Source: Clostridium sp. AT4 (GTDB lineage: Bacteria; Bacillota; Clostridia; Lachnospirales; Lachnospiraceae). From it: a DNA stretch of 47,831 nt. Numbering within the stretch: the stretch's first letter is position 1; the number at the start of each line of letters is the position of its first letter. Positions 1-47,831 of this stretch are shown one piece after another. Made by a program: the position numbers and the translations under genes. The DNA lies in the NCBI RefSeq assembly GCF_001517625.2, contig NZ_LN999823.1, forward strand, positions 1 to 47,831, read 5' to 3'. A model generated the notes under the pieces. That model was not told the DNA's origin. It did no database searches and worked only from the letters and a program-made list of their open reading frames with translations.

Positions 1-60
<60 letters not shown>

Positions 61-258
61 AAAGTTGATTCTTATTCAAGATTACTTAGCTTGGCTAATG
101 TTATCTTTTACTTGGTTTTTGTTCTGAATTTTCTCAAATCCTAAGGTCTAAACCAAACCTTTTGAATTGTTAGAATTTTCAGGGTTTTACATACTGTTTA
201 ATCTTCAATTTTCAAGGAACTTCTTTGTTGTTTGACTTTTCGTCCGCAACGGTTATTT

Positions 259-287
259 ATTATAACCGATTGTTTTTCATTTGTCAA
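259..287 (-). promoter_or_regulatory. rRNA operon promoter P1
   Basis: On the minus strand, TTGACA (287-282) and TATAAT (264-259) are separated by exactly 17 bp. This is a perfect consensus sigma-A promoter about 200 nt upstream of the 16S gene. A/T-rich DNA upstream (288-330) is suitable as an UP element. Confidence 0.85.
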
Positions 288-363
288 CAACTTTTTTAAA
301 TTTATTTTGACATTTTTTAATGTCGTTTCTTTTGTGTTTCTGTCGTTCCCGACAGTGAAGATT

Positions 364-392
364 ATCTTACCAGATGTATTGCCAAATGTCAA
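364..392 (-). promoter_or_regulatory. rRNA operon promoter P2 (upstream tandem copy)
   Basis: TTGACA (392-387), 17 bp, TAAGAT (369-364) on the minus strand. The flanking sequence (GTCAACA followed by a T-run and AAATTTATTTT) repeats that of the downstream promoter about 105 bp away. Tandem promoters are typical of rrn operons. Confidence 0.7.
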
Positions 393-440
393 CAGTTTTT
401 TTAAATTTATTTTATTTTTTATTTTCCCCTTTATGAGGAT

Positions 441-474
441 GCCCAAACACGCTTGTATTATGCGTGATTTGGGC
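441..474 (-). terminator. hairpin downstream of the lyase gene
   Basis: GCCCAAA-CACGC pairs with GCGTG-ATTTGGGC around a 9-nt loop, just past the lyase stop codon. There is no clear U-run on either side, so it may be a weak terminator or an mRNA-protecting stem. Confidence 0.4.
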
Positions 475-488
475 TTGAATGAAGTCGA

Positions 489-1781
489 TTATTTTGACTG
501 GTGAGCCAGTGTATAGGCAGACACGCAATATACATTTACTGTTTTTCCGCTGCGGCTGTTAAAAAACACGCTGTCTCCTCTATGACTGTAAATTGGATGT
601 GGATGGGCATCCTGTCCCAGCCAGTCGCTTTTATGTTTACAGAGCGGAATCCATGTAAGACTGCCATCGTTCCAATTTGGTATTACTTTACTGATATATT
701 CTCCATCCTTCTTATGGGGATCAGGGCCATTATCCGTACTGTTTTCCCTCACCGCTTTTATTTCCCAGGGATATTTAAAATATCCGTCACATACTAGATT
801 TCCTTCATGATCCATTGTGAAATGTCCATAAGCATTATAATCATCCGGAAGGGCAATTTCCCAATAGCGTTCGGAAGCCAATTCATATTTTCCTACCATT
901 GCAGGACCATTTTCATAACCACCATGATAAATAATTGAGGAACCATCATCACTCCACATCTCATGGCAAACCCAGTCTCCTGCCTTGCGTTCATATCCTT
1001 TTGTATTTCCAAGCGTATCCTTTCCTTCCGTTCGGACCGGATAAAGCTGATCCAAGCGGTGATCATAGATCCAAATTCTCCTGATTCCGCAATCAAAGCT
1101 TGCCCATTCATGGTTATACATAATCAGCTCTGAATCAAGAGGATGAAACTGTACATGCGTAATCCAGCACAGAGGAATCTCCTTTTCGTAAAGAAGTGTC
1201 CCATTTTCTGTATCATAAACACAAAGATAGCTGCTTAAATGCTCCTGCTGCACTCTCCCATCTATATCGTAAGCAGGTCTTCGATCCAATCCTGTTCCCT
1301 CAGTGACAGGATCGAACTCCAGACAGCGACCGTCTGTCATGGGAACACACAAGCGTTTTCCGTCTCCGCTTATATGTGTAAATGCCGTTACACGGTTCTC
1401 AGGCACCTGTGCGAGTATCTTTCTGTTTCCGCTCCGTTCTGTCTTATAAATCATATTATCCTGTATGTAATACACAACTTCCCGTTTATAATCCAGACAC
1501 ACGCTGGCCTTTCCCAATCCCTCTCCAGGAGTTCCGTCAAAGTAAACGTAGCTCTTTAAAATTCCTTTATGATTATCTGTTAAATACGTTTCTTCTCCTG
1601 TAACCAAATCTCTCACGATCACATTGGGAGAGCCGGTCTTATCGCTGATCATATAAACCCTTTCACCATCCTCAGACAGCGATGAACAGGTAAAATAAAG
1701 CAGCTGCGTATTAAATATCTCTCGATCCCGCGGATCACTCACCAACATTCTTCCGTTTAACTGTGATTCGATCATATTCAT
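489..1781 (-). CDS. oligogalacturonate lyase-like protein (PL22-type beta-propeller)
   Basis: A 430-aa protein resembling polysaccharide lyase family 22. These cytoplasmic seven-bladed propellers cleave short unsaturated oligogalacturonides at the end of pectin breakdown. Family-type motifs are visible: a YNHEW segment after HPLDSELIM (about residue 220), CHEMW-DDG (about 273) and DAHPHP-YS--GD (about 392), whose His residues would coordinate the catalytic metal. No signal peptide is seen. The start has GGAGG just upstream, and a TGGTATAAT extended -10 lies at 1925-1930. It is an ordinary chromosomal gene outside the mobile elements. Substrate specificity is inferred from the family. Confidence 0.75.
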   Translation of the reverse strand: MNMIESQLNGRMLVSDPRDREIFNTQLLYFTCSSLSEDGERVYMISDKTGSPNVIVRDLVTGEETYLTDNHKGILKSYVYFDGTPGEGLGKASVCLDYKREVVYYIQDNMIYKTERSGNRKILAQVPENRVTAFTHISGDGKRLCVPMTDGRCLEFDPVTEGTGLDRRPAYDIDGRVQQEHLSSYLCVYDTENGTLLYEKEIPLCWITHVQFHPLDSELIMYNHEWASFDCGIRRIWIYDHRLDQLYPVRTEGKDTLGNTKGYERKAGDWVCHEMWSDDGSSIIYHGGYENGPAMVGKYELASERYWEIALPDDYNAYGHFTMDHEGNLVCDGYFKYPWEIKAVRENSTDNGPDPHKKDGEYISKVIPNWNDGSLTWIPLCKHKSDWLGQDAHPHPIYSHRGDSVFFNSRSGKTVNVYCVSAYTLAHQSK

Positions 1782-1924
1782 GCCTCCTCCTTAACTGTTA
1801 GCTTAATTCAATATTACCACTTCGTCTCCAGAAACTCGGTATAGGCAGTAAATTACACCTTACCTGACATGAGTTTCCTTCCAAATTCAATCTGATTACA
1901 AAAGCAAACAGAACTATTTAATAA

Positions 1925-1933
1925 ATTATACCA
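1925..1933 (-). promoter_or_regulatory. extended -10 promoter, probably for the lyase gene
   Basis: TGG-TATAAT reads on the minus strand about 145 nt upstream of the lyase start. No good -35 hexamer is visible (ATGTCA at the expected distance), as is usual for extended -10 promoters. Confidence 0.4.
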
Positions 1934-1970
1934 CACTTTTGTACCTCTGACATAAAACAGAACACTTATA

Positions 1971-2054
1971 TTGTCTACAATTGTCTACCGATTTTTAGAG
2001 AACGCAAAAGGCCGGAACCCTCGAAAAATCAAGCAATTCCAGCCATAAAAAAAA
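1971..2054. other. relic of the right end of a third integrated element
   Basis: TTGTCTACAATTGTCTACC (1971-1989) is a tandem TGTCTAC repeat placed 83 bp from the att core, followed by a hairpin (2012-2044) and an A-run. The intact right end of element 2 has the same order and spacing: repeat at 47671-47690, hairpin at 47711-47740, A-run, core at 47755 (84 bp). No integrase gene lies to its left. I read it as the end left after an older related element was deleted. Confidence 0.55.
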
Positions 2055-2074
2055 GCGCGAGACGGGATTCGAAC
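2051..2074. repeat. prophage attachment site, left copy (attL)
   Basis: AAAAGCGCGAGACGGGATTC followed by GAAC. The same 24 bp recurs at 41336-41359, and 20 bp of it match the T-arm and acceptor stem of the tRNA-Gly gene at 47755-47774. Homology breaks immediately to the right of the core, as expected for an integrase crossover region. Confidence 0.9.
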
Positions 2075-2199
2075 CCCTAAGATTATGCATCCAAAAACCG
2101 CTTAAATCCAAGATTCCTTATAAATGCGTTGTTTCCTTATTATAATATATTCAAATTTTGTGGTTAATAATACAATTTATAGCAGTATTTTAACTACTA

Positions 2200-2225
2200 T
2201 GCAACACGAAAATGCAACACGAAAA
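2200..2225. repeat. integrase arm-type sites, left prophage arm
   Basis: Two direct copies of TGCAACACGAAA (2200-2211 and 2213-2224). The same motif occurs as TGCAACACGAAA plus a variant at 41281-41310 beside the other att site, inside the last codons of the integrase gene. Paired arm sites on both sides are typical of tyrosine recombinase attP regions. Confidence 0.75.
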
Positions 2226-2250
2226 ACAATGGGATTTAGATATAGGGATA

Positions 2251-2279
2251 TTGCATTTCAGAATTGCATATGCTATAAT
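2251..2279 (+). promoter_or_regulatory. promoter of the small antisense RNA
   Basis: TTGCAT (2251-2256), 17 bp, TATAAT (2274-2279): near-consensus and on the strand opposite to the late genes. Predicted start near 2286. Confidence 0.75.
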
Positions 2280-2285
2280 GCCAAT

Positions 2286-2374
2286 AGGCAAAAAGGTGAC
2301 GATTAGTCCAACAGAACAAAGAGCGAAGCCCCCAACCGTGTTGCACCACAGTTGAGGGCTTCTTCTTTTCTTTT
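2286..2374 (+). ncRNA. putative antisense antitoxin RNA of a par/Fst-like locus
   Basis: A roughly 90-nt transcript is predicted from a near-consensus promoter to a strong hairpin plus T-rich tract (2325-2374). No convincing ORF lies inside. Its 5' part (2290-2302, AAAAAGGTGACGA) is an exact copy of 2475-2487 and is therefore complementary to codons 4-8 of the convergent toxin mRNA. Its 3' hairpin is complementary to the 3' end of that mRNA. Convergent transcripts, shared terminator and a short repeat at the toxin start are the layout of par/Fst type I systems. The existence of the RNA is inferred. Confidence 0.55.
2325..2374. terminator. shared terminator between toxin and antisense RNA
   Basis: GAAGCCCCCAAC (2325-2336) pairs with GTTGAGGGCTTC (2351-2362). 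On the plus strand it is followed by TTCTTTTCTTTT. On the minus strand only a weaker U-rich stretch follows, so it may act in both directions with different strength. Confidence 0.75.
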
Positions 2375-2397
2375 ATACTGGCAAAGCACCCAGTAGG

Positions 2398-2496
2398 CTA
2401 TTTGTTGTCCTTATCTTTTCTGTCCAGCCATTTGCAGACGAGGTGGCAAACCACGCCTGCCGCGACAGTGACGAAAAAGGTGACGAAAACTTCCAT
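2398..2496 (-). CDS. small hydrophobic peptide, candidate type I toxin (Fst/holin-like)
   Basis: A 32-aa peptide with a strong GGAGGAGGTG ribosome binding site. Residues 2-21 form one hydrophobic segment (FVTFFVTVAAGVV core), followed by CKWLDRKDKDNK, a charged tail. One membrane helix with a W-L-D charged end is the plan of Fst-family type I toxins, which insert in the membrane and disturb nucleoid and membrane function. An antisense RNA converges on it (2286-2374) and shares its terminator and a 13-nt repeat at codons 4-8. It lies past the lysis genes, between Rha and attL, where lysogenic conversion genes are often found. Toxicity is inferred, not shown. Confidence 0.65.
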   Translation of the reverse strand: MEVFVTFFVTVAAGVVCHLVCKWLDRKDKDNK

Positions 2497-2542
2497 CAAA
2501 ACACCTCCTCCCGTTGCCAGGTGTCGGTAGGACAACATCCAG

Positions 2543-2551
2543 ATTATACCA
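2543..2551 (-). promoter_or_regulatory. extended -10 promoter of the small toxin gene
   Basis: TGG-TATAAT on the minus strand, about 45 nt upstream of the toxin start. The predicted mRNA runs from about 2536 to the shared hairpin near 2325. The -35 region is poor. The stretch 2552-2709 holds nothing else I can identify. Confidence 0.5.
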
Positions 2552-2709
2552 TAACCGCTTTTACTTTGCCATATATTTTTTACTCAATGAGCCCCGGCCA
2601 CCGCAGCGCCCCATCCTGATCAGGCGTCAGTCTGACAGAATAAATCGACGTCTGGGTGCAAAGGATAACAATACAATTTTCCTTCTGTGGCGGAAACTCC
2701 CACAGTGCT

Positions 2710-3372
2710 TTAACCAGCCAGCATCCTCACGGAGTTTTCCTGGATGAAGCCCTTGATCTGGTCATATCCCCAGCCGCAGTTTATGAGGCTGCTCACCAGC
2801 ATCTCCATAGATTCAATCTGTTTCAGTTCATCCGCTGTCACATATTCCCGAATACTTCCTTTCCTCTTCACCCCATAGTGCTCCTGGAGCTCCTTCATGG
2901 TCTTTCCAAAGATAGTCTTATAGATGAGCTTGGTATAGTTGGGATACATGAATTTCTTATGAGGACTGTCAGTCACTTTCATTTTTATGGTATCGGTCAG
3001 GATATGGCGGACAATAATTCCCTTGTCCCTTTCAATCTGCCACTGTTGCCGTTCTGTATAGATTCTCTTGAGTTCTTTTCCCATAGTATTGAAAGCTTTG
3101 ATATAGTCCAGTTTCCATCTTAAAGCTTTCTCGCCTGTAAATCCCATAGCAAGCAATGAAAATCCATCTCTGTCCATTTCATACATAGGATATTCTTTTC
3201 CACGGTTTTTGTATGTAGTCAGGGTGAAAAAACTGGCTGCCGAATTTTCGGCCGTGAGATTTCTAATAGCGTCCAATACATGCCTGTGTTCTTTCTCAAA
3301 ATGCTCTGCCACTTTAAGGCTTGTGGTAATCAATCTTTCTTCATATCTTTTCCCGGTAATTTCTACTAACAT
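2710..3372 (-). CDS. Rha family phage regulatory protein
   Basis: About 220 aa. The N-terminal part (about residues 10-100) matches the pRha pattern: ITTSLKVAEHFEKEHRHVL (DNA-binding N-domain) and the Y-MDRDGFSLLAMGFTGEKA motif. Rha proteins are phage regulators that interfere with infection in hosts lacking integration host factor; the exact role here is unknown. I use the ATG at 3372 because a GGAAGG site lies 9 nt upstream; an ATG at 3381 abuts that site. It sits after the lysis genes behind a terminator, so it is likely expressed on its own. Confidence 0.8.
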   Translation of the reverse strand: MLVEITGKRYEERLITTSLKVAEHFEKEHRHVLDAIRNLTAENSAASFFTLTTYKNRGKEYPMYEMDRDGFSLLAMGFTGEKALRWKLDYIKAFNTMGKELKRIYTERQQWQIERDKGIIVRHILTDTIKMKVTDSPHKKFMYPNYTKLIYKTIFGKTMKELQEHYGVKRKGSIREYVTADELKQIESMEMLVSSLINCGWGYDQIKGFIQENSVRMLAG

Positions 3373-3407
3373 AAACTCCATCCTTCCTATGTGTTTATTT
3401 TTCGTAC

Positions 3408-3437
3408 AATAAAAGCCCTGGGAAACATCCCAAGGCT
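3408..3437 (-). terminator. terminator of the late lysis operon
   Basis: On the minus strand AGCCTTGGGA pairs with TCCCAGGGCT (10 bp, loop TGTT) and is followed by TTTTATT. It lies about 30 nt past the amidase stop and separates it from rha. Confidence 0.85.
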
Positions 3438-3468
3438 GAACATTCCATATTCACTTGTTTGATCCGGT

Positions 3469-4203
3469 TTAAAACTCACCCGGCCCCTGTACCCCGCTGG
3501 CGTCAGTTACATACAAGGCACATTCCAATGGGTGGCCTGCCGCCGGCTCAAAATAATACCACTTCCCATCGATCTGATGCCAGTCCGTTAATGCGTAGCC
3601 ATCCTGATTAAAATAATACTTGTGATGGTTAATCACCTGCCAGCAGGACTTATAATAGGTGTGGGGCGTGTCTGCGTACCACCATCCGTTACTGTCATGG
3701 TGCCAGCCTGTCGCATATGTAGGCTGATTCAGGGCCGCCTTGAAATCCGTCCATAGCTGCGGCTGATCCAGCATCTTACGGGGGCAATGTTTACGCTTAG
3801 CATCATAGTGCCGGATCACATGGTCGGCATCAATCTCCAGCTCTGCCATGATCTGCCTTACCAGCTCAATGCAGTTTGCCCGGGCCTGATCGTAATCCGA
3901 GTCCGGATTGACGCAGATCTCAATGTTTATACTGTTGGTATTGGTAACTCCGGCTACCAGAGGCGTACCGTATTGTTTACCCACGGCATAAGCCCCATCC
4001 TTATAATCCAACGTCTGCACTGCCACCGTATCGTCCACATACCAGTGGACCGATGTAGAGAGGTTACCGTTTCGATGGGCTTCGGCGTGTTTAAGTGCTC
4101 CGGCACCTTTTTTGTAATTATCTGTCTCATGGATCACAATCCATGCTGGACGGTTTTGACCTGCATAACAATTTATCTGCTTAATCTCTTTTCGTATCTC
4201 CAT
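3469..4203 (-). CDS. endolysin: N-acetylmuramoyl-L-alanine amidase with cell-wall-binding repeats
   Basis: A 244-aa endolysin. Residues 1-155 form an Amidase_2 (T7 lysozyme/PGRP) fold. WIVIHET supplies the first zinc His, SVHWYVDD a second conserved His, and HYDAKRKHCPRKM the last zinc ligands. It cleaves the bond between MurNAc and L-Ala in peptidoglycan. The C-terminal 85 residues carry Trp/Tyr-rich CW_1-like repeats (NGWWYAD, KYYFNQDG, GKWYYFE) that bind the wall. The frame stays open to 4371, but the ATG at 4203 has GGAGG 6 nt upstream and follows a terminator, so it is preferred. No signal peptide, so export depends on the holin. Confidence 0.92.
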   Translation of the reverse strand: MEIRKEIKQINCYAGQNRPAWIVIHETDNYKKGAGALKHAEAHRNGNLSTSVHWYVDDTVAVQTLDYKDGAYAVGKQYGTPLVAGVTNTNSINIEICVNPDSDYDQARANCIELVRQIMAELEIDADHVIRHYDAKRKHCPRKMLDQPQLWTDFKAALNQPTYATGWHHDSNGWWYADTPHTYYKSCWQVINHHKYYFNQDGYALTDWHQIDGKWYYFEPAAGHPLECALYVTDASGVQGPGEF

Positions 4204-4216
4204 ATCTGCCTCCAAA

Positions 4217-4249
4217 TTAAAAAAAGGCCCCAAGATACTCCCAGGGCCT
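4217..4249 (-). terminator. intrinsic terminator between the acidic small protein and the endolysin
   Basis: On the minus strand AGGCCC pairs with GGGCCT and is followed by seven Ts, 24 nt past the stop codon of the small upstream gene. It may reduce transcription into the endolysin gene. Confidence 0.75.
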
Positions 4250-4257
4250 GTCTGCGT

Positions 4258-4269
4258 TGCGACGTCGCA
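4258..4269. repeat. TGCGACGTCGCA palindrome, copy 1
   Basis: Perfect 12-bp palindrome between the stop codon of the 67-aa gene and its terminator. Identical copies lie at 17982, 28594 and 29050. Confidence 0.7.
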
Positions 4270-4273
4270 CAGC

Positions 4274-4477
4274 TTACTCCTCGCTGTCATCCACGCCGTT
4301 ATTGTTGCGGTCAGATGGGCCACCCACCCCACTCTGATGCTTGTCCGGATGCGGTACATCACACGGGGCATCGTACAGATACGGTGTCGGCTGTTTGGGC
4401 TGCAGATCTGGGCCTGCGTTTACGTATCCTCCCATCCCTGGAATTTTGTCCTGATGTTTGCCTGTTAAATTTGCCAT
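4274..4477 (-). CDS. small conserved phage protein with a Ca-binding-like DxNxNGxxDxxE loop
   Basis: A 67-aa protein of unknown function just upstream of the endolysin. The N-terminal part is rich in Pro/Gly (GMGGYVNAG, QPKQPTPYLY). The end reads SDRNNNGVDDSEE, which fits the 12-residue acidic calcium loop of EF-hand or thrombospondin-3 repeats; this is a pattern match only. No signal peptide or membrane segment. GAGAGG precedes the start. The position between holin and amidase suggests a late accessory function. Confidence 0.65.
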   Translation of the reverse strand: MANLTGKHQDKIPGMGGYVNAGPDLQPKQPTPYLYDAPCDVPHPDKHQSGVGGPSDRNNNGVDDSEE

Positions 4478-4569
4478 ATTTTCTTATCCTCTCTTTCTTC
4501 TAAATGCTGTATAGTAGTTACTTTCTGGTTCTAACCCTGACCAGATCGGGAGATAGATGGATCACCTCC

Positions 4570-5046
4570 TTATAAATTCCCACTGTCGCCGTTTTTATCT
4601 TCTTCTGGGATTTCTGTCGCAGTCTCAATCTTCCGTTTTACAAACCTCAGAACGGGGCTCAGAATCGGAATAACAAGCCCTGTAGCTTCACAATTTTCCG
4701 TAATGCTAATCAGTTCATTAACAACCAACCAGGAGGCAACCATGGCCGCAAACAGCAATGGAAACTGCATCTCGATGTGGAGCGTAGCAGTTACATAAGA
4801 TATCATGCAGTCAATTCCAAAACCGACAAAAATAAGTATGTACATCATTACCTTTTTGACGATTCCCGTAATTGATTTTTTGCTTGTGATCTTTTCACCG
4901 TTCACTTTCGAGGCCGCCAGCCCTGTAAAATAGTCAATAATGTTACAAGGGATAAGCAATGCCAGAGGTACTGCCAAAATTCCAAAGAAACTAAAAAATG
5001 CGCCTGCGGCGGCGCTAATTACATATTCAAATGATTTCTCTTTCAT
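4570..5046 (-). CDS. phage holin (toxin secretion/phage lysis holin family)
   Basis: 158 aa with hydrophobic segments at about residues 9-34 (AAAGAFFSFFGILAVPLALLI), 66-90 (VMMYILIFVGFGIDCMI) and 98-113 (LLFAAMVASWLVV), and a charged C-terminal tail (EIPEEDKNGD). The DYFTGLAASK stretch after the first helix and a conserved NELISI..N segment match the phage_holin_4 family. It would form membrane lesions that release the amidase at the end of the lytic cycle. The two genes are in lysis-cassette order. Confidence 0.88.
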   Translation of the reverse strand: MKEKSFEYVISAAAGAFFSFFGILAVPLALLIPCNIIDYFTGLAASKVNGEKITSKKSITGIVKKVMMYILIFVGFGIDCMISYVTATLHIEMQFPLLFAAMVASWLVVNELISITENCEATGLVIPILSPVLRFVKRKIETATEIPEEDKNGDSGNL

Positions 5047-5063
5047 TCTCTCACCTCATTTTC

Positions 5064-5177
5064 TTAATCTTCCGGATTCTGCTGTAACCATAACTCTGTT
5101 TTTGCCCGCCACAGTTTCGGTACCTCTTCCACGCTCATAAGCCCGGCACGAATCCGATTGCCATAGAAAGCTGCCAT
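5064..5177 (-). CDS. xkdX: XkdX family small phage protein
   Basis: 37 aa, MAAFYGNRIRAGLMSVEEVP onwards. The W--KTE-WL end and the Y--I-AGL-SVE-VP core are characteristic of XkdX-family proteins, which are found after tail-fibre genes in Firmicutes phages and PBSX. Function unknown. The ATG at 5177 overlaps the stop of the preceding gene (TAATG), indicating translational coupling. Confidence 0.8.
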   Translation of the reverse strand: MAAFYGNRIRAGLMSVEEVPKLWRAKTELWLQQNPED

Positions 5178-5566
5178 TATACCTCACCTCCCTCTATCTG
5201 TTCTGCGAGCAGGCTGGATACTTCTCCAAGATCAACAATGGCTTCGTCCTGGATTGCCTGACCTGCCTCCACGTTATCCAGGCGTTTCTCCACCTCTGTC
5301 TTCTCCCGTAAGCAATATTTGGTAATTACTGTCCCGTCTGCCGCCACTACAGAAGTTTCGGACACCAGTACCAAATCCTTATAGGTTCCAACTGTCAATC
5401 CGACTCCGTTCTGAATTTTCACTTCTGCCAGATTCTCCCCTGTCAGTTTCTCCCAGGTCTTTAACATTTCTGCTTTGTTTAATGCAGCTACCTGAATTGC
5501 ACCAAGGGATGCTCCTGCCTCCAGTTCTACAGCAGTTCCGTCCTTTAAAATCATTGTATCTTTCAT
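5177..5566 (-). CDS. conserved phage protein of the tail-fibre/lysis interval
   Basis: 129 aa, not recognised with certainty. The N-terminal half looks like a small beta-rich domain (MILKDGTAVELEAGASLGAI, then VKIQNGVGLTVGTYKDLVL). The C-terminal part (about residues 90-125, EVEKRLDNVEAGQAIQDEAI...EVSSLLAEQ) predicts a short coiled coil. Such genes commonly lie between the receptor-binding proteins and XkdX/holin in clostridial siphoviruses. It could be a baseplate accessory or fibre assembly factor; that is inference from position. Confidence 0.6.
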   Translation of the reverse strand: MKDTMILKDGTAVELEAGASLGAIQVAALNKAEMLKTWEKLTGENLAEVKIQNGVGLTVGTYKDLVLVSETSVVAADGTVITKYCLREKTEVEKRLDNVEAGQAIQDEAIVDLGEVSSLLAEQIEGGEV

Positions 5567-5597
5567 TTTATAGTCCTTTCCGCCTCTATAAAGGCAT

Positions 5598-5621
5598 AAA
5601 AATAAGCCCTTAATCGGGCCT
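5598..5621 (-). terminator. terminator-like hairpin after the fibre locus
   Basis: On the minus strand AGGCCC pairs with GGGCTT (with a G-U pair) and is followed by ATTTTTAT. It lies just outside the predicted invertible segment, so it would follow whichever fibre end is in place. Confidence 0.5.
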
Positions 5622-5925
5622 GTTTACAGGTTACTCTACTTCACAAAATAGCAATTTAAAATCTGCACTCATATTAAAAAATAGCGAGCCACTATCGGGA
5701 ACTGTAGAAGGGATATCATCAGTTACCATACCGCACAATGTCGCAACTCCGAGCGGCTATATATTGGTAGGTGGCTTTTCTAGGGTGACTGGAAATCAAG
5801 CTCTATTAATCAGGGCTTTCACAGAAAGTAGCGTTTCAATTGCAAATATCAGTAATACATCGATCAAATTTAATTCTGTTAGTATCTCATTACTATTTGC
5901 AAAGAAGAGCTTAATGGGCCTATAG
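5614..5925 (+). pseudogene. silent alternative tail-fibre tip (start-less open frame, opposite strand)
   Basis: An open frame on the plus strand runs from after TAA (5611-5613) to TAG (5923-5925), 103 codons, with no ATG before its last few codons and no ribosome binding site. From QNSN (5644-5655) it encodes 89 residues of beta-rich sequence with IPHNVATPSGYILVGGF and SVSISLLFAKK, typical of a fibre tip. The active fibre gene on the other strand has the identical, in-frame QNSN site (6278-6267). Swapping the segment would give a 427-aa fibre with this tip. I read it as a stored cassette rather than a dead gene. Confidence 0.65.
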
Positions 5926-6279
5926 AGGCTATATAGTCATCTTACTGACCAACTAGCAGAAGCGTACCATATTCCCGGGGTTGCGGCTTGTTCAGTTGCA
6001 CGAATCCCCTTTTGTTCTACATATGCACAAAACGTTTTATTCTCATCTGCATTATTGAATAATAAGAAACCTGCACTATGGATTGGGAGAAATTCAGAAG
6101 GTATTTCTTTAGTAAATGTCTGAGTTCTTTGTATTCCGTTTGATCCGACATTAAGTATAGCATAAACAGTAACTTGATGACCTAACCTCATCCAGTTTCC
6201 ACTTAAGGCTGCAACATTCGCATCAAGTGTTAATGTAGATGTATCCAAAGTTTTCTCAAATGTGATATTGCTATTTTGT
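5643..6279. mobile_element. predicted invertible DNA segment in the tail-fibre gene
   Basis: ACAAAATAGCAAT (5643-5655) has its exact inverted copy at 6267-6279. Extending outward gives 17/20 identity (5636-5655 against 6286-6267). Both copies keep the reading frame through codons CAA-AAT-AGC-AAT, one in the expressed fibre gene and one at the head of the start-less plus-strand frame. No invertase gene is near; the prophage encodes only the att integrase. Confidence 0.55.
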
Positions 6280-7280
6280 TGAGTAATCTGATCCTGAAGG
6301 TTCTTTCCAAACGCCGCGTCCAGCCCGAACTTCCCTGCCTCTGTAGTAAGTCCGTTATTAACCAGATATTTAGCGAGCACCGTCTGGAAGGTGTCAGAGG
6401 TAACAACCTTTTCAACCATCTTCTGCACAATCGCATCCAGCAGGTCCTGTACCGTGGATTTCTTCCCGACCCCTGCGCCTGTAAGATCATGAGTGTCTAC
6501 CGCTGATACACTGGCTGCGGTACCATCAAATCCTGCTGATCCAGCCGCCTGCTCTGCGGCCTTCCTCGCCTCTTCACAGTAATACTGAGCATTGTCCGCC
6601 TCATCCCCATCTTCCACGCCACCAACTGCATACCGCTTGGACTGGTCTGAAAAATATTTAGCATTGTTCTTTTCAAAGCTTTCCCCGCCAATAGCCCAGC
6701 CCTGTGCCGTACTCGCTGCCTGTTCCGCTACTCCCTTCGCCGTCTGCGCATCAAGGACATACTGCCGGATAGCAGACATTACAGTAGCTTCTAGCTTCTC
6801 AAGTGTAATTTTCCCATCCGGAATATCCGCAGATACCTCTTTCCCATTCACATTCATTCGGATAACATCCGTACTTTTAAACGTGTATGTATCAATGAAC
6901 TTGGAGAGGGAAACTGTCTGTTTGCTTCCATCTGCCAGTTCCAGGACAAAATTATCTCCCTCCAGATAACAGTTAAGGGCAATCTTCTCCATGGCAGTAT
7001 CCTTTTCCACTTTGCTGCCATCGAACCGGGTAAACGTCATTACGCCGCTGTTCTCATTAAACTCAAAATTGATAAACACATTGGCAAGCTCCGTCTTTTC
7101 TGCTTTATCCTTGGATAAAACCACAATACGGTTATCCAACTCATTGATTCCACTTTCAATATGGTTCAGATTAACAGAATTGATCGGCGATTCAATACTG
7201 GGCTTATCTTTCCAAGTGTACGGGAAATAACTCTTTTCCATTTCAGTTGCCCGTTGTTTCATTCTGCTGAGAATCCCCAT
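5937..7280 (-). CDS. tail fibre / receptor-binding protein
   Basis: 447 aa. The N-terminus has a tail-attachment signature (YTWKDKPSIESPINSVNLNH, then IESGINELD) common in fibres of clostridial siphoviruses. Residues about 60-165 are beta-rich (GSKVEKDTA, LELADGSKQTVSL). A central stretch (165-250) has alpha-helical repeats with NAKYFSDQSKRYA and NAQYYCEEARKAA. The C-terminal 109 residues after QNSN (335-338) form the probable receptor-binding tip, ending in IWYASASW. The tip coding region lies in the predicted invertible segment, so host range may switch. The start overlaps the end of the preceding gene by 38 nt. Confidence 0.85.
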   Translation of the reverse strand: MGILSRMKQRATEMEKSYFPYTWKDKPSIESPINSVNLNHIESGINELDNRIVVLSKDKAEKTELANVFINFEFNENSGVMTFTRFDGSKVEKDTAMEKIALNCYLEGDNFVLELADGSKQTVSLSKFIDTYTFKSTDVIRMNVNGKEVSADIPDGKITLEKLEATVMSAIRQYVLDAQTAKGVAEQAASTAQGWAIGGESFEKNNAKYFSDQSKRYAVGGVEDGDEADNAQYYCEEARKAAEQAAGSAGFDGTAASVSAVDTHDLTGAGVGKKSTVQDLLDAIVQKMVEKVVTSDTFQTVLAKYLVNNGLTTEAGKFGLDAAFGKNLQDQITQQNSNITFEKTLDTSTLTLDANVAALSGNWMRLGHQVTVYAILNVGSNGIQRTQTFTKEIPSEFLPIHSAGFLLFNNADENKTFCAYVEQKGIRATEQAATPGIWYASASWSVR

Positions 7281-7461
7281 CTGTATTCCCTCCCTTCTTT
7301 ACGATCTCATCAAGCGGCCTGCCGGATTCCAGGATGGTCCCGATGGTGCTTACCTTCCTTGCCATTGCCAGACCCGTATACTGGAGACCGTCAACAAAAT
7401 CCATCACCATCTGCATATCCTTCTGGGAATAGACCAGCAGCTTCCCTTTATTTTCTGCCAT
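7243..7461 (-). CDS. small conserved protein upstream of the tail fibre
   Basis: 72 aa, function unknown. It begins MAENKGKLLVYSQKDMQMVM and ends in a polar tail (NTDGDSQQNETTGN). It overlaps the baseplate gene upstream by 14 nt and the fibre gene downstream by 38 nt, so all three are probably translationally coupled. No membrane segment or known motif. Likely a small structural or assembly partner of the baseplate/fibre. Confidence 0.65.
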   Translation of the reverse strand: MAENKGKLLVYSQKDMQMVMDFVDGLQYTGLAMARKVSTIGTILESGRPLDEIVKKGGNTDGDSQQNETTGN

Positions 7462-9523
7462 ACAAATCCTCCTTTATCTGCTCAAGTTCCCTCTGCTGCG
7501 CTGCAAAAGCTCCTGCAAGCAAAGGAATGAAATTCTGGTATCTAAGGGTCATATACCCATCATCCGGCTTTCGGCCAATCAGGGGGTAGTCCAGTCCCAA
7601 CTCCCGTAAAGCCTCTGCCACTTCCTGGGCATAGAATCCAATACCCGGAAGTCCTCCCTGCTTCGTCTTATAGGTAATGGGGCGCAGCCTAGAAATCAGT
7701 TTTCCTGCTGTTTCTGGGTCAATCCGTCTTGCTGCCCGTTTTAGACGTTTATCAGACCGCGACTCTCCTGCAACAGAGCTGTAGATGGAGCGACAGGAAA
7801 TATAGATGAATTGTGCCTCGCCTAAAAAATTGGAATCCCCATCACAATTAATTTTATCTGCTTCCAAGTGATTACAGTTAATCACATCCGCCCCGATCGA
7901 ACTGGTATTTGCAGTACCCCGAAGCTCCATACCAATTGCCACCAATTTACCGGCGGCATTCCATGTGAGATTCCCGTTAGCAGCACCGCCGGAGCCGTCT
8001 TCATTCACCCAGAAATTAGTGCCCTTCAGCACGAAATGGCCTGCTTCCATTACGATTTTAGAACCACTTTTATTTGCCTCCAGGTTGATCTTAGCCACCA
8101 GATCCCCTGCGCTGACCTTCTGCTCAATCTGTCCGGCCATCACCTTGATGGCCCCGGCAAGCTCCACCTCCTGCCCGGTCGCTCGCTTTACCTCTGCTTC
8201 AATTGCATCTGATACCACTTTCAGCTGGGCGGTTGTATTCTTCTCCACGTCAGAGAGTTTTACGGATACCTCTTCCACGCTGCGCACAATAACTGCGGTC
8301 TTTCCTTTGAGCTGTATAATTTCATTGGAGATTCCAAAGCTCTGCCCCTGCTGTTTTGTGCCCTTGGCCTGCATAGTATCCATCATTGCCTGGATCCCGC
8401 TCATGGTCCGATGCAGCACAAAGGTAGCTATCTCAGTATCGGTTGTAATGGCCCGTATGCCGTCCCCTGCCTCAATCCATGGCATGGCATACGATACAAT
8501 TTTTGCTGGGCGGTATGTCTTCCCAGCAATCAGATCATAGACGGACCATGCCAGCTTTGTAAGATCAGCGCTCCCCATGCCATAGGTTAAAAAATTCCCT
8601 TCTACCACATAAGCATTGCTGCCGGATCCCACTACTGCCCCGATATCTCCCTCCTCCTGCCGGATCTGGACACGGTCAATCCCATCAATAAGGTAATCCT
8701 CATATGTGATTGTCTTATAGTATTCCAGATCCTCCGCAGATTGCCAGCCAGACTGGGGGAATAGGTCATTTCCCGGATACAGCGTTTCAGATGGATAGAC
8801 ACCCGTGTTCTGCAGGCTTATATACGCCAGTGCGCCGGTCCGGTCAAAATGGCCGAACACTCCGTTGATCTCACAGATCGCCCGCAGTACATCCCTGCCG
8901 CACAGTGTTTCAGGATCAATGGTCTTACCGATCACCAGGTCATCATTTGGCAACTGTACAAACTTCTGGCTCACTCCGATGTAATCACACAGACTATCCC
9001 TCAGTTCCTTGAGGGTATGTACCGAGGATTCTTCCGGATACATGGCCTGATACCATCCTGATACATCGGTGTCAAATTTTTTCATGCGGTCATATGCGGT
9101 TATTTTCCGCTTCCTCCGGTCTGCCTGACGGATCACACTGTCCACAGTATAAATCCCATAAGCCATTGAGTAATCGCCTATGGATAATGTAGCCGTAAAC
9201 TCTTTTCCTTTTATATCGTCCTCTACGTCTGCTACTGTAAGCGTCAGTTTTGCAGACTCGCAGCTTCCCCAAACAATGTTATCGCCGGAGCTCAGGCTTT
9301 CGGTCAAACTCAAAGTCTCCGCACAAATGCGGTCCATCCCAATTGTAAGCCATGGACTTCCCGCATCTGCAGGGAACAAATCACCGGAAGGATATAAATC
9401 ATTGGAGGGATACAGGGTGTCCACATTCCGATTGAAGAATGACAGCTCCAACGTTCTTACTGTCTCCTCGCAGTTATTGTCTCCCCGGAATCTCTGCTTG
9501 ATTTCCTCTGCAATCTCTAACAC
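7448..9523 (-). CDS. baseplate/tail tip protein with C-terminal S74 intramolecular chaperone
   Basis: 691 aa starting at GTG behind GGGAGG. Residues 1-400 resemble prophage tail tip (Tal/baseplate hub) proteins, with LYPSNDLYPSGDLFP near residue 37 and a related LYPGNDLFP near 248. Residues 400-470 predict coiled coil. Residues about 470-590 are a beta-helix-like stalk. The C-terminus has the peptidase S74 chaperone pattern: SDKRLKRAARRI, RLRPITYK, GIGFYAQEVAEAL. S74 domains help trimerise the stalk and then cut themselves off at the Ser of SDKRLK, using the Ser-Lys dyad. It would sit at the distal tail and carry the fibre. Confidence 0.85.
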   Translation of the reverse strand: MLEIAEEIKQRFRGDNNCEETVRTLELSFFNRNVDTLYPSNDLYPSGDLFPADAGSPWLTIGMDRICAETLSLTESLSSGDNIVWGSCESAKLTLTVADVEDDIKGKEFTATLSIGDYSMAYGIYTVDSVIRQADRRKRKITAYDRMKKFDTDVSGWYQAMYPEESSVHTLKELRDSLCDYIGVSQKFVQLPNDDLVIGKTIDPETLCGRDVLRAICEINGVFGHFDRTGALAYISLQNTGVYPSETLYPGNDLFPQSGWQSAEDLEYYKTITYEDYLIDGIDRVQIRQEEGDIGAVVGSGSNAYVVEGNFLTYGMGSADLTKLAWSVYDLIAGKTYRPAKIVSYAMPWIEAGDGIRAITTDTEIATFVLHRTMSGIQAMMDTMQAKGTKQQGQSFGISNEIIQLKGKTAVIVRSVEEVSVKLSDVEKNTTAQLKVVSDAIEAEVKRATGQEVELAGAIKVMAGQIEQKVSAGDLVAKINLEANKSGSKIVMEAGHFVLKGTNFWVNEDGSGGAANGNLTWNAAGKLVAIGMELRGTANTSSIGADVINCNHLEADKINCDGDSNFLGEAQFIYISCRSIYSSVAGESRSDKRLKRAARRIDPETAGKLISRLRPITYKTKQGGLPGIGFYAQEVAEALRELGLDYPLIGRKPDDGYMTLRYQNFIPLLAGAFAAQQRELEQIKEDLYGRK

Positions 9524-9535
9524 TCCACCACCTCC

Positions 9536-9925
9536 CTAGTACTCAATCAACGCAATACGGATAGGGTTATACCGTATGTCTGTTCCGCTTGCATCATAAT
9601 ATGGGAATTGGATATCCGGTACATAAAACGTCCCTTTTGTATATGTGTTCGTTTCATCGTTCCAATACTCAACTTCCATGGTTACACGGTCAGGAAAATA
9701 GGACTGCATATCAATCTTGCTGTCCAAATGCATAAACGGCGTTGTCCACTCGATCTTGCTTCTGGTATGGGGGAGTACATTTCTATGAAGCCTTCCGTAA
9801 CCATCCTGGTAAGAATCCTCGTCCTGCTTCTGGTTCGGCGTGGCATTGTAGGAGCCATGTGCAATATATTTTTCCGGAAATATGCGGCCGTCAAACTTTA
9901 ACAGCCACCCCTGATATGCGGACAT
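9536..9925 (-). CDS. phage tail protein (DUF6711-like, distal tail region)
   Basis: 129 aa. Sequence features are AYQGWLLKFDG-IFP near the N-terminus, SKIEWTTPFMHLDSKIDM, and a C-terminal YNPIRIALIEY. This small single-domain protein recurs between the tape measure and the tail tip in clostridial siphoviruses, where a distal tail protein is expected. The family assignment rests on recall of that pattern and position. Confidence 0.65.
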   Translation of the reverse strand: MSAYQGWLLKFDGRIFPEKYIAHGSYNATPNQKQDEDSYQDGYGRLHRNVLPHTRSKIEWTTPFMHLDSKIDMQSYFPDRVTMEVEYWNDETNTYTKGTFYVPDIQFPYYDASGTDIRYNPIRIALIEY

Positions 9926-9984
9926 AATGTACTACCTCCTCATTTTTTACGCAAAGAAGCGGGACATCAAATGCCCCGCCGTAT

Positions 9985-12900
9985 TTAATAATCCAAGGCC
10001 AGCTGCCTCCCAGTCTGCTTTCTGTACTCACCAGCCCCGGATCTCCAAAGATCTACCACATCATCTTTATTGACTCCAGGCTTTGCTAAAATTGCCCTCA
10101 ACAGGTCATTCTGTTCTCGCAGCAGCTGATTCTGTTCCGTATTTGCCGCATATACGGCCGTTGCAATTCCATCCGTGATCTGGTCCTGATTTGCCACCGC
10201 AGACCTGCGGCCAAAACGTCCGATCATCTCCGGTCCTGCTTCATTGGCTATGAACAGCTCACCTCGATCTGGGAAGCCTCCAGCTGCAAAGGTTGGAACC
10301 TTACCCAGGCTGATCTTCCCGCCTTCATAGAGGGTTTGCCCCATAATGGTAACAGGATCGATAGTAAAGGTAAGTTTCTCATTCAGCCAGCTGGCGAATT
10401 TATTCCATAATGCCTTTACCCCCTCAATAGCTGCATCAAAGGATGATTCGAGGCCATCTTTAATACCAGATGAAACTCCTTTCCAGGTTTCTACCTTAAA
10501 CCATTTGGTAACATGGCTGTCCCACCAGTTCTTTACATCTGTATCCCACTGTCCCACCGTTTCCTGCCACTTTGTTTTCAGGCTGGTTTTAATGGATTCG
10601 TATAATTCGCTCCACTTCTGCAACGTAAACCATGGGGCTATATGCTCGTTGAACCACTGGTTCAGGGATTCGGTCCATTCTGGGAATGTTGCAGTAAAAC
10701 CACCTATGATTCCCTCCAGGATATACTGTCCATATATCTCCATATTTTTTGCTGGAGATGCGATACCAAAAATGGAACAGATCCCTTCTACAATCCAGTT
10801 AAACAGATCTACAATGGGTTCACTCAAAAAAGATACCCCTGCTGCAAGACCTGCTGCAAGACCTGCTGCAAGGCCTGCAATTATGTTTTCACCAAATTCA
10901 AGGAAATTGTCAGCCTGAAAGGCCTTATCAAAAAATCCCTTTGCCTTTTCCAAAAGAGAAGATGAAAAATCCCAGTTAAAGAGAGTATCTCCGATCCCTT
11001 TCCAGAGTTTTGTGACCCATTCGCCACCCTGAACTGTATCAATCACAAGGGCGACAATAGCGCCAACCAAGGCTCCTATAGGGCCGCCAAGAAATGCACC
11101 TATACCTGCACCCTCTGCAATCAATAAGCCCTCTCCCATTGCGTTTAGTACGCTCTGACCGAAATTTTCACGGATAAACGTGTCAATGGCATCAATTATC
11201 TCTTTGCCGAGTACATCTACAGCAGGCCCCCAGCCGCCAACCAAAGAAATCCGCTTAATTTCAGTAAGTAAGATTTCCTTTATACCTAAAGAAATAGCAT
11301 TAATCTTAAGCTGTATATCTTCCAAAGTGACTTTTTTCAGCTTTTCTTTTAACAACTTGACGAGGAAAGATGTAAGATTGAATCCGAAGGCGACCTTCAA
11401 AATTTTCTTAATCAGCAGCACACCAATAATAATCCCGACCGTTTCAATCTCAAGATTGCCTAAAAACTCCAGCATTCCGGCAATTACCTGGCTCCAATCC
11501 ACATTCTCTAATGCTGTATCAAGTGTTTCCCACAGCCCAAAAACCCAGACATTAATACTTTCTGCAAAAGAAGCAAAATCAAATGTTCTAAAGAATTCAT
11601 TAATACTGCTTGCAATGGAAAGTCCCAAATTCGTCCAGTCAAAGTCAGATCCAAAAGCCAGCGCAAGATAAATAGCCGTATTTAAGGCACTTGCTATTGC
11701 TACTCCTACCTCACCAAACAGCTCCGGAGAAATAAGCCCATTTAAGAATCGGGCAAAGCCACTTCCAAACCCTCTTGCTGATTCATACGCTTCATTCCAG
11801 TTGACACTGCGAAGAGAGTCTGTAATGGCAGCTCCAATATAAGCACCAACGGAATAATAGTCCCCAGCCTTAAACGCATCAATGATCTTACTGGATATCA
11901 GATCCGCCTGAGCCTGTACATTTTCCATTCCCAGATCCAAATCCTCAAGGATTCCTCCTCCGCCACCAACTCCACCGCCTCCAGATCCACGGTTGGAGCT
12001 TAAGTTGTTCAGCTCATCGAACTTGGCAAGCTGCCGGTTGAGTTCCTTGGCTGATCCCGCAGCGCTTCCCATGTTGTCTGCGATCTGCCCGGAAGATCCG
12101 GCAGCCGAATCCATGGAACCGGATACCCCTCCGGCGTTTCCGGATGCATCACCGAAAATGGCTTCTGTAAATGCCTTAAAATAGTTAGCCAATGTCTGGA
12201 GCTTCTCCAAAATCGCATTGATTACGGTAATAACCGGGGTAAATACATTGATAAGACCCTGTCCAATAGTTGCCTTTAAGGACTCAAACTGCAGCTGGAG
12301 GACCCGCACCTGATTGGCCCAGGAATTGCTTGTCCGGGCAAAGTCACCGGAAGCATCCGACAGCTGGGACATGACAAACCGGTATCGGAGCAGTACCTTC
12401 TCCTGCTCGGTCATCTTATTGGTTGTCTTTCCAAGCCCCTCATTCAGTGCGTATTGGTCAAGGGCCGTCTGAGTCATAACCACGCCCAGGTCCTTTAAGC
12501 TTTCTGTTTCTCCCGTAAAGATTGATTTCAGCTTCGTGTAAGCCTCATCCTGAGACAGATTGTAAAAGGATGCTACATCACCGGTAAGCCCCGTGATCGC
12601 AGCCGACATCTCATAGCCTGCATTTCCCGCGATCCCGAAGGATTTTGCCATCGCGCCGTAGGTACCCATATACTTTTTAGCCATCGTCTCCGACAGACCA
12701 AACGATTTTGCCGCGTCTTTCGCAAAAGCGTCCACCCTGCCGGACATGGAGCCAAAGGTCACATCTACAACGTTTTGTACTTCCGCCAGATTGCTTCCCA
12801 GATCAATACAGGATTTTCCAAATGCCACGATTGCTCCAATACTTAATACCGAAGCAACCACAGCCCCTACCTTCTTCCATGATTGGGAAATCCTGGCTGT

Positions 12901-13041
12901 CTGACGTTCTATCCGGTCTGCCACCTGGGATGTCTGGGCCCTTACCTTTTCCATCTGCTCCCTGTAAGGCTTCGTATATGCTTCAATGATAACCTTTAAT
13001 TTCTCCAGAGTAATCCCACTTCCGTCCGTTGTCCTCACCAC
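9985..13041 (-). CDS. phage tail tape measure protein
   Basis: 1018 aa, the longest gene, right after the tail chaperones. The N-terminus is a coiled coil (YREQMEKVRAQTSQVADRI) followed by the tape measure core motif FGKSCIDLGSNLAEVQNVVD. The middle has Gly-rich linkers (GSGGGGVGGGGG about residue 355) and hydrophobic helices (LLIAEGAGIGAFLGGPIGAL). The C-terminus has FAAGGFPDRGELFIANEAGP, found in many Firmicutes tape measures. It sets tail length and is ejected with the DNA; at about 0.15 nm per residue the tail would be near 150 nm. Start is GTG. A 36-bp tandem repeat lies inside (10841-10876). Confidence 0.95.
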   Translation of the reverse strand: MVRTTDGSGITLEKLKVIIEAYTKPYREQMEKVRAQTSQVADRIERQTARISQSWKKVGAVVASVLSIGAIVAFGKSCIDLGSNLAEVQNVVDVTFGSMSGRVDAFAKDAAKSFGLSETMAKKYMGTYGAMAKSFGIAGNAGYEMSAAITGLTGDVASFYNLSQDEAYTKLKSIFTGETESLKDLGVVMTQTALDQYALNEGLGKTTNKMTEQEKVLLRYRFVMSQLSDASGDFARTSNSWANQVRVLQLQFESLKATIGQGLINVFTPVITVINAILEKLQTLANYFKAFTEAIFGDASGNAGGVSGSMDSAAGSSGQIADNMGSAAGSAKELNRQLAKFDELNNLSSNRGSGGGGVGGGGGILEDLDLGMENVQAQADLISSKIIDAFKAGDYYSVGAYIGAAITDSLRSVNWNEAYESARGFGSGFARFLNGLISPELFGEVGVAIASALNTAIYLALAFGSDFDWTNLGLSIASSINEFFRTFDFASFAESINVWVFGLWETLDTALENVDWSQVIAGMLEFLGNLEIETVGIIIGVLLIKKILKVAFGFNLTSFLVKLLKEKLKKVTLEDIQLKINAISLGIKEILLTEIKRISLVGGWGPAVDVLGKEIIDAIDTFIRENFGQSVLNAMGEGLLIAEGAGIGAFLGGPIGALVGAIVALVIDTVQGGEWVTKLWKGIGDTLFNWDFSSSLLEKAKGFFDKAFQADNFLEFGENIIAGLAAGLAAGLAAGVSFLSEPIVDLFNWIVEGICSIFGIASPAKNMEIYGQYILEGIIGGFTATFPEWTESLNQWFNEHIAPWFTLQKWSELYESIKTSLKTKWQETVGQWDTDVKNWWDSHVTKWFKVETWKGVSSGIKDGLESSFDAAIEGVKALWNKFASWLNEKLTFTIDPVTIMGQTLYEGGKISLGKVPTFAAGGFPDRGELFIANEAGPEMIGRFGRRSAVANQDQITDGIATAVYAANTEQNQLLREQNDLLRAILAKPGVNKDDVVDLWRSGAGEYRKQTGRQLALDY
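10841..10876. repeat. 12-bp tandem repeat inside the tape measure gene
   Basis: GCTGCAAGACCT occurs three times head to tail (third copy GCTGCAAGGCCT), encoding GLAA repeats on the minus strand. Copy number change would add or remove four residues per unit without a frameshift. Confidence 0.8.
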
Positions 13042-13059
13042 CTTTCCTGTCTGTTTTTC

Positions 13060-13506
13060 TCAACACAGGCCCTGCCTGCGCATTTCATTGTACCTTGCGG
13101 CATATTCCTTTCGGGACGCCCTTGCCCGCTCCAGCTGCTCCTTCTTCTGCTGTTCCTCCCACGTCCTCTGTTCCCCGGCAAACAGCTCTGGATATACCTC
13201 CCAGGTATGGGGGATATGGATTTCATCCTTATCATCAAACAGCTTCTGCATATGGAGCCCGATCAGGGAAGCGGTCTGGAACCGGGCAGAAATACGCTCC
13301 TTCATCCGGCTCCGCTCCCTCCGTGCATAAGATTCCATCAGGTCGCGGATCTCCCCGACCGAATAACACCAAAAGTCATCCGGCCGGATTCCACAGTCCA
13401 GGGCGATAGGATACAGTTCCCAGACCAGATCCGTCAGGGTTACAGGTTGATCTTTGCGTCCTCCAGCTTCTCCTGTACTTCCTCCCTCTGGTTCTCCGTA
13501 AAAAAA
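13060..13506 (-). CDS. tail assembly chaperone, frameshift extension (GT-like)
   Basis: This frame has no good independent start at its beginning but is open from the slippery T7 run (13506) to 13060. A -1 slip in the upstream gene would make a 276-aa fusion: 130 residues of the G-like protein, a Gly-rich linker (GEPEGGSTGEAGG), then a T domain with TLTDLVWELYPIALDCGI and RPDDFW-YSVGEIRDLM, the pattern seen in GT-type extensions, and a charged coiled-coil end. As in phage lambda, a G:GT ratio would be set by the slip and help load the tape measure. An internal ATG at 13338 is a less likely start. Confidence 0.75.
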   Translation of the reverse strand, partial: FFYGEPEGGSTGEAGGRKDQPVTLTDLVWELYPIALDCGIRPDDFWCYSVGEIRDLMESYARRERSRMKERISARFQTASLIGLHMQKLFDDKDEIHIPHTWEVYPELFAGEQRTWEEQQKKEQLERARASRKEYAARYNEMRRQGLC

Positions 13507-13889
13507 CCGCTTACGATCAGGATATCCATGATAACATCTGCAAACAGCGTGATCTGGGTACCACCTTCTTCCACATACTGATCGAACATGGACTGCAGGT
13601 GCTTAAGCTTTAATCCATGGCTCCAGGGGATGGCCGCCATCTGGATCACAGTGAGCATAATCCCAAGAGGTGGGATATCACTGCCGCCGGTAAGCAGGGA
13701 GAGAAGGTTTGTCCTGTACTTTTCCTCCAGCTTACAAACCTGGGCAGTTGTGAGCTTAAGCTTTAACTCATTTTCCCCCACCTTCCAGTACGCAAAGGGG
13801 CGTTTCCTGGTTTTAATCTCCTCCATGGTTTCTACCTTGTTTTTGCCTTCGTTCTCCAGTTCCTCATCCATACCAAATAACTGTGACAT
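13440..13889 (-). CDS. tail assembly chaperone (G-like)
   Basis: 149 aa. Core sequence: RKRPFAYWKVGENELKLKLT, CKLEEKYRTNLLSLL and IQMAAIPWSHGLKLKHLQSM, with a helical C-terminus. It lies between tail tube and tape measure, where siphoviruses encode their tail chaperones. Codons 129-130 are TTT-TTT preceded by T, a perfect -1 slippery site that leads into the downstream frame. Function by position and by the frameshift arrangement. Confidence 0.75.
   Translation of the reverse strand: MSQLFGMDEELENEGKNKVETMEEIKTRKRPFAYWKVGENELKLKLTTAQVCKLEEKYRTNLLSLLTGGSDIPPLGIMLTVIQMAAIPWSHGLKLKHLQSMFDQYVEEGGTQITLFADVIMDILIVSGFFTENQREEVQEKLEDAKINL
13500..13506 (-). promoter_or_regulatory. programmed -1 ribosomal frameshift site (T TTT TTT)
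   Basis: Seven Ts on the mRNA strand in frame GGT-TTT-TTT-ACG of the chaperone gene. A -1 slip gives TTT-TTT-TAC and enters the overlapping frame that runs to 13060. Frame phases were checked by coordinate arithmetic (13889 and 13338 frames). Confidence 0.7.
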
Positions 13890-13911
13890 ATTGCGTTTCC
13901 TCCTCTTTCTT

Positions 13912-14325
13912 TTATACCGGATCAGTTACTTTTAAATCACTCTGCAGCGAAATTGACAAATTGAACTCAATCACGCCATTTACTCCGCCTCCGGTCCTCT
14001 TGACCGAAACCTGCCCGTCAAATTCAGTTTCCGTACCATCAAGCAGTGTTTCCTTGAATGACAGCACTTCCCCGGAATTTTGGGCGGCCCTCATAACACG
14101 GTATGGGCAGTCTGCCTTTGAATTGTCATATTTGAATTTGTAAGTCAGATCCCCCGCATCACCGATCCCATTCTCATACTGATGAACTTTATCCGTAAGG
14201 CAGGTATTCTGCACCTTTTCAGGCTCAATACCCATTTCCGGGATTTCCTTCAGGCCGGGAAGGTCTTTATACTCTTCCTCAGAATCTTTCTTTTTGTATC
14301 CCAGTTTTGATCCGTTTGCCAGCAT
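13912..14325 (-). CDS. phage major tail (tube) protein
   Basis: 137 aa from the ATG at 14325, which has GAGGTGA upstream; an in-frame GTG at 14334 overlaps that site. Start reads MLANGSKLGYK, then LPGLKEIPEMGIEPEKV, a typical tail tube opening in Firmicutes siphoviruses, and a beta-rich C-terminal half with SGEVLSFKETLLDGTETEFDG. It polymerises into the tail tube around the tape measure. Placed directly upstream of the chaperone pair, as expected. Confidence 0.82.
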   Translation of the reverse strand: MLANGSKLGYKKKDSEEEYKDLPGLKEIPEMGIEPEKVQNTCLTDKVHQYENGIGDAGDLTYKFKYDNSKADCPYRVMRAAQNSGEVLSFKETLLDGTETEFDGQVSVKRTGGGVNGVIEFNLSISLQSDLKVTDPV

Positions 14326-14342
14326 ACATTTCACCTCATTTC

Positions 14343-14702
14343 TTATGCCATATGGTAGACCTGTCCGGTCTCCACATCAATAATCATCTCGTATCTCATC
14401 TGCTTATGCTTCATTCCGCTGGGATCATCCACATCCTGGCACTGCGTCCTCTTTAATCCCAGCACAGCGATTGCGGCATCCACAGCTACGGCAGCAGCGG
14501 AAGTACTTTTCCTGTTCCAGATGTCAATCCGGTACCGCACATACGCCTTCTGCTCTTTCATATCCGTGTACTCAATCACCCGGTTATCTTCCTCCATATA
14601 CTGAATCGCAAGATCCTGCTCCCAGTTTTTCGGGTAACAGTCCGTTACATTCTTCGATACTGCAAGCAGGGCCTGATATACCTGATCTTTTACGTTAATC
14701 AT
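14343..14702 (-). CDS. tail completion / tail terminator-like protein
   Basis: 119 aa, with KDQVYQALL near the start and a central YVRYRIDIWNRKSTSAAAVA segment followed by KRTQCQDVDDPSGMKHKQMR. The IDIW and MKHKQMRYE patterns resemble phage tail completion/minor capsid proteins that cap the tail at the head-proximal end. It lies between the gp10-like and tail tube genes, where such a terminator protein is expected. It overlaps the preceding stop by 4 nt. Confidence 0.65.
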   Translation of the reverse strand: MINVKDQVYQALLAVSKNVTDCYPKNWEQDLAIQYMEEDNRVIEYTDMKEQKAYVRYRIDIWNRKSTSAAAVAVDAAIAVLGLKRTQCQDVDDPSGMKHKQMRYEMIIDVETGQVYHMA

Positions 14703-15220
14703 TTGCTTTCCTTTCTCAGTTCTCTCGCAATATGGTTCTGCATATTGCGCACAATACGTTCCTCATTATCTTTCAGGGCCGGATACATAAAGGGCTGTGC
14801 CGGCTGGCCCGTACACTGGTAGAAACGTCCATTCGGCGTATCCAGATAGAACCAGTGGTACCGCTCTGCCGTTTCTTTGTCTATCTGGCTTTCATGGATC
14901 CACCAGGGAGACTGGCTGTAAGCCGGGGAAACGGCAGGGGAAATCCCGGCATGGTCTGCCTCTCCCTTTGGGCCAGTACCAAATTCCACATACGGGGCAT
15001 ATGCTTTGTTGGTATATACCGCCCCTACAACCCGGTCATCCACACGCTGGACACTGGACCGGATGCTGTTCCTTAGCTCCCCCTGGCTTACCGGGCAGAG
15101 CAGTTTCGCCGCTGCCTGTACGTGCTTCAGCTGATTTTTTACAATTCTCTCCATCTGCTGGTCTGCAATCTGCTCCAACGTCGCAAATTTCCGTCCTAAT
15201 TCCTTGTGGCCTTCGATCAT
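14699..15220 (-). CDS. HK97 gp10-like tail component
   Basis: 173 aa. Recognisable HK97-gp10 elements: CPVSQGELRNSIRSSV (about residues 42-57), then VGAVYTNKAYAPYVEFGTGP, and near the C-terminus GQPAQPFMYPALKDNEERIV. The P--G-LR-SI, YA-YVEFGTG and PAQPFM-PA-- signature is diagnostic. These proteins join the head-tail interface during neck assembly. Confidence 0.9.
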   Translation of the reverse strand: MIEGHKELGRKFATLEQIADQQMERIVKNQLKHVQAAAKLLCPVSQGELRNSIRSSVQRVDDRVVGAVYTNKAYAPYVEFGTGPKGEADHAGISPAVSPAYSQSPWWIHESQIDKETAERYHWFYLDTPNGRFYQCTGQPAQPFMYPALKDNEERIVRNMQNHIARELRKESK

Positions 15221-15588
15221 AGTTTTTCTACCTCCAGTGTGAGGAAGCGATAAGGGTAAATAGCCACTATACGGTAATCTGGCTCCTGGCTTCCCGGTAC
15301 ATTAAAACAAATACCATCATCCGCAGAAATCATCGGGCCTCCTTCTATCTGGTAACACACCTTTCCGGAATCAGATATCTCCCTGTACCTGCCGTCAATC
15401 CGAAGGTTCCGTATATTTGACAGCCGCTGTCCATACCTCTCGGCCTGGAGCTTTCCGCCTCCCGGCCATTCCTCCGCCCGGAACGTATCTGTCGGGGCAT
15501 ATTCCATATATGAGCTTCCTTCCGGATCCTTTTTAGGAACGGCTGCCCTGTGGTAAAACTGTCTCACCCTACTGCATTTTAGCCTCAT
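15217..15588 (-). CDS. head closure / head-tail joining protein
   Basis: 123 aa. Contains RQFYHRAAVPKKDPEGSSY, a beta-rich middle and DYRIVAIYPYRFLTLEVEKL at the end. Size and order (after the connector, before gp10-like) match head closure proteins of siphoviruses. It overlaps both neighbours (20 nt with the preceding gene, 4 nt with the next). Assignment is mainly from position. Confidence 0.65.
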   Translation of the reverse strand: MRLKCSRVRQFYHRAAVPKKDPEGSSYMEYAPTDTFRAEEWPGGGKLQAERYGQRLSNIRNLRIDGRYREISDSGKVCYQIEGGPMISADDGICFNVPGSQEPDYRIVAIYPYRFLTLEVEKL

Positions 15589-15883
15589 ATCTTTTGCCTC
15601 CTACTCTTGCCAGACGGTACCGGTTCAGCACATCATAGACCTGTTTCGGGGCGGCATCAAACGTATACGATTCCCCGCCTCCGCTCCGTCCGGTCTCCCC
15701 TTCTGTCCCCATGCGGTTATAAGCAATCAGAGCCAGATCCCGGATGGTTTTCTTTAGTTCCGGAAGTACCTCGCTGCGGTTTGTATAGCCCAGCACAAAT
15801 TCCTCTGCATCCGATAAGAGAAGGGAGAGCAATTCATCATCGCTCTCCCCTGTCATCTTACTTAACCATGCAAGCTGGTCCAT
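15569..15883 (-). CDS. phage head-tail connector protein (gp6-like adaptor)
   Basis: 104 aa, all-helical. AWLSKMTGESDDELLSLLLS then LGYTNRSEVLPELKKTIRDL, followed by ALIAYNRMGTEGETGRSGGG and a short tail. The L-Y-N--EVLPEL----D-A--AYNR-GTEG-----GG pattern is typical of gp6-like head-tail connectors, which form the ring below the portal. Confidence 0.85.
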   Translation of the reverse strand: MDQLAWLSKMTGESDDELLSLLLSDAEEFVLGYTNRSEVLPELKKTIRDLALIAYNRMGTEGETGRSGGGESYTFDAAPKQVYDVLNRYRLARVGGKRYEAKMQ

Positions 15884-16135
15884 TTAATCCACTTCCTTCA
15901 ATACCGCCAGAAGTTCCGCCTTTGTAAGGCTGTTCACTCCCTCGATTCCCTTGCCTTTTGCATATTGCTTCAGCTGTGCCGCGCTCATCTGCTCCAATGG
16001 GATCGTTTCTTCCTCAGGCAGCTGCCCTTCCGGCTGCTGTTCTAAAATAACTTTTTTATATCCTTCCGCTTCCAGACGGGAGCACATTTCTTTCGTCCCT
16101 GCCTCTCTCTCAACGTTTCCTCGGATGTATCTCAT
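15884..16135 (-). CDS. small phage protein with Rho-N/SAP-like C-terminal helix pair
   Basis: 83 aa. The C-terminal 30 residues (SAAQLKQYAKGKGIEGVNSL, then TKAELLAVL) resemble a HeH/LEM or Rho N-terminal helix-extended-helix fold. Proteins of this kind frequently follow the capsid gene in Firmicutes phages; their role is uncertain. The start overlaps the capsid stop codon. Confidence 0.7.
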   Translation of the reverse strand: MRYIRGNVEREAGTKEMCSRLEAEGYKKVILEQQPEGQLPEEETIPLEQMSAAQLKQYAKGKGIEGVNSLTKAELLAVLKEVD

Positions 16136-17064
16136 CAGCCTTTTGCCTCCTTAATGTTCACCCAGATGGAATTTAACCGATTATCCAATACCCAGATATC
16201 ATGGAACCGGCGGTAATTCATTTTCCATGCATCTGCGTCCTGGTTTTTATCCGGGCTAAAGATTTTCATTTTATCCTGCTTGGTGATCGCAATAGGGGTG
16301 GTTCTGGGAAGGACTATAAAATTGATCTGCTTTGCCGATTCTCCCTTCTCGTATCCGCCTTTTTCCTGTCCTTCAGTTGTTCCATCGTTGATCTTAATGG
16401 TGGTGTACATACGGTTAGCCGGAGTTTCAATGATCGGTACGCCGTCTACAGCCGGAACCTTGGTATTGATTCCGCCTTTTGCAAAGTCAACTGCAGAAAT
16501 TTTACCGGCAAGGGCAATTTCCAGTTCCATTGTTACTTCTGAAATTGCATGAATCACCAGAGGGCCGTTGTATCCATTATCCCGGACCGCCCTGATTCCC
16601 TCTTTAATCTTGCGGAGCACAGTTCCCTCTGCCGGAGTATAGTCATACTCAACCAAAGCCCCGCTCTGGTATCCAATGGCCTGCGTAGCAAGGGCTGACA
16701 GGCGGTATGCGTCAATCTCCGGGATTACATGTTCTCTCTGGAATGCTCCCATAACAGAGGATGCCGTTGTCACAAAATTGTTTTCGTTCACATCCATTGC
16801 ATCCAGCTGGAACTTGCGGCCACGGTCCTGAGTCATTTTCCGGGTCTCGTATTCCAGCGTCACGCCGCCCTGAACATAGCCTTTGTCACGGTCATAGTTC
16901 GCCATTCCCTGTACTGTCATCTTGGGGATTTTTACCTCTGCACCACCATTGTAGATTGCCTGCCCGGCATTTGCATCCATCCAGCCTGTAACAGCGTCCT
17001 GGATCGCAATCTTGTCCAAATTGGTCTGAAATAAAGTTGCAGTTGCAAGTGTATTGATTGCCAT
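16135..17064 (-). CDS. major capsid protein
   Basis: 309 aa, directly after the scaffold gene. Distinct elements: TATLFQTNLDKIAIQDAVTG at the N-terminus, KIPKMTVQGMANYDRDKGY, then FQLDAMDVNENNF (the spine-helix region), and VPIIETPANRMYTTI. These match the non-proteolysed HK97-fold coat family with a separate scaffold. It forms the icosahedral head. Start has a good ribosome binding site and an 8-nt gap to the scaffold. Confidence 0.9.
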   Translation of the reverse strand: MAINTLATATLFQTNLDKIAIQDAVTGWMDANAGQAIYNGGAEVKIPKMTVQGMANYDRDKGYVQGGVTLEYETRKMTQDRGRKFQLDAMDVNENNFVTTASSVMGAFQREHVIPEIDAYRLSALATQAIGYQSGALVEYDYTPAEGTVLRKIKEGIRAVRDNGYNGPLVIHAISEVTMELEIALAGKISAVDFAKGGINTKVPAVDGVPIIETPANRMYTTIKINDGTTEGQEKGGYEKGESAKQINFIVLPRTTPIAITKQDKMKIFSPDKNQDADAWKMNYRRFHDIWVLDNRLNSIWVNIKEAKG

Positions 17065-17072
17065 AATTCACA

Positions 17073-17693
17073 TCATCCTTTCATAGCGTTATAAATTTCT
17101 TTTTCCAGCTCTTCCATCGGATCCCCCTGAGGTGCTTTTTTAGGTGGATTTCCACCTTTTAAGCGTTCTTCCACCGCAGCCTGTACCGCCTCCTGAAATG
17201 CCTTTTCCACAGCTAAAATGGATTGATTGCAGGAATCTGCGTCTGTGTAATTTAACACCCCTGCGAGCCCTGCAGGAAGCTTCTTTTCTGCCAGCGTATT
17301 CTTCGCCTGCGCCATCAGCTCTGACCGTGTCACAGCCGCTTCCCGGTCAGCCAACTCCTTCTCCTTTTTCTGCTGCATATACTGCGCTTTTTCCTCTTTG
17401 GTCATCTTAGCTAACTTTTCTGCCTCAGACAGCTTATCATCCGTCAGCGCCTGCCATTTCTCTTTTGCATTGGTTAAGGCAGTGTCGATTGCTTTCTGCA
17501 CTCTCCGGTCAAACTCTGCCTGATAGCCGCCCTTTAACAGATCATCAAAAGAAGGCTGGTTATCCCCTCCTGATCCGTCGGTGCCTGCTCCTCCTGTCCC
17601 ATCACCGCCCTCTGCTCCAGAAGTATTGCCGCCCTCTGCAAATAACTGCAGCATCATGGGAATCCGTTTTGTTTCTAATGTACGTCTTTTCAT
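17073..17693 (-). CDS. scaffolding protein (DUF4355-like)
   Basis: 206 aa. A Gly-rich acidic N-terminal part (MLQLFAEGGNTSGAEGG) is followed by a long coiled coil: RVQKAIDTALTNAKEKWQ, then LSEAEKLAKMTKEEKAQYM. The C-terminus is basic and Pro-rich. The LQLFA start and the TKEEKAQY motif are typical of DUF4355 scaffolds, which guide capsid assembly. GAGAGGAG lies 5 nt before the ATG. Confidence 0.87.
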   Translation of the reverse strand: MKRRTLETKRIPMMLQLFAEGGNTSGAEGGDGTGGAGTDGSGGDNQPSFDDLLKGGYQAEFDRRVQKAIDTALTNAKEKWQALTDDKLSEAEKLAKMTKEEKAQYMQQKKEKELADREAAVTRSELMAQAKNTLAEKKLPAGLAGVLNYTDADSCNQSILAVEKAFQEAVQAAVEERLKGGNPPKKAPQGDPMEELEKEIYNAMKG

Positions 17694-17819
17694 TCTTACT
17701 CCTCTCTGCCCCAGCCCATCCAGTTAAGTCCAAGCCATTGCGTAGTTTAAGCTCATTTCGGAGCATAAAAATAACACCCAGGTCCTGCCTGCGTGTCTAT
17801 GACTAATTCTATGACTATC

Positions 17820-17966
17820 TTAAATCTTTCTATGACTTATTATTTTTTCGCACTTAACGCAGCGCCGGACATAGCCGCCATGCTGGCCGGATGTACGGCA
17901 CCAGTGTTTTTGGTACTGATGGCAGCATCTGCGCTGCCGAAACCATATGATCATTTTCTCAATCAA
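17820..17966 (-). CDS. small Cys/His-rich putative zinc-binding protein
   Basis: 48 aa from a TTG at 17966, preceded by AGGAGGTGAGGCGA; the frame is open further upstream but through a terminator. Residues RRCCHQYQKHW and YVRRCVKCEKI supply two Cys/His clusters, likely one zinc site. Similar C-H-Y ... C-KC-K mini proteins occur near phage terminase/head genes, role unknown. The TGCGACGTCGCA palindrome (17982) lies just upstream of the ribosome binding site. Confidence 0.55.
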   Translation of the reverse strand: MIEKMIIWFRQRRCCHQYQKHWCRTSGQHGGYVRRCVKCEKIISHRKI

Positions 17967-17981
17967 TCGCCTCACCTCCTG

Positions 17982-17993
17982 TGCGACGTCGCA
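17982..17993. repeat. TGCGACGTCGCA palindrome, copy 2
   Basis: Perfect palindrome (14 bp here, GTGCGACGTCGCAC) between the terminator after the immunity-like gene and the ribosome binding site of the 48-aa gene. Confidence 0.7.
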
Positions 17994-18005
17994 CATAAAA
18001 TGGGT

Positions 18006-18038
18006 ATAAAAAACCACCGGCCATTACTGACTGGTGGC
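18006..18038 (-). terminator. terminator after the toxin/immunity pair
   Basis: On the minus strand CCACCAGTCA pairs with TGGCCGGTGG (9 of 10 bp, loop GTAA) and is followed by TTTTTT. Found 25 nt past the stop of the immunity-like gene, inside the late operon. Confidence 0.8.
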
Positions 18039-18062
18039 TTTTGCACTTCTATTGATTCAATT

Positions 18063-18368
18063 TTAAATTCCTTTTTTTCGTAAAAGCTGAATTTCAGTTT
18101 CGAGAACTGACACTTTCTCCCTCTCCAGATATTTCACTGCCCTTCGGCACTCTTCTTTTATTTCCAAAGGTAAATCATGCCCCCTTTTCAATGCCGTATG
18201 CGAAAACAGAATAATATGTTCTGCCCAATCCACATTTTCTTTTCCAGTATTAAAGCACTCATTATACTCGCCTACATACCCCAGCAAACCATCCAGTCCG
18301 CATTCAAGTTCCGGCCACACATCAAATGCATCATCAATATAGTCTTTAATATCTTCAAGTGCTTCCAT
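18063..18368 (-). CDS. candidate immunity protein for the MuF-linked deaminase toxin
   Basis: 101 aa, acidic and helical (ALEDIKDYIDDAFDVWPELE, later CRRAVKYLEREKVSVLE). No known domain recognised. The ATG at 18368 lies inside the last codons of the toxin gene (14-nt overlap) and uses AAAGG 8 nt upstream, so the two are translationally coupled. A terminator follows. Acidic small genes directly after a toxin C-terminus are the usual immunity position in polymorphic toxin loci, here in place of the next head gene. Function is inferred from context only. Confidence 0.6.
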   Translation of the reverse strand: MEALEDIKDYIDDAFDVWPELECGLDGLLGYVGEYNECFNTGKENVDWAEHIILFSHTALKRGHDLPLEIKEECRRAVKYLEREKVSVLETEIQLLRKKGI

Positions 18369-20058
18369 GTTTTTTCCTTTCAACTACATTTAAATGGATA
18401 TTGCTGTCATGCTGCTTAAATTGTTCCAATACATTTTTACAGCTGTCACACATGGGGAAGTCAGACAGCAAGTAAGCTTCTGATATTCTCCCGTCATTGC
18501 TGTCATGTAAAAATTCCATCAGCTTTGCTTCACTGTCTATACATCGATCCCAAGAACCATAAGGTGGAGAAGATGATTTTACGGGAAACGTTTTAAAAGC
18601 TCTTTCTGCTTTAGGTTTTAATAAAATCAGATCAGCAGGGTTTCCCTTATATTTTGAATACCCTCTGCTTACGGTACTCTGTATACTGCTGTTTGCGTAA
18701 TACGTCTTTCCATTAAATTCGAGAGCCGCGGCATTTCCTTTCTTCCCAACACCCGATTTAAATTCATTCCTAAACTGCTGATTTTTTTCGTTTAGCTCCA
18801 CAATCTTTTGGGGAGATACACTTCCCGATACCACATCATACTGGTTAACAATCCGGTATTCATATTTAAACGTGTTCCATTTCTTTTTATCAGTATACTT
18901 TATTTTCTGGAAAGAATCCAGTGATTTTGGAATATCGTCTCCCAAAACTGCTTTGTATCTTTTATATTGTTTTCGGTCCGTGCTGTGATTTTTAACTGCT
19001 GTTTCTTTATACTCAGCCTGAGCTCTTCCCTTCACATTTTTACGATACCACTCATCATACGTCATATTCGCCGGAACCGTAATTGTTTTCCCTGTTTCCG
19101 GATCTCTGGCCCGGCGTTTCATCTGAGCCAGTTCCTCAGCAGAAATATCACAGATGGTTGTTGACCGGCACCACGGATGCATAGGAGGACAATTCTTCCC
19201 TGGCTGCTGCTCTGCAACAGGGAAGCGCTTCCCGTCCAGCCTGCGGCATTCCTCGGAGGTCTTCAAATCCAACGTAGCCACATAAATATAAGTCTCAATC
19301 CCACACTCCTCATACGACAGCATCTCCATCTGGTTTGCAAGATTGCAGGATTCCGTCCGCACCAGCCTGCGGGCATTGCTGGCTCCCTGAGCGTGCTTAT
19401 TGGCAATGATATCAGCTGTTTCCCGGTCAGTGCGACCAGTTACCAAGCTTACAAGCAATTCCTGCTTCAAATCCTTTGCAAGAGCCTGCGTATTGTTCCA
19501 AATTCGTTTCGAGTAATTTTCCCCAGACCACTTACTGTTGATTACAGTCTCAATCATTTTGGGATCAATCAGAGAAAAAGAAAATCCCATCCCTGTACGC
19601 TGCTGGATATCAAAAATGCTTTTATAATACGCCTCATTCGCCAGATCTACATAATGGCTGGTATTCCTCACTTTTTCCTGGTTATAAATCTCTTGCATAG
19701 TAAGGTCGATCTGGTTTTGAAGCTGCTGCAGACGTTCCAGCCTTGCCTGGTAAGCAGGGCTTTCCAGTTCTGCCAGCAGGTCTGCGGCTGTCTGCCCTCT
19801 TCCCGGAACCTTGAGTGCCTGTTTTAGTCCGTCAAGAGAGGTTTTATCCCCCAGTGTATTCAAAAGCCTGTATGCTTCCACATCCGTTAAATGGTGCTTG
19901 CGTTTATATCTCTCAAAAATACGGTCCAGCTCATGGGATATATATCCGGACGCCTTCTGGTACAGCTTTGATATCTCGTCTGCTGTATCCTCTGCTGACT
20001 GCATATATTCAAACATCCGCTGCGCCTGTCGCTTCTCCCAGTATTTCAGGCTACTCAT
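18355..20058 (-). CDS. MuF-type minor head protein fused to a C-terminal deaminase-like toxin domain
   Basis: 567 aa, about 200 longer than a plain MuF. Residues 190-300 are the MuF (SPP1 gp7) domain: ARRLVRTESCNLANQMEM, DLKTSEECRRLDGKRFPV, GKNCPPMHPWCRSTT. Residues about 360-500 are a linker with IVELNEKNQQFRNEFKSGVG. The last 65 have a nucleic-acid deaminase pattern: D508-S-E510-AKLMEFL and FPM-C537-DS-C540-KNVLEQF, followed by IHLNVVE. The E would be catalytic and the two Cys zinc ligands, as in BURPS668_1122-type toxin deaminases. MuF-toxin fusions ride in the phage head and target other bacteria or the infected cell; the cytosine or adenine target is unknown. Confidence 0.78.
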   Translation of the reverse strand: MSSLKYWEKRQAQRMFEYMQSAEDTADEISKLYQKASGYISHELDRIFERYKRKHHLTDVEAYRLLNTLGDKTSLDGLKQALKVPGRGQTAADLLAELESPAYQARLERLQQLQNQIDLTMQEIYNQEKVRNTSHYVDLANEAYYKSIFDIQQRTGMGFSFSLIDPKMIETVINSKWSGENYSKRIWNNTQALAKDLKQELLVSLVTGRTDRETADIIANKHAQGASNARRLVRTESCNLANQMEMLSYEECGIETYIYVATLDLKTSEECRRLDGKRFPVAEQQPGKNCPPMHPWCRSTTICDISAEELAQMKRRARDPETGKTITVPANMTYDEWYRKNVKGRAQAEYKETAVKNHSTDRKQYKRYKAVLGDDIPKSLDSFQKIKYTDKKKWNTFKYEYRIVNQYDVVSGSVSPQKIVELNEKNQQFRNEFKSGVGKKGNAAALEFNGKTYYANSSIQSTVSRGYSKYKGNPADLILLKPKAERAFKTFPVKSSSPPYGSWDRCIDSEAKLMEFLHDSNDGRISEAYLLSDFPMCDSCKNVLEQFKQHDSNIHLNVVERKKHGST

Positions 20059-21430
20059 CTACATCCTCCGGATCTTCGGGCGGCGTATTGCTTCCCAGGC
20101 CAAACATGGTCTGCTGCTGTTTGACAGCTTCTTCTGCCTCCTTTTCTACTGCCGCGAGTTCCTCGTCCACATCGCCCACAAAGGGGATCTGAGAAAGCAG
20201 TGTTTTCCGGCTGACCTTCCCCCACAGATTCGCCACAATCTGACTGATCTCCAGAAGGTTCTTCGGCAACGCCCTGGTAAACGTAGGGGTGATTCCTGCT
20301 GTGTTAACTGTGATCTGCCTGCTCGTGTAAAGCCACCCTGCAAAGATCCTCAGACGTTTGCGAAGCCCTTTTTTATAATATCGGGTTTTAATCTTCGTGA
20401 TATTTTCAAGCCCCAGAAGCTTAAATTCCATAGCCACACCAGAAACATTTCCCCCGAAGCTCTCATCCGTCATACAGGGAATGTGACTGAATTTGTGGAT
20501 ATCCTGCTCGATCGCTTTCTTAAGGATCTCTACCCCAGTCTCATCAAATGTACGGGTAAGGTACTCCGCTTTCGAATCTGCCGGAAGTTCCAGCAGCTTA
20601 TCTTTCTTTATCTTGTCCTTTGCCGTGTTCCCATCCTCATCCACAGCATCCGGATCCCCCAGCAAAGCCCCATAAATGGCAAGGATGGAATCAATAAACT
20701 GCTCCTTATCAGCAATACGGTCGCTCATCAGGGCATTGTATGCGTCAATCAACGGGATCTGAAGCTCATAGTCTCCAATTGCCAGTTTATTGTTTAGATA
20801 CTCAATGATCGGGATTTCCCTCAGATAATGGGGTTCCGGCTCCTCTAAAAGGGCCTGAGGGGTATCTATGGCTTCAATATTTAGTACCCATTTAAAATTT
20901 GGAGTCAGAACAGTGGCAACATAGGTTATATCCCGTTTGTCTGTATCATCTTTCCTGATATAATAATATACCGCAAAGAGCTCCCCCTGCTCGATCGTAT
21001 CGTCATAAACCATGAATGTATTTTCGGGAGAAAGATTTTTCACGGCGAGGATGGTTTTATCTTCCTTGGGATAAATATATTCGTAGCATCTCCCGTAAAT
21101 GGACAGATCCAAACCATTGTCCCCATCGGCCTCGTCCGCTCCGGCAGCTTCTAAAAGATCCGTCAAATCTGCAATATCCGTATCCGATTTATACGAAATT
21201 GGATTCCCAATAAAATAAGCGCTGGCTGTATCACTGATATCTTTTGCATGGTTACAGACCAGTTTATTTTTCCGGTTCTCGGACAGGATCTTATGTTCTC
21301 CTCCGTAATACTGCATCAGGACCCTAAGCTTTTCCGCCTCTCTCCGGTGCTTCATAATCAGAGTGTAAATTGCCCGTTTATCCGGGTTGCTTTCATCCCA
21401 GGCATCCCGGGGCATTGTGTATATATACAT
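20051..21430 (-). CDS. portal protein (SPP1 gp6-like)
   Basis: 459 aa. IMKHRREAEKLRVLMQYYGG near the N-terminus, the conserved NKLVCNHAKDISDTASAYFI segment, IPIIEYLNNKLAIGDYE and the LSDR-ADKEQFIDSIL helix identify SPP1 gp6-family portals. A C-terminal acidic, Glu-rich tail follows. It forms the dodecameric vertex that docks terminase and the neck. The stop overlaps the MuF start (ATGAGTAG). Confidence 0.93.
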   Translation of the reverse strand: MYIYTMPRDAWDESNPDKRAIYTLIMKHRREAEKLRVLMQYYGGEHKILSENRKNKLVCNHAKDISDTASAYFIGNPISYKSDTDIADLTDLLEAAGADEADGDNGLDLSIYGRCYEYIYPKEDKTILAVKNLSPENTFMVYDDTIEQGELFAVYYYIRKDDTDKRDITYVATVLTPNFKWVLNIEAIDTPQALLEEPEPHYLREIPIIEYLNNKLAIGDYELQIPLIDAYNALMSDRIADKEQFIDSILAIYGALLGDPDAVDEDGNTAKDKIKKDKLLELPADSKAEYLTRTFDETGVEILKKAIEQDIHKFSHIPCMTDESFGGNVSGVAMEFKLLGLENITKIKTRYYKKGLRKRLRIFAGWLYTSRQITVNTAGITPTFTRALPKNLLEISQIVANLWGKVSRKTLLSQIPFVGDVDEELAAVEKEAEEAVKQQQTMFGLGSNTPPEDPEDVDE

Positions 21431-21442
21431 AGCCTCTCCTTC

Positions 21443-22873
21443 CTAACTCAGGCCATAAGAGGATTTCTTCTTTATGCGTACCCTCTTATTATTCAGGATC
21501 GTGTAGCAGAAATACCTCACAGCATCCATGGCATGATCGTGCTGCTTTACTGGAGCGTCTTCTCCCCGGTCCGCTGCTTTTACATCCCAGATATAAGACG
21601 CAAACTCCTTTATGGTATTGGTACAGGACCGACTGAACATGATTTTTCCCCGGTTTAACAGGCTCATGGTCAGCCGAATTCCGTCGGTCACCTCATTGGC
21701 CGCCTTAATCGTTTTATAACCGCGCTCATTGAGCTCTGCAGCAAATGAAGTGGCCGCCGGGTCAATAATCACACCCTGTATTGCTGTCCCATCCAGCCAA
21801 GCCTCAAAATCATCCGCATAGGCGGATCCGGATTTCTGTTTTGTCTCACGCCCTGAATGGTAGTATTCACGGATACAGTACCAAATGCCATCTATACCTT
21901 TGTTCCAGAGCAAAAATACTGTTGCATTCTGTGTACCATAGTCACAGCTTACATAGCGTCCTCCGTCAATCAAAAGAGGGGCTATGTCCCGTATTTTCCG
22001 GGTGTGCTTATCCGGATCAAACATATCATAGATAACGCCCTCTGCCATGGCCCAGAGCCCCATGATATAGCGCTTGAAGAATACGCCGGTGTACATGCTG
22101 CGGTATCTGGCTTTGATCTCCTCTGACAGGCTCAGATTATCGTCCATGGTGAAATGGACATACAGCAGCTTTTTAAGATCCGGCTCCTTCCCCGCAGCTT
22201 TTGCCTCCTCGCGGATCCTGGCGACCTTTTTCTTTCCCAGATAGCCGACGGCCTTATCAATCCAGTTTACCTTAAACCAGTGATACGGTCCGTCCGGGTT
22301 GCAGTTAAACCAGTATTTTGAACCAGTTACAGAACAGCGGCCCGTTGCCTGGTTGACGAAACTCTCTGGCATCAACGCCACCTCGTCACAGAACAGGCCA
22401 GCCAAGGTAATACCCTGAATCAGATCCTGGGATCTCTCATCCTTGCCGCCGAAGATGTAGAAGTAGTTCGTGACCTGTCCCCGGCTGATCTCCACCATGT
22501 TGTCGGCCCGGTGATCCACCACCTGGTAGCCCCGGCTTTTAAGCATCAGCTTAAGCCAAAATAAGACGTTACGCCGGAATGACCCGATCGTCTTGCCGCA
22601 CATGGCAAAGTTTTGTCCAGAGAAGCTACTCATAGCCCACATCACAAAGGACAGGGACATACAGACGGTCTTACCGGATCGGATAGCCCCATCTGCTATA
22701 ATGCCGTCATAATCCTTTACAGGGCTGTCCGGCACCCACCATGTCAGGACCTGCTTCTGCTTGCGTGAAAAGGGCTGAAACTTGAAGATCTGAACCTTTG
22801 TCAGGATATTCCGCTGGCCTTTCAGCTTTTCAATCTTCTGTTTTGTCTGGCTGATCCGCTCCTTAATCGTCAT
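21443..22873 (-). CDS. terL: terminase large subunit
   Basis: 476 aa from the ATG at 22873 (GGGGTGA 5 nt upstream); the in-frame GTG at 22882 is an alternative. The N-terminal ATPase has Walker A GAIRSGKT (about residue 63) and Walker B LAGLFCDEVAL. The C-terminal RNase H-like nuclease has acidic residues in YVSCDYGTQN, VIIDPAA and DHAMDAVRYF. It packages DNA by translocation and cleaves the concatemer. It overlaps terS by 11 nt. Confidence 0.95.
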   Translation of the reverse strand: MTIKERISQTKQKIEKLKGQRNILTKVQIFKFQPFSRKQKQVLTWWVPDSPVKDYDGIIADGAIRSGKTVCMSLSFVMWAMSSFSGQNFAMCGKTIGSFRRNVLFWLKLMLKSRGYQVVDHRADNMVEISRGQVTNYFYIFGGKDERSQDLIQGITLAGLFCDEVALMPESFVNQATGRCSVTGSKYWFNCNPDGPYHWFKVNWIDKAVGYLGKKKVARIREEAKAAGKEPDLKKLLYVHFTMDDNLSLSEEIKARYRSMYTGVFFKRYIMGLWAMAEGVIYDMFDPDKHTRKIRDIAPLLIDGGRYVSCDYGTQNATVFLLWNKGIDGIWYCIREYYHSGRETKQKSGSAYADDFEAWLDGTAIQGVIIDPAATSFAAELNERGYKTIKAANEVTDGIRLTMSLLNRGKIMFSRSCTNTIKEFASYIWDVKAADRGEDAPVKQHDHAMDAVRYFCYTILNNKRVRIKKKSSYGLS

Positions 22874-23660
22874 CGGAATCACCCCACAGATCTCCGGCCT
22901 CGGTATTCAGCGCCTCTAAAAATCCATCGTCCTCTATCTCAGTTTCCTGTCCTCCCAGTTTAAGGGCTGCCATATCCAGTTTCATAAGCTCGATCTCAAG
23001 ACGGGCATCATCTACGCCGAAGCGGTGCAGGGAATCAATGGCAGCCTGTTTGCGGGCCTGGACACGGGTCAGAGCATCCTCTATGTTTTGGATCTGGCCA
23101 AGAACTCCAGAGTATTCACCCATATCAGTAATCTTGCCCTTTTCGATTCCAGCCTTGTATTTGGTCACCGTCATTCCAGAAGGTACATTAAGCTCATATG
23201 TACCCGCAATGCTCGATTCTGTTTCAACCTGACGCAGGTTCTCAATCCGTTTCATCATCCGGCGCTCCCTGACGGTCAGCAGCTGGATCTCCTGGAAGAG
23301 AAGCTGCTCCTTGTCATTTGGAACCGCTGCGGCCAGTTGCTTTTCTTCGGGTTCCAAGCAATCAAAAAGGAGAGTCTCAAACTCTCCCGTGGTGACTGCG
23401 TTTTTATTGCCTTCTGGGGCAGCTCCGCCATGGTTTCCAATGGCGTTTTGGTTGCCCGGTTGACCGCCCTTTGCTTTCGCAACGTTGCGTTTGCGCTTAT
23501 GCAACGTTGCATTAGATTTCTCATCCCAGTTATATCGATTCTTCCAGCTCCGGATCGTCCCCACTGGAACCTCCAAAGCCTTGGAAATATCAATCAGTTT
23601 CATACCTTGCAGGAACAGCTCCTTTGCCTGCTCCTGACGTTCATCTGGTGCCCTTGCCAA
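22863..23660 (-). CDS. terS: terminase small subunit
   Basis: 265 aa starting at TTG (GGTGAGG immediately upstream). Residues 12-42 form a helix-turn-helix (AKELFLQGMKLIDISKALEV, then PVGTIRSWKNRYNW), the DNA-recognition part. A Gly/Asn-rich PGNQNAIGN-GG...GNKNA linker, central helices and an acidic end (DLWGDSDDD) that probably contacts TerL follow. Two GCAACGTTGC palindromes lie in the coding sequence (23478-23512), where pac or cos sites often sit. Preceded by a terminator. Confidence 0.88.
   Translation of the reverse strand: MARAPDERQEQAKELFLQGMKLIDISKALEVPVGTIRSWKNRYNWDEKSNATLHKRKRNVAKAKGGQPGNQNAIGNHGGAAPEGNKNAVTTGEFETLLFDCLEPEEKQLAAAVPNDKEQLLFQEIQLLTVRERRMMKRIENLRQVETESSIAGTYELNVPSGMTVTKYKAGIEKGKITDMGEYSGVLGQIQNIEDALTRVQARKQAAIDSLHRFGVDDARLEIELMKLDMAALKLGGQETEIEDDGFLEALNTEAGDLWGDSDDD
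23478..23512. repeat. pair of GCAACGTTGC palindromes inside terS (candidate packaging site)
   Basis: CGCAACGTTGCG (23478-23489) and ATGCAACGTTGCAT (23499-23512), with centres about 22 bp apart, two helical turns. Their position in terS suggests a terminase recognition site, but this is inference. Confidence 0.4.
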
Positions 23661-23698
23661 GCCTCACCACCTCTCATTCGTGTTTGTTTTTTGGTATA

Positions 23699-23724
23699 GA
23701 AAAAGAGCCGCACGGTGGCGGCTC
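23699..23724 (-). terminator. terminator upstream of terS
   Basis: On the minus strand GAGCCGCCACCGTGCGGCTC forms an 8-bp stem with a 4-nt loop, followed by TTTTTC. It ends the small cargo operon and would insulate terS unless antitermination acts. Confidence 0.85.
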
Positions 23725-23740
23725 ATACTACGTTCTGTTT

Positions 23741-24118
23741 TTAGCTAATCTGCGAAGGAATATTTTTTAGGTAATCTGCGAATGAGTATTCTTTTAAAAA
23801 CATCTTTTGCTGATCTAGTTGTTTTTCCAACTCATGAATTTGTTCAGCATTTAATCCTAATTTTTCAAATTCTGCTTTCTCTGATATATGCATATTTTGT
23901 ACTGACAATGCAATATCAATTAACCTATAAAATATTTCCCACGCGTCTTTTCTTGAAATAGAATTATCATTCAATGCACTAACATATCGATCATAATGTT
24001 TTGGAAGTGTTATATACCTTTCCCCTAACAGCATACAAGTTTTGTAGCCCAACGCATAGTACTTCCCACTTATTAAATATATAAATGGTGTTCTCACAAA
24101 TAATCTTTGAACTTCCAT
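23741..24118 (-). CDS. hypothetical protein in the prophage cargo block
   Basis: 125 aa, no family recognised. Helical, with VRTPFIYLISGKYYALGYKT at the N-terminus and a Glu/Gln-rich C-terminal coiled coil (LNAEQIHELEKQLDQQKMF). No signal peptide. The DNA is clearly more A/T-rich than the structural genes, suggesting a separate origin. It lies between two terminators, so it is probably its own transcription unit expressed from the lysogen. Could be a superinfection-exclusion or host-fitness gene; no direct evidence. Confidence 0.55.
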   Translation of the reverse strand: MEVQRLFVRTPFIYLISGKYYALGYKTCMLLGERYITLPKHYDRYVSALNDNSISRKDAWEIFYRLIDIALSVQNMHISEKAEFEKLGLNAEQIHELEKQLDQQKMFLKEYSFADYLKNIPSQIS

Positions 24119-24159
24119 AGTAACTTATTTCCTTTTCTTTTTATCGTATCAAAATTGAG

Positions 24160-24194
24160 AACAAAGAGAAGCCTCCACATTAGCAGACGCTTCT
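24160..24194 (-). terminator. terminator after the two small genes
   Basis: On the minus strand AGAAGC (24194-24189) pairs with GCTTCT (24172-24167), followed by CTTTGTTCT. The stem is short and the loop long, so it is a moderate terminator. Confidence 0.5.
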
Positions 24195-24204
24195 CCAGAA
24201 TCGC

Positions 24205-24324
24205 TTAATTAGGCGTAGATCGTCTGTGACCATCAACCTTAGTTCCATCACTTCTTGTATATGATTTTACAACCACAATTTTTTTCTGCTGTGTTCCTCT
24301 AACACTTGATTTTGTCTTTGCCAT
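24205..24324 (-). CDS. 39-aa basic small protein
   Basis: Reads MAKTKSSVRGTQQKKIVVVK and ends SYTRSDGTKVDGHRRSTPN. GAAAGGAG precedes the ATG with good spacing. The Y-R-DGT-V-GH-RS-PN ending recurs at the tails of many small bacterial proteins of unknown function. No membrane segment. Second gene of a short pair that starts at 24509, ending in a weak terminator. Too short for a confident role. Confidence 0.6.
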   Translation of the reverse strand: MAKTKSSVRGTQQKKIVVVKSYTRSDGTKVDGHRRSTPN

Positions 24325-24386
24325 ATCTCTGGCTCCTTTCTTGAAACCAGAGACACCCAACTGGTAAAGTGCCTCTTTAGAGTTAA

Positions 24387-24509
24387 CTAGTTCTTCTTAG
24401 TCGGCTCTGGCCCTGGACCCACCCAAAACCTGAAAGCTCTCTTTCCATGGTCTTTTGCATAAATCTTCTCACCGTCTCTACCAGTGATCCAAGCTCTGAA
24501 AATCCACAT
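24387..24509 (-). CDS. 40-aa small protein rich in aromatic and basic residues
   Basis: Starts MWIFRAWITGRDGEKIYAKD and ends VGPGPEPTKKN. A near-perfect AAAGGAGGTG ribosome binding site lies 6 nt before the ATG, so translation is likely strong. No signal peptide or known domain. Together with the next gene it forms a mini-operon divergent from a putative plus-strand sRNA (24573). Function unknown. Confidence 0.65.
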   Translation of the reverse strand: MWIFRAWITGRDGEKIYAKDHGKRAFRFWVGPGPEPTKKN

Positions 24510-24537
24510 GAAAACACCTCCTTTCTCAAGTTTTCAC

Positions 24538-24566
24538 TTGCAAAAGAGGTACCACTGTGATATAAT
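24538..24566 (+). promoter_or_regulatory. strong plus-strand promoter for a small RNA
   Basis: TTGCAA (24538-24543), 17 bp, TATAAT (24561-24566) with an upstream TGA extended -10. An inverted repeat CCACTGT...ACAGTGG (24552-24605) brackets the start region and could be an operator shared with the divergent small genes. Confidence 0.7.
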
Positions 24567-24572
24567 CAAATC

Positions 24573-24652
24573 GCCAAATTAGATTATAAACCAGTTGAAC
24601 AGTGGTAACACTTTCAACAAATGACCAAGTACTTTGTGTGCTTGGTTTTTTC
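24573..24652 (+). ncRNA. putative prophage small RNA, about 80 nt
   Basis: A near-consensus promoter is followed within 80 nt by ACCAAG-loop-CTTGGT plus six Ts (24624-24652), an intrinsic terminator on the plus strand. Between them no ORF of note is seen. It is convergent with the ImmA gene (ends 24677) and divergent from the small-protein pair. Target unknown; it does not overlap a coding region. Confidence 0.5.
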
Positions 24653-24676
24653 TATGTAAAGGATTTCTCCATCACA

Positions 24677-25177
24677 TCAATAATATTGTCTGTATTGGAT
24701 AGATGCTGCAGTTATTGACATTCCGCATTTTTCAGCAATTTCTTCAATCCTCATACCTTTTACAAGATCATATGGTGCCATTAATTCCCCAGCAAAAGCA
24801 TTTGCTTGCCACTCGGGATTCATGTATGCAGGCACTGTACCTCTGGCAAATGTAACACGTTCCGGGAAATGTATCAAATAATGCCCTAATTCATGACATA
24901 ATGTAAAACGGTCTCTTGGATTACCTTTAATCGCACCTTCATAAACATCTTCTCGTATTTTCATTGTTTCCGTACCTGGATTCGTCACACCATACGCTTG
25001 TGGCATATCGGAAATTGAAACTATTTCAAGCTCTAGCCCAAGTCGTCCCAAAACCCATTCTATAAACTGCACTATCGGAAAATATAAAACCTGCTCTAAA
25101 CCAAACATTTCCCTAAATTCTTTTACCAATCCCCTAATATCTTTCCTAGACATAGGTGCTACAGAAAAATTCCCCAA
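24677..25177 (-). CDS. ImmA/IrrE family metallopeptidase
   Basis: 166 aa from TTG at 25177 (GGAG 10 nt upstream); an ATG at 25153 is also possible. The zinc-metallopeptidase motif CHELGHYLIH has H95, E96 and H99; the third ligand is probably E122 of PEWQANAFAGELMAP. In ICEBs1 and many phages such enzymes cut the partner XRE repressor to relieve repression. It directly follows an XRE gene (13-nt gap), forming that pair. Because the main repressor is S24-type and self-cleaving, this pair may be a second switch, a toxin-antitoxin-like module or an immunity cargo. Confidence 0.88.
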   Translation of the reverse strand: MGNFSVAPMSRKDIRGLVKEFREMFGLEQVLYFPIVQFIEWVLGRLGLELEIVSISDMPQAYGVTNPGTETMKIREDVYEGAIKGNPRDRFTLCHELGHYLIHFPERVTFARGTVPAYMNPEWQANAFAGELMAPYDLVKGMRIEEIAEKCGMSITAASIQYRQYY

Positions 25178-25190
25178 ACATCATCATCTC

Positions 25191-25550
25191 CTATTCTTGA
25201 TTTCTCTTCAACCAGTTACTTAGTTCCTTCTTTTTATCCTCATCCCACGATTCCATTGCTCGTGCAAAAGAGATCATCATATCTCTATCAGATGCCCTAA
25301 ACGTTGACATATCAATACTTTTCTGATTTCTGGCCTCGAACATAACTTTATCTAGCTCTTTTATTTCACCATCATTCAAATTGTATTCATTGATAAGGAT
25401 ATTTCTCCATTCTTCCGGAGGTTTACCTTTTCCGTTCTCCACTTTTGATAGAAATGCTGATGATACACCTAACTGGTTCGCCATATCGTAAAGCAGTTTA
25501 TTATTGTCAATTCTTATCTTCCGACAAAACTTGCCAAAACTATTTAACAT
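25191..25550 (-). CDS. XRE family regulator paired with ImmA
   Basis: 119 aa. N-terminal helix-turn-helix at about residues 8-62 (DMANQLGVSSAFLSKVENGK is the recognition part), followed by helices ending in WDEDKKKELSNWLKRNQE. First gene of the two-gene unit with ImmA. It has its own promoter (25602-25630) with a 17-bp palindrome in the spacer, so it likely represses itself and ImmA. No peptidase domain, so inactivation would depend on ImmA. Confidence 0.85.
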   Translation of the reverse strand: MLNSFGKFCRKIRIDNNKLLYDMANQLGVSSAFLSKVENGKGKPPEEWRNILINEYNLNDGEIKELDKVMFEARNQKSIDMSTFRASDRDMMISFARAMESWDEDKKKELSNWLKRNQE

Positions 25551-25601
25551 GACTTCATCCTCCTATTCCTTCCTCCGTTTAAGGTGATCACCCTTGCCTA
25601 T

Positions 25602-25630
25602 ATTATTAACTAAAATAGTTAATTTGTCAA
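25602..25630 (-). promoter_or_regulatory. promoter and operator of the XRE-ImmA unit
   Basis: TTGACA (25630-25625), 17 bp, AATAAT (25607-25602). The perfect palindrome TTAACTAAAATAGTTAA (25606-25622) fills the spacer, an ideal place for an autorepressor operator. Confidence 0.7.
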
Positions 25631-25656
25631 TCTCTTTTTGTAAATTTATTTTATTC

Positions 25657-25685
25657 AAAAAGAAAAATCCCTACCGAAGCAGGGA
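25657..25685 (-). terminator. terminator after the tRNA-like RNA
   Basis: On the minus strand TCCCTGC pairs with GTAGGGA around a TTCG tetraloop and is followed by TTTTTCTTTTT. Very strong terminator. Confidence 0.9.
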
Positions 25686-25728
25686 CCCATACAAAGGAGA
25701 AAATACAAAATGGTTTATCCATCCAAAC

Positions 25729-25801
25729 GGACCCTCCAGGAATCGAACCCGGGACGATGTGGTTTGCAAGCCAACTGCTCTACCGACTGAGCTAAAGATC
25801 C
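25729..25801 (-). tRNA. degenerate tRNA-like gene (Ala-UGC or Cys-GCA type loop)
   Basis: 73 nt with acceptor stem GGATCTT/AGGGTCC, D-arm GCTC-AGTCGGTA-GAGC, and T-arm CCGGG-TTCGATT-CCTGG. All three pair with only G-U wobbles. The anticodon arm is odd: GTTGG-CTTGCAA-ACCAC leaves two mismatches, while an 8-nt loop CTTGCAAA pairs only three base pairs. Reading the loop by U33 gives UGC (Ala) or GCA (Cys). No CCA; the next base is G. It could be an inactive phage tRNA, a tRNA mimic or a frameshift-type tRNA. Confidence 0.6.
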
Positions 25802-25812
25802 GGAGAAGGGGG

Positions 25813-25845
25813 CGTCCAGCCCTGGGATGGAACCAGAGCCAGACG
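25813..25845 (-). ncRNA. 13-bp hairpin of a GC-rich structured leader before the tRNA-like domain
   Basis: CGTCTGGCTCTGG pairs with CCAGGGCTGGACG (13 bp with G-U pairs) around TTCCATC. The surrounding 25847-25920 contains further GC-rich pairing potential (CCCGGTG repeated; GAAGCC with GGCTTTC). The stretch 25657-25925 thus looks like one structured RNA of about 265 nt between a promoter-like site and a terminator. It contains no convincing ORF. Confidence 0.45.
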
Positions 25846-25926
25846 AACCGGCCACCGGGCTGTGACACCGGGCGACCGTCGGGTTAAATGAAAGCCGCCG
25901 GCGGTATGCCTTTGGCTTCATGGTAC

Positions 25927-25968
25927 ACTATAACATTTTGAAAACGGACATTGTGGACAAAACGGACA
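25927..25968 (-). promoter_or_regulatory. candidate late promoter with three activator-type direct repeats
   Basis: On the plus strand CGGACA, TGGACA and CGGACA lie at 25945, 25954 and 25963 (9-bp steps). On the minus strand they read TGTCC repeats ahead of a -10 TATAGT (25932-25927) with no recognisable -35. This suits an activator-dependent promoter driving the leftward late region, and it lies just past the sigma-like regulator gene. Confidence 0.4.
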
Positions 25969-25972
25969 AATT

Positions 25973-26407
25973 TTAATTACTTTCCATAAATCGGATAAAT
26001 TCTTTTCGTATTCCCTCTTCCGTGGCCTTCCGTCCCATCTTCACAGCTACCTGCGCCCAAGTCAATTCCTCAAATATCCTATATCGGATAATCCGCTGCA
26101 TTCTGGGTGAGATTGTATTAAGCCATGCTTCCACCTGACGCTTAATCTTCTCTGCGTTCCGGATCCGCTCCTCCAGTAACTTCTCCATACGATCCAACTC
26201 ATCCGGATTCTTAACAGCTGCATACCCAAGCCCCTCCAAATGATAGGTCTGTAACGTGTACGGGAACTCATGCGCAGAGCCCTTGACACTGTCCTGCTGG
26301 ATCTGGCTCCGATGCTTCCTCAGCTTCCGGATCTCATCCTTGGTGTCCTTAATCAGCTCGCAGGCATCTATGTATTGCTCCAATATCTGCTTGTCCAACG
26401 GTATCAC
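25973..26407 (-). CDS. sigma-70-like late transcription regulator (DUF1492/ArpU type)
   Basis: 144 aa. Residues 1-95 are helical (ACELIKDTKDEIRKLRKHRS; then DELDRMEKLLEERI). The C-terminal third reads ISPRMQRIIRYRIFEELTWA and QVAVKMGRKATEEGIRKEF, a region-4 sigma-like helix-turn-helix. Such proteins activate late genes in Firmicutes phages (ArpU, RinA, DUF1492). Its place as the last early gene, before the putative late promoter and terminase, fits. It overlaps the preceding gene by 4 nt. Confidence 0.78.
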   Translation of the reverse strand: MIPLDKQILEQYIDACELIKDTKDEIRKLRKHRSQIQQDSVKGSAHEFPYTLQTYHLEGLGYAAVKNPDELDRMEKLLEERIRNAEKIKRQVEAWLNTISPRMQRIIRYRIFEELTWAQVAVKMGRKATEEGIRKEFIRFMESN

Positions 26408-26634
26408 CTCCTCGCCCTCAAAATTCTCTGTCTGGCCTCATCCCACTCAGCCGCCCACATCTCTGCTTCTACCCGGACAATCAGGTACCGCTTCTGGTAC
26501 AGTACTCCCATGTCGCTGTACTTATCGACCTGTGGCCTGCACTTCCATCCAAATCTCTTTTGCAGCTCAATGCCGCTGTACCGCCCCACAAGTTTTCCGC
26601 AATCATACAGGTCATAATATACTGGCCCCGGCAT
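26404..26634 (-). CDS. small early phage protein
   Basis: 76 aa, MPGPVYYDLYDCGKLVGRYS at the start, then GIELQKRFGWKCRPQVDKYS, ending in Arg-rich DEARQRILRARR. The segment K--GRYSG-ELQ--FG may form a small DNA-binding or replication-accessory fold, but it is not a family I can name. GGTGATG lies before the start and the stop overlaps the late regulator by 4 nt. Hypothetical but well supported as coding. Confidence 0.6.
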   Translation of the reverse strand: MPGPVYYDLYDCGKLVGRYSGIELQKRFGWKCRPQVDKYSDMGVLYQKRYLIVRVEAEMWAAEWDEARQRILRARR

Positions 26635-26638
26635 AACA

Positions 26639-26776
26639 TCACCTCCAAATCATCAGCACCGCCATCAGGGAACCCCATACCATCAGGTAATCCCAGCGGT
26701 CAATGTTGCCTTGGATCAGATTGACCGTTCCTGTGATGGCCCACAGGATGATTATCACGTTCTTAAGTACATTCAA
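26639..26776 (-). CDS. small membrane protein, early region
   Basis: 45 aa from TTG at 26776, preceded by AGGAGG 7 nt upstream; longer in-frame starts give an unlikely Arg-rich extension. Two hydrophobic stretches (NVIIILWAITGTVNLI; YLMVWGSLMAVLMIW) predict one or two membrane helices. Function unknown. Its stop is 4 nt upstream of the next gene. Confidence 0.6.
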   Translation of the reverse strand: MNVLKNVIIILWAITGTVNLIQGNIDRWDYLMVWGSLMAVLMIWR

Positions 26777-26780
26777 TTTT

Positions 26781-26990
26781 CTACCTCCTGTATCTCTCAT
26801 CTGGGCACAGCGACGTATACGCATACGCTGGCATCCGCGCGGACCATACTTCCAGCTTCGGCCCTCGGATCGCATCCATGTCACTAGCTGCCACTGCTCT
26901 GGCTCGTTGTTGTCGATTCGCTCGTCTCTGGGTTTCTGACTTTACAATCCCCAAGCTGCATCCCTTCTTTCTGCCCTCGTAATAGGACAA
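26781..26990 (-). CDS. possible small basic protein (uncertain frame)
   Basis: 69 aa from TTG at 26990, which follows directly on the TGA of the upstream gene. Basic, with KSETQRRANRQQRARAVAAS in the middle. A rival frame (ATG 27027 to 26884, 47 aa, MWKKKNPYLEYMIVLLRGQK...) has AAGGAGG close upstream. I cannot decide which is translated. Confidence 0.3.
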   Translation of the reverse strand: MSYYEGRKKGCSLGIVKSETQRRANRQQRARAVAASDMDAIRGPKLEVWSARMPAYAYTSLCPDERYRR

Positions 26991-27194
26991 TCATATATTC
27001 CAGGTATGGATTTTTCTTTTTCCACATGGCCTCCTTCGCCTCCTCATGGGTAGTCCGTGCAGCTTTCGCCAGTTATTGCTTTTCAAGACCGGAAATAATA
27101 TATTGGCGATTGACTTTGCCAGTTCTACTATGCTTTTAGCCAGGTTCGCAAACACCTCTACTGCCCTTCCTATTGCCTTATTTAGATCTTCCAT
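26991..27194 (-). CDS. small early phage protein, helical with basic tail
   Basis: 67 aa from the ATG at 27194, which has GGAGGG 7 nt upstream. An amphipathic helix (LNKAIGRAVEVFANLAKSIV, then ELAKSIANILFPVL) is followed by a basic tail (RRRRRPCGKRK). HGLPMRRR-type endings occur in related phage small proteins. It may associate with the membrane or nucleic acid; function unknown. Confidence 0.6.
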   Translation of the reverse strand: MEDLNKAIGRAVEVFANLAKSIVELAKSIANILFPVLKSNNWRKLHGLPMRRRRRPCGKRKIHTWNI

Positions 27195-27226
27195 ATTGGT
27201 CCCTCCTGCGCTAAATGTCAGTTTAG

Positions 27227-27565
27227 CTAATACAGTTGTGCTAAAAATCCTGCCAACAAACAAAATGAATCATGATACATATCAATTTGAGATTGTATTC
27301 TCTCTTCTTTGATTGCTTGTTCTTCTGCTTTTTTCATTTCTTCCATTTTCAGAATAATATGATTTTTTATATTTTCCACTGCACATCTATTCAGATCTGA
27401 AATGCTTGTTTCACTAACAACCGTTACTTCTTCATCAAAGAAATAATAACTGGTGTTTTCAGGGTTAATCTCTCTACATACAAATCCTTGTTTATTTCGT
27501 GGTTTTGAAATTACTATATATTCACGCCCAGTCTTATTGCTTCTAACAATATCTCCTATTTTCAT
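27227..27565 (-). CDS. hypothetical phage protein
   Basis: 112 aa, A/T-rich. The N-terminal 45 residues look like a small beta-barrel (MKIGDIVRSNKTGREYIVIS; a KOW/SH3-like start), followed by a long helix with KMEEMKKAEEQAIKEERI. CGGAGGTGAAAG precedes the start. No family named. Different base composition from its neighbours suggests later acquisition. Confidence 0.6.
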   Translation of the reverse strand: MKIGDIVRSNKTGREYIVISKPRNKQGFVCREINPENTSYYFFDEEVTVVSETSISDLNRCAVENIKNHIILKMEEMKKAEEQAIKEERIQSQIDMYHDSFCLLAGFLAQLY

Positions 27566-27587
27566 GGCCTTTCACCTCCGTTAAATC

Positions 27588-27914
27588 TTAATTTTCTCTA
27601 ATAGCCTGTCCACACCATTTACAATGCCCTGCAAACAGATCTGCATCTCTTAGCCCGCTACCGCATTCAGGGCATTCGTATTTTTCTCCCATTGCCCCGC
27701 AAATTCTAAGAGCAACTTTCTTAGTTTGTTTTTCCAACGCCTCTGCTTCTTCCGGTGTCAGACCGGTATCCTCATACTCCATCAGCTTCCAGAGTGCTCC
27801 ATACAGGCGTTTCCATAACTCCTTTGTGATGATCTTCCCTTCATACAGATGCTCCCACGGCACTCCCCTGAGGCTCCAATTTCCCTGCTCATCTTTCTGT
27901 GTTAATCTCTTCAT
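27588..27914 (-). CDS. phage protein with C-terminal zinc ribbon
   Basis: 108 aa from ATG at 27914 (GAGGAAGG upstream). N-terminal: MKRLTQKDEQGNWSLRGVPW, then ALWKLMEYEDTGLTPEEAEA, a pattern common in early phage proteins of Firmicutes. C-terminal zinc ribbon: CPECGSG...HCKWCGQAI with four Cys. It starts within the end of another zinc ribbon gene (overlap 27889-27914). Probably a nucleic-acid-binding accessory protein. Confidence 0.75.
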   Translation of the reverse strand: MKRLTQKDEQGNWSLRGVPWEHLYEGKIITKELWKRLYGALWKLMEYEDTGLTPEEAEALEKQTKKVALRICGAMGEKYECPECGSGLRDADLFAGHCKWCGQAIREN

Positions 27915-28044
27915 TCTCGCCTTCCTCCTCCCACTCAAGTGCCTCGCCGCATATCTGGCAGTATTTCTGCCCCGGCTCAATCTCCTCATTCTCACATACC
28001 CGGCACATAAATCTTTCTTTGCCCTGCATCCATATCTTAGCCAT
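27889..28044 (-). CDS. 51-aa zinc ribbon protein
   Basis: MAKIWMQGKERFMCRVCENE and later YCQICGEALEWEEEGENEE. The two CxxC pairs (MCRVC, YCQIC) form one zinc ribbon; the tail is acidic. GAAAGGAAAATAG precedes the ATG. It overlaps the start of the next gene by 26 nt, so both are translated from one message in different frames. Confidence 0.7.
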   Translation of the reverse strand: MAKIWMQGKERFMCRVCENEEIEPGQKYCQICGEALEWEEEGENEEINTER

Positions 28045-28046
28045 AT

Positions 28047-29681
28047 CTATTTTCCTTTCTGCAATGCCTTCAAAAACTCCACCAGTTCTGTCTCACTGTC
28101 TGGATACCGGCTGTACGTCTCATGGCGCTGCCATCTTCCATAAGCCCCAGACGGATGCTTCTCTGGCTCCGGTCCTCCAACCAGATGAAGGTATGAGGAT
28201 TCAAAATCCTGACCGGTGAACTCATTATGCTGGGTGTATACTTCCACAATCAGCCTTGCCCCGTTATCAAAATCATACTTGTAATACCGGGCTCCGATAT
28301 GCTCATCTGCATACCATAGCCCCCATGACTTATAATCTCTCAGCCATGCCTTGCGCTGGTCATTATTCTTCATGACCGGAAGCTCCGGCTGTTCGGATTC
28401 TTCCGGCTCCGGCATTTCCAGGTCGTACAGCATCCCCGCAAGGGCTGCCACCAGTATTTTCTTTTTCCGGAGCAGTTTCGGCGGAAGCTCTTCCACTGCA
28501 TTGACCTTCACCATCTCATCCAGGAGTGCTTTTTCCTTTTCCAGCATCTCCCGAAGCAGCCCCATGTCTGTAAGCTCAGTATCTTCCTCTGGTTGCGACG
28601 TCGCAACTTCCCCCGGTTCTTCCCCGCTGCTATTTTCGCAGCAGATTTCCTCATTCTGCTGCACTTTTGCAGCAAGCCGTTCCGGCTCCTGATCCAGCGC
28701 CCTCATAGCCCGACCACAAATATATTCGCAAGGACTCTTGCAGTGCTTACAGCATGGGCTTGGCTCCCCGTCTCCGGCCCGGTGATAAGCCAGATCGTGG
28801 TTCACGAACTCACAAGTATCTCCTACAAGTTCACGGATTCCATCCAGATCTCTAATCTCGCACGGAAACGGATTCCCGCAGGGTGCCTCTACACACCACC
28901 GGTCTTTTTGCCGGATCCCACACTCCATAGAGCAGGAATCACAATAATGGCCTCCCTCACATCCTTCTGTAGCAATCAGGCTGTCTGCCGGATATTCCCG
29001 CTTGGGTGTCCCATAGGCCGATAGCTGATGGGCTGGACAGTTTTCCCGTTGCGACGTCGCAACGCTCTCCACCGGCAGAGGCTCCACTTCAGGCATCAAG
29101 TCCTCCACCGATATCTCACAGCTCTGCATAGCTGCTCTTTCTGGTTCCGGCGGTACATCCGTCACATCTGGAGCAGCCTCCGGCTCAATCCCCGGAAAGT
29201 CTGTAATACTGATCTGCCCCGGAAGCTCCACATACGGGATTTCCTTAGGCTGTTTCATGGCTCGGATCTGGCGCACGGTCATATCTGGAGTTACCTGCTC
29301 CAACTGCTCATCATCAAGCCCAAGCATCTCCTGAAGCTGTGCTTTGCTGAAATCCCTGTACCGATCATCCAGTATGGGGCTGTTGCCTCCCTTGGAAAAC
29401 CGGATGCACCGGTCTATATAGCGTTTGGTGGTTGACCGGCTGAAACCGAACTGCCTGGCAGCATACTCATTGATATCGCTGTATCCGTATTCCTGGAACT
29501 GATTACGATCCCGCACATACATCAGCCAGTACCCGATGGATATCACACTTCTGGCGGCCGTCTTAAGGTCTGTATGTATGTACCGCCCGATCTCATCCAG
29601 TGGGATCTCCATCTGGTACCACTCCGGGCCTGTATGGTCAATGGTTCCTGTCTCAGGAACCATGGTATTCTCATCTTCCAT
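28047..29681 (-). CDS. ParB/HTH-like early protein with central Cys-rich domain
   Basis: 544 aa. Residues 45-130 contain a ParB-like helix-turn-helix (INEYAARQFGFSRSTTKRYI, then DRCIRFSKGG). Residues 170-220 and 355-385 are Pro/Glu-rich linkers. Between them, about residues 217-345, lies a domain with some 20 Cys (GHYCDSCSMECG, CCKHCKSPCEYICG), probably several zinc sites. The C-terminal 100 residues (EHIGARYYKYDFDNGARLIV) form an unrelated domain. Both linkers contain the in-frame palindrome GTTGCGACGTCGCAAC, encoding VATSQ. Role is likely DNA binding in replication or partition; not certain. Confidence 0.65.
   Translation of the reverse strand: MEDENTMVPETGTIDHTGPEWYQMEIPLDEIGRYIHTDLKTAARSVISIGYWLMYVRDRNQFQEYGYSDINEYAARQFGFSRSTTKRYIDRCIRFSKGGNSPILDDRYRDFSKAQLQEMLGLDDEQLEQVTPDMTVRQIRAMKQPKEIPYVELPGQISITDFPGIEPEAAPDVTDVPPEPERAAMQSCEISVEDLMPEVEPLPVESVATSQRENCPAHQLSAYGTPKREYPADSLIATEGCEGGHYCDSCSMECGIRQKDRWCVEAPCGNPFPCEIRDLDGIRELVGDTCEFVNHDLAYHRAGDGEPSPCCKHCKSPCEYICGRAMRALDQEPERLAAKVQQNEEICCENSSGEEPGEVATSQPEEDTELTDMGLLREMLEKEKALLDEMVKVNAVEELPPKLLRKKKILVAALAGMLYDLEMPEPEESEQPELPVMKNNDQRKAWLRDYKSWGLWYADEHIGARYYKYDFDNGARLIVEVYTQHNEFTGQDFESSYLHLVGGPEPEKHPSGAYGRWQRHETYSRYPDSETELVEFLKALQKGK
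28594..28605. repeat. TGCGACGTCGCA palindrome, copy 3
   Basis: Part of the 16-bp palindrome GTTGCGACGTCGCAAC (28592-28607), in frame as VATSQ after the Cys-rich domain. Confidence 0.75.
29050..29061. repeat. TGCGACGTCGCA palindrome, copy 4
   Basis: Part of the 16-bp palindrome GTTGCGACGTCGCAAC (29048-29063), in frame as VATSQ before the Cys-rich domain of the same gene. Confidence 0.75.
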
Positions 29682-30546
29682 CTGTCTCCCCCTCTCTCAA
29701 AAACTCCCTCGTCCGCTCCATCATGATCGCATCATAGTCCACATCCCTTTGTTCAAAGTTGTGGAACCGGTTGGACGATGGACCGGGAGTCTTTTCGCAG
29801 GCAGGTTTCCCCTCTGTCGGGTTCCGGTAGTTCCCGTCTAACACCTTGGCCATATTGGCATCAGCAATCAGCCAGTCAAACGTAGCAGACCAGTTCCTGC
29901 GGTTTTTGCCCTTCAAAAAGTCGCTTTCCTCCGCAGCCTCAAAAAGCCGGCGGAAGTCCTCAACGGTATATCCTGCCCTCAGTCTCGCACGGATCGCCTT
30001 CTTCCTCGCTTCCGACAGCTTCACCAGGCGGGGATACGACCCGCAAACGGAATTATATAATTCTCGAATCGTGGTGATCTGGGAGGAAAAGTCGTCCGGC
30101 TTTTCTGGTACCTCTTCAGAGGTACTCTTTTTATTTTGTTTTTGTTTATGTTTATATATGTCTGCGCTTTGTACTTCGCTTTCTACTACGGGAAATACTT
30201 CGCTTTTTACTTCGCTATATACTTCGCTTTTTACTACGTTTTTGAAAGTGAAATACACCATTTTGTATTTATTAGGGCTTCCTTTTCTGCCCTTCTGGTA
30301 GATGATACGGCCAGCCTTTATGAGTTCGTCCCTCGCCTTGATGAATGTGGCTTCTCGACCCATTGACATGGCTGCCATCAATCTCAGGTTATCTACTATA
30401 ACCCACTCGCTCCACCCGCTCCGGTTGAAATAGTTCATCATCTTGTACCATAACAACTGCGACGGGATCGGTAAGTAGTTAGTTTCGAGCCATCGTTCGA
30501 AGGCTATGATCTCTGCCAGATAATTGATCTCCATGTAGGCTGTCAC
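29671..30546 (-). CDS. phage replication initiator / replisome organizer-like protein
   Basis: 291 aa starting at GTG 30546 (ATG 30534 is an alternative). The N-terminal winged-helix part resembles phage replisome organizers: PIPSQLLWYKMMNYFNRSGW, VIVDNLRLMAAMSMGREATF, then GRIIYQKGRKGSPNKYK. A repetitive linker KSEVYSEVKSEV...VESEV is encoded by 12-bp iterons (30172-30240). The C-terminal domain has YNSVCGSYPRLVKLSEARK and a DnaD-like FLKGKNRRNWSATFDWLI. It would bind the internal iterons and recruit host helicase. Confidence 0.83.
   Translation of the reverse strand: MTAYMEINYLAEIIAFERWLETNYLPIPSQLLWYKMMNYFNRSGWSEWVIVDNLRLMAAMSMGREATFIKARDELIKAGRIIYQKGRKGSPNKYKMVYFTFKNVVKSEVYSEVKSEVFPVVESEVQSADIYKHKQKQNKKSTSEEVPEKPDDFSSQITTIRELYNSVCGSYPRLVKLSEARKKAIRARLRAGYTVEDFRRLFEAAEESDFLKGKNRRNWSATFDWLIADANMAKVLDGNYRNPTEGKPACEKTPGPSSNRFHNFEQRDVDYDAIMMERTREFLREGETDGR
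30172..30240. repeat. 12-bp iteron array, probable prophage replication origin
   Basis: TACTTCGCT occurs at 30172, 30196, 30208 and 30220; TACTACG variants at 30184 and 30232 fill the same 12-bp register, giving six units. Immediately to the left is an A/T-rich tract (30125-30165) suitable for unwinding. Position inside the initiator gene is the usual origin location in lambdoid and Firmicutes siphoviruses. Confidence 0.7.
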
Positions 30547-30894
30547 CTACCTCTCTTTCGCTTTTAATTCCCTCCAGGCCTGAGCGTCCCTGTATAACTC
30601 CATCCAGTCCACGAACCGCATCGTCACCAGCCATTCGCAACGGTCTTTCCGATGGAACACTGCCGGAAGAAGCCCTTTGGCGGCGTCTCTGACCGCCTGT
30701 GATACCGCATCCAAAAGATTCAGCTTCTCTACCCGCTTGCACTCTATATGGATGCCTGGGAGCCCTACCACGTCCGCATCACCGGAGGTCCCGCAATACT
30801 GCTGCCCCCTGCGGCAGTCATAACCGTACTCCCTCAAAAGCCCTGCCAGCTCACGCTCCCCGCGCTTGCCTTTTTCTCTCTGTGATTTTCCCAT
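30547..30894 (-). CDS. Holliday junction resolvase-like endonuclease
   Basis: 115 aa from the ATG at 30894 (GAAAGG upstream). Core: KGKRGERELAGLLREYGYDC, SGDADVVGLPGIHIECKRVE. The E (RGERE), D (DADVVG) and E-x-K (IECKR) form the PD-(D/E)xK nuclease site of Hjc/VRR-type enzymes. It probably resolves branched recombination or replication intermediates. The stop abuts the GTG start of the initiator gene. Confidence 0.78.
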   Translation of the reverse strand: MGKSQREKGKRGERELAGLLREYGYDCRRGQQYCGTSGDADVVGLPGIHIECKRVEKLNLLDAVSQAVRDAAKGLLPAVFHRKDRCEWLVTMRFVDWMELYRDAQAWRELKAKER

Positions 30895-31010
30895 GCTATT
30901 ACCTTTCAAAAAGGGGCGGCGGTCAAAAGGTACAAACCCGGCCGCCCCGGCCAACACCTCTGGTCATTTAATACCGTGACATATCAAATCCCACCAAAAG
31001 GCTGCACTGC

Positions 31011-31763
31011 TTATCCGATGATTGTAATATGGTCTCTTACATTTGGCTGCATATGGGACACTGCCTGCGCCAGATATTCCTTGATATTTGCTACTGCCTC
31101 ATTCCTCCAGAGGCCGTTCTGTGCCTCCTGGAGCATAAAGGTAGGTTCTCCCTTATCACCCACGCGGAACACGAACGCACTGGCAGGCTGTCCCACCTCC
31201 TGGAAGGTACGGTACGGGACCAGTGTCACCGGGTTCGGCACCTTCACATCTGCCTTTGCTGCTGCACCTACCGTCATAACAGCCACCTGGGAGATCCCGT
31301 CATCTGCATAGCTCTGATCGTTCTTGCGCTCCACATTCCCGGCCATCTTCTGGACCAGTTCCAGATCTTCGCTCGGCTGGAAATTGGCCTGCAGCTCGAT
31401 CATGAATGCCTCCTGATCGTACCAGTGGCCGAAACGGAATTCATTTACCTCTGCATTTACCTCAAACAGGCACTCTCTTGTGCGTTCCGCATCCAGCGCA
31501 GTGATCAGACGCACCCGCTTGGGATTTACGATATGGATAATCATATCCGTATCCTTCGGGAACTCCTCATGGCAGGCCCCGATGTAGTCAAGAAGGGCGG
31601 TAAGACTGGAAGCCTCCAGCTCCGTCGCCTTATCTGCGTTGTCATAACGCTTTAAGCTCTTGTTGGCGTATGTATGTCCGCAGATCTCAATAACCTCGGT
31701 CTTCTCATTTTCCCTTGCCAGCCCTTCAACGTGTTCTAATGCATCCTTTAATCCCTCTAACAT
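31011..31763 (-). CDS. DUF2303 (YfdQ-like) phage protein
   Basis: 250 aa. Characteristic stretches: VIEICGHTYANKSLKRYD near residue 25, ALLDYIGACHEEFPKDTDM, FRFGHWYDQEAFMIELQANF and VPYRTFQEVGQPASAFVFRV. These match the DUF2303 family, which is common next to phage recombination genes; its function is not established. It lies 14 nt downstream of a small Cys-rich gene in the recombination operon. Confidence 0.8.
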   Translation of the reverse strand: MLEGLKDALEHVEGLARENEKTEVIEICGHTYANKSLKRYDNADKATELEASSLTALLDYIGACHEEFPKDTDMIIHIVNPKRVRLITALDAERTRECLFEVNAEVNEFRFGHWYDQEAFMIELQANFQPSEDLELVQKMAGNVERKNDQSYADDGISQVAVMTVGAAAKADVKVPNPVTLVPYRTFQEVGQPASAFVFRVGDKGEPTFMLQEAQNGLWRNEAVANIKEYLAQAVSHMQPNVRDHITIIG

Positions 31764-31776
31764 GGTTTTGTCCTCC

Positions 31777-31935
31777 TTATTCTTCTATGTTTCTTGGTTC
31801 ATAACAGTCACAGCAGTCCTGAGACATAGTATAGTCTCCGTATCCTTCCGACTCCTCACAGTCACAGATGAAATCCACATCATCATCACGCAGATGATAC
31901 CTGCAGGTTCCACAGCATTTCTTTTCTGATGCCAT
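31777..31935 (-). CDS. 52-aa Cys-rich small protein
   Basis: MASEKKCCGTCRYHLRDDDV, then FICDCEESEGYGDYTMSQDC and a CDCYEP ending. Seven to eight Cys in 52 residues suggest a compact zinc site; CCGTCRYH...CDC is a known pattern of small phage proteins. GAGAGAAATGG context; the gene fits the gap between the DUF2303 and replication genes with 10-14 nt spacing. Role unknown. Confidence 0.68.
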   Translation of the reverse strand: MASEKKCCGTCRYHLRDDDVDFICDCEESEGYGDYTMSQDCCDCYEPRNIEE

Positions 31936-31945
31936 TTCTCTCTCC

Positions 31946-32377
31946 TTATCTTCCGTATGCCTGTCTTAAGTCAATCGGCCCGGCCTGTACCGGCTCTTCA
32001 AAGATCTCCCCTGTTTCCGGGTCAAACTCCGGTTCCTGCCGGACATCCGTATAAGCTGCCGCAGGTGTCTCCCTTATGGAAGTTACCTGCGGAAGGCCGC
32101 TTCCCGGCTCCGACATACTGATCCGCCCAGTCCGCCCATCCTGGCCTACCAGGAATACGGTCTCAGATTTTTTGAATCCTGCCAGCTTGGTGCTGACTGA
32201 GAAATCAACCTTCAGGTTTCCACGGCCAGCGGGCTTGAATTTAATGTTTACCGTCATTCCCCGGACAGCTTCCGGATCCGTATTGGGATCCATGATGTTG
32301 CGTCCGATCTGGGTCAGGGCCATCTGGAACTTTTCTGCCAGCTCCCCGTTCGCTATCGTATCAAACGTGATCGCCAT
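31946..32377 (-). CDS. conserved early phage protein (often labelled replication terminator protein)
   Basis: 143 aa. N-terminal DTIANGELAEKFQMALTQIG, middle VNIKFKPAGRGNLKVDFSVS, Pro/Glu-rich end. The NGEL-E-F----L--IG--I-DPNT----R-M---I-FKP pattern is that of a protein found between RecT and DUF2303 genes in many clostridial phages. The replication-terminator label is by transfer only; I would treat the function as unknown. Confidence 0.7.
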   Translation of the reverse strand: MAITFDTIANGELAEKFQMALTQIGRNIMDPNTDPEAVRGMTVNIKFKPAGRGNLKVDFSVSTKLAGFKKSETVFLVGQDGRTGRISMSEPGSGLPQVTSIRETPAAAYTDVRQEPEFDPETGEIFEEPVQAGPIDLRQAYGR

Positions 32378-32399
32378 ATGCTGTGCTCACCTCCTTTCC

Positions 32400-33296
32400 T
32401 TATCCAAAGAATGCACTGGCTGCATCCTGAGGCTGTGGTACCGGCGGGGATGCTGGCTCAGGAGCAGCTGCCTGTATGGATTCTGGTTGTTCCTTTTCCT
32501 CTGACGGCACATCTGCAACCACCATATCAGCATCACTTTCTACATACTCTTTGGTGCCATCCTCACGAATTACTGCCATATCTGCGTCTATCGCCTGTAT
32601 TAAGTCAATCGACATGATTCCCCACTTGCTAATCAACTGGCGAAGCATTGTCTTATACGCCATGCCATCAAAATCCTTCGCCCAGAATGTCCACTTTGTC
32701 CCTTTCTCCAGGTCCTTTTTATATCCGGGGCTGTATTTCTTGGCATGGTTCTCCATCTTTTCCCGGCTCCAGTACATGGCCTTGCGGAAGCCGTTGGTAT
32801 ACTCAAACATGGTGTAATATCCCATGGTCGGTGTATTTTCCCGTTCTTCTTCGTCTTCGATCAGGCGTACCTCAATTTCCTCATTCAAGGGATCGAACCG
32901 GATCAGTTCCCCTTCTTTGATCGCCAGCACAGTCAGTTTCTTATACTGGCCGCTGCGGGTAGCCAGCTGGATATAGCCCTTATACCCAAGCTGGAACTGG
33001 GCCTCTTTCTCTCCCTTTGACCGGTTATCATACGGCACCATATAATACTGGCCCAGCTGGGGGCTGGGGGAAAGGTTCAACGATTCCCCCAGAAGCGCTG
33101 CGCTTAATATGCTGCTGTTGGTACACTCCTGCAATGCCGGATTGACCTGGACAGCAGAAACGATGCTGGAAATAAAACGGGTGCCGTTCTTTCCCCCTAC
33201 TACCTTATTGATCTGGTCCTTTACTACATCCTGGGTCAGATATGCCGTAAGCCCCATTCTCCTCTGTCTGTTTGCAAGATTGTTATTTACTGCCAT
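32400..33296 (-). CDS. recT: RecT single-strand annealing protein
   Basis: 298 aa. NPALQECTNSSILSAALLGE (about residues 53-72), LNLSPSPQLGQYYMVPYDN, FQLGYKGYIQLATRSGQYK and KWTFWAKDFDGMAYKTMLR are diagnostic RecT segments. The tail (residues 255-298) is Pro/Glu-rich and disordered. It anneals homologous single strands during phage recombination and works with the YqaJ-type exonuclease encoded two genes upstream. Confidence 0.95.
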   Translation of the reverse strand: MAVNNNLANRQRRMGLTAYLTQDVVKDQINKVVGGKNGTRFISSIVSAVQVNPALQECTNSSILSAALLGESLNLSPSPQLGQYYMVPYDNRSKGEKEAQFQLGYKGYIQLATRSGQYKKLTVLAIKEGELIRFDPLNEEIEVRLIEDEEERENTPTMGYYTMFEYTNGFRKAMYWSREKMENHAKKYSPGYKKDLEKGTKWTFWAKDFDGMAYKTMLRQLISKWGIMSIDLIQAIDADMAVIREDGTKEYVESDADMVVADVPSEEKEQPESIQAAAPEPASPPVPQPQDAASAFFG

Positions 33297-33311
33297 AACT
33301 CCTTATCCTCC

Positions 33312-34193
33312 TTAATTCTTCGGTACCGGCTCAAACCGGATGCCGTTATCGTTTAAAAATGCCTTAAGTTTCATCAGCTGCGCCATGGTGGCATATACCC
33401 GGAAGTCGATCACATTGACCGGCTCCTCTACGGTTTCCATCTTCTGGGGCATTTCCTTAGGTGGCTCCGGTTCGGTTGCTCTTCCGGCCTGCATAACCCG
33501 GTCGGCCTCTGCCTTTCGGGCGGCCTCACGTTCTGCCTTCCGGCGTTCCTGCTCCTCCATGTACAGGCGCCGGTTCTCCGCTTCCGCCTCCAGCTGGTTC
33601 CGTTTTGCCATGGCGGCGCCGATATCATAGGTCTGTAAAAATACCTGCTTCATATCCCCAGCATAAGGGCTGTCCACCTCATTCAGGATCGCCAGACCCT
33701 CATCTACCTTCTGGATCAGTGCAAGGATCTCCTCTTTGATGGACTTCATGGTAGTGGATGCATTGGCATACTGGGGCTTCATCACCCGGTCAAAGGGGAG
33801 GCACTGGCCGATATCATGGATATTGGCCTCATAGAACTCCTTGATCTTTGCCGTCTTTTCTTCCCTCTGGCGGCTCTCATAATCCTTGATCTGAGTATCA
33901 ATCTTATCAATGGCACCCTGGACGATCCCGGTCAGCTCCTTGATCTGCTCACCAAACAGCTCATCCGGCTCCAGCAGCTTCTTGCGGATCGCAGTCCGCT
34001 CTCCCTTCACGGCCTCTACAAACTTATTCAGCGTGACCCGGTCGGCCTTGGCTGCCTTGATGGTTTCATCTGTGTAGACGGTTGCCGCATATTCCTTAGC
34101 TTTGGCTGTAACCTCTTCCTTCAGCTCCTCGAAATTCCATTCGATCTTCTTTAAATATCCGCCTTCCTGCGGATTATAGATTTTTAATTCCAT
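33312..34193 (-). CDS. DUF1351 phage protein
   Basis: 293 aa from ATG 34193 with GAGGAGG upstream; the open frame extends further but overlaps the exonuclease gene. The N-terminal two-thirds is coiled coil (NFEELKEEVTAKAKEYAATV, TLNKFVEAVKGERTAIRKKL). The C-terminus has PVNVIDFRVYATMAQLMKLK, a small alpha/beta domain. DUF1351 proteins lie between exonuclease and RecT genes in Gram-positive phages and are thought to assist recombination; mechanism unknown. Confidence 0.83.
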   Translation of the reverse strand: MELKIYNPQEGGYLKKIEWNFEELKEEVTAKAKEYAATVYTDETIKAAKADRVTLNKFVEAVKGERTAIRKKLLEPDELFGEQIKELTGIVQGAIDKIDTQIKDYESRQREEKTAKIKEFYEANIHDIGQCLPFDRVMKPQYANASTTMKSIKEEILALIQKVDEGLAILNEVDSPYAGDMKQVFLQTYDIGAAMAKRNQLEAEAENRRLYMEEQERRKAEREAARKAEADRVMQAGRATEPEPPKEMPQKMETVEEPVNVIDFRVYATMAQLMKLKAFLNDNGIRFEPVPKN

Positions 34194-34210
34194 ACGTTCC
34201 TCCTCTGCCT

Positions 34211-34864
34211 TTATATCGTCGGGAGAAGCAAATCCGGCCTGTGGCCTTCCACTACGCAAGTCCAGAAACGCTGTTCTGCTTCCACCAGATACCGGATATC
34301 CTCCTCAATGTCCTTTCTTTCGATGAAATAGTGCTTGACTGTAATCCGCAGTTCCCCATGCCATTCGCTCTTAAGCTGGGCTTTCAAAACTGCAAAATCA
34401 TACTCTGTCACTGCCAGATAATGGAGCACCTGGCAATAATAATTGTCCGGTATCTTACCATTCCATTTTTCACGCTGCATACTCTGTAGAATATTAGTGG
34501 TCTTGATTTCCAGTATCCCGCGCCGTCCCTGCTCATCCACCAGCTCACCATCCAAAGAAGCATGCATCCACGGGTACCGGTCGTTGATGAACATATTATC
34601 TTCATCGTAGAATACCTGATATTCCGGGAAATCCATGGAGAATAGTGCCCGTAGATGTTTTTCTGCTTCTGTGCCGTACCGGACATAATCCTTATCTGAA
34701 ATATCCTCCGGCATCACCAGCCCCATCTTTTCTTCCCACAGCTGCACGTTGTCTTTGTACGGGTTCATACCTACACAGGCACTGGCATCCGACCCGCCGA
34801 TATGGTTCTTCCGGCCCTTAAGCCATTCCTCCCGGCTGGCAAATATATGCTTAGTGACTGCCAT
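34211..34864 (-). CDS. YqaJ-family viral recombinase exonuclease
   Basis: 217 aa from ATG 34864 (GGGAGG 9 nt upstream; GTG 34873 possible). GGSDASACVGMNPYK near residue 27 begins the YqaJ domain. The nuclease site residues are in HASLDGELVD (D), GILEIKTTN (E-x-K) and the DNYYCQVLHYLAVTEYDFA helix (QVLHY motif). It digests double-strand ends to give single strands for RecT. Confidence 0.92.
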   Translation of the reverse strand: MAVTKHIFASREEWLKGRKNHIGGSDASACVGMNPYKDNVQLWEEKMGLVMPEDISDKDYVRYGTEAEKHLRALFSMDFPEYQVFYDEDNMFINDRYPWMHASLDGELVDEQGRRGILEIKTTNILQSMQREKWNGKIPDNYYCQVLHYLAVTEYDFAVLKAQLKSEWHGELRITVKHYFIERKDIEEDIRYLVEAEQRFWTCVVEGHRPDLLLPTI

Positions 34865-35021
34865 CCGCAGCACCCTCCCTCCTCATAATCTTTCCGCAGT
34901 TCGGACATGGTGTGATCTCCCCAAGGAGGGACCACATCCAGACACCACAGGAGCAGGCCAGGAAGTAAAACGGGGATGTAATCCTGACCTGGCTGCCGGG
35001 GTATGTAGTGGGGCGGGTCAT
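34851..35021 (-). CDS. small zinc-ribbon protein
   Basis: 56 aa. The ATG at 35021 overlaps the stop of the upstream gene (ATGA), which fixes the start. A hydrophobic part FYFLACSCGVWMWSLLG is followed by CPNCGKIMRR. Four Cys (CSC...CPNC) likely bind one zinc. It overlaps the exonuclease start by 14 nt. Function unknown. Confidence 0.65.
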   Translation of the reverse strand: MTRPTTYPGSQVRITSPFYFLACSCGVWMWSLLGEITPCPNCGKIMRREGAADGSH

Positions 35022-35317
35022 TTGGACAGCCTTTCCAGGCATTTCTCCTTCGCTGCTTCACCTACGATACGAGCTAATTCTGTCAATACATGAACAGCAC
35101 CCAAATCATCAACAGCCATACTGCTAACTGCATCCACCATACTTTTGGCAAGACATTTAGTAAGGTCATCTGAGGATATGTTTTCTCTCTCACCTATGCA
35201 GATCACCGTTGTGTCCACTCCATTCTTCTCCTTATTGCCTGTCAGACAGATTGCAAAAGCAATCTCGCTTTCAACTGTTTTTTTGATTCCCTCATATAAA
35301 ATTGTTGTGTTTACCAT
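35018..35317 (-). CDS. hypothetical early phage protein
   Basis: 99 aa. N-terminal half is beta-rich (IAFAICLTGNKEKNGVDTTV, then ICIGERENI) and the C-terminal half helical (LAKSMVDAVSSMAVDDLGAV). No family recognised and no membrane segment. Coupled by a 4-nt overlap to the next small gene. Confidence 0.55.
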   Translation of the reverse strand: MVNTTILYEGIKKTVESEIAFAICLTGNKEKNGVDTTVICIGERENISSDDLTKCLAKSMVDAVSSMAVDDLGAVHVLTELARIVGEAAKEKCLERLSK

Positions 35318-35360
35318 TGATTTTTCTCCTGTTCTCCCTCATAATAGAGGGTGTTGATTT

Positions 35361-35492
35361 TTAGTTTCTGGGCCTGCCACAGCTGCAACTGTGCAGGTCC
35401 TTTTTCTTCCTGTAACTCAGGCACGGGTACATCCTGCTCCGCTCTATACACCGGTTCTTATTACGGCAAGTACCGCAAGCATCCTTCTTCAT
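35361..35492 (-). CDS. 43-aa Cys-rich small protein
   Basis: MKKDACGTCRNKNRCIERSR, then MYPCLSYRKKKDLHSCSC. Seven Cys and many basic residues in 43 positions. GTGAGGAGGTGAGGAAGG precedes the ATG. Cys-rich mini-proteins recur in this operon (31777, 27889, 34851), so this is likely another zinc-binding one. Confidence 0.6.
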   Translation of the reverse strand: MKKDACGTCRNKNRCIERSRMYPCLSYRKKKDLHSCSCGRPRN

Positions 35493-35508
35493 CCTTCCTC
35501 ACCTCCTC

Positions 35509-35730
35509 TCACAGTGTTATCATCCCGGAAGCCACCAACAGCAGCACCGTCTCCGCGCCCAACAGGAACGCCATCACGGTAGACAGCCTGCCAAACATCC
35601 GCACATCCTTATGGCTCTGTCTGAGCTGCTCTCCGGCGATCTGGCCCAGCTTGAGGATCTGCTGTTCCTCCTCCCGAGTGACTACAATGCCCTCCACTGG
35701 GGCCTCATATTTAATTGCTTCTGGTTGCAT
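35509..35730 (-). CDS. small membrane-anchored early protein
   Basis: 73 aa. Residues 1-48 are polar and helical (REEEQQILKLGQIAGEQLRQ), then one membrane helix STVMAFLLGAETVLLLVASG at the C-terminus. Tail-anchored topology predicted. Function unknown; it may tether a replication component to the membrane. Confidence 0.6.
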   Translation of the reverse strand: MQPEAIKYEAPVEGIVVTREEEQQILKLGQIAGEQLRQSHKDVRMFGRLSTVMAFLLGAETVLLLVASGMITL

Positions 35731-35739
35731 GATTCCCTC

Positions 35740-35979
35740 CTATAAAATCGTATTTCTCTGCTCCTGCGGCACGTCCAGTACGTTGCAGATCGCCCAGAGA
35801 TCATTCAGCCGGAACGTTCCGGGATTCCGTTTTCGTTGGACGAATGTCCCCGGATTGATGCCTGCCGCCTTGGCTACCATCGCATCGGTCATGCCCTTAC
35901 GCTGCTTATGCTCTGCGATAATAGCCTTAATGTTATCACTCCGCTGCCTGCTATAGGCCATGTACTCCCTTGCTGTCAT
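35740..35979 (-). CDS. Cro/XRE-type DNA-binding protein, first gene of the early operon
   Basis: 79 aa. Helix-turn-helix in MTDAMVAKAAGINPGTFVQR, with the recognition helix PGTFVQRKRNP. GAGAGGAGGTATCACCC precedes the ATG. As the first gene of the long leftward operon it may act as an early regulator. It has only weak resemblance to the Cro-like gene at 38263. Confidence 0.72.
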   Translation of the reverse strand: MTAREYMAYSRQRSDNIKAIIAEHKQRKGMTDAMVAKAAGINPGTFVQRKRNPGTFRLNDLWAICNVLDVPQEQRNTIL

Positions 35980-36013
35980 GGGTGATACCTCCTCTCTTAA
36001 TCTTTAAACTTCC

Positions 36014-36042
36014 TTGCCATTTCCTCTTTTCTGCCCTATACT
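36014..36042 (+). promoter_or_regulatory. promoter of the rightward 120-aa gene
   Basis: TTGCCA (36014-36019), 17 bp, TATACT (36037-36042). The mRNA would begin near 36049, about 36 nt before the ATG at 36085. Confidence 0.6.
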
Positions 36043-36045
36043 TTG

Positions 36046-36073
36046 TTTATAATTTTAATTTTAAAAAACACAA
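36046..36073 (-). promoter_or_regulatory. candidate early leftward promoter
   Basis: TTGTGT (36073-36068), 16 bp, TATAAA (36051-36046) on the minus strand, 67 nt ahead of the XRE gene. It overlaps the divergent promoter region face to face, so the two may interfere with each other. Confidence 0.4.
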
Positions 36074-36084
36074 AAGAGGTAAAT

Positions 36085-36447
36085 ATGACTTACAAACAAA
36101 AGCAATTATTAAAAACTATAGCTATCTTAACTGATCGAACAGAGCAGACTTTTTTCTACGATCCTGATAATCAGTGTTTCTCCCTATATGACACAGATAA
36201 AAACATTAATGCACGAATTTTTTCAGGTCAAATATCTGGAATGGTAAATGACTTAGAATCAAAAAAATATATTAAATTCCTGCCGACTTACGGTGCTGAT
36301 TACCAAAATATGTGCCTGACATATAAGGGGTTGCATTATTGGTACTTTACATTTGAAAAAATGGTAAGCTTCCTTTTCAAATCTGTGGTTGTCCCTATTG
36401 TGGTTTCTGTAATAACTACAGTCATCACCCTTTATATAAAAGGGTAA
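36085..36447 (+). CDS. small protein with winged-helix-like N-terminus and C-terminal membrane anchor
   Basis: 120 aa from ATG 36085 (AAAGAGG upstream). MTYKQKQLLKTIAILTDRTE begins a helical domain; LESKKYIKFLPTYGADYQNM with LTYKGLHYWYF looks like the wing of a YjcQ/winged-helix fold. The C-terminal 25 residues form a membrane helix (VVVPIVVSVITTVITLYIKG). It lies against the flow of early genes, A/T-rich, with its own promoter: a typical lysogen-expressed cargo gene. Function unknown. Confidence 0.65.
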   Translation: MTYKQKQLLKTIAILTDRTEQTFFYDPDNQCFSLYDTDKNINARIFSGQISGMVNDLESKKYIKFLPTYGADYQNMCLTYKGLHYWYFTFEKMVSFLFKSVVVPIVVSVITTVITLYIKG

Positions 36448-36565
36448 CTACAATGGAAGTAATCATACTCAGGAAAATTGTCCACAACATATGCGTTATT
36501 TTCCTATTCTGTTCTTCGATTCGTTTTTGTGCTCGCTCATGTTCTTCTTCCCAATTGTAGGACAT
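36425..36565 (-). CDS. 46-aa tail-anchored peptide overlapping the convergent gene
   Basis: MSYNWEEEHERAQKRIEEQN then a membrane segment MLWTIFLSMITSIVVTLLYKG at the C-terminus. GGGAGGTGAGAATATA precedes the ATG. Its last eight codons overlap, on the other strand, the last codons of the 120-aa gene at 36085-36447; both proteins end in a membrane helix followed by YKG/YIKG. Function unknown. Confidence 0.55.
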   Translation of the reverse strand: MSYNWEEEHERAQKRIEEQNRKITHMLWTIFLSMITSIVVTLLYKG

Positions 36566-36612
36566 TATATTCTCACCTCCCATCCTCAGTCTCCCTTAGT
36601 AGTTCCTCTACC

Positions 36613-37353
36613 TTACGCTATCCCTAAATTCATCTGAGAATTCGCTTCGTTAATCAGTTCCTCTAAATAAGTGGGAACCTCATAGCAGTCAATCAGCTCA
36701 TGGGCGTCTGCTATGTACTTCCGTTTCAGCGCTTTGTATGACTGGGGCCGACCGCTGTCATCATAGATACCGAACTCTCTCTTAACCTGATCGTAAATAT
36801 CTCGATACACCTTGGAGCGGATTTCTGTATCCTTATAAGCTTCCGACTGCTTTCCCCCTAATACGGACACGCCTTTGCGTTTTACATGACTGGACAGCTC
36901 ATCCGCTTCGGAGCCGTACAGAGGAATGTCATATTCCAGTCTGTCCATGCGCTGTTCCATCTTCACCTGCTTCTGATCGATCATCAGGATGGCTTTCATT
37001 TCAGTGGACATATTAGGCATCTCATAGGAGCCTGTCTTGCGGAGCGTTGGAAGAACCTCGGAAGTTACCCAACGCTTGAATTTCTTAGCATTTGGCATCT
37101 TACTGGAAAGAATGAGGCTGTAAAGACCTGATTCGTTGATACATACAGGATTTTGTTCTCTTCCGATGGAGTCACGAATCGTTACCCCATCCGTTTTGTC
37201 CTCTTCATCTACATGGTCAATAATCGCTTTACGTGGATTTGAGTAGCCCAAAATCTCTGTTACATCCTTACCGACAAAATAAATTTCTCCATCAATCTCG
37301 ACCGTTCTGATCTGACCGAACTCCTCATTGCTAAAAATCTGTAACTCGTGCAT
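36613..37353 (-). CDS. phage antirepressor (BRO-N plus ORF6C C-terminal domain)
   Basis: 246 aa. BRO-N: VEIDGEIYFVGKDVTEILGY, AIIDHVDEEDK, NESGLYSLILSSKMPNAKKF, FKRWVTSEVLPTLRKTGSYE. The C-terminal ORF6C domain reads RKGVSVLGGKQSEAYKD, IYDQVKREFGIYDDSG, YKALKRKYI. Such antirepressors act on the lysogeny repressor or early promoters during induction. Good ribosome binding site (GGAAGGAGG). Located between the repressor region and the early operon. Confidence 0.92.
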   Translation of the reverse strand: MHELQIFSNEEFGQIRTVEIDGEIYFVGKDVTEILGYSNPRKAIIDHVDEEDKTDGVTIRDSIGREQNPVCINESGLYSLILSSKMPNAKKFKRWVTSEVLPTLRKTGSYEMPNMSTEMKAILMIDQKQVKMEQRMDRLEYDIPLYGSEADELSSHVKRKGVSVLGGKQSEAYKDTEIRSKVYRDIYDQVKREFGIYDDSGRPQSYKALKRKYIADAHELIDCYEVPTYLEELINEANSQMNLGIA

Positions 37354-37445
37354 TTTATGTGCCTCCTTCCTAAACTTTAAACCCTAGTGGATTTTACATT
37401 TCTGTGCTACAATCTCACATATAAATTACAAAGGAGACTATAGAA

Positions 37446-38039
37446 ATGTTATCTACCATTGCCACTACCTCATCAGCCATTCCTCAAACCACTTCATTTT
37501 TTTCTTCCCTGTCCCCATCTGACTGGATTCAGATATGCGGAATTATTGTTTCTACCGCTGCAAGCATAGTTGCAATTGTTATATCCATACTTACATTGCG
37601 ACAAAATAATAAAATAATTGAAGAAGCCAATCGGCCTACTATTTCTATCTATTTTGACTACTCTCACATGGGGCAACCTACCGGATACTTTATAATCAAA
37701 AATTTTGGAGCATCAGCAGCAACTATTCTTTCAATAACCTACAGCGATTCCATCAAGAATCACCCTACTAATCTAGCCAATTTACCTGCCATATTTAATA
37801 GCCTTATTGGAAATACCATTGCCCCTAACCAAAAAATTCTGGCTCCATTCAAGTTGTATGAATATAACGGCGGATTAGCTGTTTTTGATATTGTATACAA
37901 ATCAATAACTCACACTTACACTGAACATTTTGTCATTGATGTAGAAAAATATGGAAAATTGGTTAAACCACGAATAGCATCAAATGAGATAAAGAACGTT
38001 TCCTATCCCCTTCAAGAAATCGCGGAACGAATTATGTGA
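37446..38039 (+). CDS. membrane-anchored protein, probable lysogenic cargo
   Basis: 197 aa. Ser/Thr-rich N-terminus, one membrane helix at about residues 30-50 (IIVSTAASIVAIVISILTLR), then RQNNKIIEEANRPTISIYFD and a beta-rich domain ending in PLQEIAERI. The short helix plus NRPTI--Y pattern resembles small membrane proteins frequent in prophages and defence islands, but I cannot assign a family. AAAGGAG lies upstream. Transcribed against the early genes, so probably expressed in the lysogen. Confidence 0.6.
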   Translation: MLSTIATTSSAIPQTTSFFSSLSPSDWIQICGIIVSTAASIVAIVISILTLRQNNKIIEEANRPTISIYFDYSHMGQPTGYFIIKNFGASAATILSITYSDSIKNHPTNLANLPAIFNSLIGNTIAPNQKILAPFKLYEYNGGLAVFDIVYKSITHTYTEHFVIDVEKYGKLVKPRIASNEIKNVSYPLQEIAERIM

Positions 38040-38213
38040 TTATGCGAGCACCACTAATAAAATCTGTGTTGTTGCATTTAAAAATACTGCCCCTATAAGG
38101 CAATAACACATACCGTCAATATCTCGGCACTTTGTTTTCACTGCGATATATAATCCTTTAAAAAAGAACACAATGCCTGTAACAAAGAAAACTATTAGAA
38201 TTACAAGAACCAT
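38040..38213 (-). CDS. 57-aa small membrane protein
   Basis: MVLVILIVFFVTGIVFFFKG and later YCLIGAVFLNATTQILLVVL form two membrane helices joined by a polar Cys-containing loop (KTKCRDIDGMCY). The stop is immediately adjacent to the stop of the convergent 197-aa gene. The ribosome binding site is only AGGA close to the ATG, so the start is less certain. Function unknown; a superinfection-exclusion role is possible by location. Confidence 0.5.
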   Translation of the reverse strand: MVLVILIVFFVTGIVFFFKGLYIAVKTKCRDIDGMCYCLIGAVFLNATTQILLVVLA

Positions 38214-38262
38214 ATATCCTGGTATTATATTCTCACCCCTTTTAATGTAGTATCTTTAAAAG

Positions 38263-38463
38263 TTACTTTTTGGCAAAAAAAATTGCTGCTGGATCTTCAA
38301 TATGAAGTTCATCTATCATAATCTGAATTTCATCACTCCCAAAAACACCTATCTTCATTTTTTCATAAAATGTTTTTGGAGTTATACCAATTTTTAATGC
38401 CACATCTGATTGAGAGAGACCGTTCTTGGCTATAATCCCTCTCAATTCATCTGTTCTTATCAC
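38263..38463 (-). CDS. Cro-like repressor
   Basis: 66 aa, almost entirely a helix-turn-helix: RGIIAKNGLSQSDVALKIGI, then TPKTFYEKMKIGVFGSDEIQ. It is divergent from the S24 repressor, with operators in the 132-bp gap. It would favour lytic growth by shutting the repressor promoter. CAAGGAGGTGATG upstream. Confidence 0.85.
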   Translation of the reverse strand: MIRTDELRGIIAKNGLSQSDVALKIGITPKTFYEKMKIGVFGSDEIQIMIDELHIEDPAAIFFAKK

Positions 38464-38481
38464 CGCACATCACCTCCTTGG

Positions 38482-38577
38482 TAACTTTTTAAGATACTTA
38501 TATGATACCACATTTTTGTAACTTGTCAAGATATTTTTTATTGCTTTTATAACATTTTTGTGCTATTATAAAGTTAC
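38482..38577. promoter_or_regulatory. repressor/Cro operator region with divergent promoters
   Basis: Plus-strand promoter: TTGCTT (38541-38546), 17 bp, TATTAT (38564-38569). Minus-strand promoter: TTGACA (38529-38524), 16 bp, TATCAT (38507-38502). GTAACTT (38481-38487, 38517-38523) and its complement AAGTTAC (38571-38577) recur at the start sites and -35 box, as expected for operators of the lysogeny switch. Confidence 0.75.
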
Positions 38578-38595
38578 TTCAAAGGAGGATTCTGT

Positions 38596-39426
38596 ATGAC
38601 AGTCGGAAAACGATTAAAACAGTTACGAGAACAGGCTGGCATAAGTCAAGTTGATTTTGCTAGTAAAATTAATGTATCAAAGCAAAGCCTATATAAATAT
38701 GAAAATGATATTATCACCAATATTCCATCAGATAAAATAGAAGATGCTGCTAGAGTATTAAATGTTTCCCCTGCATATCTTATGGGCTGGATAAAATACG
38801 ATGAATCTTTCTCCGGCAAAGAAGCGTCCGATGAAAAAGTAATCAAACTTGCGCAGAACCTTCTAAAATTCCATGGGAAACCCAATAAACTCATGGAAAA
38901 CTATGAGCAACTTTCCGATATTAACAAAAAGAAAGTTATTGATTACTCTGACAGTCTTTTAAAAGCCCAAAAAATGGAGGAGGAACAGGGTTATCTATAT
39001 ACTGGCTCTCTGGAAGCTAATACTATAGTAGAATTTCACCCTAAACCAAAGAGCAAAATTCTTGTCCTCCCCTACTTCCGGGCCGGAGTATCTGCCGGAA
39101 CAGGAATCTTCATATTGGGAAATGAAGCCGAAGATGATATCGAACTCCCAGCACTTCCAGAATATGAATCAGCCGACTTTGCCATCGACGTAAACGGCGA
39201 CAGCATGGAACCGGATTTTTCCCATGAGGATATTGCACTGGTGCAACGGGACGCAGAAATGCACATCGGTGATATTGGCGTATTTGTAGTAAATGGGAAT
39301 GCCTTTATCAAAGAATTAGGGGAAAAAGAACTGATTTCCAGAAATAAGAATTATAAAAATATCCCCATACATGAAGGGGATAATGTAGTCTGCATGGGAA
39401 AGGTGATCGGGAAAGTGATGTATTAA
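38596..39426 (+). CDS. lysogeny repressor, XRE helix-turn-helix plus S24 (LexA-like) peptidase
   Basis: 276 aa. Residues 5-65 are the helix-turn-helix (LKQLREQAGISQVDFASKIN, VSKQSLYKYEND). Residues 155-276 are the S24 domain. Cleavage site is probably A163-G164 (FRAGVSAG), catalytic S203 in NGDSMEPDF and K239 in NGNAFIKE. RecA-stimulated self-cleavage would allow SOS induction of the prophage. CAAAGGAGG precedes the ATG; transcribed from the operator region. Confidence 0.95.
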   Translation: MTVGKRLKQLREQAGISQVDFASKINVSKQSLYKYENDIITNIPSDKIEDAARVLNVSPAYLMGWIKYDESFSGKEASDEKVIKLAQNLLKFHGKPNKLMENYEQLSDINKKKVIDYSDSLLKAQKMEEEQGYLYTGSLEANTIVEFHPKPKSKILVLPYFRAGVSAGTGIFILGNEAEDDIELPALPEYESADFAIDVNGDSMEPDFSHEDIALVQRDAEMHIGDIGVFVVNGNAFIKELGEKELISRNKNYKNIPIHEGDNVVCMGKVIGKVMY

Positions 39427-39475
39427 AATAGCCTATGGCGTTTTAATAAAAATCAACAGAAAAGAGGAAATAGGT

Positions 39476-39895
39476 ATGAGTATGATTAAGTGTCCTGAAT
39501 GTGGTAAAGAAATTAGCGAAAAAGCAAAATCTTGTCCAAATTGTGGACACCCACACCCTAAAAAACAAGGTAATTACCGAATTTTTAATATACTACTATT
39601 GATATTCGGAGTATTAATGGCATTTGCAGTCTTAAGAAGTGCCGGAGGAATTCAGCAAAATATCAATGCCGCGATAATCAGTTGGTGCTTAATTCTGGGA
39701 AGCATATCTTTCCTAATAGCATTCAAAAAAATAAATAAGGCCTTAATATTACTTTCCTCTCTTTTTTATGCATTGTCCTTTATGGTTGCTTTACATTCAC
39801 TTCAAATTGCCCCTGCATATCTTATATTAGAAGCTGCCATTGGTCTTGTACTTATTAATAATATTGCTTTTGCAAAAAAGAACGGAATGATCTAA
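39476..39895 (+). CDS. zinc-ribbon membrane protein co-expressed with the repressor
   Basis: 139 aa. N-terminal zinc ribbon CPECGKEISEKAKSCPNCGH, then at least three membrane helices (IFNILLLIFGVLMAFAV; AIISWCLILGSISFLIAF; ALILLSSLFYALSFMVAL; AYLILEAAIGLVLI). Located 50 nt after the repressor with AAGAGGAAATAGG, so it is probably expressed in the lysogen. A superinfection-exclusion or cell-surface role is possible. No closer family recognised. Confidence 0.7.
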   Translation: MSMIKCPECGKEISEKAKSCPNCGHPHPKKQGNYRIFNILLLIFGVLMAFAVLRSAGGIQQNINAAIISWCLILGSISFLIAFKKINKALILLSSLFYALSFMVALHSLQIAPAYLILEAAIGLVLINNIAFAKKNGMI

Positions 39896-40010
39896 AATAT
39901 GAAAAACCGCCCAGTGCTACCGACACTGAACGGCTTTAAATAAATTTTCTGTACAGGCCACGGAGGCCAATACAATATAGCTTGAACACCTACATTGTAC
40001 CATACCTCCT

Positions 40011-40034
40011 TACACCTGTACAGGTGTATTTTTT
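40011..40034 (+). terminator. terminator/palindrome between the repressor operon and integrase
   Basis: TACACCTGTACAGGTGTA is a perfect 18-bp palindrome followed by six Ts. It ends the repressor operon. The core CTGTACAG recurs at 39950, so it might also be a regulator site before the integrase gene. Confidence 0.65.
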
Positions 40035-40061
40035 ATACCCATTTTTAAGGAGGAATGATAT

Positions 40062-41321
40062 ATGGCAACTGCAAAGAAACTTCCGTCCGGCTCATGGCGC
40101 TGTCTGGCCTACAGCCACACGGAACGGATATATGATGAAAAAAACCAGAAATGGAAAAATAAACGGATCTATGAATCTTTTACTGATGACGACCCCAGTC
40201 CGGCAGGACGGAAACGGGCTGAGCTGGCTGCTGCACAGTTTCAGGCGTCCAAAACACCTGACAAGATCCGGAAACGGCAGGATTATGGAAAGCTCACATT
40301 ATCCCAGGCAATCGACAAATATATTGAATCCAGAGAGAACCTGAACCGTTCTCCCACTACGCTCCAAGACTATCGGTGCATCCAGAAGAATGCTTTTCCT
40401 GATCTGATGGATACTCCCATCAAAGATATTGATATAACAATCCTTCAGGAAGCTCTAAGCGCAGAAGCCCGCAGACCGGCCAACAGCCCCTCTAAAAAGG
40501 GTAAACCCATATCTGCCAAGCGTGTACGCAATGAGTGGGGCCTGATCCGCCCTGTGCTGAACAAATACGGTGTAAATGAGCTCGACTTCGAACAGATAGA
40601 ACTCCCCACTGTTACACCCCGACTGGTGGAACTTCCGCCGGCAAAAACCGTCCTGAACATCATTAAGGGGACTGATATCGAATTACCTGTATTGCTGGCT
40701 GCCTGGCTGTCCTTCTCCATGTCTGAGGTCCGAGGGCTGACAAAATCCAAGTCTATCTCAGGAAACTACATTACAATCCATGAGGTGGTTGTAGACATTA
40801 ACAATAAGCCAGTACGGAAAGAACTGGCTAAAAACCCAACACGTAACCGCCGCTTACAGATCCCGCCATACATACAGAATCTAATCAACCAGGTAGATGG
40901 TGATGTGCTTGTACCTATGAGCGGCAGGGCGCTGTATCACCGTTGGATTAAGCTTCAGCATGATAATGGGATGTCCCCCATCACATTCCATGACCTCCGG
41001 CATCTTAACGCCTCTGTTATGGCTCTGCTCAGGATTCCGGACAAATATGCCCAGGAGCGCGGCGGATGGAAAACCGATGAGGTAATGAAAAGGATCTATA
41101 CACAGACTTTCTCAGATGAGCGTGTGCGCGTTGACAATACCATAGATAACTACTTTGAAAGCATTGTAAATTCGGAGAAGTCCTCTGCAAATGATAAAGA
41201 AAATCTATCACCGGAAGAGCTCATAAAACTCTTTAAAGAACGCAATCCGGATGGCTGGTATAAGGTTTTAGAAAATGCCATGCAACACGAAATGCAACAT
41301 GACACGAAAAAAGCCCGGTAA
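40062..41321 (+). CDS. int: prophage tyrosine integrase
   Basis: 419 aa. N-terminal arm-binding part (about residues 1-70), SAM-like core-binding part (75-180) and catalytic domain with R224 (SEVRGL), H310 and R313 (HDLRHLNAS), W336 (GGWKT) in the place of the second His, and nucleophile Y346 (RIYTQTF). It recombines the phage att site with the tRNA-Gly 3' end. The stop is 15 nt from the right att core; the last codons lie in the arm-type repeat. AAGGAGG upstream. No excisionase gene was recognised. Confidence 0.95.
   Translation: MATAKKLPSGSWRCLAYSHTERIYDEKNQKWKNKRIYESFTDDDPSPAGRKRAELAAAQFQASKTPDKIRKRQDYGKLTLSQAIDKYIESRENLNRSPTTLQDYRCIQKNAFPDLMDTPIKDIDITILQEALSAEARRPANSPSKKGKPISAKRVRNEWGLIRPVLNKYGVNELDFEQIELPTVTPRLVELPPAKTVLNIIKGTDIELPVLLAAWLSFSMSEVRGLTKSKSISGNYITIHEVVVDINNKPVRKELAKNPTRNRRLQIPPYIQNLINQVDGDVLVPMSGRALYHRWIKLQHDNGMSPITFHDLRHLNASVMALLRIPDKYAQERGGWKTDEVMKRIYTQTFSDERVRVDNTIDNYFESIVNSEKSSANDKENLSPEELIKLFKERNPDGWYKVLENAMQHEMQHDTKKAR
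41281..41310. repeat. integrase arm-type sites, right prophage arm
   Basis: TGCAACACGAAA (41281-41292) and TGCAACATGACACGAAAA (41293-41310) repeat the motif found at 2200-2225 near the other end. Confidence 0.7.
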
Positions 41322-41329
41322 AACCGGGC
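41305..41329 (-). terminator. hairpin at the right end of the prophage
   Basis: GCCCGGT pairs with ACCGGGC around AAA. On the minus strand it is followed by TTTTTT, so it would stop transcription entering the prophage from element 2; it overlaps the integrase stop. Confidence 0.7.
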
Positions 41330-41335
41330 AAAATT

Positions 41336-41359
41336 AAAAGCGCGAGACGGGATTCGAAC
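41336..41359. repeat. att core shared by the prophage right end and element 2 left end
   Basis: The same 24-bp core as at 2051-2074, tRNA T-arm/acceptor sequence without the rest of a tRNA. It is the junction of the two tandem elements. Confidence 0.9.
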
Positions 41360-41416
41360 TCTACCACCGTCAAAAAAGCTAATAAATACGAGGAGAAAAG
41401 CACACTGTCTGTCGTG

Positions 41417-41437
41417 TGTCTACAGGCTGTCTACAAC
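41417..41437. repeat. integrase arm-type sites, element 2 left end
   Basis: TGTCTACA (41417-41424) and TGTCTACAAC (41428-41437), direct repeats about 80 bp from the core. Related copies lie at 47671-47690 and, in the relic, at 1972-1988. Confidence 0.7.
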
Positions 41438-41504
41438 TTTAAATTTTGGAAAAAAGCTGTCAAGGGGGCTGCGAAGCAGATACATCTTGCCCCTTTACTG
41501 CTTT

Positions 41505-41711
41505 TCATGTGCTTATACCTAAAAACCAAAATGGACTTAGGTTGGATTGAAGCATACGCTTACAATCCAGCCTTGTTTGCTTAGAACCACCACCCTGAGA
41601 ACCACCAGAATTAGCATACACTACAGTCGGAGCTAAAAGAGAGAATACAAGTAATAACGATAAGCACGATCTAAATAGTGCATAAAGTTTCTTGTTTTTA
41701 AACCTAAACAT
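41505..41711 (-). CDS. small secreted peptide precursor
   Basis: 68 aa. Residues 1-33 are a classic signal peptide: positive N-terminus (FRFKNKKLYALFR), hydrophobic core LSLLLVFSLLAP, probable cleavage after VYA. The mature part is about 35 residues, Gly/Ser-rich at first (NSGGSQGGGSKQTRLDCKR) with a single Cys and a hydrophobic end (SPFWFLGIST). AGAGGAGG upstream. It could be a signalling peptide or a bacteriocin-like peptide; no processing genes are nearby. Downstream of the CAP gene behind a terminator. Confidence 0.55.
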   Translation of the reverse strand: MFRFKNKKLYALFRSCLSLLLVFSLLAPTVVYANSGGSQGGGSKQTRLDCKRMLQSNLSPFWFLGIST

Positions 41712-41740
41712 ATTTACCTCCTCTATTTCTTTGTAATAAA

Positions 41741-41772
41741 ATAACAGCTACCTACACTCAGATAGCTGTTAT
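41741..41772 (-). terminator. terminator after the CAP-domain gene
   Basis: ATAACAGCTA and TAGCTGTTAT form a perfect 10-bp stem; on the minus strand ATTTTATTA follows. Confidence 0.75.
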
Positions 41773-41791
41773 CTTATTTGAGTTATTTAAT

Positions 41792-42631
41792 TTATTTGAT
41801 AAAGTTTGCAAATACGCATTCTTCATCATTAAAGTCGTTGAAATTCACAGATACTGCATATTTACCATTATTCATCCTATAGAAACCAACACCGCACTCT
41901 GTAACATCCTCTGTATTAGTTAATCCAGACCAGTGAGCGCTAGATGATTTATAAGACTTAATAGCATCCTCAGCTGAGTATACATTTTTTGTAATATACT
42001 CGTTACCATACCAATTCTTCTCAATATAGTCATTTTCATCAACACTATGCGTATAATTATCCTCAAGCTGCATAGCACGAATTTCTGCATAGTATTGAGC
42101 ATCGTCAGTCAACTCCACAGGCTCATTGCCTTTCTTCTCTCTATATTCATTAAGGAGTTCTACAAACTCTTCTGCCATTTCTCTGTTCCAGCGAGAATCG
42201 TCGTCTACATCCACGTCAGATACAGACTCCTCATAATTGTCGCTACTTTCAGCAATAGTTACACCGCTACCATTGCTGCCTTCAGCATAACCGCCAATAC
42301 TACCGTTGGAATTTACAACTTTAGTAACCGGCTGGCCAAATACAGTCCATGCACCATCTGCATTTACCATAAAGCCGTCTGGAGTTACAACATTACTTAA
42401 TGTCCAACCATTCTGATCAAAGTAGTAACTTTCTGCAATACCATCATTGTTACCATCGATCCACTGCCAGCAATTTGCCGGATAAGACCCGTCATCATTC
42501 TGATACTGCCAGTGTCCAGCGTTTTCTCCTGTTCCAGCGTTCCACTGTCCTGCATAAGAAGCTACTGGATGTCCAAATGCTAAAGCTGCTGCTAAACCCA
42601 TAAGTGCAAAAGTTTTCATATTTTTCATCAT
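41792..42631 (-). CDS. secreted CAP/SCP-domain protein
   Basis: 279 aa from ATG 42631 (GGGA 6 nt upstream). Signal peptide at residues 1-27 (FALMGLAAALAFGHPVASYA). Residues 28-110 have Trp/Tyr-rich repeats like wall-binding CW_1 or sugar-binding repeats (AGHWQYQNDDGSYPANCWQW, SYYFDQNGWTL). A Ser/Asp-rich linker (about 120-150) follows. The last 130 residues are a CAP domain: EEFVELLNEYREKKGNEPVE, AEIRAMQLEDNYTHS, SAHWSGLTNTEDVTECGVGF. CAP proteins are extracellular; roles range from wall binding to proteolysis. Here it is cargo, outward-facing with the small secreted peptide. Confidence 0.82.
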   Translation of the reverse strand: MMKNMKTFALMGLAAALAFGHPVASYAGQWNAGTGENAGHWQYQNDDGSYPANCWQWIDGNNDGIAESYYFDQNGWTLSNVVTPDGFMVNADGAWTVFGQPVTKVVNSNGSIGGYAEGSNGSGVTIAESSDNYEESVSDVDVDDDSRWNREMAEEFVELLNEYREKKGNEPVELTDDAQYYAEIRAMQLEDNYTHSVDENDYIEKNWYGNEYITKNVYSAEDAIKSYKSSSAHWSGLTNTEDVTECGVGFYRMNNGKYAVSVNFNDFNDEECVFANFIK

Positions 42632-42871
42632 GATAAATCCCATCCTTTTATTTTAAAAGTATATCATCGCCCAAAAAGGAACTCAATAGATTACTATTTT
42701 TATAGTTTCTATTTTTTCATTATTTCCAATATACTATCTAAATCAAAATAGCCATTTCATTCACATTAATCATAGCACATTTTTACAATATACGCAACTG
42801 CGTACACGCTATTACGCTTAAATTGTTATCCTTTTGACATATTATATTAGGGAAAGAGGAACTATACTTTT

Positions 42872-43114
42872 ATGTATGTCAAAGAAGCAACTGCCAAAAG
42901 AATTGAAATGCTTTGTAAAGAACGAGGAATTACATATAATGAATTGGCTAATCTGTGTGGTGTAACGCCTTCTACTATTTACAGCATATTTGATACAAAA
43001 CGAAAAAATATTACACTTTCTACTGTCAAAAAAATATGTGATGGTTTTGAAATTACATTATCTGAATTTTTTTCGTCCTCTCTTTTTAATGAATTGGAGC
43101 AGGAAATAGAATAA
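42872..43114 (+). CDS. XRE regulator of element 2
   Basis: 80 aa. Helix-turn-helix ERGITYNELANLCGVTPSTI, YSIFDTKRKNITLSTVKKIC. Small single-domain type like those controlling ICE or plasmid operons. GAGGAAC upstream. First gene on the plus strand of the element, divergent from the CAP gene; the 240-bp gap (42632-42871) is A/T-rich with no clear promoter pair. It probably represses element genes. Confidence 0.82.
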   Translation: MYVKEATAKRIEMLCKERGITYNELANLCGVTPSTIYSIFDTKRKNITLSTVKKICDGFEITLSEFFSSSLFNELEQEIE

Positions 43115-43206
43115 ATAAAAGGATACTTTCTCTCATGTTTTTTCAAAATTTATAAACTGTTAATATTAACTCATAATTCTCTTGAAAAAATATCTTCCAA
43201 ATTTTG

Positions 43207-43235
43207 TTGACTTTTTTCAAGAAGTATGTTACAAA
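43207..43235 (+). promoter_or_regulatory. promoter of the element 2 core operon
   Basis: TTGACT (43207-43212), 17 bp, TACAAA (43230-43235). It precedes a 250-nt structured leader and the Rep/FtsK gene cluster. Confidence 0.5.
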
Positions 43236-43242
43236 ATAAATA

Positions 43243-43386
43243 TAGTGTAAAGCGCACTATCAGGTGCATGGTTACTTTATGACCATGTAGGGTTTTCCTG
43301 TCTCAAGTAAGACAGGAAATAGTTCCTATATACAGGAATTATAAATTGTTTACCACTTCTATATCCTATTATAGGTCTATAGTGGT
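43243..43386. other. cluster of five short hairpins (candidate oriT or single-strand origin)
   Basis: TAGTG/CACTA (43243-43259), CATGGT/ACCATG (43267-43287), TTTCCTGTCT/AGACAGGAAA (43294-43319), TTCCT/AGGAA (43323-43338) and ACCACT/AGTGGT (43352-43386) follow each other with no ORF. Closely packed stems ahead of transfer/replication genes are typical of nicking or strand-conversion origins. It could equally be an RNA leader. Confidence 0.45.
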
Positions 43387-43421
43387 ACGATTTTCCGAGC
43401 CCTGATAGTTGCGCTTTTTGT

Positions 43422-43461
43422 ATGCCCTTTTTCCGCAAAATCAAGGTTAGGAAAAGGGCAT
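43422..43461 (+). terminator. leader hairpin or attenuator before the core operon
   Basis: ATGCCCTTTTTCC pairs with GGAAAAGGGCAT (about 12 bp, 15-nt loop), followed by TCACTATTTTTT, then GAGGAGG of the first gene. A terminator placed inside a leader suggests attenuation. Confidence 0.6.
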
Positions 43462-43488
43462 TCACTATTTTTTGAGGAGGTTTTACCC

Positions 43489-43806
43489 ATGGTAAAAGTA
43501 AGCTTAACTAAAGATCAGGTATTCCCAAAAGGCGGCTATTTAGCCGAAGTCAAGGAACGCCATACGATTAAGGACGGCACTTGGACTCCAGAGATTGAAG
43601 GCTGGAATTACATCGTCGCATCAAGAGCCGGCTTCGATAAGATCACCGTCAAAACTAATGACAAAGTACCAAAAATCACGCCTGAACAGCTGGAAGCTTC
43701 TGAAAAAGATATTTCCGTCACGTTTAAAGGCTTTGTTGGAAAAATTTACAATGTTAACGGAAAAGTCGGTATTTCCGCTACAGCTGAGGAGGTGATTCTC
43801 CAATGA
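43489..43806 (+). CDS. small conserved ICE protein (DUF961-like)
   Basis: 105 aa, beta-rich. KGGYLAEVKERHTIKDGTWT, then PEIEGWNYIVASRAGFDKIT and a C-terminal ISATAEEVIL. Size and place (first gene before the FtsK-type gene) match the small DUF961/orf23-type proteins of Tn916-family elements, but I am not certain of the family. GAGGAGG upstream; the stop overlaps the next start (ATGA). Confidence 0.6.
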   Translation: MVKVSLTKDQVFPKGGYLAEVKERHTIKDGTWTPEIEGWNYIVASRAGFDKITVKTNDKVPKITPEQLEASEKDISVTFKGFVGKIYNVNGKVGISATAEEVILQ

Positions 43807-44525
43807 TAAGACGCTTGATAGAAAATATACAAGATGCATACCTTGCCAGTGATTGGAAAACTTTTGCAAAGTACTGTTTTATTCTTGTTCCGCCAATTAT
43901 CGTTGTCATCATCGGGGCTGTATTACTCGTCAATTTTATTATGAAAAATTTTGATGCGTTCATGATTGCTACAGCAGCTATCATTGCCGTTGTTGGATTT
44001 TCCACACAAAGCAAGTCTGTCGCAAAAAAAGCTGAAACACCTGCCACTAAAAATGCAGGAAATAACATTCTCTTTTTTAATAAGATTTTATTGAGAAATA
44101 TTTTTCTTATTTTTAAAGAAAATCATCGAGCATTCCACGTGATTCCGCCAACCACATTCGGAGATTTAAAGGATGATTTAGGCTCTCAATACGAGCCTTC
44201 GAAAGGCTGTAGCGTTTACCGTTTCAAGATTATGTCAGATGGTGCAGCTCTGGAAGAAAATCTGTTTTCTGAAATATTAACCTCCAAACTGGAGTCGAAG
44301 CTTGCTGACGGAAGTATGAACCTTGGACGTGCTACGGTCGAATATCACAACCGATTGTACCCCAGGATATTTGTGGACGAAGTAATATTGGTTTCAGGTG
44401 CATGGCATATTTCTCTTGTTATTGTAGATACGCCAGAAGCTGCTAACTACATTGATACAAAAGAAAATACCGCCTATATGTATCATAATGCACAACAGCT
44501 AAAGGTATTCGATGATGATTTTTAA
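43803..44525 (+). CDS. membrane half of a split FtsK-like translocase
   Basis: 240 aa. Two membrane helices at about residues 25-47 (FILVPPIIVVIIGAVLLVNF) and 51-68 (FDAFMIATAAIIAVVGFS), then a soluble domain (HRAFHVIPPTTFGDLKDDLG, YRFKIMSDGAALEENLFSEI). FtsK/TcpA-type proteins normally have the membrane helices and the ATPase in one chain; here the ATPase starts in the next gene with a 14-nt overlap. I infer a two-subunit pump. Alternative: an unrelated membrane partner. Confidence 0.6.
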   Translation: MIRRLIENIQDAYLASDWKTFAKYCFILVPPIIVVIIGAVLLVNFIMKNFDAFMIATAAIIAVVGFSTQSKSVAKKAETPATKNAGNNILFFNKILLRNIFLIFKENHRAFHVIPPTTFGDLKDDLGSQYEPSKGCSVYRFKIMSDGAALEENLFSEILTSKLESKLADGSMNLGRATVEYHNRLYPRIFVDEVILVSGAWHISLVIVDTPEAANYIDTKENTAYMYHNAQQLKVFDDDF

Positions 44526-45264
44526 AACTGAAATTCCCTTTTGTCTTGATGAAGAGTATTTTCAACTTGGTATCATGAAATACTTAAACTTTTCTGACTT
44601 TAGGGTTCAGGGACAAAGATGCCTTGTTTGTGGGCCTAGCGGAAGTGGTAAGACGGTGCTTACCGCTTCCCTTCTGGGGAAATTAAGTCTATATATACCT
44701 AATATTTGTATATACATTGTGGATTATAAGGGAATGGATTATACCTATTGTGAGGGAATGGCAAATTATTATGCTGTAGATCATGCTCTTACTGGATTTA
44801 ATACATTCTTTGAATTGTTTGAAAACCGCTTGTACAAGAGAGTACCATCCAATCACTTCGTACTGCTTATGGTGGACGAATTTCCTTCGCTCTTAATGTC
44901 TCTTTCCAAGAAAGAACAGGAAGAAATCAAAGGTAAACTTGCCCGTATGCTAAATCTATCAAGAAGTTTTCGAATCCACCTTTGTTTTGCACTACAGCGT
45001 CCCTCCGCAGACGTTCTATTAGGACGGGAAAATTTTAACCATCGCTTTCTAATGGGTTCTATGGCTAATAACAAAGAGAGTGTTGCCATGATAGCCAATG
45101 AATACAAGGACATTATTGAACCTTGCCCTGTGGGTGTCGGTTATTATATATCGGATATTCAGATAAAGAAAATCCGTTCTGTACTTCCCAGAAATACCCC
45201 AAAACTACATAAAGTTATATGTGAAGCTGTAAACAGGAGGCCGTCAGGCGGTGCGGAGCAATAG
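44512..45264 (+). CDS. FtsK/SpoIIIE-like DNA translocase ATPase
   Basis: 250 aa, only the motor domain. Walker A GPSGSGKTVL at residues 41-50, Walker B VLLMVDEFPS (D122, E123), and an FtsK-like ALQRPSADVLLGRENFNHRF region (about 161-180) where FtsK proteins have QRP-ADV. Such proteins move double-stranded or nicked DNA through membranes and act as the sole transfer motor in AICEs. No DNA-sequence-reading gamma domain. Confidence 0.82.
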   Translation: MMIFKTEIPFCLDEEYFQLGIMKYLNFSDFRVQGQRCLVCGPSGSGKTVLTASLLGKLSLYIPNICIYIVDYKGMDYTYCEGMANYYAVDHALTGFNTFFELFENRLYKRVPSNHFVLLMVDEFPSLLMSLSKKEQEEIKGKLARMLNLSRSFRIHLCFALQRPSADVLLGRENFNHRFLMGSMANNKESVAMIANEYKDIIEPCPVGVGYYISDIQIKKIRSVLPRNTPKLHKVICEAVNRRPSGGAEQ

Positions 45265-45278
45265 CCTAGAGGCCTCTG

Positions 45279-45304
45279 GGAGTGCCCTGCTTGCAGGGTG
45301 CTCC
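45279..45304 (+). other. 12-bp hairpin upstream of rep (candidate double-strand origin or attenuator)
   Basis: GGAGTGCCCTGC pairs with GCAGGGTGCTCC around TT. A GC-rich stem in A/T-rich surroundings 30 nt before an HUH rep gene fits a nick-site hairpin; TTT follows, so a weak terminator is also possible. Confidence 0.45.
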
Positions 45305-45334
45305 TTTAACTCGATTAACAGGTGACATTATGCC

Positions 45335-46297
45335 ATGATAAAAAGAAATAAAATTGAAATGCCAAAGCATATTGATAGTGAACGTCCTGTCTGTTTAAAG
45401 TCAATGGGAAATATTAAGCAAATAACTATTTCTGACAGACAAAATACAGGTGCCACTATCAAACCAATTTCAAAAAAAGAATATATGATTGTCTCCACTG
45501 GAGAAATAAAAAAAATTATCCATCATGCACATGACCGAACAGAAAACTTGCGAAATCTCGAAAAGACCATGCGAAATCTTCGGGATTTAATCAACACAAA
45601 TGTAACCCCACAGAATATTAAACGGATACGTTTTATCACTTTAACATATCGCGAAAATATGCACGATACGAAACTGTTATATACAGATTTTCGTGATTTT
45701 AACAAACGATTACGGCGGTACATTAAAAATAGATACGATATGTCCTATGAATACATTGTTTGTGTAGAGGGTCAGGGAAGAGGTGCTTTCCATCTCCATA
45801 TGATAGCAATTTTTCCCAAAATCCCTCCATTCATTGAAAACGAAACACTTGCAAAAATATGGGGGCATGGCTTTGTTAGTATTAAAGCATTGGATAGTAA
45901 TATTGATAATATAGGTGCCTATCTGACTGCATATCTATCGGACTTGGATATTGAAAGTGGTATACCACTAACTCATGATTTACTGCAAGGTGAACTCCGG
46001 ACAGTACAAACAGGACAAGGAGATAGCAAGCACATTATCAAAGGCAGCCGCTTAAAACTGTTACCGCCAGGATTAAATATCTACCGATGTAGCCGCGGAA
46101 TCAAAAAACCCACCATAGAAAAGATAAGTTATGGAGACGCGATAGAAACGTTATCAAAAGCCAATTATCAAAAAGTACATGAATCCGCTGTTAAAATCGT
46201 TGATCCAGAGCGTGATTTTTCCAGTACCTACATAAGCCAAATTTACAAGCAACATATTAACCCTACTTGGTGTAATGGTTCAACAAAAAATACATAA
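45335..46297 (+). CDS. HUH-type rolling-circle replication initiator
   Basis: 320 aa. Motif I-like FITLTYRENM (about residues 100-109), HUH motif GRGAFHLHMIAIFP with H153 and H155, and motif III Y196-LTA-Y200. These are the metal-binding and nicking residues of HUH endonucleases; two Tyr as in phiX174/IS91-type Rep suggest single-cut rolling. It would nick a double-strand origin and allow autonomous circular replication of the excised element. GGTGACATTATGCC precedes the start. 46298-46465 downstream is A/T-rich with no ORF. Confidence 0.82.
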   Translation: MIKRNKIEMPKHIDSERPVCLKSMGNIKQITISDRQNTGATIKPISKKEYMIVSTGEIKKIIHHAHDRTENLRNLEKTMRNLRDLINTNVTPQNIKRIRFITLTYRENMHDTKLLYTDFRDFNKRLRRYIKNRYDMSYEYIVCVEGQGRGAFHLHMIAIFPKIPPFIENETLAKIWGHGFVSIKALDSNIDNIGAYLTAYLSDLDIESGIPLTHDLLQGELRTVQTGQGDSKHIIKGSRLKLLPPGLNIYRCSRGIKKPTIEKISYGDAIETLSKANYQKVHESAVKIVDPERDFSSTYISQIYKQHINPTWCNGSTKNT

Positions 46298-46465
46298 ACA
46301 ATATATAAAATCAAACATATATAAACGAAAAATACAAACACAAAAAATAACTATATAATATAAAAATATATATCTATCTAAATATCTAAACTTCAAAAAT
46401 TACCCAGAAAAATAATTCAGAAAAAATTTATGAATCATACACCACCGTTATGATACAGGTGGACT

Positions 46466-47668
46466 ATGAAACATATGACAAATAAGGATTTTGTTATCTT
46501 GAAAGAAGCATTTGACTGCGGTATAATCAACGCAGACAGTGTGCTTGATATGCTTATGTCTACAAAAAGAGAACAAATCCGAAAAATACATACTTATGCT
46601 ATCACACCGCCAGCAAAAGAGGGTGGACGGTGGCAAACCTGCTATAAAGGAACAGACGGAAAAAGAAAAAATATCAAAGCACAAACGGAAGAGGAACTGC
46701 TGGACAAGCTGATTCCGCTTTACTTCCAAAATTCGCACATTGACAAACTGACTTTTTACGAACTGTATGAGGAATGGCTGGAATACAAACAGACGGTAAC
46801 AAACAGCCCTAACACCATTAAACGACATAAACAGCATTATAAAAAATATTTTGAACCATCCGCCCTGCATAATAAAAAAATCCGGCAGGTGAATGAGTTA
46901 TTGCTGGAAACGGAGTGTAATCGCATTGTTAGGGAGTTTCATCTCCCACGCAAAGAATGGTGCAACATCAAAACAATCTTGAATGGTATGTTTGAATATG
47001 CTGTCAGAAAGAAGTATCTCACAGAGAACCCCATGGACAAAGTTCAAATCCTTGTCAAATTTAAACAGGTAGTCAGAAAGACGGGAAAAACAGAAACCTA
47101 TAATTCAGATGAACTAAAGGACTTAAACCAGTATCTTGACCGTATGTATATAGAAACCAGCGATACTGCTTTTCTGGCTGTGAAATTAAATTTCCTGCTT
47201 GGTCTGCGTGTCGGTGAACTGGTAGCCCTTAAATGGGAAGATTACTGCAATAGCAACCATCTGCATATTGTTCGTGAGGAAGTCAGAAATCAGGTTACAA
47301 ACCAATATGAGGTAGTGGAACACACAAAGACAAATCGTGACAGATTTGTTGTTCTGGTTCCAAAAGCAATCCATATCCTGCAAAAGGTGGAACATATCGG
47401 CGATTACATCTTTATGAGAGATGGTGAACGGCTTACATCAAGGCAGATTGCCTATGTTCTTGAAAAATACGCAGAACGTCAGGGAGTGGCTACAAAATCT
47501 ACCCACAAAATGCGGAAAACCTTTGCCAGCAACCTAAATGCAAACGGCGTTCCTCTGGATTGTATTCGTGAATTGCTCGGACACAGCAACCTGAACACCA
47601 CTCTAGGATATATCTACAATCCACTGACGGAACAGGAAACTTATGACCTCATATCTAAAGCTTTGTAA
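46466..47668 (+). CDS. int: tyrosine integrase of element 2
   Basis: 400 aa, Tn916-type layout. Residues 50-80 may be the arm-binding domain (GGRWQTCYKGTDGKRKNIKA). Core-binding part about 95-185. Catalytic residues R248 (LGLRVGEL), H347 and R350 (STHKMRKTF), H373 (LLGHSNL) and Y382 (TLGYIY). It acts on the tRNA-Gly 3' end; its stop lies just before the TGTCTAC arm repeats and 87 bp from the core. CAGGTGG upstream. It shares the target with the prophage integrase but is only distantly similar. Confidence 0.95.
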   Translation: MKHMTNKDFVILKEAFDCGIINADSVLDMLMSTKREQIRKIHTYAITPPAKEGGRWQTCYKGTDGKRKNIKAQTEEELLDKLIPLYFQNSHIDKLTFYELYEEWLEYKQTVTNSPNTIKRHKQHYKKYFEPSALHNKKIRQVNELLLETECNRIVREFHLPRKEWCNIKTILNGMFEYAVRKKYLTENPMDKVQILVKFKQVVRKTGKTETYNSDELKDLNQYLDRMYIETSDTAFLAVKLNFLLGLRVGELVALKWEDYCNSNHLHIVREEVRNQVTNQYEVVEHTKTNRDRFVVLVPKAIHILQKVEHIGDYIFMRDGERLTSRQIAYVLEKYAERQGVATKSTHKMRKTFASNLNANGVPLDCIRELLGHSNLNTTLGYIYNPLTEQETYDLISKAL

Positions 47669-47670
47669 GC

Positions 47671-47690
47671 TGTCTACAACTGTCTACAGC
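47671..47690. repeat. integrase arm-type sites, element 2 right end
   Basis: TGTCTACAACTGTCTACAGC, two direct TGTCTACA copies 10 bp apart immediately after the integrase stop and 84 bp from the core. Confidence 0.75.
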
Positions 47691-47702
47691 CTGTAAGACA
47701 TA

Positions 47703-47740
47703 CAAAAACAGCGGAAACCTTTGAAACTAAAGGCTTCCGC
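47703..47740 (-). terminator. terminator downstream of tRNA-Gly
   Basis: On the minus strand GCGGAA-GCCTTT pairs with AAAGG-TTTCCGC and is followed by TGTTTTTG. It serves the tRNA gene and is supplied by element 2. Confidence 0.7.
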
Positions 47741-47753
47741 TATAAAAAAATAG

Positions 47754-47825
47754 AGCGCGAGACGGGATTCGAACCCGCGGCCCCCACCTTGGCAAGGTGG
47801 TGCTCCACCACTGAGCCACTCGCGC
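47754..47825 (-). tRNA. tRNA-Gly (anticodon GCC)
   Basis: 72 nt: acceptor stem GCGCGAG/CTCGCGC, anticodon loop TTGCCAA giving GCC, T-arm GCGGG-TTCGAAT-CCCGT, discriminator U, no encoded CCA. Its last 20 bases are the att core for all insertions here. Integration restored the 3' half, so the gene remains intact. Confidence 0.95.
47755..47774. repeat. att core inside tRNA-Gly (right copy)
   Basis: GCGCGAGACGGGATTCGAAC, identical to 2055-2074 and 41340-41359. It continues as tRNA sequence only here, so this copy is next to the true chromosomal half of the site. Confidence 0.9.
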
Positions 47826-47831
47826 ATAAAA

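What the first reader, a model, noticed from the sequence alone, without database searches (positions are those of the whole stretch)
5614..7280. Tail-fibre tip switch: opposite-strand cassette and in-frame inverted repeat
Sequence: a start-less 103-codon frame on the plus strand faces the end of the fibre gene. ACAAAATAGCAAT (5643-5655) is inverted at 6267-6279, both in frame as QNSN, and 17/20 bases match outward. Inversion of 637 bp would replace the last 109 fibre residues with 89 others. Knowledge: Mu-like phages swap fibre ends by G-segment inversion with a dedicated invertase. Here no invertase gene is present, so a host recombinase or the repeat alone would have to act.
Basis: partly seen in the sequence, partly recalled or inferred. 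Interest (0 to 1): 0.88.

Follow-up and report, generated by a model that had tools for sequence, protein, structure and literature searches.

The report
Phage tail-tip flip switch, enzyme missing
A dormant virus in a gut bacterium carries two alternative ends for its tail fibre, arranged so that flipping a 0.6 kb DNA segment would swap them; related gut viruses have the same arrangement, several with a flipping enzyme, but this virus has none of its own.

Summary
In detail: a fibre gene (5937-7280, minus) faces an open plus-strand frame (5614-5922), and ACAAAATAGCAAT is inverted and in frame (QNSN) in both; inversion would exchange 109 terminal residues for 89. The 13-bp repeat alone is not rare window-wide, but is locally (P about 0.006). 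Related prophages share the layout: 9 of 16 fibre-homologue loci, and 5 of 12 loci reached through a recombinase. All copies of a 6-bp core (here TAGCAA) match within 13 of these 14 loci, while six cores occur between loci. Relatives encode a tyrosine recombinase without an arm-binding domain, beside the cassettes or 8-18 kb upstream. In two sister prophages identity ends inside the site and the tips differ; a silent tip of one relative is 56% identical to an expressed tip of another. The window prophage has no such enzyme: homologues of the two genes that flank it in a relative overlap directly. It is best read as an orphan two-tip module that works like the Rin shufflon (tyrosine, not Mu-Gin serine) and needs an enzyme in trans. 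Flipping was not observed (no reads; one orientation in the assembly), and the second tip itself has no known homologue.

The parts
5937..7280 (-). tail-fibre / receptor-binding gene, 447 aa; constant part up to ...LQDQITQQNSN, then resident tip of 109 aa
   Evidence: 60% and 66% identical to the fibre of Enterocloster alcoholdehydrogenati C5-48 / G119 up to about the site. 'Fibre' rests on position after the tape measure and tail genes and on relatives; its own profile matches are weak or uninformative (phrog_17196, annotated kinase, 2.4e-13; phrog_2012 minor tail protein 0.0083; no Pfam)
5614..5925 (+). silent opposite-strand cassette: 103 open codons and stop; the last 89 codons, after QNSN, form the alternative tip
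   Evidence: P(open frame) 0.0044
5643..5655 (+). crossover site copy 1 (ACAAAATAGCAAT); proposed strand-exchange core TAGCAA at 5649-5654; then TTTA
6267..6279 (-). crossover site copy 2, inverted; proposed core 6268-6273; then TATC (weaker match to TTTA)
5643..6279 (.). predicted invertible segment, 637 bp with both repeats
   Evidence: only this orientation is in the assembly
5177..5566 (-). gene that follows the cassette region in several relatives (MKDTMILKDG...)
25973..26407 (-). late-gene regulator (phrog_36 transcriptional regulator, 9.6e-16); 82% identical to one in G119
26404..26634 (-). small gene, 37% identical over 78 aa to the gene before the tyrosine recombinase in the second G299 prophage; here it overlaps the regulator by 4 bases with nothing between: the enzyme's place is empty
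40062..41321 (+). prophage integrase (tyrosine family), not taken for the invertase
2051..2074 (.). left attachment repeat (24 bp, also at 41336), bounding the prophage to about 2051-41359
41336..41359 (.). right attachment repeat

Best explanation
5614-7280 is a two-tip inversion module. The fibre stalk is constant; two alternative receptor-binding tips lie tail to tail on opposite strands. A XerC/D-like tyrosine recombinase without the arm-binding domain of phage integrases would bind the two inverted sites and exchange strands in the 6-bp core TAGCAA, inverting about 0.6 kb so that the stalk reads into the other tip in the same frame. Relatives encode such an enzyme next to the cassettes or upstream in the same direction; this prophage has none, so it is an orphan that can flip only when an enzyme is supplied in trans by another prophage or the host, and may be frozen in this strain. 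Shown: anatomy, frame, site and its recurrence, enzyme near the module in relatives, its absence here, change of tip at the site between sister prophages. Inferred: which enzyme acts, the exact crossover, supply in trans, change of host range.
For: Fibre / opposite-strand tip / in-frame site in 9 of 16 fibre-homologue loci (window included) and 5 of 12 loci fetched through a recombinase. Core identical in all copies in 13 of these 14 loci; six cores between loci: TAGCAA, TAGTGA, TACGGA, TAGTAA, TAGAAA, TCAAAA. In G033:C44 a tyrosine recombinase lies between cassettes with TAAATAGTGATTTA, the site of the orphan locus G033:C7 in the same genome. Enzyme beside the cassettes in G114, G033:C44, G365, 8-18 kb upstream in G299 (two prophages), G313, G191, G338, G335. 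The four tested carry only core-binding and catalytic domains in Pfam. G300/G308: 99.4% identity over 4592 bp ends inside the site, tips differ. Silent G119 tip 56% identical over 97 aa to an expressed G299 tip.
Against: No reads, and one orientation in the one assembly. The second tip has no homologue found: 2 of 397 family genomes matched, itself and one spurious; none in phages, viral contigs, Pfam; two PDB matches at E 1.3. Arms around the core are less constant than the core: TTTA/TTTG follows it in at least one copy in 9 of 14 loci, not in G114, G365, G338, G335, G191; the window's fibre copy has TATC. Six of 12 fetched recombinase loci showed no such pair. No close invertase in the genome: best of six matches is C7:869560, 34% identical, in an hsdS locus.
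Confidence: 0.77

Rival explanations
1. A frozen relic: the module came from an inversion system but has lost the enzyme for good; the plus-strand tip is decaying or used only by exchange between phages. (Overlaps with the best explanation, which leaves present activity open.)
For: No invertase in the prophage, overlapping genes at its usual place; weaker fibre-side arm; in G300:C1 the enzyme lacks about 74 codons; the G308 prophage (L050) has one tip and no copy of its sister's site.
Against: The cassette frame is still open over 103 codons and both cores are perfect; an orphan locus with intact sites occurs in G033:C7, in a genome whose other shufflon has the same site and an enzyme.
Confidence: 0.35
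2. A serine recombinase does the flipping (Gin/Din-like, as the first reader suggested by analogy with Mu, or a large serine recombinase of a prophage).
For: Same geometry as the Mu G segment (recalled). The genome has 12 Resolvase hits, one in a 249-aa frame. Two of the loci without a tyrosine invertase, G119:C23 and G033:C7, have a large serine recombinase in the same prophage region (L036 15290-16861, L065 11686-13146), probably their integrases.
Against: The recombinases found beside cassettes are tyrosine recombinases. The window prophage has no serine recombinase and its integrase is a tyrosine one. The site does not resemble hix/gix/cix (recalled). My regular-expression scan of 28 sequences reported no serine recombinase but missed the two named above, so it counts for nothing.
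Confidence: 0.05
3. Chance: a random 13-bp inverted repeat and an unrelated antisense open frame.
For: Window-wide such a repeat is expected 0.67 times; the second tip has no homologue.
Against: Local P 0.006 and frame P 0.0044; both copies match the core found in other loci.
Confidence: 0.03

Closest known systems
Rin shufflon of Bifidobacterium prophages (Mavrich et al. 2018, PMC6109161; passages read)
   Same: Constant receptor-binding-protein N-terminus, variable C-terminal cassettes, short crossover site (11 bp), tyrosine recombinase without arm-binding domain; tips 6-30% identical to each other
   Different: There the enzyme flanks the cassettes and there are more of them; here two tips, no enzyme, another site (TTCCCTAACCC there)
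Second inverted locus of tRNA-Met-integrated bifidophages (same paper, passages)
   Same: About 500 bp inverted at an 8-bp site among structural genes, no flanking recombinase, enzyme proposed in trans: the nearest precedent
   Different: Site CAGGGTTA; neither gene had an identifiable function there; inversion was seen between two prophages, here not
Rin shufflon of Eggerthella lenta prophages (PMC8778435; passages read)
   Same: Tyrosine recombinase, small tip genes, 8-bp repeat in the receptor-binding gene
   Different: Site ttccgtat; enzyme next to the cassettes
Mu Gin / P1 Cin / p15B Min (recalled; also described in PMC6109161 passages)
   Same: Inversion swaps tail-fibre ends
   Different: Serine recombinase
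HsdS-inverting tyrosine recombinase locus (example G389, locus L102; identified by eye from hsdM/hsdS-like frames)
   Same: Same recombinase family; four inverted TAAA-N6-TTTA sites, the arm pattern of G033
   Different: Target is the restriction specificity gene; core TTCTCG

Membership tests
Rin-type tail-tip inversion system | Constant fibre N-terminus plus at least one alternative C-terminus on the opposite strand | tested here: met
   (that the second frame is a tip is inferred from relatives)
Rin-type tail-tip inversion system | Short in-frame inverted crossover site at the junction of constant and variable parts | tested here: met
   13 bp exact, QNSN in both frames
Rin-type tail-tip inversion system | Dedicated tyrosine recombinase without arm-binding domain in the locus | tested here: not met
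   none in the prophage. Hence not filed as a Rin member, but as an orphan that works like one
Rin-type tail-tip inversion system | Both orientations observed | not testable with these tools
   no reads; one orientation in the assembly
Gin/Cin/Min serine inversion system | Serine invertase linked to the segment | tested here: not met
   none of the genome's 12 Resolvase hits is in the window
CTAAA-N6-TTTAG site family (defined in this report) | Identical 6-bp core in all copies of the locus | tested here: met
   TAGCAA in both copies
CTAAA-N6-TTTAG site family (defined in this report) | CTAAA left arm and TTTAG right arm | tested here: inconclusive
   left CAAAA in both copies; right TTTAA (cassette) and TATCA (fibre); right arm also poor in 5 of 14 loci

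The most novel reading that the evidence does not exclude
Orphan tip switches such as this one are shared goods: they keep the site of a family-wide tyrosine invertase and are flipped in trans by whichever member is present, another prophage (as may be in G033, where orphan and enzyme-bearing shufflon share the site) or the host's own HsdS invertase, which would tie a phage's receptor choice to the restriction-modification switch of its host.
Probability: 0.15. Interest if true: 0.8.

Novelty: new variant of a known kind. Interest (0 to 1): 0.56.

Why it matters
The tyrosine-invertase tail-tip systems that my paper searches brought up are from Bifidobacterium and Eggerthella prophages. Here the design recurs in prophages of one Firmicutes family, with a defined crossover core, two places for the enzyme gene, and orphans without one. 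That makes the 'invertase in trans' idea, proposed for one bifidophage locus, testable: sites and candidate enzymes are now named. It also gives a simple sequence signature for finding hidden second tail tips.

Tried and rejected
Fibre and tip searches in viral contigs gave nothing, so no flipped copy of this prophage or of two related ones could be found there. Second tip: the one outside hit (G410) lies antisense in a MiaB-like frame (by eye) and is spurious. A second AAATAGYRATTT in the genome (C7:311372) has no inverted partner within 1.5 kb. The G313 enzyme (P0002) was first taken as the general invertase; stretches of its close relatives showed no fibre pair by the exact AATAGYRAT pattern; a wider repeat search then found CTAAAT-type pairs at the fibre in G338, G191 and the more distant G335, while G355:C8, G038, G214, G355:C1, G051 and G355:C10 still showed none that I recognised. 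The G000 hsdS locus has no TAAA-N6-TTTA match, so that enzyme's own site is unknown. Paper searches (open-licence PMC; subscription papers and preprints not held) listed no account of this system in Lachnospiraceae that I could see from titles and abstracts. No structure could be predicted.

Dropped or partial: of 16 fibre-homologue loci, 6 showed no cassette (G119:C1, G308:C66, G242, G268, G164, G042; the last four seen with about 1.5 kb flanks only), and 1 (G299:C1:827774) has the inverted site pair but no cassette frame that I confirmed. In G300:C1 the site is not in the fibre homologue itself but in a tail gene about 1.5 kb further on. Parablautia locus L024 was not counted: its contig ends in the fibre. 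From the recombinase search (62 of 397 genomes) I fetched 12 of the places listed, chosen as the best matches plus a few weaker ones. The loci come from searches seeded by this fibre or by one recombinase and are not a random sample.

Full report
What is there. The window is the whole of contig C2 of a 3.4 Mb, 7-contig genome, in the same genus as G119, whose fibre loci match those fetched from Enterocloster alcoholdehydrogenati C5-48. A prophage lies between 24-bp repeats at 2051-2074 and 41336-41359, with its late genes on the minus strand: terminase, tape measure (9985-13041), tail genes, the fibre (5937-7280), then holin- and amidase-like genes (names by eye).

The finding. Downstream of the fibre stop the plus strand is open over 5614-5922. 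ACAAAATAGCAAT at 5643-5655 is exactly inverted at 6267-6279 and is in frame, as QNSN, in both. After QNSN there are 109 residues in the fibre and 89 in the facing frame. The repeat alone is not rare in the window (0.67 expected), but is so locally (P 0.006), as is the open frame (P 0.0044).

Relatives. Fibre homologues were found in 8 of 299 family genomes and 7 of 17 genus genomes (the window's genome and G119 are in both), 16 distinct loci in all. Nine (window included) have an opposite-strand frame that carries the same short site in frame: G000, G119:C23, G033:C7, G114:C37, G300:C1, G300:C3, G299:C1:1403843, G307:C62 and G313:C6; in G300:C1 the partner is a neighbouring tail gene, not the fibre homologue itself. 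One more (G299:C1:827774) has the inverted site pair only; six showed none. Of 12 places fetched because they encode a relative of the G313 enzyme, five have a fibre-like frame with an inverted in-frame site and a facing frame: G033:C44, G365, G338, G335, G191; one is an hsdS locus (G389); six showed nothing that I recognised.

The site. Aligned on the reading frame, the copies read AATAGCAATTTA / AATAGCAATATC (window), AATAGTGATTTA twice (G033:C7), AATAGTGATTTA twice (G299), AATAGCAATTTG twice (G300:C1), AATACGGATTTA in all copies of G300:C3, and so on. Where clearest (CTAAATAGTGATTTAG in G033:C7) this is a palindrome CTAAA-N6-TTTAG. The six central bases are the same in all copies of a locus in 13 of 14 loci; the exception, G307, has two copies with TAGCAA and one with TTCTGA, which is itself repeated inverted inside the fibre frame. 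They differ between loci (six kinds). That is what is expected of the overlap of a tyrosine recombinase, where partner sites must match (established knowledge); N6 as the overlap is my inference. The arms are less constant: TTTA or TTTG follows the core in at least one copy in 9 of 14 loci. An hsdS-inverting member of the family (G389) has four TAAA-TTCTCG-TTTA sites: same arms as G033, other core.

The enzyme. In G114 and G033:C44 a tyrosine recombinase lies among the cassettes (76% identical to each other); in G365 it is next to fibre and cassette; in G300:C3 a partly masked one shows 63-64 residues of similarity. In G299 (two prophages), G313, G191, G338 and G335 one lies about 8 to 18 kb upstream of the fibre in the same direction (positions); near G300:C1 a copy lacks about 74 codons. 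Pfam finds only core-binding (SAM-like) and catalytic domains in the four tested. In the second G299 prophage it sits between a small gene and a late regulator, before terminase-like genes. In the window the corresponding genes, 37% and 29% identical over 78 and 52 residues (the regulator 34% over 64 to that of G300), overlap by 4 bases with nothing between. Nor was a relative of the enzyme found in the stretches of G119:C23 and G033:C7 that I fetched; both have a large serine recombinase. In the window's genome the best of six matches (C7:869560, 34% to the G313 enzyme) lies in a type I restriction locus and groups with the hsdS enzyme of G389 (99/99 support).

Evidence that the site is used. 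Prophages of G300:C3 and G308 are 99.4% identical over 4592 bp; identity stops inside the AATACGGATTTA site of the fibre, resumes (94.8% over 2.7 kb) inside another copy of the site, and the tips differ; the G300 assembly has runs of N here. The silent, opposite-strand tip of G119 is 56% identical over 97 residues to the expressed tip of the second G299 prophage and 41% over 80 to that of G300:C3, so opposite-strand frames can be real fibre tips in this group. The window's own second tip has no homologue found, which for such tips is weak evidence either way. No flipping was seen: one orientation, no reads.

Judgement. The locus works like the Rin shufflon in design but lacks its defining enzyme, so it is an orphan, closest to the second bifidophage locus of PMC6109161, for which supply in trans was proposed. 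Whether it still flips is open.

Noticed in passing
window 28592-28607 and 29048-29063: A perfect 16-bp palindrome GTTGCGACGTCGCAAC occurs twice, 456 bp apart, inside a 544-codon frame (28047-29681); a possible operator or replication site.
   Followed up: no
window 25727-25802: A tRNA-Ala (TGC) gene lies inside the prophage, between early and late genes.
   Followed up: no
window 43489-47668 and tRNA-Gly 47753-47825: A separate element-like gene group with its own tyrosine integrase ends near a tRNA-Gly at the contig end; an integrase match with identical scores lies at the start of contig C4, so the two contigs may join here.
   Followed up: no
L055 (G000:C7:2040000-2054000), 5414-9098: Four tyrosine recombinase frames in tandem in the host chromosome.
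   Followed up: no
L101 (G033:C44:14000-26000): A multi-tip shufflon with its recombinase between the cassettes lies near a 1318-codon YD-repeat-like frame; the short fibre frame is only 161 codons.
   Followed up: partly
L051 (G300:C3:242000-254000), 4274-7414: Five copies of AATACGGAT, two runs of N and the same tip twice: an assembly that may be confused by alternative orientations.
   Followed up: partly
window 1-60: The contig begins with the start of a 16S rRNA gene (minus strand).
   Followed up: no
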